64,000 nucleotides of DNA, from NCBI RefSeq assembly GCF_025602895.1, contig NW_026516264.1, forward strand, positions 219,031 to 283,030, read 5' to 3'. Under the pieces are notes generated by a model that made no database searches, had not been told where the DNA came from, and saw nothing but the letters and a program-made list of their open reading frames with translations. Each line of letters starts with the position of its first letter. The first letter of the stretch is position 1. Below are positions 1-64,000 of this stretch, piece after piece. Position numbers and translations under genes: made by a program. The DNA comes from Polychytrium aggregatum. Lineage: Eukaryota; Chytridiomycota; Chytridiomycetes; Polychytriales.

Positions 1-2354
1 CGCTGTACAGACAGACGCACCTGTGTAGTGCTTCTTCCACAGAATCGCCGTCTCGGCGAATGACTCAACCAATTTGCCTTCGCGCACGCTGTCGTCGTGG
101 TTGATGAGACGGCCAAGGTTGTTGATACCATATTGCTGTAATATTGATTTGAGCATATGGTGTTGAGTGTCGGCGAGGGGCAAGCGATTCGACGAGGGGG
201 GAAGCGATTCGGCGAAACTAGCGTGCTCCATCGCTACTACTGTGCTACGGTTCTCATCTATGCCCATCGGGGTTGACACTGACCTGGTATCGCTGGGGAT
301 GAAGCTGATGGGTGTGCCAGGCAAGATCAATGTCTAGCAAGACGAGTCGATGGTGTGCAGTTTTGGATTAGTATCCCCCTATTATCGGCAGTGAGCACGC
401 ATGATGGTTTCAGCGAGTCTGATCCATGCAACCTGTGCCCAAGTCCGCTGCGCCAATGCGAGCACCGGCTTACCCAAGGTCGGCACCAGGAACTTTCCCT
501 TCTCTTTGCCCATAAGCAGCAGGAACTTGTGGTAGCGGATGGTGGCGCGAGCCACGACATTGGGATCGGACCAGTCCACAGCGCCGCTAACCATTTTGCT
601 GGTGAACTTTTTTTGTCGGATGACGGCCGCAGGCAGGTCGATGGTAAAGCCATACAGCTTGTTGCGATACGCTCGAGTGAGGCGCACCAGTGTGCTCCTG
701 CGGATCTTTCTGAGCTCGCCGCTGTTTTTCAGAGCGATTCGGATCTTGCCAAAGATGCCGTCGACGGTCTTCCAGCTACAGTCATAACGACCATTGAACT
801 CTCCGACCCTTATGAGCTCATCGATGCATGCCGCAGCCTTGGGAGACTTGATCAGCAGATCGAGCTCGGCCTTTGCTTGAGACTCGGAGATGGTCGAAAT
901 GTATCCCTTGGTTTCGTCAAGCAAGGCGCCTCTGCGTATGAGAAGCATGTGATTGTCGTGAAAATAGAATGGGTCAGCATTATAAAAAGGACGTACAGAG
1001 GAGCAGCTACACTGCGCCGCGATCAAGTAACGACATCAAAAGGCTGGTCCGGTGGCGACAGAACATTCGCTGCAAACATTTGTTGCAAACATTTGTTGCA
1101 AACATTCGCTGCAAACATTCACTGCAGATATCTGTGCGTACCGGAGCCCCTGCAAGTTCCCGTCGCGATAGGCAACAATGTCGCGGATGAACAGTACGGC
1201 AGAGTATGTGTCTAAGCTGACGCTGGTGTTGCAGTTGTGGCAAAAAACCGAGCCGTCCTTGAATCTGAATTGGCAGTACGCACTTGGAGACGAGGGGTGA
1301 GTCGTGTTGCACCAGGGACACGTGAAAGGAATGGAAGTGATGACGTTGGGATGAGGGAGGTGGAGTGGCTGCTGAGCAAAGCCCTCCCAGATCTGCTGGT
1401 CTTGTGGATATGGGGCGTACTCCGTTCCGGGTAGGTTATGCTGAATGAACACGACCCACTGAATGTCAGTGATACTGGAGTCCCGCAGAGAGGGCAGTGA
1501 TCGGGCTCCACAGAGAGGACCCAGAATCCGCTCATTGCACAGCAAGGTGCGACAAATGGGTCCGGCCGTGGCGATTCAGTCCGAGCCCGACTCCAGCACG
1601 AGAGCCAATGGGCCTAACATACCATACGAGCCAGAGGCATCGAGACAGGAGGAGTGCCGCGGAAGTATGTGTCTTCGTAGTAGCGGAGGGGATTGAGCAT
1701 ATGCGCATGCCAGATGTAGGCCACGTCTGTTGGCATGGAAAGAGCGTCGAGTCAGCACTTTGAAGGCGGGGGGGGGGCAACGAGCAGCAAGGTGAACAAA
1801 TCTAAGACGGAACTGACCCAACGGCGGGAGCGGCAGGTTGGCTTGGGTGAACTGGGACGCCTTGAGCATATCGAGCCAGATGCTGTACCTCTGCTCGGCG
1901 GCACAGAGTATAATCCAGGAATGTGTTTCGTCGGCATACTCAATCAGTGAGAAGCGAGAGAGGAGACCCAAGTGTTGAATGAGCGAATCTGGACGATTTG
2001 CGAAAGCGAGAGGTTCAGGTAAATAAAGTGCATGCTGAAGGTGCTCGGAGTAGGGATGTGCGGTCTGCATGATACTGGCCGCGCAAAATGAAGGAGACAG
2101 CCGATAGGATGTGCTTGTTGTGGCGCTTACCGGCCGTCACAGCGTGATCAACAGTGACAGGATTGATCTTGATGGGGGCCGCTCTCGGCTCGGGTGGGGT
2201 TGGCGGGAGCTGCTTGTTGACCGATCCAGAGCGTTGAGAGTCCAGGGACATGCGTGTGATGGACTCGGAAAGCGCTAGGGACTGACGAGCAGTCATGGCC
2301 GGCGAAGGAGGCAGATTCACAGTCTTCAAGTTCTCGTCGAACGGGTTGATCTGG
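1..2354 (-). CDS. GRDP-like (DUF1399) protein with zinc ribbon, 3' end outside window
   Basis: Multi-exon minus-strand gene, partial at its C-terminus. Family hallmarks are spread over the exons. One exon near 1750-1640 encodes DVAYIWHAHMLNPLRYYEDT. Another (about 1000-474) encodes TIDLPAAVIRQ and ends in FLVPTL. The next (333-284) gives DIDLAWHTHQLHPQRYQ, and the next (135-21) gives GRLINHDDSV. The paired WHAH/WHTH motifs and the INHDD motif are typical of the plant/fungal glycine-rich-domain-protein family (DUF1399). The exon around 1545-1147 adds a CPWC...CHNC zinc ribbon. Splice sites joining 474 to 333 and 284 to 135 restore the frame exactly. The start is uncertain: the first in-frame ATG is at 2296, but the frame is open upstream to an acceptor near 2354. 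The molecular role of this family in fungi is not established. Confidence 0.8.
1063..1126. repeat. 13-bp tandem repeat in an intron
   Basis: About five head-to-tail copies of a 13-bp unit close to GCAAACATTTGTT, with variants ending CGCT or CACT. It lies in the intron between the zinc-ribbon exon and the following exon of the DUF1399 gene. Confidence 0.85.
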
Positions 2355-2513
2355 CAGTCAAGGAGAGAAATCGACTGTCAGCCAGTTGGTTGACGAGACG
2401 GCTGCTCTGGCCCGCGCCGCGAGTGCTCCACTTGAGCGGCGATATCAGTACGTCTGCCCTAGTCCGTGCGACTACCGCCCAATCGCGAACACACACAACT
2501 TCACACCGAGCAA

Positions 2514-4201
2514 CTAAACAGGCATGGCTACAGAACAACGAGCCACGAGCATTGAGCCACGAGCATTGAGCCACATCGCCAAGCTGGTAGATCCAGGCGG
2601 CAGGAGTACCTCTGGCGTGGACGATGTTCGCGACTCTGAGCGAGACATGGGAATATCTTCGGATGCAAGCGACTGCAGCGAGTTTCGGTCGAGACGCTCG
2701 TCAAAGAGCGGCTGCAGGTGCGTCATTGGGACGATGCCGGTCGAGTTCTGGGTCAGATTGGTGACCAAAGCCCACATATCTTCAAAGGCGTGCTCGAGAA
2801 GAACAACGTCGCCAGGGATGAGATAAACTTCGTCGTCGGCGGTAGGGTTGTGTGTATATACAGCCTGAAGCCTCTCGCGCTGTTCTTCGATTGGGCGGCC
2901 ATCATCGGTGTAGATGATAACCCGCTCGGTCGGGGGCCGTGGAGTGAGCGAGTCCGATCGATGCAAAAGGGGGATACGCGACTCGCCCTTCCACGGCGAA
3001 ACGATGTTGATGGGCAGACGAAAGTCGGCAATGGGGTCGGCGGCATCCTTGGAATAGATCTGGACCTGCAACTCGTAAACGACCGTGGCGGCGTCGGTTA
3101 CAATGCTCGGAGCCAGATCGTCCGGGAGAGGGAGTCGCAGGGTCTTGACATCGAGGGCCTTCCAGCTGTGGGCTGATTCGCTCCTCCACGACTTGACGTG
3201 CTGGTCAATCTTGCTCTTGCGGCTGATTTTTACTTTTGTGACGGTGTGCAGGGTCATGACGGCATAGTCGACATAGCGCCTGGCTTTGGACTGGCAGGCC
3301 AGCTGAAGGCAGAGCACATCGGCGGGGAGGAGATTCGCTCGCTGGAGGATGGCCATGAAACGGAAGGGATCCGGATCAGGCATGGTCGTGGGAAGACTGG
3401 CATACGACTCGGTGACGGCCATTTGGCCGGCCAAGAGCTTAGCCTGTCGGATTGGGACGATTGTCAGAGGCCCCGAAGCCAGGCGGTTGAAGTCGCGCAT
3501 GTTCTTTCTCCAGGCGGCGACGGCCTTGAGGCGGTACTCGAGCGAGATACCGTTGGCCTCGTAGGTGGGTGGCACCCGGTGGAGCGCACCCAGGACGATT
3601 TCGGCCGGGAAGGTGTGCTTGCCAGCCCGGAGCTGTCCAGACTTGGAGTCCGAGTAGATCAGAGTCTCGACTTCGTATGACATTTTGTTTTTGACGTCCG
3701 CGACATTTCCTTCGCCGGTGACCCTGAGAGTTCCCTCGAAATCTGAGGACACAGCCGCGGCAATAAGGAGATAAGCACAGAGCCCGGTCAGCGCTCTGGT
3801 GATGATGGCGACTGAGCATATCCAAAAGAGCGCGCCGCCAGCCACGTCCATCGGCGACCCGGCTCGATTCCAAGCCAGCGCGGCGGGTGGTGGTGGTGGC
3901 TTGTACTCGGCAGTGCCGGTGGTTCTCACCCATCCATCGAACATGCCAAGCAGGCGACGGCGTCCGCAGCAACGGCCCCGCCAAAACCTTCGCCGCCCCT
4001 TTTGGCGGACAGACAATCGGCCCAAGACAACGACAGCTTACAGAGAGCGATGCGGATGGTCTTGAGGTCCTTCTCCAGCGTGACGTGAACATTGCACTTG
4101 ATCGATGTGGGGATTCCGTATTCGACCTCGACGAGAAAGACGCCGCCCTTGCCCTTGCCGGCGGGCGGGGAGATGCTGATGGCCGAAACGGCGGTTGACA
4201 T
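2514..4201 (-). CDS. Arrestin-fold protein with C-terminal SH3 domain
   Basis: Two exons, 4201-4042 and 3742-2514, join in frame (donor GTAAGC; phase 1) to give 462 residues. The ATG at 4201 starts MSTAVSAISI. The N-terminal half resembles an arrestin N domain: a VFLVEVEYG strand, FEGTLRVTGEG across the splice, HTFPAEIVLGALHRVPPTYE, then SLEYRLKAVAAWRKNM. A second beta-rich part follows. Near the C-terminus lies an SH3-like segment, from RLQAVYTHNPTADDEVYLIPGD to STGIVPMTHLQPL, with the usual ALYDY-like start, acidic RT loop, tryptophan (MWALV) and terminal GxVP. A low-complexity Ser/Pro tail follows. Arrestin-related proteins commonly act as ubiquitin-ligase adaptors for membrane cargo; SH3 domains bind proline-rich partners. 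An adaptor role is inferred. The last residues overlap a short 14-bp direct repeat near 2548-2577, so the exact C-terminus could be spliced differently. Confidence 0.72.
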
Positions 4202-5383
4202 GGCCTTGCGGGGCGGCGATACCAGGGTCGCTGACGATCGACAGACGGAGACTGGTGTGCCGGGAGACGCCCAGCGGACGATCGGCAGAGAGGCAGGGAG
4301 GGAGATCGACGGCAACCCGAGGGCACAGGATGGGCGACCGCGACCGAGGCAGCATGAGCAGGCCAAGGGGACGCCCAGGCGGCTGTCGCCATCGCCGCCA
4401 GCGGACCAATGGCGAGCGGCGCGTGCGCAACGAAGCGAGCCAAGAACGGACCAAGGGGTGCTGCGCAGCGCGTTGCTTCTCTGTACCACACACGCGCTCC
4501 ATTTCCGGATGTGGCGCGGCCGTGGGGTCGCGGCAGGGAGCACGTTCCGGGCGCACGCTGCACGGCGATTGGCTACACTGCCACTGCTGCGCACGATACG
4601 TGCCACACAGAGCCACGCCACCCGCCGAGGCAAGGGAGGCGAGGCACATCTGGTGACGCCAGGTGACTCTGGCGCCGCTGCGATTGGCCGAGGCCACCCC
4701 TTGTCTGCTGCTCACGATGCCCCTGGCCGTTGTGCTGCATGAGCACACGAGGCAGCCAAGCGATCTGGCCCATGCCGCTGACATTGCCATGATGCAGATG
4801 TTTGCCATGGCGCCGGCATCGCCATGCAATCCCGCTCCCGAAATCTTTCGTTGCACATGCGCAGCGCCGGCACGTTCCGTATCGGTCGCTTGCAGGGCAC
4901 ACCGCGGCTCAGGGGGCTTCATGGAGAATGCTCGCCTGGCTGCAGCGTCCGGCCATCACAAATGTGCTCCCAGCCAACGAGAACAGCGACCAGGCGACTC
5001 TCGGCTCGCTTGCTTGGGTGTGTCCATGATGCGACCCTTCCCGTCGACCCAGCCGTCTGGAGCGGCGCAGAGCAAGAACATCTCCAGAAGGAATGCGGTG
5101 TGTATCGGAGGACTGAACTGGACACATGAAGCATCCAAGCACTCCCTTGGGCTGGAGGAGCTGTTTGTCTGCGAGGCTGCAATATCAATCATGAGACTCT
5201 CCTGGGCCAACGCACTCCCCCTTATCGACATCATTGTGATTGGAGATTGGCACAAACCCTTGTTCGGTATCGCTTTCATCACCTGGTTGCGGTTCTTAGC
5301 CTCGAAAGTCCGCTGCGAGGGTGTTCAGCCCTCACTCCCACCGCGCGTCTTCGTATTTAGTTTTCCTTGACCTCGGCCATACC
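4202..5383. other. Intergenic, divergent promoters
   Basis: About 1.2 kb of GC-rich sequence between the arrestin-like gene (minus) and the F-box-like gene (plus), so it must hold both promoters. Open frames here are long only because stop codons are rare in GC-rich DNA. I see no domain, RNA gene or clear TATA box. Confidence 0.5.
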
Positions 5384-7404
5384 ATGAAGCCACTCGCACA
5401 GCACTGTCGCATCCTGCTCGTCTTGCCCGTCGAGATCTGGTTCCACATATACGCTCATCTCTCCAGCGAGTCGCACTCCTGCTTTCCGCTTGTCTGCTCG
5501 GCATTCGCTGTGATAGCCCGCCATCCATTCTCCGTCGCAACGCGTCTTCGCACCACGTTTACTCCGAAGCTGGCCCTCTATTTTGCCATGAAACGCAACG
5601 TTCTCACACCGACCCTGGGAAACATGCTTATCCAGAACGGCTCAGTCTTGCCGCGCTATCTTATCCAGCACGCCTTTCGCTCATCTGACCACGTCTGTCC
5701 AGCCCTCCTCTCGTGGCTTGGGCAGCAGGCAGCCAGTCTCTATCACCACGACGAAGACTCGCTTGACTTGCTGGAAGATGACGTCGTGACCTTCCGCAAT
5801 CTCCTCAACACCCTCAACCCGCATGATGTCACGGCGCAGATCCGATCCAAGCTTGCGGACCTCATCGTCCGTTACGGCTTTTTCCCACCACCGGAAGATG
5901 AGCGTTTCGCGTACATTTTGTACAAACTTGGCAAAATCGACATTGACCTGCTGACTCTCCTCATGAAGAAGAACGGATATAGAATCGACGCTATCAACGA
6001 CGAGTTTATGAAATGGGTTCTGCGAAAGGTGGGTGAAGCGCCGAGATGGCTGCGAATGCAACTAGTGCAATTGGTGCTCCATCATCATCTCGACAACGTG
6101 TGCGCTCGGGGTACGGTGACACTTGTGCGGGGGACACGAAGATTTCGTCCTTACAAACGCAGAATTGTGCTTTGTTCGGTCTATCGCACCAAATTGCGTT
6201 GACAGGAGTTTCAGAGCCCCAAGGAGGCTCTCGCCAAGTTCCAGCGACTTGGCTTCAAGCTCACGTCGTCGGTCGTCAATCTGGGGCTGCAGCTCGCTCG
6301 CAACGAAATCATCGGTGCCTTCAAGGAGTGTGTGCCCGAAGGCGAGCTGAGCAGGCATGTGCTCAATACCCTCGAGAGTCTACTTGGTCCCGATCGCTTG
6401 TGCACCTCGGAACATATTCTGGAGGTAAAAGCTGGCACATTCATTTGAAGGCGCTGTGTGCTGCTGGTGATTTGCGGCTGGGGTATGGCATCACGCTTAG
6501 CTGCACACGCCAAAACATCTCCTCGGTGCGAGTAGCTCGATCGGCTCACATCTGCTCCTACCCATAGCATCTCAGACACAGCTTTTCGATCCCGCTGGCG
6601 ACGATCAAGGGCATTCTTCTGACCCACAAATCCACGGGCTGCCCGCAAAAGGACCAAATCAAGTTTCGCACGCGCTGCTACCACCAGCAGCACCCGGCCA
6701 CCATCTGGAAGTGGATCTTTCGCATATTTCCTTCCAGTGACGAAATTGTGCAGGCTTGCTTCGATGACATTATGCAAAAGCTGGGTAGCAAAGATTCCCA
6801 ATGCTGCTTGCGTCCGCTGCCCGAGCATTTTCTCAGAGCCGGGATCTCAATTAGCGTGCAACACTTGCCCGACATACTCCGGATTGCCCAGCGGGAAGAA
6901 ACCCTTGGTGTTGCCGAGTTCATCCTTGAGCATCTCTACCAGACTCTTGTGCTGGACCGTTACTCGGACGAGAGCAAGGCAGATTGGGACAAGGCATTAT
7001 CTACTCTTTGGGATGAGGAAGCCTTTATTGCCAGCGCTCTGGGCACATCTCGATACTCGGGACTCAAGCGGAAACGGGGCAGATCCGGGGCGGCGACCGT
7101 GAGAGCCACCCTCAGCACCTCCAAGCCCGGCCTGTCAGTTCCGGAGCCTTCTCCACCACAGCCCGCCGCAGCTCAGACGCCGCCTTCCAACTCCAATCTC
7201 TACATTTTGATCAGGGACAATCGCTCGATGGTTGATGGGCGTAGGACCCACATCCAGCCCATCCTATGCGACTTGCTCAAGTTCGAAGAGCGACTCCAAG
7301 CCTGGGCCGAAAAGCTCACCGAGCTCCAACAAGACAGGTTCTGTCGGCGATCCAAGAGGCTGTATTTGCGCCGACAGGCGGTCCCTGCACAAAGTTCGGA
7401 ATGA
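5384..7404 (+). CDS. F-box-like protein of unknown function
   Basis: Three exons, 5384-6028, 6206-6424 and 6568-7404, all join in phase 0 and give 566 residues. Donors are GTGGGT and GTAAAA; acceptors are CAG and TAG. The N-terminus (ILLVLPVEIWFHIYAHLSSES, then FPLVCSAFAVIA) has the pattern of an F-box: hydrophobic LP.EI...I...L, then a serine-rich turn and LV(C)..F. The remainder is helical and leucine-rich without a recognised domain, followed by a Pro/Ser-rich linker near residues 395-430 and a basic C-terminus. If the F-box is real the protein would recruit a substrate to an SCF ubiquitin ligase. That is inference from one short motif. The third exon could use a nearby alternative acceptor. 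Confidence 0.6.
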
Positions 7405-7737
7405 ATCGCGTCGCATAGGGTGGGCACCGCTCTCGCCAATGACAGGGCCGATACAATCGGTTTGGATGCGAGGAAGCGCGGTGCGTATCCCTGTGGTGAC
7501 AGAGTGCTCTGCTCGTCCATTTCCGATGCACTGGCTTATAGATGGGCCTTGCACGAGGCGACTTCTTGGCATGAGCACAGGTCTGAAAATGTGATGGCAA
7601 TTGAATCTATTCATCGAGTCCTTTGAGAAGACAGAGTTGCTTTCAGCCCTTTGCTATCTTGCGCACTGCCGAGCCGATACGAGCCTATAGATGGAGCCCA
7701 GCGACGCGTGCTCTTGACACATGCCTTGATTGCTCGA
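7405..7737. other. Intergenic between convergent genes
   Basis: About 330 bases between the stop of the F-box-like gene (plus) and the stop of the kelch gene (minus). It should contain both 3' ends. Nothing else is recognised. Confidence 0.5.
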
Positions 7738-11888
<4,151 letters not shown>

Positions 11889-12267
11889 GGCTGCAGGTGT
11901 CTTGCTCTGGCTCGCAGCTGCTCGCGCTGCTGGTGTTGCTCGCTCTGGGTTTGATCAATTCCAGGCCCAGCGCCAACCAGGAGGAACTTTTTTTTTCTCT
12001 CGGCGCCGTGTCGCACAAGCTGCTCCCAATATTCCCACGGCGGGCCTGGCACTTGCACTTGCACTTGCACTGGCGCTTTCATTGGCACTGGCTGCCGTCG
12101 TCCGATCATCCATTGGCCCGCCAGCGCTCTTCTCACGCATAGGCTGACACAAGCCAGCGTCGAGCTCTGGAGGCGAGTTTGAGTTTTCGCCTCTCACCCC
12201 CCCCCAGGCTCAGGGCTCCATTTCATAGGTCGCCCTTCAGTAGACGAACACCAATCGGATCCTCAAG
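11889..12267. other. Divergent promoter region
   Basis: About 380 bases between the start codons of the kelch gene (minus) and the UBX-like gene (plus). It contains a short TTGCAC-type repeat near 12050-12075 and a run of C residues near 12198. No TATA box is obvious. Confidence 0.5.
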
Positions 12268-13310
12268 ATGCAGGGGCAGCCGGCTAAGCGCTATGCGCAC
12301 CCGGTAAGGTGCTCATTGTCGATTGTCCGCGGGATGCAGAGCCGTAGCTCCCTCGCGCCCCTCCACCTACTCATCGCCATACCACAACCTACGGCTGCCC
12401 ATAGAAGAAGGCTCCTTCACTTCCGCCGCTGGATGTGAACGCTGCTCGATCGCGAATTCTGAATTCGTTGGACACTAACGATCCACGCGACAGCCATGAG
12501 AAGCTGACACCAACACATGCCAAACCGGTCTCGGTTGCTGTTGCTCAGCCAGCTAGCAAGAAATCCGACACGGCAGCAATGAAGCGCAACCTCGTCACTC
12601 TCTCGCCGCTCAGCGCCGCCCCATTCCTGTCCCGCGAGGCATCATCCATCCGAGAGACGGATGTGTTTGGGGCGGCCCAATTTAGCGGCATTGCCAGGGC
12701 CGAGGGTCTCGACGATGATATTGAACCCATGGGTTTTGCCTCCTCAAAGAGATGCCTGTCTCCAGTCAAGCGCAGCAATGCTCTCTCGACGGAGACCGAG
12801 GCATCGGTGGCGTCCACGGCCAGAAACAAACCACTGTCGTTTTCGCCACAGCCGTTGAGCTTCAAAGCTCCTGATGACTCGGTGGCCAAACAAGCCTCCG
12901 ATGCCGATGTTGGGGGGCTGGTCACGGCCGATGCAGGTCACCTAGATCTACTTCATGATGAAACGCCTGTCGGGTATCGACACGAGGAGAGCGCCGCATT
13001 ACCCGTATGTTCGGGGTCGATCAGGATTTTGCTGAAGCTCCCAGACGGAACAAGGCATCCTGCAGAGTTCAGAAAGGATGAGCTTGTGTCGGCCATTCTT
13101 CGATATGTGCAGAAGCTGCTCCGGAAGTCACATAAACGCGTCGCTCCCTTGAGGCTATACATCTATACCGAGAGCCCACCGACCTCTACGTCGGCATTGG
13201 CAGACGGCGAAAGGCCCTCGAGCTCCATCGGGTCGATTGTCCTCGACGAAAGCACATACATTGCAAGCTACGACCTCGATGGGAAGGTTGTCTATGTGTA
13301 CATGGACTGA
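12268..13310 (+). CDS. Protein with C-terminal ubiquitin-like (UBX-like) domain
   Basis: A 12-codon first exon (12268-12303, MQGQPAKRYAHP, donor GTAAGG) joins in phase 0 to a second exon at 12405-13310 (KKAPSLPPLDVNAARSRILN), giving 313 residues. The first two thirds are Ser/Ala/Pro-rich and probably disordered. The last ~100 residues begin GSIRILLKLPDGTRHPAEF, continue through RLYIYTESPP and end SYDLDGKVVYVYMD. This is the beta-turn-beta LPDGTR opening of UBX/ubiquitin-like folds. UBX proteins usually connect to Cdc48/p97, but the conserved FPR turn of true UBX domains is not evident, so 'ubiquitin-like' is safer. Without the upstream exon the reading frame would have no ATG. Confidence 0.65.
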
Positions 13311-13858
13311 CTTGCAAGGGTTTCTAGCCGAAACGGACGGGCTGTTTTGAGGCCATCGACCACTTTCTGGTTTCCGAATACATCGAAATTCATGCAGTGT
13401 ACCCAAGTGGAGCACAATCCGTCAGCTGCAGTGCGTGACGGCTGTATTATGTGCATACCAGCCCAGAGCAACAGTTTCAATCGCACTGGACAAATGGACG
13501 CAGTGTGCAGGTCGATCATCACCCATTGATCAGTGCCGCCCGGCAGCTTCTGATCGTCTCGCCACCGATTCTTTTCAAAGTATTTCGATTTTGCGCAAGA
13601 GCTGTATATTTCAGAAGGCAATCCGCGTTGCTGGATAAAGTCACTCTGCGATAGGTTTGCACTGATTAGTCGTCGACCAATTCATGTCCAGCCATCTGTC
13701 GATTGAAGCTGTCATCTGTGCTAACAACAGGATGGCGTCGGCGTGGTTGCTGCCAACACGAGCATCCTGGATCCGGCTCTAGGACCGGCAATGGCCTGAG
13801 AATGTTTCCGGCCGCAAGCAAGGCAAAGTGCCATCGTATGCACTGTTGGAAGATACGC
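13311..13858 (-). other. Intergenic, possible unrecognised small gene on minus strand
   Basis: Between the convergent ends of the UBX-like gene and PEPCK. On the minus strand a frame from about 13650 to 13307 reads SDFIQQRGLPSEIYSSC... then TDQWVMIDLHTA, and an in-frame intron-like stretch (GTATGC to CTGCAG, about 13460-13430) would join LLLWA to a segment reading CSTWVHCMNFDVFG. The amino-acid texture looks more protein-like than chance, but I recognise no family and see no convincing start codon. It could be a small gene or noise. Confidence 0.25.
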
Positions 13859-16710
13859 TCACAGCTTTACTCCGGCGCGGGCAACTTGAGTGCCAACTTG
13901 GCCAGAGAACTGTGCGAAGTTTTGGTCAAAGAGGAGTGCAAGCTCTCGAAGATTCTGATCAAAATCAGCTGCGCCCGATGGCCAACCACTTCTCGGGTCG
14001 AGAATCGATCGGAACGAGGCGCCCATGCCGGGAAGATCGGTTGGAATCGCCAGGTTGAAGACCGGGAAGGTTTGTTGGATCCCAGAGCTCATGCTCTCAC
14101 TTAATCGACCCGAATGAATCTTGCGCGATTGTGCGGACACGAGGAAAGTGTGGCATAGGATCAGCGAGAGCGGCCAAGGTGGAAAAGCTCCAATCGGGAT
14201 GCTTATGCTGGCCCTTGCCGAGTGGGACGGCTGGGGCCCACTGAGAGCAAACCCAACACGGCCAGCCTACCTCATCAACAATTGATCTTGAGAGCTGAAG
14301 AGGGATGCGCTTTCCAGTGCCATACCTGCCCCCTGTCCAGCCAGTGTTGATCATCCATACTGCCGACTTGTGCTCTATAGATCGACGGGGAGAAATCACA
14401 TTGTTTAGAGCGCGCATTGGATACCGGGCCGGGAGACACATGGTCATCCGTAGTTGATTTGGTTTTACATCAAACGTCGCCGCAGCAGCTAGTTGTGGAG
14501 TAGAGTATTGGCTAACGGCTCGGGGCCTGCTGCATAAGGGAGTCAGGATCGTATAGAGCACCTCGGATTTTGTCGCGAAGCATGTTTGCGTAAATCACAG
14601 GATGCCAAACCAGGAAGGGCTGCCCAAAGCATGCAGAAAATGTCGCCTGAGGCTCCGACACACCGTCCTCTGTTCCTGCAATCTTTGCTGTGTATCCGCT
14701 GCAGAGCCGTGTCCAAGATCGATCACGGCAATGCCCGTTGGTCGCGGAGAAGGAGAAGAAGAAGCCAGAGTCGGAAGTAAGGCAAAGATTGCCAATACGC
14801 ATTAGAGAAGTCCAAGCATCAACGACAGAGCTGTCTCGGCTGAGCAGGGTGCCCTAACCGGATTGCAATATACCTCAAGAAATGATACACGGCCTGGTCG
14901 GGAGTCAGCTGTGCAACCGGAGGGAGTACTCCAAATGCATCGCACGTCAGAAATATGATGTTCTTCGGATGACCGCCGATGCAAGGGATCTTGCTGTTGG
15001 CACTGCGGCAGGGGAGCGGGCAAGTTGACCGAGAGTACCAGTTAATAACACTGCAGCAAGTCATCAACCAGATCATAATACAAAGATACTACGGGCGAGG
15101 CATGACGCTTCAGGCCACACTGCTCTTGGAACGGAACCTTAGTGGTGTGAAAAATGTGTCGGAGGGGTGCGTAAAATCCCTACATGTGCTCAATTGGATA
15201 GCATGCCCGAGTGTTCTCGGTCAGGCGCCTGCTCGAGTAGTCAACCTCCCTGGTTTCGTCGTCCAGCTCGACATTCTCCAGAACGGTACCGAAGCGGATT
15301 GCATCAAAGATTTCCGGCTCTTTGGCTCGCGACAGATCAATGGCCTTGGCGTAGCAGCCATTTTCGATATTGAATACACCTGTTTCAGTCCAGCAGTGCT
15401 CGTCATCGCCAATGAGTCGGCGTCGGGAATCAGCCGATAGCGTGGTTTTGCCCGTTCCTGAAAGGCCAAAGAATAGAGTGACGTCGCTTGGCTCACCGCT
15501 GCTTGTGGTGCTGCGGTGTGTGTCCTTGGCGGAGCGATCGCTGCCTTCATTTGCGGACGCATGGAGCGAGAGAACATTTCTCGAGGGCATGAGGTAGTGC
15601 ATCACGGTGACTACGACGAAGCGGGTGGATAAGTTACTCAATCGGACGTTAGCACCATCGTTGTTCTCAGCAAGGCACAGCAGCAACACCCGAAATGGAC
15701 TCGCAGGATACCTACACACCCCCTTCTTCATCTCTCCTGCATACTCTGTTCCCAGAATGATCATTTCGCTGCGATCGAACGATATGGAGACCGAGGTTGC
15801 GGACGTGTTCCCGTCGACATCTGGATCGGCGCTGCATTCGCCAGCGTTGTATATCGTAAAGTCGGGCGAGCCAAACTGCTCCTCGGCCTCGGAGCTTGGC
15901 AGGATGAGCATATTCCGCATGAACAGCGCTGCATCAACGAACGAGAGGATCCGACGAAGGAGCTGTTATTGCGACGGCGGCGTTTGCTGTGCGTTCGCTT
16001 GCAACCATGACGCTATCCGGACTTTTGCTTGTGCCTGAGACAGTGGCCGGCTTTGTCTGATCAGAGCTAACCTTACCGTGGTATGCACGGGTGCACACAA
16101 CCCGCACCTTGATGCGAGCGGAGGGATCCCATCCAGCGTAGCCCTCGACGACGTCTGAAATCGCCGGAGCGAGGGTTCCGTTGAGAACTCAGTCCATAAC
16201 ATCACACTTGCTCCAGTCTGTGGTGCTTGACCAACCAGAGCCGTAAATCTGCAGCGGGTACTCACATACAGGTCGCTTGCGGCTATTCAAAAAATCCATC
16301 GCCCGTTTCCGATTCTGGAGAAACGACAGCTCGCTGAGACCGGTATTCACAGGTCCCCACCAGATGTTGTGCTCATGCTGCTGTTCCAGGACTATCCGCT
16401 TGTCGGACGGAGATCTTCCGGTCTTGAGGCCACTGACCACCGCCAGAGCACCCGACGAGCTGATGCGGGTGCCGCTTTCGTAACGCAGGGCGTCCTCATA
16501 GCATCGGGCCGTAGTAGGATTACGGATGATCGTTGGACCCGACCCTTCGAGACCGAGCAAAGATTCCTGCAGGGTGCTGAAGCAGCAAAGCGACTCTGGA
16601 CGGACCCCCCTGAGTGCAGTTCCCGGCCGGCGGAGGGGACTGAGTGCACGGATGCGAGGGGCGGCTGCGAGACTGGGAAGCTGCAGTGCCCTGAGCATCG
16701 ATCCGAGCAT
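13859..16710 (-). CDS. Phosphoenolpyruvate carboxykinase (ATP)
   Basis: Eight exons (16710-16266, 16154-16077, 15928-15716, 15610-15184, 15002-14874, 14698-14562, 14374-14271, 14119-13859) join in frame to 597 residues. Diagnostic ATP-PEPCK signatures are present: [52 protein letters not shown], the P-loop [65 protein letters not shown] and INTGWTGG. The enzyme converts oxaloacetate plus ATP to phosphoenolpyruvate, the entry step of gluconeogenesis. The start at 16710 adds about 50 residues before the conserved core. They are rich in Arg, Leu, Ser and Ala with no acidic residue in the first 40 ([18 protein letters not shown], then [12 protein letters not shown]). This looks like a mitochondrial presequence, although fungal PEPCK is usually cytosolic. 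Usual family length is about 530-560, so the extension is extra. Confidence 0.95.
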
Positions 16711-17360
16711 CGATTCGAGCTTAAGGCAATCGGGTGCTGGTAGAGAGCAAAGGTCAAGGCAAAACTTGTCGTCGGGTTTGCGGACAGCGAGAGGCGGCGG
16801 CAAAGAGACCCGCAAAAGACCCAGAAAGGCAGAGTGCGGACGTGGGCGCCTATGATTGAGACGCAGCGAGGAGCCTACAACGGTGCCGGATGGCGGAAGA
16901 AGAACGATGGATTCCGGGGCCACCCTGGCAAACATCCATATCGCTGTGGGCCCTCTGCCCGCTCGTCTGGGCGCTGGCTCCGGCGGGGATCCCGGCCGGG
17001 ATGCCACGAATGAGGGATCAGCTGACAGACGACATGGCAGCCGGCGCTTCTGACAGCACAGGCCAGAGGCCAGAGGCGGGAGGCGGGAGGCCGAGGGCAT
17101 GAGGAGCCCGCTCGGACATGCGACCCATCGCGCGATTGTCTGGGTGACCCAGGCGCACCGCGTCTCATGGAAGCTCTCCAACGAGCTCAACGCTCTGCAT
17201 GTACTCCCAGGCTCCGGGCTCCGGGCTCTCGGCAGTGTCTCACCACGCATCCATGGCGTGCAAATTGATTATCATGATTGTGCAGCGTCCCGTTCGCAAG
17301 CACGATCACTTGTCGACAAAGCGGAGATGCACAGAACGACACTCTATCTTCCTGCTGGCC
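16711..17360. other. Intergenic upstream of PEPCK
   Basis: About 650 bases between the PEPCK start and the end of the PIF1 gene. Purine-rich repeats of the type CCAGAGG/CGGGAGG occur near 17062-17095. Open frames here have no recognisable protein character. Confidence 0.5.
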
Positions 17361-21012
<3,652 letters not shown>

Positions 21013-23161
21013 CTACAACAACCCCATATCCTTCGCAGTGAAGCCAGCGTGCCCGAACGAGTCATCCGCCTTGATTTTGTAGCCCTTGGCTCGCTGGCTG
21101 CCCTTCTTCGCCCAAGTGAAGTAAGGCGATGTTGGATCGATCAGAAAGTCACCGTGGCCCGGAAGGGTGACAATGTTCCATCTGCCCAGCGCAAAATCGA
21201 GAATAGGGATATTCAACGGGTGGTCGTCAGAACTGAATGAAGCGTATTCAAGTGCAGCGGCAAAGAAAGTCGCAGAGCAGAGAAAACGGCAGCGGTGCTG
21301 GCATCACTCCAATGTAGTTATGGATCCCGTGGCATGCTGGAAAGTGACTTACTGGTGGCGACCGGCGGTAGAATAACCCGTCACGAGCGCACACTCAAGT
21401 CCGACAACATCACAGAGGATCTTGAACAGCAGAGCTTTGTGTCGACAAAGGCCAATCTCAACCTCACAGAGCAGCATGAGGTTGTGTCCTTGCCTATTGA
21501 TACGAATGCGTGCTCTGGTTAACGCAGCAGTCGCGGCAGCCCCAGGCCCGATGCCATCAGGATCGCTGGCGAGCACAGAGCGACTACAGCCGAGAACGAA
21601 GGACTATTGCCGAAGGAGGATGCTTACTTTTTCATTTGCTTGAGCAGATTCTCGTCGGCCTTGGAGCTGGTAGGTCCACCGGGCAAACCATAGTCCCCAA
21701 GGATCTCTTGAATGACTCGCAGAAGGTAGTCGACGAGCGGGCGGCCCATTTCGTATCTAGATAGAGCAGGCATCCCGTCAGAGACGCTGAAAAGAGTCGC
21801 TGTTTCCGCTCTTTGTCGGTAACAGCAACCACTGGAAACAAGCGTTCGTGAGGTGGCAGAGTGTATGAATGGGCAGTGGCCTCGATACACTGACCTCCGG
21901 TACTGCTCGCGCACTTGGTTGATGGTGTGCATGAGCTTTCGGTCTTTAAATGGGTTCACGATGATGGTTTCGCTGGCAAAGTAGCGACAGAAATAAGTAT
22001 TGTTGTCTCTCATTGGGGCTGCCGAAGCCCCTGTGGCTAGATAGTCTGTGCTTCATGCGGGTTGCTTCTGCCAAGTACATCAACCCAAGCTGCACTGCAG
22101 GGTGGGTCCCGGAACAACCTGTCGCTGCTCTCGACCTTGCCGCCACAGAGATGGAAGATCTTCCACGAAATCGCGCCTGTCTTCTTGTTACGATAGCGCC
22201 AGGGAACAATGAACTTTGGGTAGTTAAGAATGACGCTTGAGGGAATGCATCCATCTGTGTCCGCATAGAGATGGGCCAGGCTCGAATCATACTGCGATCC
22301 CTGAAAGGTCCATGACTCGGGATCACAGAGGGCGCAGCAACTATGTCCAGAGACGAAGTAAAGATATTAGGATAGCTGGGCAAGCAAACCATGTAGCAGT
22401 GACGTCGTGTGCGGGACATCCAGCAAATCATCAGCATCGCACCTAAGACCAAAGAGTGGATCGTGGGAGTTCTTGATTCTCCATTCGGCCAAGTGGTGGA
22501 TGGTGTCGTATTCGCACACAAATCGGTCGGCTTGCGCCGACAGGGAATAGTAACTCTTACCGCTGCCCTGGCAAGCTCGCTTGAGGATCGAGCCAGGGGC
22601 CGGTACATACGGAAGGACGATCCGTTGGAGGGCGGCAGCCGGACCCTGAGCTGCCGGGGAACTTGATATGACTGAGGTCGGCGACAAAGCCATGTACGAT
22701 GACGATGAGGTCGCAACCGAGCTGTGAGAGCCGACTTGGATAGGGATCGGCATTGTCAGGCCAAGGGAATGAGGCGTATTGGTAGAGTGGTTGCTGGGAG
22801 AGAGTTGGCCGTCACGGCCGCCAAACGAGCTTCCTGCCGAGACTGACGAAGTGCCCGAGCTTGACGGAACCATGCCCGGCCATAGATTTTCGATGCCACC
22901 GCGGTCTCTGGATCTCGAAATGCGGACACGGTTGGATTGCTGCTGCTGCTGTTGCTGCTGTTGCTGTGCTCTGTCGTCAGCATTCGATTTGACGAGCAGA
23001 GCCCCGGTACTCAACGCTGCTCCGTCGCTTGCACGGCCTTGTCCGCCCTTGCTGGCAAGCAGGAGGGCAGAGAGGGCGCTGATGGCCGGATTGCTTGAGA
23101 CGACAGGGGCAGGCTTGTTGGGAACTATACTGGAACTCAGCGGTGACGATGGCGACGACAT
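21013..23161 (-). CDS. EDR1-domain (transglutaminase-like) protein
   Basis: Multi-exon gene. The ATG at 23161 (MSSPSSPLSSSIVPNKP) starts a low-complexity Ser/Pro region with a ten-residue polyglutamine run near 22970-22940. The central exons encode ADRFVCEYDTIHHLAEW and WTFQGSQYDSSLAHLYADTD, which I do not recognise, then RDNNTYFCRYFASETIIVNP. The C-terminal exons carry the EDR1-type core: MLLCEVEIGLCRHKALLFKI, LCDVVGLECALVTGY, then after a spliced intron GRWNIVTLPGHGDFLIDPTSP. EDR1 domains occur in plant CTR1/EDR1 kinases and in ARMC3-like proteins and resemble cysteine-peptidase/transglutaminase folds with Cys, His and Asp. Here the Cys (GLC) and Asp (LID) positions are present, but the usual H-x-WN has become GRWN. 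No kinase domain is present. Exon borders in the middle are approximate. Confidence 0.6.
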
Positions 23162-24019
23162 GGATACGGTCAATTGATTCGGCGCTGTCAGTCACCGTGA
23201 GCAATCGAAAGTAGAAGCCAAGATTAATGTATGGGCGACCATAATGGCGCCAAGAGGCGGTGCCAAGGGTGCGCCATGCAATGGCCATGAACAGCAAAGG
23301 AATCCGTATGCGCTCGCCTTACCCGACCCGGCCAAGTGGGCACCAGCTGTCGAGATAGTTGATCCAGGATTGAATGGAGCGATAGATGGAGGGACAGACG
23401 GGCGGACCGCCAGCAGGACGCCGTTTGAGGCGATGACGCTGGCGTGCTGATGGGTGGAGGGCAAGCGCCAGGTCCGCCGACCCGGGATCATGAGTCCGTC
23501 CGGGAGCACCGGAGACATTCAGGACGGAGATGCAACATGCAGCAAAGTGGATGTCCGACAGTCTCCAACTGCTGTACAGCATTCAATTGCAGCAGCACTC
23601 GCCTCCTCCGGCGGGTCACGCACGCATCTCACGGGATGGATCGGGAGACTTGTGGCGATGGAAGCGTGGGTAGGGCAGCCAGGCATTGGCAGGGGCGATT
23701 TCTGCGGTATAGATCCACGTCGATCGATGGCTCGCAATCGGCACCAACCCTTTCAAGCTCGACACGTAGAATGTATAGGCATATGTGTATTTAGAAACCA
23801 GACAGAGCCAGAAAGTCTGGGGGTCCTGTTTCGTTTTGTACAGAAGTAGCTCTTCCGGGCCAAAGTGAATCGAGTTCGGGTTGGGTCGCTCAATCCACAG
23901 CGAGGAACCGGCATGCAAAGCAGAAAGAAGTTGAGAGAAGGGCAAAGAGTGATGGGATGGGCTCCAGCAAACGAACATCAAGCAGAATGCACCGCAACCG
24001 CTACCAGGACTGCAGATGG
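23162..24019. other. Intergenic between EDR1-type and KH genes
   Basis: About 860 bases. It holds the promoter of the EDR1-type gene and the 3' end of the KH gene. A minus-strand frame at 23981-23616 is open but has no domain and no neighbouring exon, so I do not call it. Confidence 0.45.
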
Positions 24020-25428
24020 CTAGCGCTGGCTCGAGTGAGCCGAGTTGGTGCCTAGTCGAACTTTCTCGGCCTCAAGACGGTTGTAGAGCAGATACAGGGC
24101 CGTCTGGTTGCCTTCGGGTGATCCAGTGATGGTGATGAGCCGCTCGGTCGCGCCCTGAGAGCCCTCGGCGATCTTGATCTGGCAGCCGGAAACTTGGCGG
24201 ATCTCGTTAATCTTGCTGCCACCTTTGCCAATGATCGCACCAACCATTTCGTTGGGGATAAAGATCTGCTGCATTTGGAGTCCAGCGGCCGGGTTGGTGG
24301 GGGCCATCATACCCGCGGGCATTACGGGGCGGTTGCCTGCAATCGGGCTTGCAAACGGAGCCGCCCCGACTGCGCCAGTGGGATAGTATCCGTGCGGGGG
24401 CATCGGCGGGTACTGCATGCCGCGGAAGAGCGCCTGAGGCTTGTACAGAATCGTTCCAATCGATCGCTCGGGATGCTCCTGGAGGACAGCGCCGATATGG
24501 TAGGTGGCAATATGGATAGCTACAGCAACAGTGATGTATGATCAGTATGTGCGAGGATGGAAAATACGGTGGTGCAAGCCAGTGTGGATGCGTCGCTGAT
24601 TGAGCAAAGCTCACGGAGGGGACTCGTTCAGCACACAATTACTCGTTCGCTACCATCATAGACATCGTCGCTGCAGCCAGAGCCACCATCGCCTTAAACG
24701 GTGACGACGCAATGATACCCACCATCAATAACGCCATGGACAGTGACAGTTCTCTCGGAAGAGTTGGGGAGAATTTCCTCCGAGGCTGTGCATTTGGCGC
24801 TGGAGGCATCCTGGATCTCCTTGATCTTGATGCCAGACTTGCCGATGACGGAACCCATGCGGGTGTGTGGCACGAGAACACGGATTGTGCAGGGGCGCTG
24901 GTTGATGTCGACGGTCGAGTCGGGGTACTCCTGGACGATTTTCTTGGCGATCAAAGAGAAGGCCTTGGCAATCGAGTCGAGGGTGCCGGTGATGGTAATG
25001 ACTCGATCGGGGGCACCCGAGATGTTCTCCGAGACAGTGACCTTGGCACCGCTCTCTTCTCGGATCTCGGCCACGTTTCGTCCGCTCTTGCCAATGATGA
25101 TACCCGCGTCCTTGGTGGCGACCAGGGCACGCATCGAAAAATAACGCGCCGCAGGAGCATCCGAGCCTCCCGAAGGACCGTGGTGGGCTTTGGAGCCAGA
25201 GCCCGTGCCGGTAGGATGGTCGCCCGAGGAGTGGTTGAGATCTTCGCTCGGCACAGAGACGGGGGCTGGGGCGTCTCCGGGCTTCAGGGGCTCGGCTGCC
25301 TGTCGCTTGTAGCGGCCTCCGCGGGAGCCGAGGTCTTCGTCCTCATCTGAGCCAGCTTCCAGAGAGCGTTTTCTGTCGGGTGAAGGGCTCGAGTTATTAA
25401 ACGTTTCGGCGCTGTTTGTGGAGTGCAT
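24020..25428 (-). CDS. Triple-KH-domain RNA-binding protein (PCBP/Rnc1-like)
   Basis: Two exons (25428-24723 and 24519-24020) join in phase 1 to 401 residues. The ATG at 25428 gives MHSTNSAETFNNSSPSPDRK. Three KH domains are readable. KH1 has RALVATKDAGIIIGKSGRNV; KH2 has VLVPHTRMGSVIGKSGIKIK; KH3 has IFIPNEMVGAIIGKGGSKIN. Each keeps the GxxG loop (GKSG, GKSG, GKGG), so RNA binding should be intact. A Gly/Pro/Met-rich linker separates KH2 and KH3. This is the layout of poly(C)-binding proteins and of fission yeast Rnc1, which regulate mRNA stability and translation. The 5' leader upstream of 25428 is pyrimidine-rich on the coding strand, including a TCTCTC run near 25820-25835. Confidence 0.88.
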
Positions 25429-26980
25429 GGGTGCTCGTGGATCCGGGGGTTGAGGCAAGAAAGGGTCGCGGCCGAGGAGCAGTGGGTGAAACAGGTGCTC
25501 AAAAGAGGGTAGATGGCTGGGGCGCTTGTGTAGGAGGGCAAAACCGAGGGCCAGCGAAAGGAGCTGATCGAATCGAGGAGACTCGAGGGTGGTAGAGTGC
25601 GTTGAGGATTGGCTGGAGGCGGGAGGCGGAGTGTGGTGTGGATTTGGACTTGGCTGGAGATATGGAGGGTGGAGGAGCAGCTGAGAGGATGGAGGACGTT
25701 ACTCTGCGTGGCGTGGAGATGGGAGAGATACATATTAAAACAAGAGAGGGATGAGGAAAGGAGTGCGGAGGCAAGGAGTGCGCAGACGACACGCAGCAAG
25801 CAAGGACCAAGAGAAGGCCGAGAGAGAGAGAGAGAGCCAGCCGTTGCGAGGAAGTGGATGCAGGACTCAGCCGCCGACATAAAAATGAAACGCAAATGCA
25901 GAATGCCAAGATTCACAACAGACAACAGACGACAGCCGAATCGACCCCGAACGCTGACGCTCCTCATCCCATCTGCCCCTGCCCGAGCGGATCGGGAGCC
26001 GCTGGGGGGCCAGCCAGACACCAGAAATGCCGGACAGAACAACAGCCCAGCCAGCCGGGCGACCGGCCAGAAACGGACACGCACACAGATCTCGTCGCCG
26101 TGCTTGGCGAAGATCAGGCCATGGTTACGGAGGCGGCGGCCGTCGCCGGGCTGGTCTGTCCAGCATGTGTGGTTCGTGTCCACCGAGGCCAATTCCGTCG
26201 CAACCAGAAGCAGCAAAGATAGGGAATGAAGGCGGATGCTGATCGAGGATCTCGGGGGGAAGGTGGCTGGCAGATCTCCGGAAAACCAAAGACCAGCCGT
26301 CGCCGTGACACAGCGCATCGCGGCTCCAGAGCCGATCAATGCTCTCACCTCGGCAGTCAATTTTCAGCTGGGGGGGGGCAGACGGTCGCTTGCAAGGGGG
26401 CCGGGGCGGGCAAAGCAGGGTGCGAGAGGCGAAAGGCGAGATGCAAGGCAAACCTCCCGGACAGGCCCTTTTGATCGGATGGCTGAGCCAGAGCGGCAAA
26501 CGCCCGAAAAAGCAAAAGGACGGCGGCTGGATCCAGACAGCCCGATTCGATCCGGTGGCTCGATCCAAGCGGGGAGGGCTGGACCTGCCGTTTGTGGACG
26601 GCCCTCCGAAGCACTCAACCGAAGCACTCAACCGAAGCAATCCCACTATCAATTTTTTACGGCCCCCTCGCGGCTGCTCATCTCGGTCACCTGAAAGTCA
26701 CGTCGAATGTGGAGCAGCAAAAGTTGGAATCCGGCCATCGTCCGTTGAAGGCATTTGGTATCACCTTGAGCCGATTGACGGTGGTGGTGGGCAATTGGTG
26801 TGGAGGAATGACCAATTGTATCATTGTTGGAAGCTCCACTCCGATTGCGGACAAGAACCACCACCATCTGAATCTCTCTGGTTGGAAACCTAGTCAAGCG
26901 TGGCTGTGTGTCAGCGAGATGACATGATCGTTTGGCTATCAGGCAAGACTCACCTTGACAAGATGTTTTCCCACGACTGA
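25429..26980. other. KH-gene leader/promoter and flank of Fanzor remnant
   Basis: About 1.55 kb without a supported gene. The left part is the pyrimidine-rich leader and promoter of the KH gene. A G-run lies near 26370. Near 26770-26870 two imperfect copies of a CCACTCCGATTGC / CCACACCAATTGC motif face each other. The right end (26930 on) adjoins the Fanzor remnant and may contain its decayed 5' part. Confidence 0.4.
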
Positions 26981-27928
26981 TTGAGCGAGCGATGCGTTTC
27001 TGGATCTGAATCAAGGACGCCACTACACAGTATCTCTGCCAGCCCAAAATGCGCTGGTTTTGAGGAGAATTTTTCTTCCCCAAGGGCAGAACCAGCCATC
27101 GTCGCTATTTTCTCGCCAGATGGTTCACCGCAAGCCAAAGACACCAGCCAGGCGACCAAGTGGATCCAGAGCACCCATAAGAACCTTGATCTGCAGCAAT
27201 GGATGAGCACCACACCAAGTCCCAAGATCCCTGGGTTGGTTCCCTTCCTGCAATACATTCGCCATGTGTTCGATGGAGACATGCTGGAGAAACAGCTGTA
27301 CTTCAGCCTGACCCGGCGTCGGCGATTCAAACGACTCGATCTCCACAGCAAGCGACAGCGCACCGTCCACGAGATGTGCAAGCAGGTCATCGACCAGGCA
27401 CCAAAGGAGACCGAAGTGGTGATTGCCTTTGGGAATGCATCCTGGAAACAGGGGAAGGGATACGCATCCAGCCCACGGAGACTCAGGTTCGCCAAGTACT
27501 TTGAGCAATTCCACCATCACCAGAGACGCCCACCAGACCGATCCGTCTCCAAGATCCATGTGTGATCGGTGAACGAGTTCAACACGTCCCAGGTGTGCTC
27601 ACATTGCCGGGAATTCAAGCGACTTGAGTCACCCGAGCATCTTGATATCGAGAAACCACACTTTGTCCGGAGCTGTGCAAGCTGTCATACGCTGTGGGAT
27701 CGAGACATCAATGCCTCACGGAACATGATCTCGGTGTGCCAGTCGATCATCGCCACAGGAGATCGACCGGGTGTATTCAAGACTGTGCTTCCCAACCAAC
27801 CAAAACAAAGAGATTGCCAACGAAGACAGGAGTGCAATGCCATGGCCTACCCGCTGGGCCTACAAGTCAGTCAGCGGGCTTCAGATATCAGAAGCCAGAA
27901 AGTGACTGTCCCGTTTCTTTCTGGATAG
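26981..27928 (+). pseudogene. Fanzor (eukaryotic TnpB-like) nuclease remnant, one in-frame stop
   Basis: One reading frame of 315 codons interrupted only by TGA at 27563. Before the stop it reads a helical block (VPFLQYIRHVFDGDMLEKQL, FSLTRRRRFKRLDLHSKRQR, VHEMCKQVIDQ) and a RuvC-II-like strand TEVVIAFGNASWKQGKGY followed by SPRRLRFAKYF. After the stop it reads NEFNTSQVCSHC, then SCASCHTLWDRDINASRNM. This is the published Fanzor/TnpB signature: [TS][TS]xx, a C4 zinc ribbon (Cys at 27596-27607 and 27674-27688), then RD (27701-27706). The TGA lies exactly where an Arg codon CGA would fit (C to T at a CpG). The N-terminal part with the first RuvC aspartate is not recovered in this frame; another frame at about 26992-27035 reads FLDLNQGRHYTVSL, which could be a frameshifted RuvC-I. 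No start ATG is visible. Most likely a decaying copy. Confidence 0.75.
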
Positions 27929-28224
27929 ACTGTAAGTATCTCGCACTGTTCCTTGAGTATGTCGACAGTGGATGCCGGGTCGCCCATATTCTGGGCAGTC
28001 CACTTCGGGGTTGCCATCCCTCTTGGGATGGTCGATGGGAGGTGTTTGACTCCCTTGTGCAAAGTGTGTGTGTGTGATGGCGAGAGGCTTCTCGCCTTCC
28101 CTCGGGGGTCTCTCGCCAGAGACTGCTCTTCTCGCCGACCGAGGTGGCTCCGAGAGCGCGTTTTTTCGTTCTCGCTCATTTTTTTAACAAGAAATTTTTT
28201 CATAGTGTCCTCCTTTCTCGACAC

Positions 28225-28400
28225 CATGGCCGTAGTTCTGGACGTATTGAAATCTCTATTCCACAGCGCGTGGCAACCAACTTGGACACAGACATTAACG
28301 GCTGTCTGGACGGCCATAACAAGTGACGAAAGGGCCTGCGAACGGCCCCGGAGGAGTTGCACTTCATGCGCAATGTCCATGTTTGTCTGAATACAGAGCG
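28225..28400 (-). pseudogene. Second Fanzor C-terminal fragment
   Basis: On the minus strand the frame reads GCHALWNRDFNTSRTTAM, matching the CHTLWDRDINASRNM zinc-ribbon/RuvC-III segment of the copy at 27675-27725. Upstream, in a different frame, MKCNSSGAVRRPF could be the damaged first half of the zinc ribbon. So this is a short, frameshifted relic in inverted orientation to its neighbour, sitting just past the stop codon of the Sec12-like gene. Confidence 0.6.
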
Positions 28401-28450
28401 TAAGTGTTCTACTATCAATGAGGTCTCGGTATTCTGACAGCAGCCGAGCG

Positions 28451-30727
28451 TCACTGGGAAAACTCGTGCCCGAGATATACAGCGAGGATTGCGCCAAAAA
28501 TGGCCAGCAGCAGGAGGAGGATCGAGGAAACTCCTGGGAAGTTGAGGAAAGGCAGCGCTCGGGGGATTAGATCGACAAGCACACTCCGCAAACAGCTAGG
28601 TACAACGGAATTAGCACTGGCCTGAGTAGACACGTACATCGGCTCAAATCACTATCGCGCTGTCGAGTCTCACCTGACGATTTAGGGGGCAGCACAGCGA
28701 GCCGACAGGTAGTATCAGCCGAGCCGCTAGCAATGATGTTTGAGTCAGGACTGAAGGACAGCGACGTCACAGGAAAGCCGTGTGCATTGGGCATGGTGTG
28801 CAGGACCTGCAGGAACGGCATCGGTGATGCGTTAGATTCATCCGATCTGCAACCAGAGAGACCGGCGATGCAGACCCGATCAGCCGGGACTGATCGAACA
28901 GCATTGGCGCGCGCCAATCGTATCCACCTTCATAGTCCTGGTGGACAGCACGGTAATGCCGCAGTCCGATGTTGCATATGCCAGAAGTTCGCCGTTCGGA
29001 CTAGGGCATCAAAATGAGCACGAGGATGAAGGCGGAAAGTCAGCTCATCCCGTTGAGATACATCACAGAGCCAGCACCATCAAGCAGATCAATCATGGCC
29101 AGCAGCCTGGATCGCACCTGATATCAAAAGTCGTGACGGGACGAGGCGCCAGCACTTTTGACCCAAGCAGCTTGCACTCCTTTCCAACAGTGTACTTGTA
29201 CAGACACGATCGTTTCTTGTTCTTGGCATTGGCAATGACCAGCAACACCTCGTTCGCCTCGCTGGCAGCAAAGCGTGCCCCACGAAACTCTGCCGGTTGG
29301 TTTTCGTCGAACACGGGCTTATCCAGCGCACAAAGCTGCTCGGCTTTCCCGATGGAGGTGACGATGAGCTTTTGCGAGGAAACCGAAACAACCTGTAGCA
29401 TTTATGTTGTCGGACAGGTGAGTTAGTAGGTTCAGTTGCGCAAAACAGGCTCCTCGCTCGATAGAGTAGGTGCTTACCTTGTTTTCGGGACCAAAGTGAA
29501 TATCGATAACATCGCTAGGATGGGTCAGCTCCTCGACGAGGGAGCAGCTGGGCCAAGAATAGACCTTGAGCTGCAGTGAGAGGGCACTTTCATCAGCTGA
29601 GCGACGGCGAGTTGAGCTGGACAAGGGCCTGGGCCTCGGTGCTCGCTTCATCCAAGTGCGAGGTGAGCAGAGTCATGAGCATATCGAAGGGCCAGCGGCT
29701 CTTACCTTGCCGTTGGTTAGTCCCGAGGCGAGCAGCTTGCCATCAGCACTGAACCGGGTCACTTTCTATCGTCGGCGGTATTAAATCGTGGAAATGCATG
29801 AGTCAGCACAAAAGACGCTGTGGGTCAAGGGAACGGGCTGGAAGACAATGCCAGCACTGTCGGAAGCACCAGCGAGTCAGCTGCAACCGTCGCTACGACG
29901 TTGCTTGTTCTTGAGAATGCGGGATGCGAACCTGGTAGGTGTCCGGGCTGGTTTCGCCAATCGAGTCGAATGCCTTGGCCTGCTGTATGCTAAGTTTACA
30001 ACGCACGTCTTTCAGTTCCTTGAGCACACAAAAGCTGCCGATCTGGGCTATCCTACTGGGCGATCCTACTGGGGGATCCTGCTGGCCAGCAGCAGCCCGC
30101 TATCCACTCGACCGACCTGGTGTTGTTGTCCTTGAGGCAAAAGATGCGGCAGTTTTTGTTCAGTCCACCGGCAATTTCGTCTTCCGTGCAGTTCGCTGCA
30201 GCGACGATGACCTTGTCCTGCGTATGATATTAAAACATTCACCACCAAGCCCAATGAGTCAGCCTCGGGAAACCTCCATCATCATCATCGGCAGCGGAGC
30301 AGCAATGTCGTTTCCGACTAACTTTTGGATGGACGGCGAGAGACATGCAGGCGTCCTCTCCCTTCTCGAGCTGGTGATCCGTCAGGGGCTTAACGTCGAG
30401 GGTGACAGGGTCGATTTGGTAGACGAGCTGATCGGGAAACAGCGTTAGTCTACTGCGTCTGACTCTCCCGAGTCTGCATCCTAGCTGGGTCGGGCTGTGG
30501 ACCGTCATGTGCAGGATGCCTGCAGGAGGGGGCCAAGTTGGCCTGAATCGAATCGTGAGACAAGCCAGCGGTTGGAGCGGCATAGCACGGAGGCTCACCA
30601 CAGCATTTTTGACGCCGTTGCGTCCTGATCCGCCGCCGCCGCCCAGGACAACCCGGAATGACGACGGAGTGAAGCTTAGAGAATAGACTGGAAAGCCAAC
30701 AACGTGTGACTTTGACGGAGGAGGCAT
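28451..30727 (-). CDS. Sec12/PREB-like Sar1 exchange factor
   Basis: Multi-exon gene from the ATG at 30727. The start reads MPPPSKSHVVGFPVYSLSF, then VVLGGGGGSGRNGVKNAV, which is the Sec12 glycine-rich K-loop (GGGG..GVKN) near the N-terminus. WD40-like repeats follow: DKVIVAAANCTEDEIAGG, KVTRFSADGKLLASGLTNGK, HPSDVIDIHFGPENK, AEFRGARFAASEANEVLLVI, SPNGELLAYATSDCGITVLS and GFPVTSLSFSPDSNIIASGS. The last exon ends in one hydrophobic segment (SSILLLLLAIFGAILAVYL) and a short tail with the stop at 28451. This is the layout of Sec12/PREB: a cytosolic seven-bladed propeller and a C-terminal ER membrane anchor. It loads Sar1 with GTP to start COPII coat assembly. The lumenal tail is only about six residues, shorter than in budding yeast Sec12. 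Exon borders around 29400-30150 are approximate. Confidence 0.85.
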
Positions 30728-31538
30728 GGCGTGGTAGGCAGTTACGTCGGGTGATCGGCGGTCGACAGGGGAATAGGCCCAGGGATGGCGACAGTCACGC
30801 AGCCTGGTCGGGTCTGGGGGATGCTTGATTCAGATGGATGGCAGGAGGCAGGAGCGAGAAGATGGAGTCAAGCCATTCTTTGGCGTGGCCAGATGGCCAC
30901 AGGCTGGCTGCCAGCCACGCGACTGTCCACCCGCCAAACCGATTCCCACGGCGAATGATCCGTGCGGACGATGGATGGGCTGGCCGGCCTCGGTCTCCTC
31001 CAATCAACCGACCGGATCTGCTCCTCGCCGCGCCTCTCTTTGATCGGCCGGGAGCAAAGGGATCTTCTCATCCGGTATGGCAGCCCATCACTTGGCCGGC
31101 GCTGAGCGAGCACGCCTTTCCTGTGCAATCACTGGCCATCAATCATGCTGTCGTTGGCCGCCAGCCCGCCATCTCCAATCTCTCCTTTGCTGGCGGAGCC
31201 ACACGAAATCGAGACAGTAGCACTGTCCTCTGTATCTCAATTGGGTTGCCTGTCCCGCCGCGCTGCATCGAGATCCAATGGGACGCCAAGTCCCGCGATA
31301 ACACGCTGGCCGTTGAATCAGGCCCAGCCATGCTCGACTTGGCGCCAAACACCCATGAGAACTACGGACTCCCCGGCAATAAGCCCCCTCGTAGCCGCAC
31401 CCAGCCCCCTGCCCGCTCCCGAGGTAGCGAAACACGACCCGCTCTCTTATAAGTAGGACGGCGCGTCGCGAAGCAGTTTCCAGACTCGTCCGTTCGTTCC
31501 TGCCTCTGATTCCGTAAGCCTCCTGTCTGTGGACCAGC
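30728..31538. other. Divergent promoter region, Sec12-like / ABC1
   Basis: About 810 bases between two divergent start codons. Apart from a TATA-like site on the ABC1 side nothing specific is seen. Open frames here lack protein character. Confidence 0.5.
31447..31453 (+). promoter_or_regulatory. TATA-like box of ABC1
   Basis: TTATAAG about 90 bases before the ATG at 31539. The paralogous gene ABC2 has TATAAAAG at nearly the same distance. Confidence 0.45.
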
Positions 31539-34500
31539 ATGTCAGAGGAGCAGCAGGCGCCGGTTAACGCCGCGGTGCAGCTCAACGTACCTGTCGGCGG
31601 ATCCCTCGAGAAAATCGACAGTGAATCTCCAGTCGAGAGCAATTTTGGCAGAGGGCGCTTTCGCCGTCGCAGAAAGGATAAGAAACAGAGTGATCCCGCC
31701 GTTCCGTTTCTTCAGCTGTTTCGCTTTGCCGATGCCACCGACCGTCTTCTTATCGCGTAAGTATCGAGGACCCACGGTTCGAGCGGCCAAGGTGGAGATA
31801 TAGCATGCGCTTGACGCTTCCTTCGGCGAATGGAACTTCCTGTTGCGACGCCGCGTCGACCATGTCGAGAGCGTCTGGTCAGCCATCACATGCAGCTTGG
31901 CCGATGGACAGGAGGCTATGCATCTCTGCCGACGCGAGCAGAAATGTTACGGCAGTTGCTGCGCCGTTGTGTTCGTTTGGTGAGGCAGGTTCGATATCTT
32001 GGCCGTGCTCTGCCCGCTCACTAACAACTAGCTCAATGCCTCACATACAGGCTGGGAGTTATTACCAGTATGGGCATCGGTGCCCTCATTCCGAGCGCCG
32101 TCCTGGTGCTTGGAAGCTTCTTGGGCAGCGCCAGCAGCCTGGCTGCGTCGCCGAGCCTCCCGGCCGGATCCCACATGGACGCAAGTGGCAACTTGGTTCT
32201 GGCAAATGGACAAATTATCACCAAGACCCAGCTCCTGGCACAAGTTGACCCGCAGCCCATGTACAACATCATCCTGATCTTTGTGTATTTTGCGATCGCG
32301 ATGATGTTCTGCGGGTACTTCACCCAAGTCTTCTGGGTTATTGCCGGTGAAAACCAGACCCGTCGTATCCGTCGGCTATTCGTGCGCTGCGTCTTGCGCC
32401 AAGATATGGGCTGGTTCGATCTGGCCGGCGAGGGTTCGCTCACAACTCGCCTCGCTCAAGACACTCAGCTCATCCAGGATGGCATCTCGGAGAAGGCCGG
32501 AATGTGCATACAGTCCGTGAGTCAGTTCGTAACAGGATTTGTCATTGCATTTACCAAAGGTACGTTGCCTTGAATGGGAGTTTGATCGATTCGCTCCTGA
32601 GAGGCTGAGGGCTTCGTGAGAAGTGGGCACAGGTGTAAAGAACCGCATGGAGACGGTTGTGAACATCTTGGTGGCTGCGCCAGATGAAATGACCAAGCCA
32701 TAACCACATGTAGGACCAAAACTCGCCGTGATTCTGCTTGCGGCTCTCCCGCTCCTTGGCATCGTCGGCACTTTGATGGTTCGCGCGATCAGCAAGTTCA
32801 CCGGAAAGGGCCAAGATGCTTATGCCGGTGCAGGCGCAATCGCTGAGCAAGTGTTCTTTGGTATTCGCACTGTCTACTCGTTCTCCCTCCAGAAGCGGTT
32901 TTCTGACAAGTACGAAAAGGCTCTGGAGCAAGCCTTCATCACGGACTACAAGAAGGGCCAGGCATTGGGAACGGGATTCGGCTCGTTTATGCTTGTCATG
33001 TTTTCCACTTATGCTCTGGCCTTTTGGTATGGATCCAAGCTCGTCCTCAACTCGGAAATGCAGGGACAAGATGTCTTGGTTGTGTTCTTCTCGATGATCA
33101 TGGGCGCCATGGCCCTGATCATGCTCCCAACAAACCTGTCGGCCGTCTCCAATGCCCGTGGTGCTGCCTTCAAGATCTACGCCATCATCGACCGTGTTCC
33201 CACCATCGACTCGCTCTCGACCGAGGGAAAGAAGCCCGCCGAAGTCACCGGCTTTATCCAGTTCAAGGATGTCCACTTCACCTATCCCTCCCGCCCGGAC
33301 ACCAAGATCCTCCACGGCCTCACTCTCGACATTGAATCTGGCAAGACCGTGGCCTTTGTGGGGCCGTCCGGGTCGGGCAAGTCGACGATTGTGCAGCTGA
33401 TCCAGCGATTTTACGACCCCTCCGGTACGACTGGGTGATGAGCGATGGGTGATGGGTGATGGGTGATGGGTGATGGGTGATGGGTGATGGGTGATGGGTG
33501 ATGGGTGATGGGTGATGGGTGGTAGTGGTGGAATGTTGGCTGCGATCAGTCAAGACCAGATGGGAGGCGAGAGTTTGCGGAGCAGAACAACGACACATCA
33601 TCTCACACCACGACACACCATCTTACACCATGCTACCTCACACCACACACCACCACATCATACATCGCACATCACACACCACACATTACATACCACGCCA
33701 CGCCCGCCAGCCGGCGACGTCGTCCTCGACGGAAACAACCTCAAGGACCTCAACGTCTCGTGGCTGCGCCAGCACATCGGAATCGTCGGCCAGGAGCCCG
33801 TGCTGTTCAACACCTCCATCAAGCAAAACATCCTCATGGGTGCCATCGAGGAGGTCACCGAGTCGCAGCTGATCAACGCCTGCAAGATGGCCAACTGCCA
33901 CGCATTCATCACAAAGCTCCCTCAAGGCTATGACACCTCGGTCGGCGAACACGGCGGCATGCTCTCTGGCGGCCAGAAGCAGCGCATCGCCATCGCTCGT
34001 GCTCTGATCAAGAACCCCCGGATCCTGCTGCTGGACGAAGCCACCTCGGCCCTCGACACCCAGTCCGAGCGCATCGTGCAGGATGCCCTCGACAACGCCT
34101 CCAAGAACCGCACGACGATCGTGATTGCGCACCGGCTGTCGACGATCCGCAACGCCGACGTGATCGTCGTCCTTGACCATGGAGTGATAGCCGAGATCGG
34201 CAACCACAGCGAGCTGCTCAAGAAAGGCGGGGTGTATGCCGGGCTTGTCGAGAAGCAGCGAATCAAGATGGAAGTCGAAACCACCCTCGCGAAGAACCTC
34301 AGCGGCTCCAAGGACTCTGGCATGAACAAACAACAGGAAGGAATTGTTGAGGAAATCGAGGTCGAGAAGCAGGCCGATACTGTTCCCCAAAATGTTGTCG
34401 AGTCTGTCAAGGACGAAAACGGTCAGGTTGTCGAGACTCGCCTTGTTTTGGATACGCACGAAGCACACCGCCAGGCTCTCAAGGCCGAAAAGGACCAAAA

Positions 34501-37272
34501 GAAGAAGGAGCTCGATGCTCTCAAGAAGCAAGACGCCCCGATTTGGCGCGTCATTGAGATGATGAAGCCTGAATGGGGGTACCTTGCCATTGGCATTATC
34601 GGAGCACTTGGTGCTGGAACGGTACGTGGTTTTGGCTGCACTTGTCATCGGAGGAGAGATGCTTACCCAGTGACGGGCACCATGTCGTTTCTGCCTAATT
34701 GCTCAGTCGCTGGTTCATTGATCTGATTGCTGCTTTGCTTTGTTGTCGTATCATTATCCAGGTGTTCCCAGTGTTTGCTCTGATCTTCTCGACCGTCAGC
34801 ATCATATTGCTTGATCCATCCGAGATCGATCCCGGACCATTCCAAGGCGCCAACCTGTACTCGTTTTTGTTCTTGATCATCGGTTTCGTCGCATTTCTGT
34901 CCTACAACCTGCAATTTTATGGGTTCGAAAAAGCCGGCGCAGCCATGTCCCGTCGCATTCGTATTATGACCTTCAAGGCTATGCTCCGCCAGGAGATTGG
35001 GTATTACGACGAAGAAGGCCACGGCGTCGGCGCTCTCACATCGAAATTGGCGGTGGATGCATCCAAAGTTGGCGAACTCGTTACAAAGGTCTGGGGAGAC
35101 GTCGCCCAGCTCATCATCACAGCCCTATGCGGACTCTTGATTGCCTTCATCAATTCCTGGCAGCTCACCCTGGTAAGAGCTTTAGTCGGCAGCGAATGAC
35201 ACTGTATTCGAGGCACATACCCAAACACAATATGATGCTTTGACTGCTCGCCGGGTCTCTGTGAGAGATGGTTATCCTTGGGCTCTAACTCGATCCCTTG
35301 AACCATTTTTGCAGATCGTGTTGTGTGCCACACCGTTCCTTGCGATCGGCTCCTTCTTTGAAGTCCGCAGCCGCCGTGGATTTGAAGATGCATCCAAGAA
35401 GGCTTATGAAGAATCCGGAGAAATCGCTGCCGAGGCGTTCAAAGAAATCCGTACCGTTGCCGCGTTGTGTCGACAAGGCTATTTCGAGGACAAGTACGAC
35501 GCCAGCATTGATCATCCACACAAGCTCGCCTTGCGAAAGGCCCAGGTCTCGTCCCTTGGAAACGGATCCAACCAGGCAGCTTCCCAGCTTGCGAACGCTC
35601 TTGGCTTCTATGCCGGCATCCGTCTCGCTCTGGCAGGCATCATCGACTTCAAGCCTGTGTTTACTGTTCTGATGGTATGTGTTTACTCGACGGAATCGCT
35701 GGCGCGGGTTTGTTCCTCATCATCTTTGCACTATCATGTGTGGGCACGACAAGTATATGGGTCTCGTCGACATGACCATCTCCTGCGAGTGATACCGCCC
35801 GAGTATAGAAAATCGTCCCGAAGCAAATCGCAGCCATTTCGCAGAAGCTTAACTCAATCAAATATCATCCCCGCTCCGTTTGACTACAGGCCGTCATGAT
35901 CACCGCACAAGGCCTCGGTCGCGCATCCAATTTCGTGGCCACGTATACGGCGGCAAAGGTTGCTGCCATCAGCGTAAGTCTATATACCTTTCCAATGAAC
36001 ATGCAAAATATTGCACATTGCGAAGACAATGAGTCCCGCTTGGTGCAAGAACATGCTTCTTGTCAGCCTCGGAGCGCATGTGTCTATACTTCTTTGAGCG
36101 CATGTGTTGCACAGATTTGATGATCTCATCGGAGCTGCACCTCTTCTCGGATGCCAGACATTCGAGCTCCTCGATCGCGAGACTTCTATTGACCCAGACA
36201 AACCGGGTCTCGAGGTGGATAAAATCGACGGAGCCTTTGAATTCAAGAACATCGAGTTTCGCTATCCCGCCCGCCCGCTTCAGGCCATCTTTGAAGGCAA
36301 GTTCAACCTCAAGGGCGAGAAGAACACCACTGTCGCCTTTGTCGGCCCCTCTGGCTGCGGAAAATCCACCACTATCGGCATGCTCCAGCGTTGGTACGAT
36401 GCCGCTGCGGGCGAGGTCTTGGTCGACGGCAGGAACGTAAAGGAATACCAGCTCCACAATCTGCGCAAGCACATGGCCCTGGTCGGCCAGGAGCCCGTCT
36501 TGTTCGACATGACCATCAAGGAAAACATCCTGGCCGGAACCACACGAACCGATGTCACGGACCAAGAGATTGAAGAAGTTGCTAAGATGGCGAACATGAT
36601 GGTGTTCATTGGAGATTTCCCGGCACGCTTTGGTGAGTGACTGCATCAAACAGAAGCGAGCCCCTCCCCAACAACGAGAGCTGCACGAGTGTTTGTTGTG
36701 TTGCTGCTCGATATGAAATCTTGGATGCTAAGTGCGGACATTTCTCGACTCACATTGCTATGATGTGGCTGTCCAGATACTCGAGTTGGCGACAAGGGAT
36801 CGCAGCTCTCTGGCGGTCAGAAGCAGCGAGTCGCCATCGCACGCGCCCTGATCCGCAATCCCCGCTTCCTGCTCTTGGACGAAGCAACGTCAGCCCTGGT
36901 GAGGAGAGAATGTGTGATTGCGATTGATCTCTGGGTTTCGAATGACGACAGCCGGCTGGCCGAGTGTGGCATCGCGGGAGAACCAGCGGTCGAATGAGCG
37001 AGCTGTTCTTGCACGAGCGGAGCTGACCAAGATTCTCCCACCAGGACTCTGAATCCGAGAAGCACGTACAGCAGGCAATCGACAACGCCATCAAACAAGG
37101 CGGCCGCACCACAATCACGATCGCACACAGGCTCTCCACCATCCAGGACGCCAATATGATTGTCGTTATTAAAGACGGAGAGGTGGTCGAGAAGGGCACC
37201 CACTTTGAACTCCTGGCTCTCAACGGAATCTACAATGCTCTCGTGAAGCAGCAGGATCTCAACGCCACGTAA
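31539..37272 (+). CDS. Full-size ABCB (P-glycoprotein-type) transporter, copy 1, intact
   Basis: Ten exons (31539-31756, 32051-32559, 32714-33424, 33711-34621, 34763 or 34762-35172, 35315-35674, 35890-35973, 36158-36632, 36777-36898, 37045-37272) add up to 1343 codons including the stop, with all phases consistent. The order is TMD1-NBD1-TMD2-NBD2. NBD1 has Walker [10 protein letters not shown], signature LSGGQKQR and Walker [16 protein letters not shown]2 has [17 protein letters not shown] and [11 protein letters not shown] joined by splicing to DSESE. Both H-loops ([18 protein letters not shown]) are present, so both ATP sites look competent. The protein would pump hydrophobic compounds or lipids/peptides across a membrane; the substrate cannot be read from sequence. 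A charged linker lies between NBD1 and TMD2. Intron 3 contains a minisatellite. The gene faces its paralogue tail to tail. Confidence 0.93.
33432..33520. repeat. Heptamer minisatellite in ABC1 intron 3
   Basis: About eleven uninterrupted copies of the 7-bp unit GATGGGT plus a degenerate start. A CA/CCA-rich low-complexity stretch follows to about 33700. The identical arrangement is found inverted in ABC2. Confidence 0.9.
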
Positions 37273-38136
37273 ATCCATTCGCCATTGGTTCCGGCTCACC
37301 CCTCCTGTGTTCAGAGACGAAATTGCCGAATCTCATTATTCGTTATAATCATTATTATTGGTCAGTGGGTACCACTTCGCCTATCAAATCACTGAATCCG
37401 GAAATGCAAAGGCATCATGACACCGCTTGTTTAGAACGAAACAGGACAGCGTGTCCCTAAGTGTCCCTCACAGTGATATGCAGCCCCCAATGGGCAAGCC
37501 ATACGATTGTTTCCGGTCCTGGTTAGCAATCGCTCTGTTTTCGTTCGTTTCAGGAGCGTAATCTTGAATACACCAGTCAATCTCCTGTGGCGACGATCGA
37601 CCGCGGTTCCGAGATCATGCTCCATGAAGTACCGATGTCTTGATGTGGGAGTGTGGCTGATGCATTATATCCTCAGTACAAGCGAGGCTTCTCGATATCA
37701 TGATACTCAGGCGATTCAAGTTACTTGGGCTCCAGTCTCCTTGGACGCACAGTTTGGTCATGGCTCAAGGGGCGGATGCGTATTCAAGACCAGAAGCAAC
37801 AGCCCTAACTCGGAACGGGGTGCCCGGTTTCAAAACGGGTACGCTGTCATATTGTCCGTTGATTCTGAGACATCAAAGTGGCTGTCCACAAACCGCCCGT
37901 TCATTGAGCCGTCCAATGATCCCTCCCAGACGCACTCACTTGACTCTGGCACCTCGGAGTAGCTCGGCACAGTGGTTGTATTGTGGCTCATCTTCTCAAT
38001 TGGGCATCATGACAACTACATCAGTATATTTGGGTAGCGATAACGAGTAACAGGAATCATATTACTACTGACCCCATTGGCTCTTTGGAATAGACCAGCA
38101 TGATCTCCTCACGAAAGAAGGTTGTACTTTTTGGTT
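37273..38136. other. Intergenic between convergent ABC genes
   Basis: About 860 bases holding both 3' ends and a decayed Fanzor fragment (listed separately). The rest, 37800-38136, shows no feature. Open frames such as 37507-37962 have no recognisable domain. Confidence 0.55.
37430..37780 (-). pseudogene. Third Fanzor fragment (3' part)
   Basis: Read on the minus strand, this stretch aligns base by base with the 3' half of the Fanzor copy at 27590-27920. Shared landmarks in order: GATATCGAGAA, the segment ending in GCATGATCTCGG, CGCCACAGGAGAT, GGTGTATTCAAGA, and a final GTCC[CT]GTTTC. Identity is roughly three bases in four by eye. Reading frames are broken and the WDRD segment is degenerate. 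The alignment stops at about the same GTCCYGTTTC in both copies, which suggests a shared right end of the element. Confidence 0.6.
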
Positions 38137-38689
38137 TCAAAACACAGAAAGATCCTGCTGCTTCACGAGGGCATTGTAGACTCCGTTGAGAGCCAGGAGT
38201 TCAAAGTGGGTGCCTTGCTCAACGACAGCACCATCTTTAATAACAACAATCAAATCTGCGTCCTGGATGGTGGAGAGCCTGTGTGCGATCGTGATTGTGG
38301 TGCGGCCGCCTTGTTTGATGGCGTTGTCGATTGCCTGCTGTACGTGCTTCTCGGATTCAGAGTCCTGGTGGGAGAATCTTGGTCAGCTCCGCTCGTGCAA
38401 GAACAGCTCGCTCATTCGACCGCTGGTTCTCCCGCGATGCCACACTCGGCCAGCCGGCTGTCGTCATTCGAAACCCAGAGATCAATCGCAATCACACATT
38501 CTCTCCTCACCAGGGCTGACGTTGCTTCGTCCAAGAGCAGGAAGCGGGGATTGCGGATCAGGGCGCGTGCGATGGCGACTCGCTGCTTCTGACCGCCAGA
38601 GAGCTGCGATCCCTTGTCGCCAACTCGAGTATCTGGACAGCCACATCATAGCAATGTGAGTCGAGAAATGTCCACACATAGCCATGCCC

Positions 38690-39074
38690 TGTGATGATCA
38701 TGCACGTTGGGAACACGTGTGGACTGCTGCGCGTGATGCACCGTGAGTCATGTTTGTTTGTCTTGGCGTGTATTCCCTGATTGGCTGGCGCCGATGACTC
38801 TTACTTCGCCTCCGACTGCGCTGTGCTTCGCCCCTCTCGCTGGATGCTCCGCCTCCCTCGCACCCCCTTCTCGTCCCTCGTTTGTCGCTCCACCCTTCTC
38901 GCCCACTTTCGCCCTTCGGTTTCCCTCTTGGCTATAAAGCCCCTCCTTTCTTGCACCCATTTTGTATCTTCAGTTCGAACAACACTTGTTGTTATCTGAT
39001 AAGTCGTAATATAGCTTATCGTTGTTCGCCAAGCACCTGGTCGTCCAGTGTCGTTGCTTGTCGTGGTCCTCACA
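38690..39074 (+). repeat. G1 5' LTR
   Basis: 385 bp, terminal TGTGA...TCACA. Contains TATAAA at 38933-38938 and the predicted transcript start near 38972. Identical to the 3' LTR by eye. Confidence 0.95.
38933..38982 (+). promoter_or_regulatory. G1 LTR TATA box and self-primer sequence
   Basis: TATAAA at 38933 is followed 39 bases later by AGTTCGAACAA (38972-38982), whose exact reverse complement TTGTTCGAACT lies at 39077-39087, two bases after the LTR. In Tf1/sushi-type elements the first ~11 nt of the mRNA fold back on such a site to prime reverse transcription. Confidence 0.7.
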
Positions 39075-39193
39075 TATTGTTCGAACTCCCTCTCTCTGTC
39101 TGACCACCTGCTTGGCTGAGGCTTCGTTGCTGCCCTCATCCTTCTATTCTCTGTTGTCTTCTCTGCACTCTCCCCCCCGCCCCCATATCCCAC

Positions 39194-40177
39194 ATGGACC
39201 AACTCCAGGCCCAAATCGTTGCCCTCCAGGAGGAACTGGTCCTCCTCCGGACCACACACTCTTCCGCCGCCCCGCAGCTCCCGCACATGCCGACCCCGGA
39301 CAAGTTCGACGGCACCAGGTCAAAGTTCCGCCCCTTCGTCAACCAGTGCCGCCTGCTCATGATGCTCCAGGCATCCAGGTTCCCGTCCGAGCAAGTCAAG
39401 GTGGGTTACGTCTTGAGTTTGCTCACTGGTCCGGCCCTCCAGTGGGCGACTCCCTTGATCGAATCGAACGATCAAATCCTGCACTCGTTCGACTCGTTCA
39501 TGGAACGCTTTCGCCAAGCGTTTGACGATCCCGACCGCACCCATACTGCCGAGCTGCTCCTTTCCTCCATGGCACAGGGCAACCGCTCGTGCATGGATTA
39601 TGCCTCAGAGTTCCTCCGCGTTGCCGCCGACCTTCCATGGAACGACGAAGCCAAGATATCCGCCTTCCGCCGTGGCCTGTCGAGGGAGATCAAGCAGCGC
39701 CTCTCCTTCATCAACCCTCTCCCTCTCCGCTTGGTCCCGTTCGTCGAGCGTTGCCTCAAGATCGATGCACGCATCATCGAGCTCAACAACGAGCTCCGAA
39801 ACACTGGCCCTGTTTCCTTCGGCACCCAGGCCTTCAACTCCCGACCTCCGTCCTTCCAGCCGCCCGCCCAGGAGCCTCCGGTTCTCTACTCCGAGCCGAT
39901 GCAGATCGACGCCGCCGTCGTCAGCCGCCTGACCCCCGAGGAGAAGAACCGCCGTTTCCAGGAGCGCCTCTGCTTCCGCTGTGGCAAGCCCGGCCACGTC
40001 GCCAAGTCCTGCCCCCTCAAGTCCGGCTCCCGTGCTCCCGCCTCTGGTTCCCGCTTCCCTGGCTCCCGTCCTCAGGCTCCCGGCTCCCGTCCCCGTTCGA
40101 AGGTTGTCCGAACCATCGTCTACGATGATGGTGAGGAGGAACACTTCGAGTCGGGAAACGACCAGGCCCAGATCTAA
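39194..40177 (+). CDS. gag: G1 Gag
   Basis: 327 residues from ATG 39194 (MDQLQAQIVALQEELVLLRT). It has a Ty3-type capsid region (GTRSKFRPFVNQC, VGYVLSLLTGPALQWATPL, FRQAFDDPDRTHTAE) and a CCHC zinc knuckle CFRCGKPGHVAKSCP near residue 265. The stop TAA at 40175-40177 lies inside a predicted hairpin. Expected to form the virus-like particle in the cytoplasm. Confidence 0.93.
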   Translation: MDQLQAQIVALQEELVLLRTTHSSAAPQLPHMPTPDKFDGTRSKFRPFVNQCRLLMMLQASRFPSEQVKVGYVLSLLTGPALQWATPLIESNDQILHSFDSFMERFRQAFDDPDRTHTAELLLSSMAQGNRSCMDYASEFLRVAADLPWNDEAKISAFRRGLSREIKQRLSFINPLPLRLVPFVERCLKIDARIIELNNELRNTGPVSFGTQAFNSRPPSFQPPAQEPPVLYSEPMQIDAAVVSRLTPEEKNRRFQERLCFRCGKPGHVAKSCPLKSGSRAPASGSRFPGSRPQAPGSRPRSKVVRTIVYDDGEEEHFESGNDQAQI

Positions 40178-40195
40178 GTGGAGGCTTAGATCTGG
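40153..40195 (+). promoter_or_regulatory. G1 gag-pol -1 frameshift signal
   Basis: Slippery heptamer G GGA AAC in the gag frame at 40153-40159, an 8-nt spacer, then an 11-bp perfect stem CCAGATCTAAG / CTTAGATCTGG with a 6-nt loop (40168-40195). The gag TAA is in the left arm. The pol frame is -1 to gag and open across the junction. Confidence 0.75.
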
Positions 40196-43100
40196 AGCCG
40201 TCCCCCCTTCCTCCAGAAGCAAGCGTCGATGGTAAGGAGCATGAGGTAAGTGTCGAGCGCATGGCTATGTGTGGAATGATCAATGTAGTCGGTGGTGGAT
40301 CGCACTCTGTCAAACCCGCCTCTTCTAAGGGCACATCTGGCTCCCAGATGTCTTTGACAGAGCTCCCGATCTCCACACCACCTGCGAACTTGGTCATCTG
40401 CTCGAACCATGCTGCCGACACTGATCTCTGCTCCGAGCCTTCTTCGTGCGTTTCTTCGATTTCTTCTTCTTCTCCCGTTTTTCCGCTTCTCTTGTTCTCC
40501 CTTCTGGTCGCTCCCTCTCTTGCCAACTTCTCGTCGATTCTGGTGCCTCCGGCAACTTCATCGACGAGAGCTTTGTTGACCGCTTCTCGGTCCCCCTCGT
40601 TTCCAAATCCACTCCCCTCCCTGTCCAAGGTGTCGATGGCCAGCCACTTTCTTCCGGCCCCATCACTTTTGAGACGGAACCCCTCAAGATTGTTCTTGGG
40701 GACTACACTCAACACCTTTCCTTTGATGTCATTAAGTCTCCCCACCAACCCGTTATCCTTGGCTATCCCTGGCTGCAGTCCATCGAACCCAGGCTTCACT
40801 GGGCTCGTGGACTCCTTTGCCTTCCCCGTCCTGCAAGCCACATCCTCAAGGTTGTGGATGCCTCTTCCCTCCCTTCCGTTTCTTCCGTTTCTCCTTCTCC
40901 CCTTCCTCTTGTTGGCGACACACCCAATGTTTTCCCTCGTGCCTCTACCGACACCACTGTGGTGCTCGCTTCTTCGCCTCGCACCGTTTGTACTCGCGAA
41001 GATGATCAGAATAAAGTGATCGCTCAACGTTATTCTGATTGTGTTCCGAGTGAGGTGCCCTGTTCCTGTGCTGCTCGTCCTGGTCCCTCCGGTCTCGTCT
41101 CCGTCCGTCCTGGTCTCCCCGGTCCCGTTGCTCCCAGCCCCGCTCCTGTCCGTGTCCAAGCGATCAGGTACAAGTCGTTGGAGCAGTCCGTCCTCGACAC
41201 ACAGTCTAGCCCCGACCCCCTGACTGTGTTCCAAGTCCTCGTCCTTCCTGCCACCGATCCGGATCCGACGCCCCTCTCGACGTCGATCCCCGAGGAGTAC
41301 AAGTCGTTTGGCTCAGTCTTCTCGAAGCAGGAAGCCGACTCGTTGCCCCCGCACCGGACGTACGACTGCCCGATCGACCTGGAGCCCGGCAAGACCCCCA
41401 AGTTCGGACCACTCTACTCCCTGTCAGAGCCCGAACTCAAGGCCCTTCGTGAATACCTCGACGACAACCTCGTCAAAGGGTTCATCCGTCCTTCGTCCTC
41501 TCCCGCCGGTTCCCCGATCCTCTTCGTCAAGAAGAAGGACGGCTCTCTGCGTCTCTGCGTGGACTATCGCGCATTGAACACGATCACGGTCAAGAATCGT
41601 TATCCCTTACCGTTGATCAACGAGATGCTGGACCGAGTCCGGGACGCGAAGGTGTTCACGAAGCTGGACCTCCGCGGGGCCTACAACCTGCTGCGTATCC
41701 GCGCAGGCGACGAGTGGAAGACGGCCTTCCGCACTCGTTACGGCCAGTTCGAGTACTTGGTGATGCCCTTTGGACTCACCAATGCTCCGGCCACCTTCCA
41801 GCACTTCATCAACGATGTCCTTCGTGAGGAGCTGGACAACTTTGCGATTGCCTACCTTGACGACATCTTGATTTACAGCGCTGACCCCACTCAGCATGCA
41901 AATCACGTCAAGCAGGTCCTGGCCAAGCTCCAGGCTGCAAAGTTGTACTGCAAGCTGGAGAAGTGCGAGTTCTCCAAGGACAAGGTCTCGTTCCTCGGCT
42001 ACGTCATCTCGCCCAAGGGTATCGAGATGGAACGAGCAAAGCTCTCCGCCATTGTCGACTGGCCCGTCCCCCGCAATGTCTCCGACCTTCGCTCCTTCAT
42101 TGGGTTCTCGAACTTTTACCGTCGCTTCATTGACGGATATGCCAAGATCGCCGGTCCGCTCACGCTCCTGTTCAAGAAGTCCCAGGTCTTCCGCTGGTCC
42201 CCCGACGCCCACAAGGCTTTCCAGTCCCTCAAGGAAGCCTTCGTCTCCGAGCCCGTCCTTGCGCACCCCGACCCATCCAAGCCCTTTGTCGTGGAGTCTG
42301 ATGCCTCAGACTTTGCGATCGGATGCGTCCTGTCCCAGCGCGGCTCCGATGGCCACCTGCACCCGTGCTCCTTTCACTCCCGCACGCTCATGGATGCTGA
42401 ACGCAACTACAGCATCTATGAGAAGGAGCTCTTGGCCATCAAGGAGGCATTCGAGGTCTGGCGACACTACCTCGAAGGCGCCCAACACCCAGTCCAAGTC
42501 CTTACCGACCACAAGAACTTGGAATACCTGGCGTCGGCCCGCATCCTCAACCAGCGACACGCCCGGTGGTCGCAGTTCCTGTCTCGGTTCGACCTCCGGA
42601 TTCAATACCTCCCCGGTCCAAAGAACGGCAAGGCCGACGCTCTCTCCCGCCGCCCGGACTACGTCCCTCCGTCCGCACCTGTGTCCAAGGAGCCTCCCCC
42701 GTTGCTGCCACCTTCGGCGTTCGCCTGTGCCGTCCGTCGCTCCTCGGATGCAAGTTCCACTCGCCCTGTGGACTTGCTCAAGCTCATTGCCGAGGAGCAA
42801 CCAAAGGACCCGTCCCTGGACCAGCTCCGCAACGATCCCAAGTATGTCCTGAAGGATGATCTCCTCACCTTCATGGACAAGATCGTTGTGCCAGAGTCGT
42901 GTCGAGTCCCCGTCCTCAAGTCATGCCACGACCCTGTCGCTGTTGGACATCCTGGCATTCGGCGGACCCGAGCACTGATCTCGAGGCAGTTCTGGTGGCC
43001 CTCGATCCGCAAGGATGTCCAGGCTTATGTCTCGACGTGCGACACTTGTGCACGCTCGAAAGTCCCTCGACATAAGCCGTTTGGATACTTGCAGCCCCTC

Positions 43101-44219
43101 CCGACGGCATCGCGACCCTGGTCTCTGGTGACGATGGACTTTATCACCGACCTCCCCGAGTCCAACGGCAAGACTTGCATCTTTGTCGTCGTCGATAGCC
43201 TGACCAAGATGGCCCACTTCCTTCCCTGTCGGTCCCTCCCAAGTGCCGAGGAAACAGCGTCGCTGTTCCTCGACAACATCTTCCGCCTCCACGGTCTCCC
43301 GGACAACATCGTCTCGGACCGAGGAAGCCAGTTCACCTCGCGGTTCTGGCAGGCCCTGTGCTCGGAACTCGGCATCAAGACCAGTCTGTCCACGGCGTTC
43401 CATCCCCAAACCGATGGACAGACTGAGCGGGTCAACCAAGTCATCAACCAGCATCTCCGCTGCTACACCTCGTACCAGCAGGATGACTGGGCGATGCTGC
43501 TCCCGCTCGCCGAGTTCTCATACAACAACCTCGAGCACACCTCGACCAAGGCCTCCCCGTTCCTGGCGACTTACGGCTTCAACCCTCGATTCGAGTCTCC
43601 GGTCCTTCCTTCCAGTCTCGATGTCCCCTCCGCGACCGACCGAGTCGAACACCTTCAGCACAACTTGGCGTTGCTGAAGGAGAACCTCGAGAAGGCCAAG
43701 GCGGACTACAAGCGCTTTGCGGATGCCCACAAGTCCGACGCTCCCAAGTTCGCTCCTGGCGATCAAGTCTGGGTCCTAACACGCAACATCAAGACCACCC
43801 GTCCAAGCAAGAAGTTGGACTACCAGCGCATCGGACCCTACAAGATCGTCGAAGCCATCGGTTCCCTCGCCTTCCGCCTCGACCTTCCCAAGGATCTCAA
43901 GATCCATCCGGTGTTCCATGTCTCCCTCCTCGAGCCCCACAAGTCGAACACCCTCCCCGGCCGCATCCAAGACCCTCCTCCGCCAGTCCGCGTCGACGAC
44001 CACTTGGAGTATGAAGTTCAGGAGATCCTCGACTCCAAGCTGGTCCGCGGTAAGTTGAGCTATTTCGTTGATTGGAAGGGCTACTCGACTGATCATCGCA
44101 GCTGGGAGCCCGCCAACTACGTTAACGCTCCCGACAAGATAGCCGACTTCCACCGCCGGTACCCCGACAAGCCTGGACTTATTGTTCGTAGGAGTGGCCG
44201 TAGTTTGGGGAGGGGATGA
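40159..44219 (+). pseudogene. pol: G1 Pol, one-base deletion
   Basis: The -1 frame from the slip site runs to about 40480 and then shifts. Compared with G3, G1 lacks one C in a T/C-rich stretch (TTTTTCC against TTTTCTCC), so the following 1.2-kcodon frame starting near 40490 is out of phase. That frame otherwise carries all domains: protease LLVDSGASGNFID, RT with YLDDILIYS, RNase H DASDFAIGCVLSQ, integrase HHCC and D,D,E (MDFITDLP, NIVSDRGSQF, QTERVNQ), GPY and a chromodomain. The stop TGA abuts the 3' LTR. Read through the original frame, translation would end at 41019, before RT. So G1 can probably move only with Pol from another copy. Confidence 0.85.
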
Positions 44220-44604
44220 TGTGATGATCATGCACGTTGGGAACACGTGTGGACTGCTGCGCGTGATGCACCGTGAGTCATGTTTGTTTGTCTTGGCGTG
44301 TATTCCCTGATTGGCTGGCGCCGATGACTCTTACTTCGCCTCCGACTGCGCTGTGCTTCGCCCCTCTCGCTGGATGCTCCGCCTCCCTCGCACCCCCTTC
44401 TCGTCCCTCGTTTGTCGCTCCACCCTTCTCGCCCACTTTCGCCCTTCGGTTTCCCTCTTGGCTATAAAGCCCCTCCTTTCTTGCACCCATTTTGTATCTT
44501 CAGTTCGAACAACACTTGTTGTTATCTGATAAGTCGTAATATAGCTTATCGTTGTTCGCCAAGCACCTGGTCGTCCAGTGTCGTTGCTTGTCGTGGTCCT
44601 CACA
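44220..44604 (+). repeat. G1 3' LTR
   Basis: 385 bp, same ends as the 5' LTR. Preceded by the purine-rich tract GGGGAGGGGATGA, which doubles as the last Pol codons. Followed by the target duplication TGCCC. Confidence 0.95.
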
Positions 44605-45750
44605 TGCCCATATTCAATTTGCAGATGAAACAGCACTCACTACCCAAAGCTTTGGATACTGTACTGGCCAGCATCAGCAGCACCACAAATTTTGCTTGGC
44701 CAAATGCATCTTGTGGTGTAAATCACCCAATGATCTTCTCTGGTCGACACTTACCAAGTTTGTCGGGCATCTCATCCAAAAAGGACAGAATATTGGCCAT
44801 CCTTGCGATTTCGGTAAGCTCCTCCTCCGAAACATCGGTGCGCTCGGTGCCCGCGAGGATGTTCTCGCGGATACTCATGTCGAACAAGACGGGCTCCTGG
44901 CCGACAAGAGCCATGTGCTTGCGCAAGCTGTGGAGCTGGTATTCCTTTACATCCTTGCCATCGACCTGCACCTGGCCACCGGAGATGTCGTACCACCTCT
45001 GAATGATGCCGACAGTGGTAGACTTGCCACAGCCAGAGGGGCCGACCAGGGCAACGGTGAGATTCTTGTTGCCCTTCACACTCAGCTTTCCGTCGAATAT
45101 GGGCTGGTTGGGGCGTGCAGGATAGGTAAACTGCACATTCTTGAACTCGAAATCACCGTCGATTTCCTCGGCAACAATACCGTCGGCATCTGGGTCGATC
45201 TTGGTGACTCTGTCGATCAGCTCGAAGGTCTATTGCGTCCGAAAGCAGATTAGCCATGACATTTGTATCGCACCGAGTGGCGGACTGAGTCGGTTGAGCA
45301 GAGAAGAAAACAACACACAGCTATTGGAGCAAAGGCAGAGTATGAGGAGGCTTACGTTGATGGCTGAGAGCTTGGCTGTGGTGTAGGTACCGACAAAGTT
45401 GGAGGCTCGGCCAAGACCCTGAGCGGTGATCATTATGGCCTGAAGTACAGAGTGGGAGACAGCAGCGAATGCGCACCACAATCAGCGATCACATTGGAGC
45501 AAGCACAAGGTGGGTGCTGTGAATGGTCGGCACCAGACACCCACACTGCGCGTTTGAAGTGATGTGAATCCCAGACGCTTGAAGAGAATCGGTGCTCAAT
45601 TCAGCGATCAAGACGCACATACCATCAGAACGGTGAGAACAGGCTTGAAGTCGATGATGCCTGCAAGGGCGAGGCGAATTCCTGCATAGAAACCAAGAGC
45701 GTAGGCAAACTGGGAGGCAGCTTGGTTGGATCCGTTGCCCAGGGACGTGA

Positions 45751-46169
45751 TGTAAGGAGTGAACAAGCGCAAGGACGAAGACCAAGTGCTTGGTATGAGC
45801 TTTATTAGCTTTTAGCCCCGAACACCAAAGAACAAGTTTTGTTCGAACTGGTGTTCAACATAGGCTCAGACATGCAGGGCTATTTATAGACCGGGAGAAG
45901 GTCGAGGGGCAAAAGTGGGCGAGAAGGGTGGAGCATCACAGAGAAGCGAGAAGGGGGTGCGAGAGTGGCTGGTGTGCAAGCGAGAGAGGCTTGGCACAGC
46001 CCGGGGACATGTGCCGAGCGGTGGGGGAGGCAGGAAACCAGTAGACGCGGGTGGCAACGGCGCGTGCTCATGCATGGGGGCAAACAAACACGTGGGGACT
46101 CATGATTGGTGCGGAGGGCGAGAGCATGCGGGACAATCTCATTGGTCCGTTGTGATGCTGGTCATCACA
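45751..46169 (-). repeat. G2 3' LTR
   Basis: 419 bp, intact. Identical by eye to the two halves of the split 5' LTR (51407-51588 and 57511-57747, which also sum to 419 bp). Contains CTATAAATAG on the minus strand. Confidence 0.93.
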
Positions 46170-49100
46170 CTATCTCCTCCTTAAACTACGGCGTGTTCCA
46201 TCTTGAGTTCTCCTGGGGCCAGGCTTGTCTGGGTAGCGTCGGTGGTACTCCGCGGCCACCGTTGGGGCAAAGACAATGTCGGCGGGCTCCCAACTTCGAT
46301 CGGTGACCGGGTAGCCTTTCCAATCGATGAGATAGTGCAGCTTTCCGCGCACGAACTTGGAGTCTAAGATCTCTTCGACCTCCCACTCCAAGTTCCCATC
46401 GATGACCACCGCAGGGGGCGGCGCTTGCACCCGACCCGGAAGCGAGTTCTTCTTGTAGGGCTCAAGAAGAGACACATGGAACACCGGGTGCACCTTTATG
46501 TCCTTTGGCAAGTCCAGGCGGAAAGCCAATGTCCCGACGGCCTCGAGGATGGTGAATGGTCCAATCCTCTGGTAATCCAGCTTCTTGCTTGGGCGAGTGG
46601 TGCTGATGTTACGAGTCAGCACCCAGACTTGATCGCCCGGACGCAAGTCGGGAGCCTGGGACCTCCGGAGATCTGAGAAGTGCTTGTAGTCAGACTTTGC
46701 CTTCTCAAGATTCTCCTTCAACAGTGCCAGGTTCCGCTGGAGATGTTCAACCCTCTCCGTGGCAGAGGGAACATCAGGGCCGCCAGCGACAACGGGGACT
46801 TCGAACCTTGGGTGGAACCCATAGGTTGCCAAGAATGGCGAGGCATGTGTTGACGAGTTCTCGAGGTTATTGTAAGAGAACTCGGCCAACGGCAGCAGCT
46901 CGGCCCAGTCATCTTGCTGATACGACGTGTAACAGCGCAGGTATTGGTTGATGACCTGGTTGACCCTCTCAGTCTGTCCATCGGTCTGGGGATGGAAGGC
47001 CGTGGACAGACTGGTTTGGATCCCGAGCTGCGTGCAGAGTGCCTTCCAGAACCGAGAGGTGAACTGACTTCCTCGGTCTGAAACCACTGTGTCGGGGAGG
47101 CCATGGAGACGAAAGACATTGTCGAGGAACAGTGACGCAGTCTCCTCCGCCGACGGCAGTGAACGCCAGGACATAAAGTGTGCCATCTTTGTGAGGCTGC
47201 ATACCACCACAAAGATGCAGGTGTGACCCTTGGACTTTGGCAGATCAGTGATAAAGTCCATGGTCAGTGTCCCCCAGGGTCGATCGGCTGTCTGGAGTGG
47301 CAACAGGAACCCAAACGGCTTGTGTCGCGGAGCTTTCGAGCGTGCACAGGTGTCGCACGTCGAGACGTACTCTTTGACATCTTTCCGATAGGTTTGCCAC
47401 CAAAACTGTCGCGATACCAGAGCCAGAGTCCGTCGGATGCCTGGATGACCCACAGCGACTGGGTCATGGCACGACTTGAGCGCCGGAACTCGGCACGACT
47501 CTGGGACCACAATCCTGTTCTGGAAGGTGAGGTACTGGCCATTCCAGACGAACTTCGGGTCACGACGGTATTTGTCTAGACCGGGATCCCGAGCCTGCTC
47601 TTCGGCTATGAGCTGCAGCAAATCCACAGGGTCACTGCGACTTGCAACCGAAGAGCGGGCGTCTCTGCTTCGGAGCACGCGTATCACCGCGGCAGGATCG
47701 AGAAGCAGAGGCGGATCCCTCGACACGGAGGCCGACGAAGGGATGTAGTCCGAGCGACGAGACAGGGCATCGGCCTTGCCGTTCCTCGCACCAGGACGGT
47801 ACTGGATGCGGATGTCGAACCGAGACAAGAACTGGGACCACCGTGCATGACGCTGGTTTAGGATGCGAGCCGTTGCCAGGTACTCCAAGTTCTTGTGATC
47901 GGTCAGAACGGCAACGGGATGCTGGGCGCCTTCGAGGTAGTGTCGCCACGCCTCGAAAGCCTCCTTGATCGCCAACAGCTCTTTCTCGTATATGCTGTAG
48001 TTACGTTCAGCATTCGAGAGTGTCCGCGAATGGAACGAGCAAGGATGAAGGCGATCATCAGCACCCCGCTGGGAGAGCACGCATCCAAGCGCAAAGTCCG
48101 ACGCATCTGACTCTACGACGAACGGCTTGGATGGGTCCGGATGCACCAGAACGGGCTCCGAAACGAAGGCATCCTTCAAGGATCTGAATGCTTTATCGGC
48201 TTCGCGGGACCACTGGAAGCCATGCGTCTTCCGGAAGAGCCGAGTCATGGGCCCCGCGATCTTTGCGTATCCATCGATGAAGCGTCGATAGAAGTTCGCA
48301 AACCCGACAAAGGATCGAAGATCCGAGATGTTGCGCGGTATGGGCCAATCCAAGATCGCAGAGAGCTTGGATCGCTCCATACCGATGCCCTCGGGCGAGA
48401 CCATGAAACCAAGGAACGAGACCGAGGTTTTGGAGAACTCGCACTTCTCCAGCTTGCAATACAGCTTTGCAGCTCGGAGCTTCGAGAGGACCTGCTTGAC
48501 GTGCTCTACATGCTGCGACGGATCAGCACTGTAGATCAAGATATCGTCAAGATACGCAATTGCGAACTGGTCCAACTCGGTGCGCAGGACGTCGTTGATG
48601 AAGTGCTGGAACGTCGCTGGCGCGTTGGTGAGCCCAAAGGGCATCACCAAGTACTCGAAGTGCCCATATCGAGTACGGAAAGCTGTCTTCCACTCGTCCC
48701 CGGAGCGGATGCGCAGCAGATTGTAGGCTCCACGAAGGTCCAGCTTAGTGAACACCTTCGCGCCTCGAAGTCGGTCCAGCAGCTCGCCGATCAGCGGTAA
48801 AGGGTAACGGTTCTTTACCGTGATACCGTTCAGTGCGCGGTAGTCAACGCAAAGACGAAGTGAGCCGTCCTTCTTCTTGACGAAGAGGATTGGTGAGCCT
48901 GCTGGGGACGACGAAGGACGAACGAATCCCTTGGCAAGATTCTCGTCGAGATAGTCACGCAGAGCGTGAAGTTCGGGCTCGGACAGTGAGTACAGAGGCC
49001 CGAACTTTGGCGACTTGCCCGGCTCCAAGTCAATGGGGCAGTCATAAGGGCGATGCGGAGGCAAGGAGTCAGCTTCCTGTTTAGAGAAAACAGACAGGAA

Positions 49101-50270
49101 GTCCTTGTACTCCGCAGGCACTTCGACAGTCGCAGTGCTCGGCTCGTCAGTGGGCAGGACATGGACCTGAAAGATGGTCAGGGGTTGCGTTCCATGCCTG
49201 CATGCATCCAAAGACTCGCGCATCGAGCGGTAATCAATGCTGCAGACGCGGAGAGGAGCGTCCGAGCTGAGAGGAGGGGCGTGGACAAGGTCAGAATAAT
49301 GTTCGACGGTTACTTTATTCTGAACAATGTCCGAAGAACAAACAACAGGAGGAGGTACATCAAGGAGGGAAAGAGAACTGACAACAGAAGAAGGGGTTTG
49401 GGAAGAGCGAAGGGGTTCGGGAGGAACAAGACAAGAAGGGGAAGACGAAGGTGGGAGCGTAGGAGAGGAGCTTAGATCAATCAAAGGAGTGGAATCATCA
49501 AGAAGGGGAGTGACATTGGAGGAAGTGGAGCAAGACGAAAGAGAAGTAGTGCATGGAGAGGGGTCGGAATCAACAGAAGGAGGGAGACAAAGAAGACCGC
49601 GAGACCAGACAATCTTGGGCTCGGCGGTGCGCAACCAAGGAAAGCCAAGGATAAGTGGTTGATGTGGAGACCTGATCACATCGAACCGAAGGCGTTGCGA
49701 GACGTCCCCGAGAATCACCTCGAGTGGAGCAGTCTCGCGGAGGATGGGGCCAGACGACAGCGGCTTACCATCCACGCCTTCCACTGCCAAGGGCGAAGCC
49801 TTGGAGCAGGTGGGGACAGAGTGTCGAGCAACAAAGTCCTCGTCGATAAAGTTGCCAGAGGCACCAGAATCGACAAGTCCTTCGCACGACAGAGAATCAC
49901 CAGAAGGAAGACGAACAGCGACGGGAACAACCAACGAGCAACGACGAACAGACGAAACACAAGACTTTGGTTCGGTACCAGCTTCGGCACCAGGGTTGCG
50001 GCTAGCACAGACAGTTAACTTTGCCGAGGGTTGGCAGGACAGCTCAGGTATTTGCACCTGTGGATGAGGTGCAGTTCCCAGTGACACCAGAGGTGCCACG
50101 GGTACTATGCCAGAGCTGAGAGTGTCCGCCGGTCCAGAGGCAAGGCGAAGCTGTCCGCACATCACTGCTTCCCCAGTACTTACCAAAGGCACCTTACCAA
50201 TGTCTTCACTTTCGGAAGGCGGTGGGCACGGCTCCGGTTCAAGGCCTTCACTTAGAACCGGGCCTGGTCG
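46170..50270 (-). CDS. pol: G2 Pol (PR-RT-RNaseH-INT-chromodomain)
   Basis: Uninterrupted -1 frame of 1367 codons from the slip site at 50270 to TAG at 46172-46170, directly abutting the LTR. Domains in order: aspartic protease GLVDSGASGNFIDEDF; RT with YLDDILIYSADPSQH; RNase H DASDFALGCVLSQRGA; integrase with HHCC (HDPVAVGHPGIRRT, CDTCARSK), TMDFITDLPKSKGHT, DTVVSDRGSQFTSRFW and PQTDGQTERVNQ; GPF module RIGPFTILEA; chromodomain EILDSKFVRGKLHYLIDWKG with WEPADIV. All catalytic residues I can check are present. The first ATG is about 60 bases downstream of the gag stop or later, but translation as Gag-Pol fusion fits better. Confidence 0.93.
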   Translation of the reverse strand, partial: RPGPVLSEGLEPEPCPPPSESEDIGKVPLVSTGEAVMCGQLRLASGPADTLSSGIVPVAPLVSLGTAPHPQVQIPELSCQPSAKLTVCASRNPGAEAGTEPKSCVSSVRRCSLVVPVAVRLPSGDSLSCEGLVDSGASGNFIDEDFVARHSVPTCSKASPLAVEGVDGKPLSSGPILRETAPLEVILGDVSQRLRFDVIRSPHQPLILGFPWLRTAEPKIVWSRGLLCLPPSVDSDPSPCTTSLSSCSTSSNVTPLLDDSTPLIDLSSSPTLPPSSSPSCLVPPEPLRSSQTPSSVVSSLSLLDVPPPVVCSSDIVQNKVTVEHYSDLVHAPPLSSDAPLRVCSIDYRSMRESLDACRHGTQPLTIFQVHVLPTDEPSTATVEVPAEYKDFLSVFSKQEADSLPPHRPYDCPIDLEPGKSPKFGPLYSLSEPELHALRDYLDENLAKGFVRPSSSPAGSPILFVKKKDGSLRLCVDYRALNGITVKNRYPLPLIGELLDRLRGAKVFTKLDLRGAYNLLRIRSGDEWKTAFRTRYGHFEYLVMPFGLTNAPATFQHFINDVLRTELDQFAIAYLDDILIYSADPSQHVEHVKQVLSKLRAAKLYCKLEKCEFSKTSVSFLGFMVSPEGIGMERSKLSAILDWPIPRNISDLRSFVGFANFYRRFIDGYAKIAGPMTRLFRKTHGFQWSREADKAFRSLKDAFVSEPVLVHPDPSKPFVVESDASDFALGCVLSQRGADDRLHPCSFHSRTLSNAERNYSIYEKELLAIKEAFEAWRHYLEGAQHPVAVLTDHKNLEYLATARILNQRHARWSQFLSRFDIRIQYRPGARNGKADALSRRSDYIPSSASVSRDPPLLLDPAAVIRVLRSRDARSSVASRSDPVDLLQLIAEEQARDPGLDKYRRDPKFVWNGQYLTFQNRIVVPESCRVPALKSCHDPVAVGHPGIRRTLALVSRQFWWQTYRKDVKEYVSTCDTCARSKAPRHKPFGFLLPLQTADRPWGTLTMDFITDLPKSKGHTCIFVVVCSLTKMAHFMSWRSLPSAEETASLFLDNVFRLHGLPDTVVSDRGSQFTSRFWKALCTQLGIQTSLSTAFHPQTDGQTERVNQVINQYLRCYTSYQQDDWAELLPLAEFSYNNLENSSTHASPFLATYGFHPRFEVPVVAGGPDVPSATERVEHLQRNLALLKENLEKAKSDYKHFSDLRRSQAPDLRPGDQVWVLTRNISTTRPSKKLDYQRIGPFTILEAVGTLAFRLDLPKDIKVHPVFHVSLLEPYKKNSLPGRVQAPPPAVVIDGNLEWEVEEILDSKFVRGKLHYLIDWKGYPVTDRSWEPADIVFAPTVAAEYHRRYPDKPGPRRTQDGTRRSLRRR

Positions 50271-50276
50271 TTTCCC
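50234..50276 (-). promoter_or_regulatory. G2 gag-pol -1 frameshift signal
   Basis: Minus strand: heptamer G GGA AAC at 50276-50270, an 8-nt spacer GACCAGGC identical to that of G1/G3, then stem CCGGTTC(T)AAG / CTTGAACCGG (50261-50234) with one bulged T. Two base pairs differ from G1/G3 and both are compensated. Confidence 0.72.
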
Positions 50277-51229
50277 GAACTGAAGTCTTGCACTTCTCCA
50301 TCTTCGTAAACGATGGTGCGGATGATCCTCGGGCCGGGAGGTCCAGGGGGCGGTCCGGTAGCTCTGGTAGATCCAAACTTGACGGGGCAGTTTCGTACCA
50401 AGTGGCCCTTCTTGCCACAGTACAGGCAGAGTCCAAAGCGGCGGCGGCGTTGTTTCTCCTCGGCGGTCAGGGGTCCAGAGACGGCAGAGTCCACTTGCAT
50501 GGGCTCGGAAACAATGTAGGAGGGGTGCGGCGGAGCGAGGACGGGCGCGGGAGCGATGGCGGGAACGGCAGCGGAGGCGGAACCAAAGGCGAACTGGGAA
50601 GACCGGTAGCGGGCAGGCGTGCTTCGGCGCTCTTGACGGCGCTCGCGGATTCGTGCATCGAGCTCGTTACAAAGCTCGATGTACTCCTCCAGATCTCGTG
50701 GCAGAGGGCGAACTCGCGAAAGTTCGTCTCTGACATCATCCGACAAGCCAAGTCGGAAGAACGAGATCTTTGCACCGTCGTTCCAAGTCGTATCGGCGGC
50801 AATACGAAGGAACTCGGATGCATAGACTGCGCACGGGCGGTTGCCCTGAGACAGTGTGGTGATCACTGACTCGGCAGTCCTGGCCCGATCAGGGTCGTCA
50901 AACACTTTGGAAAAGCGTTCTAGGAAATCGCCAAAAGAGTTGAGTCGGGGATCACCCATCTCAAGCATCGGAGTCGCCCACTGGAGAGCCGGTCCAGTGA
51001 GCAGACTAATGACGAATCCGACCTTAATCGGGTCAGCAGGGAACCGGTGGGGCTGCATTCGTATATACAGTTTGCACTGATTTACGAATGCCCGGAACCC
51101 TTGCCGGTTACCGTCGTAACGGTCCGGCATCTGCACGCTGTACCCAGCGGCAGGAGCATCGCGAGCTGTCCGGAGCTCGGCGAGCTCGGCCTCCAAGGCA
51201 CGGAGGCGGTCCACGAGGGCAGGATCCAT
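50252..51229 (-). CDS. gag: G2 Gag
   Basis: 325 residues from ATG 51229 (MDPALVDRLRALEAELAELR). Capsid-like core (GNRQGFRAFVNQCKLYIRMQ, FVISLLTGPALQWATPMLEM, FSKVFDDPDRARTAES) and a CCHC knuckle CLYCGKKGHLVRNCPVK. The frame is open upstream to 51280 through a run of twelve T residues, but no ATG occurs there. Stop TAA at 50254-50252 in the frameshift hairpin. Confidence 0.9.
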   Translation of the reverse strand: MDPALVDRLRALEAELAELRTARDAPAAGYSVQMPDRYDGNRQGFRAFVNQCKLYIRMQPHRFPADPIKVGFVISLLTGPALQWATPMLEMGDPRLNSFGDFLERFSKVFDDPDRARTAESVITTLSQGNRPCAVYASEFLRIAADTTWNDGAKISFFRLGLSDDVRDELSRVRPLPRDLEEYIELCNELDARIRERRQERRSTPARYRSSQFAFGSASAAVPAIAPAPVLAPPHPSYIVSEPMQVDSAVSGPLTAEEKQRRRRFGLCLYCGKKGHLVRNCPVKFGSTRATGPPPGPPGPRIIRTIVYEDGEVQDFSSGNDQARF

Positions 51230-51406
51230 GGCGGGACTGGGACTGGGACTGGGAAAAAAAAAAAAAGCGAGGAGGTTCAAGAACAGGAGAGCGAAGAGGG
51301 CTCAGACACAAGTGTGCTTGAGGTTCGGACAGGACTAGGAAAGGGGCGGGGCTAGGAGCGGAAGATACCAAGCAGGTGGTATCAGTAGAAGAGAGTTCGA
51401 ACAAAG

Positions 51407-51588
51407 TGTAAGGAGTGAACAAGCGCAAGGACGAAGACCAAGTGCTTGGTATGAGCTTTATTAGCTTTTAGCCCCGAACACCAAAGAACAAGTTTTGTTC
51501 GAACTGGTGTTCAACATAGGCTCAGACATGCAGGGCTATTTATAGACCGGGAGAAGGTCGAGGGGCAAAAGTGGGCGAGAAGGGTGGA
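51407..51588 (-). repeat. G2 5' LTR, part 1 (split by G3)
   Basis: Distal 182 bp of the 5' LTR, up to and including the G3 target site GTGGA (51584-51588). Just inside the element, on the minus strand, TTTGTTCGAACT follows the LTR and is the reverse complement of AGTTCGAACAAA within this LTR: a self-priming pair. Confidence 0.9.
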
Positions 51589-51973
51589 TGTGATGATCAT
51601 GCACGTTGGGAACACGTGTGGACTGCTGCGCGTGATGCACCGTGAGTCATGTTTGTTTGTCTTGGCGTGTATTCCCTGATTGGCTGGCGCCGATGACTCT
51701 TACTTCGCCTCCGACTGCGCTGTGCTTCGCCCCTCTCTCTAGCAGCTCCGCCTCCCTCGCACCCCCATCTCGTCCCTCGTTTGTCGCTCCACCCCTCTCG
51801 CCCACTTTCGCCCTTCGGTTTCCCTCTTGGCTATAAAGCCCCTCCTTTCTTGCACCCATTTTGTATCTGCAGTTCGAACAACACTTGTTGTTATCTGATA
51901 AGTCGTAATATAGCTTATCGTTGTTCGCCAAGCACCTGGTCGTCCAGTGTCGTTGCTTGTCGTGGTCCTCACA
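51589..51973 (+). repeat. G3 5' LTR
   Basis: 385 bp. TATAAA about 245 bp into the LTR and AGTTCGAACAA about 40 bp further. The complementary TTGTTCGAACT follows the LTR end by two bases (51976-51986). Confidence 0.95.
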
Positions 51974-52093
51974 TATTGTTCGAACTCCCTCTCTCTGTCT
52001 GACCACCTGCTTGGCTGAGGCTTCGTTGCTGCCCTCATCCTTCTATTCTCTGTTGTCTTCCCTGCATCCTCGCTCCCCACTTTCAAAGCCCAC

Positions 52094-53077
52094 ATGGACC
52101 AACTCCAGGCCCAAATCGTTGCCCTCCAGGAGGAACTGGTTCTCCTCCGGACCACACATTCTTCCGCCGCCCCACAGCTCCCGCACATGCCGACCCCGGA
52201 CAAGTTCGACGGCACCAGGTCAAAGTTCCGCCCCTTCGTCAACCAGTGCCGCCTGCTCATGATGCTCCAGGCATCCAGGTTCCCGTCCGAGCAAGTCAAG
52301 GTGGGTTACGTCTTGAGTTTGCTCACTGGTCCGGCCCTCCAGTGGGCGACTCCCTTGATCGAGTCGAACGATCAAATCCTGCACTCGTTCGACTCGTTCA
52401 TGGAACGCTTTCGCCAAGCGTTTGACGATCCCGACCGCACCCACACTGCCGAGCTGCTCCTTTCCTCCATGGCACAGGGCAACCGCTCGTGCATGGATTA
52501 TGCCTCAGAGTTCCTCCGCGTTGCCGCCGACCTTCCCTGGAACGACGAAGCCAAGATCTCCGCCTTCCGCCGTGGCCTGTCGAGGGAGATCAAGCAGCGC
52601 CTCTCCTTCATCGACCCTCTCCCTCTCCGCTTGGTCCCGTTCGTCGAGCGTTGCCTCAAGATCGATGCACGCATCATCGAGCTCAACAACGAGCTCCGAA
52701 ACACTGGCCCTGTTTCCTTCGGCACCCAGGCCTTCAACTCCCGCACCCCGTCCTTCCAGCCGCCCGCCCAGGAGCCTCCGGTTCTCTACTCCGAGCCGAT
52801 GCAGATCGACGCCGCCGTCGTCAGCCGCCTGACCCCCGAGGAGAAGAACCGCCGCTTCCAGGAGCGCCTCTGCTTCCGCTGTGGCAAGCCCGGCCACGTC
52901 GCCAAGTCCTGCCCCCTCAAGTCCGGCTCCCGTGCTCCCGCCTCTGGTTCCCGCTTCCCCGGCTCCCGTCCTCAGGCTCCCGGCTCCCGTCCCCGTTCGA
53001 AGGTTGTCCGAACCATCGTCTACGATGATGGTGAGGAGGAACACTTCGAGTCGGGAAACGACCAGGCCCAGATCTAA
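52094..53077 (+). CDS. gag: G3 Gag
   Basis: 327 residues, nearly identical to G1 Gag (for example SFIDPLPLRL where G1 has SFINPLPLRL). Same capsid core and CCHC knuckle CFRCGKPGHVAKSCP. Stop TAA at 53075-53077. Confidence 0.94.
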   Translation: MDQLQAQIVALQEELVLLRTTHSSAAPQLPHMPTPDKFDGTRSKFRPFVNQCRLLMMLQASRFPSEQVKVGYVLSLLTGPALQWATPLIESNDQILHSFDSFMERFRQAFDDPDRTHTAELLLSSMAQGNRSCMDYASEFLRVAADLPWNDEAKISAFRRGLSREIKQRLSFIDPLPLRLVPFVERCLKIDARIIELNNELRNTGPVSFGTQAFNSRTPSFQPPAQEPPVLYSEPMQIDAAVVSRLTPEEKNRRFQERLCFRCGKPGHVAKSCPLKSGSRAPASGSRFPGSRPQAPGSRPRSKVVRTIVYDDGEEEHFESGNDQAQI

Positions 53078-53095
53078 GTGGAGGCTTAGATCTGG
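53053..53095 (+). promoter_or_regulatory. G3 gag-pol -1 frameshift signal
   Basis: Heptamer G GGA AAC at 53053-53059 in phase with gag (codons TCG GGA AAC), spacer GACCAGGC of 8 nt, stem CCAGATCTAAG / CTTAGATCTGG of 11 bp with loop TGGAGG at 53068-53095. After a -1 slip the frame is open into Pol with no stop. Confidence 0.78.
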
Positions 53096-56000
53096 AGCCG
53101 TCTCCCCTTCCTCCAGAAGCAAGCGTCGATGGTAAGGAGCATGAGGTAAGTGTCGAACGCATGGCTATGTGTGGAATGATCAATGTAGTCGGTGGTGGAT
53201 CGCACTCTGTCAAACCCGCCTCTTCTAAGGGCACATCTGGCTCCCAGATGTCTTTGACAGAGCTCCCGATCTCCACACCACCTGCGAACTTGGTCATCTG
53301 CTCGAACCATGCTGCCGACACTGATCTCTGCTCCGAGCCTTCTTCGTGCGTCTCGTCGATTTCTTCGTCTTCTCCCGTTTTCTCCGCTTCTCTTGTTCTC
53401 CCTTCTGGTCGCTCCCTCTCTTGCCAACTTCTCGTCGATTCTGGTGCCTCCGGCAACTTCATCGACGAGAGCTTTGTTGACCGCTTCTCGGTCCCCCTCG
53501 TTTCCAAATCCACTCCCCTCCCTGTCCAAGGTGTCGATGGCCAGCCACTTTCTTCCGGCCCCATCACTTTTGAGACGGAACCCCTCAAGATTGTTCTTGG
53601 GGACTACACTCAACACCTTTCCTTTGATGTCATTAAGTCTCCCCACCAACCTGTTATCCTTGGCTATCCCTGGCTGCAGTCCATCGAACCTAGGTTCCAC
53701 TGGGCTCGTGGACTCCTTTGCCTTCCCCGTCCTGCAAACCACATCCTCAAGGTTGTGGATGCCTCTTCCCTCCCTTCCGTTTCTTCCGTTTCTCCTTCTC
53801 CCCTTCCTCTTGTTGGCGACACACCCAATGTTTTCCCTCGTGCCTCTACCGACACCACTGTGGTGCTCGCTTCTTCGCCTCGCACCGTTTGTACTCGCGA
53901 AGATGATCAGAATAAAGTGATCGCTCAACGTTATTCTGATTGTGTTCCGAGTGAGGTGCCCTGTTCCTGTGCTGCTCGTCCTGGTCCCTCCGGTCTCGTC
54001 TCCGTCCGTCCTGGTCTCCCCGGTCCCGTTGCTCCCAGCCCCGCTCCTGTCCGTGTCCAAGCGATCAGGTACAAGTCGTTGGAGCAGTCCGTCCTCGACA
54101 CACAGTCTAGCCCCGACCCCCTGACTGTGTTCCAAGTCCTCGTCCTTCCTGCCACCGATCCGGATCCGACGCCCCTCTCGACGTCGATCCCCGAGGAGTA
54201 CAAGTCGTTTGGCTCAGTCTTCTCGAAGCAGGAAGCCGATTCGTTGCCCCCGCACCGGACGTACGACTGCCCGATCGACCTGGAGCCCGGCAAGACCCCC
54301 AAGTTCGGACCGCTCTACTCCCTGTCAGAGCCCGAACTCAAGGCCCTTCGTGAATACCTCGACGACAACCTCGTCAAAGGGTTCATCCGTCCTTCGTCCT
54401 CTCCCGCCGGTTCTCCGATCCTTTTCGTCAAGAAGAAGGACGGCTCTCTGCGTCTCTGCGTGGACTATCGCGCATTGAACACGATCACGGTCAAGAATCG
54501 TTACCCCTTACCGTTGATCAATGAGATGCTGGACCGAGTCCGGGACGCGAAGGTGTTCACGAAGCTGGACCTCCGCGGGGCCTACAACCTGCTGCGTATC
54601 CGCGCAGGCGACGAGTGGAAGACGGCCTTTCGCACTCGTTACGGCCAGTTCGAGTACTTGGTGATGCCCTTTGGACTCACCAATGCTCCGGCCACCTTCC
54701 AGCACTTCATCAACGATGTCCTTCGTGATGAACTGGACAACTTTGCGATTGCCTACCTTGACGACATTTTGATTTACAGCGCTGACCCCACTCAGCATGC
54801 AAATCACGTCAAGCAGGTCCTGGCCAAGCTCCAGGCTGCAAAGTTGTACTGCAAGCTGGAGAAGTGCGAGTTCTCCAAGGACAAGGTCTCATTCCTCGGC
54901 TACGTCATCTCGCCCAAGGGTATCGAGATGGAACGAGCAAAGCTCTCCGCCATTGTCGACTGGCCCGTCCCCCGCAATGTCTCCGACCTTCGCTCCTTCA
55001 TTGGGTTCTCGAACTTTTACCGTCGCTTCATTGACGGATATGCCAAGATCGCCGGTCCGCTCACGCTCCTGTTCAAGAAGTCCCAGGTCTTCCGCTGGTC
55101 CCCCGACGCCCACAAGGCTTTCCAGTCCCTCAAGGAAGCCTTCGTCTCCGAGCCCGTCCTTGCGCACCCCGACCCATCCAAGCCCTTTGTCGTGGAGTCT
55201 GATGCCTCAGACTTTGCGATCGGATGCGTCCTGTCCCAGCGCGGCTCCGATGGCCACCTGCACCCGTGCTCCTTCCACTCCCGCACGCTCATGGATGCTG
55301 AACGCAACTACAGCATCTATGAGAAGGAGCTCTTGGCCATCAAGGAGGCTTTCGAGGTCTGGCGACACTACCTCGAAGGTGCCCAACACCCAGTCCAAGT
55401 CCTTACCGACCACAAGAACTTGGAATACCTGGCGTCGGCCCGCATCCTCAACCAGCGACACGCCCGGTGGTCGCAGTTCCTGTCTCGGTTCGACCTCCGG
55501 ATCCAGTACCTCCCCGGTCCAAAGAACGGCAAGGCCGACGCTCTCTCCCGCCGCCCGGACTACGTCCCTCCGTCCGCACCTGTGTCCAAGGAGCCTCCCC
55601 CGTTGCTGCCACCTTCGTCGTTCGCCTGTGCCGTCCGTCGCTCCTCGGATGCAAGTTCCACTCGCCCTGTGGACTTGCTCAAGCTCATTGCCGAGGAGCA
55701 ACCCAAGGACCCGTCCCTGGACCAGCTCCGCAACGATCCCAAGTATGTCCTGAAGGATGGTCTCCTCACCTTCATGGACAAGATCGTTGTGCCCGAGTCG
55801 TGTCGAGTCCCCGTCCTCAAGTCATGCCACGATCCTGTCGCTGTTGGACATCCTGGCATTCGGCGGACTCGGGCACTGATCTCGAGGCAGTTCTGGTGGC
55901 CCTCAATCCGCAAGGATGTCCAGGCTTATGTCTCGACGTGCGACACTTGTGCACGCTCGAAAGTCCCTCGACATAAGCCGTTTGGATACTTGCAGCCCCT

Positions 56001-57120
56001 CCCGACGGCATCGCGACCCTGGTCTCTGGTGACGATGGACTTTATCACCGACCTCCCCGAGTCCAACGGCAAGACTTGCATCTTTGTCGTCGTCGATAGC
56101 CTGACCAAGATGGCCCACTTCCTTCCCTGTCGGTCCCTCCCAAGTGCCGAGGAAACAGCGTCGCTGTTCCTCGACAACATCTTCCGTCTCCACGGTCTCC
56201 CGGACAACATCGTCTCGGACCGAGGAAGCCAGTTCACCTCGCGGTTCTGGCAGGCCCTGTGCTCAGAACTCGGCATCAAGACCAGTCTGTCCACGGCGTT
56301 CCACCCCCAAACCGATGGACAGACTGAGCGGGTCAACCAAGTCATCAACCAGCATCTCCGCTGCTACACCTCGTACCAGCAGGATGACTGGGCGATGCTG
56401 CTCCCGCTCGCCGAGTTCTCATACAACAACCTCGAGCACACCTCGACCAAGGCCTCCCCGTTCCTGGCGACTTACGGCTTCAACCCTCGATTCGAGTCTC
56501 CGGTCCTTCCTTCCAGCCTCGATGTCCCCTCCGCGACCGACCGAGTCGAACACCTTCAGCACAACTTGGCGTTGCTGAAGGAGAACCTCGAGAAGGCCAA
56601 GGCGGACTACAAGCGCTTTGCGGATGCCCACAAGTCCGACGCTCCCAAGTTCGCTCCTGGCGATCAAGTCTGGGTCCTAACACGCAACATCAAGACCACC
56701 CGTCCAAGCAAGAAGTTGGACTACCAGCGCATCGGACCCTACAAGATCGTCGAAGCCATCGGTTCCCTCGCCTTCCGCCTCGACCTTCCCAAGGATCTCA
56801 AGATCCATCCGGTGTTCCATGTCTCCCTCCTTGAGCCCCACAAGTCGAACACCCTCCCCGGCCGCATCCAAGACCCTCCTCCGCCAGTCCGCGTCGACGA
56901 CCACTTGGAGTATGAAGTCCAGGAGATCCTCGACTCCAAGCTGGTCCGCGGTAAGTTGAGCTATTTCGTTGATTGGAAGGGCTACTCGACTGATCATCGC
57001 AGCTGGGAGCCCGCCAACTACGTTAACGCTCCCGACAAGATAGCCGACTTCCACCGCCGGTACCCCGACAAGCCTGGACTTATTGTTCGCAGGAGTGGCC
57101 GTAGTTTGGGGAGGGGATGA
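53059..57120 (+). CDS. pol: G3 Pol (PR-RT-RNaseH-INT-chromodomain), intact
   Basis: Open -1 frame of 1354 codons from the slip site to TGA at 57118-57120, directly against the 3' LTR. Protease LLVDSGASGNFIDESF; RT with KLDLRGAYNLLRI and YLDDILIYSADPTQH; RNase H DASDFAIGCVLSQRGS and DHKNLEYLASARIL; integrase HHCC (HDPVAVGHPGIRRT ... CDTCARSK) with D,D,E residues in TMDFITDLPE, NIVSDRGSQFT and QTDGQTERVN; GPY module RIGPYKIVEA; chromodomain EVQEILDSKLVRGKLSYFVD then WKGY and WEPANYV. The chromodomain suggests targeting to marked chromatin. An ATG at 53161 exists but the conserved frame begins upstream. Confidence 0.95.
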   Translation, partial: RPGPDLSGGLDLEPSPLPPEASVDGKEHEVSVERMAMCGMINVVGGGSHSVKPASSKGTSGSQMSLTELPISTPPANLVICSNHAADTDLCSEPSSCVSSISSSSPVFSASLVLPSGRSLSCQLLVDSGASGNFIDESFVDRFSVPLVSKSTPLPVQGVDGQPLSSGPITFETEPLKIVLGDYTQHLSFDVIKSPHQPVILGYPWLQSIEPRFHWARGLLCLPRPANHILKVVDASSLPSVSSVSPSPLPLVGDTPNVFPRASTDTTVVLASSPRTVCTREDDQNKVIAQRYSDCVPSEVPCSCAARPGPSGLVSVRPGLPGPVAPSPAPVRVQAIRYKSLEQSVLDTQSSPDPLTVFQVLVLPATDPDPTPLSTSIPEEYKSFGSVFSKQEADSLPPHRTYDCPIDLEPGKTPKFGPLYSLSEPELKALREYLDDNLVKGFIRPSSSPAGSPILFVKKKDGSLRLCVDYRALNTITVKNRYPLPLINEMLDRVRDAKVFTKLDLRGAYNLLRIRAGDEWKTAFRTRYGQFEYLVMPFGLTNAPATFQHFINDVLRDELDNFAIAYLDDILIYSADPTQHANHVKQVLAKLQAAKLYCKLEKCEFSKDKVSFLGYVISPKGIEMERAKLSAIVDWPVPRNVSDLRSFIGFSNFYRRFIDGYAKIAGPLTLLFKKSQVFRWSPDAHKAFQSLKEAFVSEPVLAHPDPSKPFVVESDASDFAIGCVLSQRGSDGHLHPCSFHSRTLMDAERNYSIYEKELLAIKEAFEVWRHYLEGAQHPVQVLTDHKNLEYLASARILNQRHARWSQFLSRFDLRIQYLPGPKNGKADALSRRPDYVPPSAPVSKEPPPLLPPSSFACAVRRSSDASSTRPVDLLKLIAEEQPKDPSLDQLRNDPKYVLKDGLLTFMDKIVVPESCRVPVLKSCHDPVAVGHPGIRRTRALISRQFWWPSIRKDVQAYVSTCDTCARSKVPRHKPFGYLQPLPTASRPWSLVTMDFITDLPESNGKTCIFVVVDSLTKMAHFLPCRSLPSAEETASLFLDNIFRLHGLPDNIVSDRGSQFTSRFWQALCSELGIKTSLSTAFHPQTDGQTERVNQVINQHLRCYTSYQQDDWAMLLPLAEFSYNNLEHTSTKASPFLATYGFNPRFESPVLPSSLDVPSATDRVEHLQHNLALLKENLEKAKADYKRFADAHKSDAPKFAPGDQVWVLTRNIKTTRPSKKLDYQRIGPYKIVEAIGSLAFRLDLPKDLKIHPVFHVSLLEPHKSNTLPGRIQDPPPPVRVDDHLEYEVQEILDSKLVRGKLSYFVDWKGYSTDHRSWEPANYVNAPDKIADFHRRYPDKPGLIVRRSGRSLGRG

Positions 57121-57505
57121 TGTGATGATCATGCACGTTGGGAACACGTGTGGACTGCTGCGCGTGATGCACCGTGAGTCATGTTTGTTTGTCTTGGCGT
57201 GTATTCCCTGATTGGCTGGCGCCGATGACTCTTACTTCGCCTCCGACTGCGCTGTGCTTCGCCCCTCTCTCTAGCAGCTCCGCCTCCCTCGCACCCCCAT
57301 CTCGTCCCTCGTTTGTCGCTCCACCCCTCTCGCCCACTTTCGCCCTTCGGTTTCCCTCTTGGCTATAAAGCCCCTCCTTTCTTGCACCCATTTTGTATCT
57401 GCAGTTCGAACAACACTTGTTGTTATCTGATAAGTCGTAATATAGCTTATCGTTGTTCGCCAAGCACCTGGTCGTCCAGTGTCGTTGCTTGTCGTGGTCC
57501 TCACA
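57121..57505 (+). repeat. G3 3' LTR
   Basis: 385 bp, identical by eye to the G3 5' LTR. Preceded by polypurine GGGGAGGGGATGA. Confidence 0.95.
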
Positions 57506-57747
57506 GTGGAGCATCACAGAGAAGCGAGAAGGGGGTGCGAGAGTGGCTGGTGTGCAAGCGAGAGAGGCTTGGCACAGCCCGGGGACATGTGCCGAGCGGT
57601 GGGGGAGGCAGGAAACCAGTAGACGCGGGTGGCAACGGCGCGTGCTCATGCATGGGGGCAAACAAACACGTGGGGACTCATGATTGGTGCGGAGGGCGAG
57701 AGCATGCGGGACAATCTCATTGGTCCGTTGTGATGCTGGTCATCACA
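57506..57747 (-). repeat. G2 5' LTR, part 2 (split by G3)
   Basis: Remaining part of the 5' LTR, beginning with the second GTGGA copy (57506-57510) and ending at the ABC2 target duplication CGTGA. Confidence 0.9.
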
Positions 57748-59756
57748 CGTGATTTGTGCTTTCTTCACGGCAACTTGGTGGGGGTGCTCGAGAGTGGCGT
57801 TATATTTGTCTTCAAAGTAGTGCTGACGGTTGAGGGCAGTGACGGTGCGGATTTCCTTGAAAGCCTCGCCGGCGATCTCGCCCGAGTCCTCATACAGCTT
57901 CTTGGTTTCATCCTCGAACTTGTGGCGTAGACGTGCTTCGAGGAAGGAGGCAGCGCCGATGAAAGGAGAAGCAACAACGAGGATCTGTGCGCGAGGAAGC
58001 AATCGCATTGCGAAGCGCCATTCGCGGTTAGTGCGGTCCTCGTTAGTCTCGATATAGCGCGGGATCCTTTGCGGAATGACGACCCAAGCACAGTAAGTGC
58101 CGAGCGGTCGAACAGAGCTACACCAGTAATCCGGACTGCTGTGTGCGTACCAGAGTGAGTTGCCAGGAGTTGATGAAAGCCACAAGGAATCCAGCAACCG
58201 CCGTGACGATGAGCTGGGCGACGTCGCCCCAGACCTTCGTGACCAGATCGCCGACTTTGAGAGCATCGACGGCGAGTCTCGACGTGAGGGCGCCGAGACT
58301 GTGGCCCTCCTCGTCATAGAACCCAACCTCTTGCCTCAACAGCGCGGCAAAGGTCAGGAGGCGGATTCGTCTCGATATGGCTGCACCGGCCTTTTCGAAA
58401 CCATAGAGCTGAAGGATGATCGAAAAGCACGCAATGACTCCCATAACGACAAAGAGGAACGAGTACAGATTTGCTCCCTTGAACGGCCCAGGATCGATCT
58501 CGGATGGATCAAGCAATATGATGCTGACGGTCGAGAAGATCAGAGCAAACACGGGGAAGACCTAAAGCCGATGCGAGTGATGTGTAAGCAAACAGGGAGC
58601 GTGGTTCTCCGACATGCGGTTTGAGGGCACAGCATCCGCGATCCAAAGTCGCCCTGGCGAACGCAAGCCCAGAGCATCCATACCCACCACAGCTGCACCG
58701 GAAGCGCCGAGGCACCCAAGGATAATATATCCCCACTCAGGCTTCATGAGCGCGAGAACGCGCCGGATGGGGGCGTCCTGCTTCTTGAGCTCGCGTCGCC
58801 TGTCTTTCTCCTGTTTCTTCTCTGCTCGAACAGCATTACGATGATCCTCGCTTGACTCCAAAACAAGGCGGGTCTCGGCGGTGTGGTCGTCCTTATCGGA
58901 GACGATCTGAACTTCGTCCTCGCCATTGCCATTCTCCTCGACGACGGTGTCGCCAGAAGAAGTCAGTGTCCTGCGGCGAGAAACACCAAGGGTGGTTTCG
59001 ACTTCCATCTTGATCCGCTGCTTCTCGACAAGCCCGGCATACACCCCGCCTTTCTTGAGCAGCTCGCTGTGGTTGCCGATCTCGGCTATCACTCCATGGT
59101 CAAGGACGACGATCACGTCGGCGTTGCGGATCGTCGACAGCCGGTGCGCAATCACGATCGTCGTGCGGTTCTTGGAGGCGTTGTCGAGGGCCTCCTGCAC
59201 GATGCGCTCGGACTGGGTGTCGAGGGCCGAGGTGGCTTCGTCCAGCAGCAGGATCCGGGGGTTCTTGATCAGAGCACGAGCGATGGCGATGCGCTGCTTC
59301 TGGCCGCCAGAGAGCATGCCGCCGTGTTCGCCGACCGAGGTGTCATAGCCTTGAGGGAGCTTTGTGATGAATGCGTGGCAGTTGGCCATCTTGCAGGCGT
59401 TGATCAGCTGCGACTCGGTGACCTCCTCGATGGCACCCATGAGGATGTTTTGCTTGATGGAGGTGTTGAACAGCACGGGCTCCTGGCCGACGATTCCGAT
59501 GTGCTGGCGCAGCCACGAGACGTTGAGGTCCTTGAGGTTGTTTCCGTCGAGGACGACGTCGCCGGCTGGCGGGCGTGGCGTGGTATGTAATGTGTGGTGT
59601 GTGATGTGCGATGTATGATGTGGTGGTGTGTGGTGTGAGGTAGCATGGTGTAAGATGGTGTGTCGTGGTGTGAGATGATGTGTCGTTGTTCTGCTCCGCA
59701 AACTCTCGCCTCCCATCTGGTCTTGACTGATCGCAGCCAACATTCCACCACTACCA

Positions 59757-59839
59757 CCCATCACCCATCACCCATCACCCATCACCCATCACCCATCACC
59801 CATCACCCATCACCCATCACCCATCACCCATCGCTCATC
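59757..59839. repeat. Heptamer minisatellite in ABC2 intron
   Basis: Same 7-bp repeat as in ABC1 intron 3, inverted (ACCCATC on the plus strand), with the same copy number by eye and identical flanks. Confidence 0.9.
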
Positions 59840-61660
59840 ACCCAGTCGTACCGGAGGGGTCGTAAAATCGCTGGATCAGCTGCACAATCGTCGACTTGCC
59901 CGACCCGGACGGCCCCACAAAGGCCACGGTCTTGCCAGATTCAATGTCGAGAGTGAGGCCGTGGAGGATCTTGGTGTCCGGGCGGGAGGGATAGGTGAAG
60001 TGGACATCCTTGAACTGGATAAAGCCGGTGACTTCGGCGGGCTTCTTTCCCTCGGTCGAGAGCGAGTCGATGGTGGGAACACGGTCGATGATGGCGTAGA
60101 TCTTGAAGGCAGCACCACGGGCATTGGAGACGGCCGACAGGTTTGTTGGGAGCATGATCAGGGCCATGGCACCAATGATCATCGAGAAGAACACAACCAA
60201 GACATCCTGGCCTTCCATGTCCGAACTAAGAACCAGCCGGGATCCGTACCAAAAGGCCAAGCCGTAGGACCCAAAGATGACGAGCATGAAGGATCCAAAG
60301 CCGATGCCGAGCGACAGACCTTTCTTGAAGTCAGTCACCTCGGCCTTTGCAAGTTCCTTGTCGTACTTTTCAATGAACCGCTTCTGGAGGGAGAACGAGT
60401 AGACGGTTCGGATTCCACCAATGACTTGCTCAGCGATTGCGCCTGCACCGGCATAAGCATCTTGGCCCTTTCCGGTGAACTTGCTGATCGCGCGAATCAT
60501 CAAAGTGCCAACGACACCAAGAAGTGGAAGTGAAGCCAACAGGACCAGGGCAAGCTTTGGACCCTTGACAAATGCAATGACAAATCCGGCAATGAACTGG
60601 GAAATGGATTGGATACACATGCCGGCCTTCTCCGAGATGCCGTCTTGGATCAGGGCTGTGTCTTGAGCGAGGCGGGTCGTGAGCGACCCTTCGGCAGCAA
60701 GATCGAACCACCCAACGTCCTGACGGAGCACCGACTTGACAAAGAGCTGACGAATGCGGCGGGTCTGGTTTTCGCCCGAGAGGACCCAGAAGAGCTGGGT
60801 GAGGTAGCCCGAAAAGAGCATGGCGATGCCGAAATACACAAAAATCAAGATGGTGTTGTAGAGGGGCTGGGGGTCGACGCTGGCGAGCAGCTGAGCCTTG
60901 GTGACGACCTGGCCGCCAGGCAGGATGTAGTTGCCGTTGGCATCAGTGGCCAGCTGGGAAGTCGCAAAGAGGTTCTTGGAGCCCCCGAGGAAGGAGCCCA
61001 GGACAAGAATGGAACATGGCATCAGGGCGCCAATGACTGCGCTTGTGATCAGACCGAAGCTGTGGAGCGAATGAGACAGGGAGCCAGTGAGCGAACGCAT
61101 GGAAGAATGGTTTGGCAGTTGGCAGTGGATCATGCGGATACAGCGCCGACACAACATGCGACAATGGACAGGACGAGCTGGATCCGGGCAGCTGTCAAGA
61201 CTATAGCGGAGCCCCTGGGAATGAGAGGTGACACGGCTGAAGGGAGTGACAGAGACCGGTCCCGCTTCCAAGACGACGGCCAGTCGATCGAGACAGCCCT
61301 GGTCTCGCTGCTACTGCGTCGAACTCACAATATCAAGAGCCTGTCGCGCGTATCTGCAAAGCGAAAGAGTTTTCCAAAGGAGACGACCGGTTCCTTTTCC
61401 TTTGGCGGCGGGGCATTGGCGTTGTCGCCTTTGGCCTTCCGGGCGAAGAGGGCCAGCGGGGAGCGCTTTCGAGGAGCGTTGTCGGTGGTGGCCGGAGCCG
61501 GCAGGGAGTCCTCGGCGGGGGCCTGATCGAGGGAGCCGACCGGATCAGCTTCCTTGGTGACCGCCATGGCGTCGAATGTGTCGGTTCAGGGTGTGCTTGG
61601 GATGATGGGTGTATTGGAGGTTTCTTGGGTGCGGATGGGCAGGCCGCGGCGTCGAGCAAG

Positions 61661-61670
61661 CCCTTTTATA
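61661..61670 (-). promoter_or_regulatory. TATA box of ABC2
   Basis: TATAAAAGGG on the minus strand, about 95 bases before the ATG at 61567. Distance and type match the ABC1 promoter. Confidence 0.5.
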
Positions 61671-63521
61671 CAGCAGCGGCAGCCATGAGGCCAGCGGCGC
61701 CTGCCGGGGGTCTTGGCAGGGACGCTCGCTTGTGGGGGTCGACACAAAGGCCCTCTGTCGAACATCGTAACGCTGACATCCAGCGGGCGTTTTGCTGCAG
61801 CGCCGTGCTCCGTGGGTCGACAAGCAGCACAGAACAACTGCGGCAGTGGCATGGGCGCCAGACGCAGGTCTGCTGATTCCGGACAGGCCAAGTAAAACTC
61901 AACGTGGCAGCACCCCCGTGGGCGGTGCGCAACCATAAACTTACATCCGCGGGCGAGCGCAGGACCGAGGGCCAGCACAGGGGCAGATCATGATCATGAG
62001 CATCATGCACAGGCAGACGGGCGCGACGACGGAGACGGTGATGCGTCGGGGATGGATGAGCCGTCCAGCAAAGAATGCAGCGGGATGGAGGGCACGAAAG
62101 AAGTGAACCAGTCCCAGCACAAGGGGGTGGAGAGAACGACATGAATGCCATGCCCCAGAATCCACCCCGGCCCACGACGATTGCGACTGCGATGTCGGCT
62201 GCAAGGCTTGGACGGACATGGGCCGACCCGGCACGACGTGGAAGCAAGGGCCGAAGGGGGAGGGGCGAACGAGAGGACGGATGCAGTGCAGATCCAGCAT
62301 GTCGATAACCCAGTTAATCCGATGCAGATGATCAATTCCAAGGCAGATGATCGATTCCGGGCGTCGCCGGGCCATCTTGGCCAGACCCGGTTGCGACCGT
62401 ATTTCATATGATTCCCGAGCCATTCCTCCCGCCAGCGTTTTCGCATCTCTCCCTCCCATCGTTGATCAAGGACCCGCCGACGACACACCTTCCGCCTCTG
62501 CTTTCTTTGGCCGCCATGGAAATACACCGCTTGCTGCTGCCCGAGGCAAGCCAGTCGTCCCCACGGCGCTCCTGGTCTGCATGCGCCCGCTCTGTCGCCA
62601 TCGATCCAGCATGCATTCATCCTGCGTCACTCGGCAGTATGCGGCCCTTATTCTCAAGGCATTTATCCACACCAAGCAGCGCTAGATCGCTGGCAAACTC
62701 CGTCTCCCTGGACAAGCCGTTCCCAGCGCATCTGCTGCATCCCGCCTGGAGTCCGGGGCTGGAGCATCCTGTACCTAAACTATGAAACGGAGCACCCGGC
62801 TTTGATTTGTTAGGTCTTAATATCGCGCGCTGGCTACGACCCAGAGGTCATCAGCTGTGATTTGCAAATGGCTTTGTTGGATTCAGGCTCTCAAAAACCA
62901 CATGCTCGATTGAAAAGAGCGGCACTGTTATCTCTGAATACAGGGGTACGAAGCAATGATCGATGCTGCTGGATTGAAGCATTCCGTTATGCCATCGGCA
63001 GATCCGACCGATTACTGCCGGTCGTCGTCTCGCAGCCGTACACCATGTTGAAGAAATATGGGACACGTCGTCTCATTCGGACAAACACGGAGGAGTCGGG
63101 TCATAGCGCACACCCGGCTAAGTGGGTCAAGTCCTTTCCCTGAGTGAGGGAGATGCATGGAGTGAGTGGCACGACGGGACCAGCGAGTCGCCGCAGATGC
63201 AGCCAGTGCGGGTCAGAGCAAGGAGATTTGCCTGGGATGAGGGAGGAAGACGCAGGGCAAGGGGCAACATCACCGGAGGACCTCGGCGAGCGGATTATAT
63301 TGGGTTTTGGGTGCCGATCAAAGTCGTCTAATCCACACAAGCCATACAAGCCACCCAGGTCATCCGTGTGCGAAGGTGTCGCCGTAATTTGCCCTCGCCC
63401 AACGATCACCTCGGTTGCCTCAGCTCGTCTCTCCCAGCCCGTCTCTCCTCCACCCTGCTTTCCGCATCCTGGCCCAGCCTTGCTGATCCAACCAACAGTC
63501 CGTTCTCGGCTGCAGACACCA
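61671..63521. other. Intergenic, ABC2 upstream region
   Basis: About 1.85 kb without a supported gene. The left part is ABC2 promoter sequence. Open frames at 62347-62785 and 62862-63143 have no recognised domain. No tRNA or repeat was seen. Confidence 0.45.
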
Positions 63522-64000
63522 ATGGCCGCATCCGCATGGATCGAGCGCCCAGGAGGCTGGGTGGTGCTGTCCAGTCAAGTTCAGATCGGCGATAGAATCT
63601 ACAAACCGCAGCTCTTCAGCCTGGCGCACTCCTATGAAAAACAACCGTTGACTGCGGCCGTTATGGATTGTGGACAACTTGGATCGTCTGGCGCTGGATC
63701 TTCCACAAGCGGCTCCGTCGAATCTGGGCGGAATAATCTTTTGGATACCGGCCCAGACTCGATCGGCCATCCTCAAGACACTGCCGGTGGCAGCAACATT
63801 GATCGGGAGAGCATCGAGCCCGCTGCTGGAGGTCGGAAACGCAAGCGCAGGAATACAAAGTCCAACCAAACCCCACTGCCTACACAGCAAGAGATCCTCC
63901 AGCAACTGCATCTGCCTATCCGGGAGCTCCTCGCCGTCGCCGTCGCTGACCTGGTCGCTCACTCGGGGGCCTTTCCAGTCAAGGCCGGGTGCGAGAGTGC
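63522..64000 (+). CDS. METTL4-like (MT-A70) protein, N-terminal part
   Basis: Frame open from ATG 63522 (MAASAWIERPGGWVVLSSQV) to the window edge, 159 codons, no stop. DRIYKPQLFSLAHSYEKQPL resembles the [FY][RK]PELF.v...Y segment near the N-terminus of METTL4, and GGRKRKRRNTKSNQ followed by LPIRELLAVAV resembles the METTL4 KKRKR...IRELI segment. METTL4-type enzymes methylate adenine N6 in DNA or snRNA. The catalytic DPPW motif would lie beyond the edge, so the assignment rests on two short similarities recalled from the family. If wrong, it is an unrecognised protein with a basic nuclear-type patch. Confidence 0.5.
   Translation, partial: MAASAWIERPGGWVVLSSQVQIGDRIYKPQLFSLAHSYEKQPLTAAVMDCGQLGSSGAGSSTSGSVESGRNNLLDTGPDSIGHPQDTAGGSNIDRESIEPAAGGRKRKRRNTKSNQTPLPTQQEILQQLHLPIRELLAVAVADLVAHSGAFPVKAGCES

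Follow-up and report, generated by a model that had tools for sequence, protein, structure and literature searches.

The −1 frameshift mechanism itself is well known, and what is new here are the signals in the chytrid elements described below. Many chromoviruses have a single reading frame. The −1 frameshift of HIV-1 is stimulated by a stem-loop, the frameshift pseudoknot of IBV has a geometry of 11 bp and 6 bp, and the gag-pro site of SRV-1 and MPMV combines the heptamer G_GGA_AAC with a short stem 1. Some readthrough signals have a stop codon near a stem or a pseudoknot. The pseudoknot of SRV-1 has been described (PMC5175198). A survey of 2003 is reported to have found 28 of 51 animal elements to use classical heptamers and to have pol in the −1 frame; the same source names G_GGA_AAC and G_GGU_UUU among the shiftiest heptamers with mammalian ribosomes and gives a +1 shift for the two types of plant element whose frames are separate (PMC5009743). 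The mammalian gene PEG10, derived from a Ty3/gypsy element, is reported to contain G_GGA_AAC and, after a 5-nt spacer, a pseudoknot, with a gag-like 0 frame and a pol-like −1 frame in which the protease follows soon after (PMC2800197, PMC4598141), and its reading frames overlap by 61 nt (PMC2800197). In SARS-CoV-2, the 0-frame stop is located in stem 1, and frameshifting was reported to be halved when the near stop was removed (PMC8168617). In the literature as judged by titles and the beginnings of abstracts, with subscription journals mostly outside, such a signal in chytrid elements was not found.

The window was a stretch of 64,000 nt from Polychytrium aggregatum, and genome-wide counts covered the 418 contigs (64.7 Mb) of the source genome. 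The window contained three Ty3/gypsy elements of the chromovirus type, G1, G2, and G3. The gag of G3 (52094–53077, forward strand) encoded a capsid and a zinc knuckle, matching the Pfam families Retrotrans_gag, DUF4939, Ty3_capsid, and zf-CCHC. The pol of G3, taken from its first ATG (53161–57120, forward strand) on the basis of the ORF list and Pfam, lay in a frame that was open back to the heptamer described below. The pol domains of both G3 and G2 were arranged as protease, RT, RNase H, integrase, SH3_Tf2-1, and a C-terminal chromodomain, and the zinc knuckle and protease of G2 matched Pfam under the curated cut-offs. LTRs of at least 300 nt were found around G3 (51589/57121) and G1 (38690/44220). 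The element cluster was flanked by ABC-transporter ORFs at 33512–34726 and 58562–59764 (with 59838–61271), and these were overlapped by an inverted pair of 1575 nt that was 94% alike (32713–34287 and 58989–60563). For a neighbouring ABC-transporter ORF, the four best matches with a name all fell in chytrids (Chytriomyces, Rhizoclosmatium, Physocladia, and Nowakowskiella), so that the host is probably chytrid-like.

The frameshift signal of G3 spanned positions 53053–53115 on the forward strand. It began with the slippery heptamer G_GGA_AAC (GGGAAAC, 53053–53059), positioned in the gag register with the pol ORF in the −1 frame. The gag frame, which the initial annotation had ended at GGA AAC, read TCG GGA AAC GAC CAG GCC CAG ATC TAA and thus continued for five more sense codons before the stop. 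The heptamer was followed by the 8-nt spacer GACCAGGC (53060–53067), which is shortened to 5 nt if GGC (53065–53067) pairs with GCC (53097–53099), an extension present in the minimum-energy fold. Stem 1 comprised 11 bp between the 5′ arm CCAGATCTAAG (53068–53078), which included the gag TAA at 53075–53077, and the 3′ arm CTTAGATCTGG (53085–53095), and was assigned from sequence, covariation, and fold. The loop TGGAGG (53079–53084) formed the 5′ arm of stem 2 and was complementary to CCTCCA (53110–53115), with five core pairs that covaried. The 3′ arms of the two stems were separated by the 14-nt loop 2 (53096–53109). The G3 loop together with CCTCCA 14 nt past stem 1 most likely represents an H-type pseudoknot, a prediction that goes beyond a plain hairpin. 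The hairpin proposed earlier around the gag stop was present, with the TAA in its stem, as part of a larger structure of which the second helix had been missed. An Rfam search of positions 52950–53250 with E values up to 1 gave a miRNA family as its sole match (E = 0.51), far under the gathering score. Two donor-like GTAAG sites were located just 3′ of the G3 cassette (53132 and 53146); such sites also occurred in G2 and were absent at the aligned place in the G4 family described below.

All pieces of the cassette were located in G3, G1, and G2 where the initial annotation had placed them, with the heptamer in the gag register. The G1 cassette (40153–40215, forward strand; 43-nt core 40153–40195) had the same structure as that of G3. 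Its pol was broken by an indel about 300 nt 3′ of the heptamer, as judged from frames and sequence; the slipped frame stopped at 41019 and the main pol ORF (40446–44219) was in a different frame. G1 is a damaged copy, and the description of three elements carrying the cassette was right for the cassette itself and overlooked the interruption downstream. On the reverse strand, the G2 cassette (50276–50234) contained the heptamer (50276–50270), the spacer, and a stem 1 of CCGGTTC(T)AAG and CTTGAACCGG (arms within 50261–50234), with the gag stop at 50254–50252. Stem 2 of G2 (within 50249–50215) was formed by complementarity of the loop GAAGGC (50249–50244) with GCCTTC (50220–50215), 13 nt past stem 1. 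The 8-nt spacer was identical in G1/G3 and G2, as had been stated, and two stem pairs were correctly described as changed on both sides between them.

Compared with the known systems, the chytrid design was close to that of PEG10, both having G_GGA_AAC, a short spacer, and a pseudoknot, predicted in the case of the chytrid elements. The spacer of PEG10 is 5 nt long whereas that of the window elements was 8 nt (5 nt if the GGC/GCC extension of G3 forms), and the chytrid elements, unlike PEG10, carried RT, integrase, and chromodomain between LTRs. A heptamer, a short spacer, a pseudoknot, and a 0-frame stop inside stem 1 are also found at the coronavirus ORF1a/1b junction, which differs in its heptamer (U_UUA_AAC), the three-stem fold of SARS-CoV-2, and its unrelated genes. 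The stop codon inside the stem, regarded at first as an unusual detail, is therefore a feature already described for SARS-CoV-2 (PMC8168617). The SRV-1/MPMV gag-pro site shares G_GGA_AAC and an H-type pseudoknot, and differs in belonging to a retrovirus and in its short stem 1. Ty3/gypsy and other LTR elements in animals and fungi whose pol lies in the −1 frame have classical heptamers, as here, but the available text does not describe a pseudoknot for them (PMC5009743).

A third family, G4, was reached by a genome search with Pfam DUF4939 (copies L081–L084). Its gag was 63% identical to that of G2. The G4 cassette consisted of GGGAAAC, the spacer GACTTGGC, which differed from that of the other two families, and the stem CCGATTCTGA/TCAGAATCGG enclosing a TGA stop; its loop GGAGAC was complementary to GTCTCC 13 nt past stem 1. 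Loop 1 would be 2 nt long in G4 and 0 nt in G1 and G3 unless a terminal pair opens, since every loop base of the latter would be paired. G3, G2, and G4 aligned without gaps from the heptamer through stem 2, and both helices were kept. In this alignment, 95.6% of the 45 cells were paired, a value reached by 1 of 500 shuffles, and at most 51.1% were paired when the partner strand was slid by 1–3 columns. Both sides were changed in 6 of the 15 pairs (4 of 10 in stem 1 and 2 of 5 in stem 2), a number also reached by 1 of 500 shuffles. The same alignment contained no excess of further pair types (172 of 500 shuffles reached the count), and G2 broke two inner columns of stem 1 by one bulged base. 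The covariation of stem 2 rests on three aligned families only, and since G3, G2, and G4 are related, it is support and not proof.

The comparison was extended to distant families through six short junctions, of which five were readable and one (L097) was dropped as it had no gag-pol junction. One junction each was taken from seven families (G3, G2, G4, F94, F95, F96, and F98; copies L094, L095, L096, and L098 for the last four), and an F95-family copy with a broken gag frame (L099) was left out of the family count. These seven families are a sample, about 10 more gag places or groups in a listing of at least 150 having been left out. The heptamer, of the form X_XXY_YYZ and in the 0-frame register, was GGGAAAC in G1, G2, G3, G4, F96, and F98, and GGGTTTT (G_GGU_UUU) in F94 and F95. 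In F94 and F95, the gag TGA was located one codon 3′ of G_GGU_UUU, the stems were GTCCGGCGG/CCGCCGGAC or GTCCGACGG/CCGTCGGAC with one pair altered on both sides, and a second helix was formed by the loop TCAGGAG or CAGGAG with a downstream CTCCTG(A). F96 and F98 had G_GGA_AAC and a 10-bp stem, GCGCCAGAGC/GCTCTGGCGC, with the gag stop located in the loop. Stem 2 was not found in F96 and F98, where the best run was 3 bp (shuffle P values of 0.98 and 0.99, respectively). The loop of stem 1 in copies L096 and L098 contained the palindrome GGCC right after the gag stop, which could permit a loop-loop contact. The spacers, for which about 5–9 nt is typical of −1 signals, were 8 nt in G1–G4, 5 nt in F96 and F98, 6 nt in F94 (4 nt with a longer stem), and 6 nt in F95. 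Overall, a second helix of 6–7 bp was present 13–16 nt past stem 1 in five of the seven sampled families.

The heptamer alone was at chance level in the window (10 observed vs 8.36 expected) and is therefore uninformative. The structures were scored with approximate stacking energies and with 3000 shuffles; on that scale, the combined score of stem 1 and stem 2 was reached by 1 (G3), 6 (G2), 1 (G4), 13 (F98), and 0 (F96, F94, and F95) shuffles, the low counts of F96 and F98 being a contribution of the stem. The best score of 20 other window heptamers of six slippery types was −22.0, compared with −26.4 to −40.7 for G3, G2, G4, F94, and F95, and the best of the unrelated GGGAAAC sites (six of eight scored) was −21.8, compared with −24.0 to −40.7 across the seven families. 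Given stem 1, the shuffle P values of stem 2 were 0.030 for G3, 0.036 for G2, 0.029 for G4, 0.0016 for F94, and 0.046 for F95; a per-family value of about 0.03 is modest. The z-scores of the nested folds, computed without pseudoknots, were −3.53, −1.29, −3.03, −2.28, −3.32, −4.12, and −2.50 for G3, G2, G4, F96, F98, F94, and F95, respectively, and the G2 hairpin by itself was unremarkable.

The exact 43-nt cassette occurred in the genome at 90 places for the G1/G3 type and 182 for the G2 type, and since the reversed-pattern controls gave 0 each, the whole cassette is not a product of chance. A search that tolerated one mismatch found 98 G1/G3 stem-loops; 93 of these were exact and 90 were exact across the whole cassette, and all 182 G2 stem-loops found with the same tolerance had the exact 43-nt cassette. 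Likewise, the F94/F95 heptamer and stem arm were found at 36 places, all exact with two mismatches allowed (controls 0). This uniformity within families mainly reflects recent spread, not selection. The pattern TCGGGAAACGAC, where not before C, was found at 23 places vs 8 for the reversed control; 19 of the 23 were examined, of which five were already known (four G4 and one F96) and the 14 others comprised one G4, five F96-type, and eight unrelated places. The five altered G1/G3 stem-loops were two in which the gag TAA was replaced by CAA, two with a G-C pair at the top of stem 1 changed to G-U, and one with a loop change that breaks one pair of stem 2. In the two CAA copies (L001 on contig C138 and L002 on C380), the heptamer and the spacer were intact, and the frame gained four codons until the next stop (356 vs 352 aa). 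Other variants were two G1/G3-type copies (L041 and L069, on C11 and C65) with a 6-nt duplication between the heptamer and the stem, giving a 14-nt spacer, and a copy with an intact stem and a heptamer one base short (L065, C370:3300–5200). In addition, an internally deleted copy (L085, C381:46000–49700) had one continuous 1137-aa open frame, with a capsid-domain front fused to pol.

The pol frame was the −1 frame and was open from the heptamer past the first ATG in all seven sampled junctions, one per family. Counted from the heptamer, the first ATG of this frame was preceded by 36 open codons in G3, 38 in G2, 18 in G4, 98 in F96, 48 in F98, 40 in F94, and 58 in F95. Each stretch singly was not rare (shuffle P values of 0.09 to 0.56); the product of these values was about 2e-5 by our own arithmetic, for families that are not independent. 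In F94, no more than 4 open codons of the −1 frame preceded the heptamer and the 0 frame ended one codon after it, and any switch is therefore confined to the surroundings of the heptamer. The open −1 frame noted earlier thus held in all seven families, but conservation of its peptide through protein selection was not upheld: G3 and G2, compared after the gag stop in the −1 frame, had no clear excess of third-position changes (5, 8, and 8 at positions 1, 2, and 3, respectively). The transframe peptide is weak evidence, and selection on the protein is not supported by the codon-position counts.

The site is probably a programmed −1 frameshift signal joining gag and pol, with a predicted H-type pseudoknot as the stimulator. 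From the observed sequence, register, open frame, cross-family conservation, and paired changes, we infer the folding, the slippage, and its rate. In a ribosome translating gag, the P and A sites would be occupied by GGA AAC (or GGU UUU) during a pause at the pseudoknot. The pseudoknot would be located at the mRNA entry channel, with the gag stop in a stem 1 of 10–11 bp and with the loop paired, in a stem 2 of 5–6 bp, to bases some 14 nt past stem 1. A minority of ribosomes would slip one base back, so that GGA AAC is re-read as GGG AAA (GGU UUU as GGG UUU), and continue to make Gag-Pol; the remaining ribosomes would terminate a few codons later, within or near stem 1, and release Gag. A −1 cassette giving Gag-Pol, as first proposed, is the best reading of a pol in the −1 frame in seven of seven families, a slippery heptamer, and a covarying structure. 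Alternatively, as in HIV-1, the stem-loop may be sufficient to drive the shift at the heptamer, and the match between the loop and the downstream bases would then be coincidental or minor. In F96 and F98, the heptamer and the 10-bp stem occur without a second helix, the nested fold of G3 is strong in its own right (z = −3.53), and its GGC/GCC extension would compete with the pseudoknot geometry. However, stem 2 recurs 13–16 nt past the stem in five families and includes two compensated pairs in the three that can be aligned, and a stem-loop acting by itself is considered unlikely.

Other routes to Pol have far lower probability than either form of frameshifting. Once gag has terminated, Pol could be translated separately from its first ATG, by re-initiation or by internal initiation, since pol has downstream ATGs (53161 in G3) and a product from there would retain the protease and the later domains. 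The first ATG has no fixed place, being 18–98 codons past the heptamer, and therefore entry by frameshifting is indicated rather than re-initiation; the preceding frame is open in seven of seven families and the heptamer and its structure would be left unexplained, which makes initiation at the ATG very improbable. Splicing out of the gag stop would also join gag and pol, and donor-like sequences exist, namely the GTAAG sites downstream in G3 (53132 and 53146) and G2 and GGTAAGA at the G4 gag end. The sites in G3 and G2 are 3′ of the gag stop and so unable to remove it, G4 has none at the aligned place, and this route is judged equally remote. The location of the stop in a stem, with a possible pseudoknot 3′ of it, resembles some readthrough signals. 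Structure-directed readthrough of the stop codon is nevertheless hardly credible, since the frame of pol is −1 and the CAA copies L001 and L002 gained only four codons; as a route to pol, readthrough is excluded by the frame geometry.

The elements offer a mobile relative of a design like that of PEG10. At 38% identity over 79%, the G4 gag matched an Ascaphus protein named PEG10 in its source, the only one of 17 Gag relatives so named. Nine of the 17 were examined, and GN, the residues that G_GGA_AAC would encode, was found near the Gag end in P0004 and two Ascaphus proteins (P0005 and P0006) and not in the other six. Among the nine, P0004 alone ended in ...ESGND like the gags of the window, an ending that, as a peptide, cannot reveal the heptamer. 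Searches of viral_contigs with the G3 pol and with P0004 found no relatives outside the genome. That a cassette of G_GGA_AAC and pseudoknot was ancestral to the fungal and animal chromoviruses, and that the mammalian PEG10 signal descends from it, is a doubtful but conceivable extension. If true, this would make the cassette a recoding device of great age that still has mobile relatives. Within one genome, the occurrence of two heptamers, and of stems that have or lack a second helix, allows frameshift parts to be compared under the ribosomes of one host. The sequences suggest that −1 frameshifting serves several retrotransposon families of this chytrid-like fungus.
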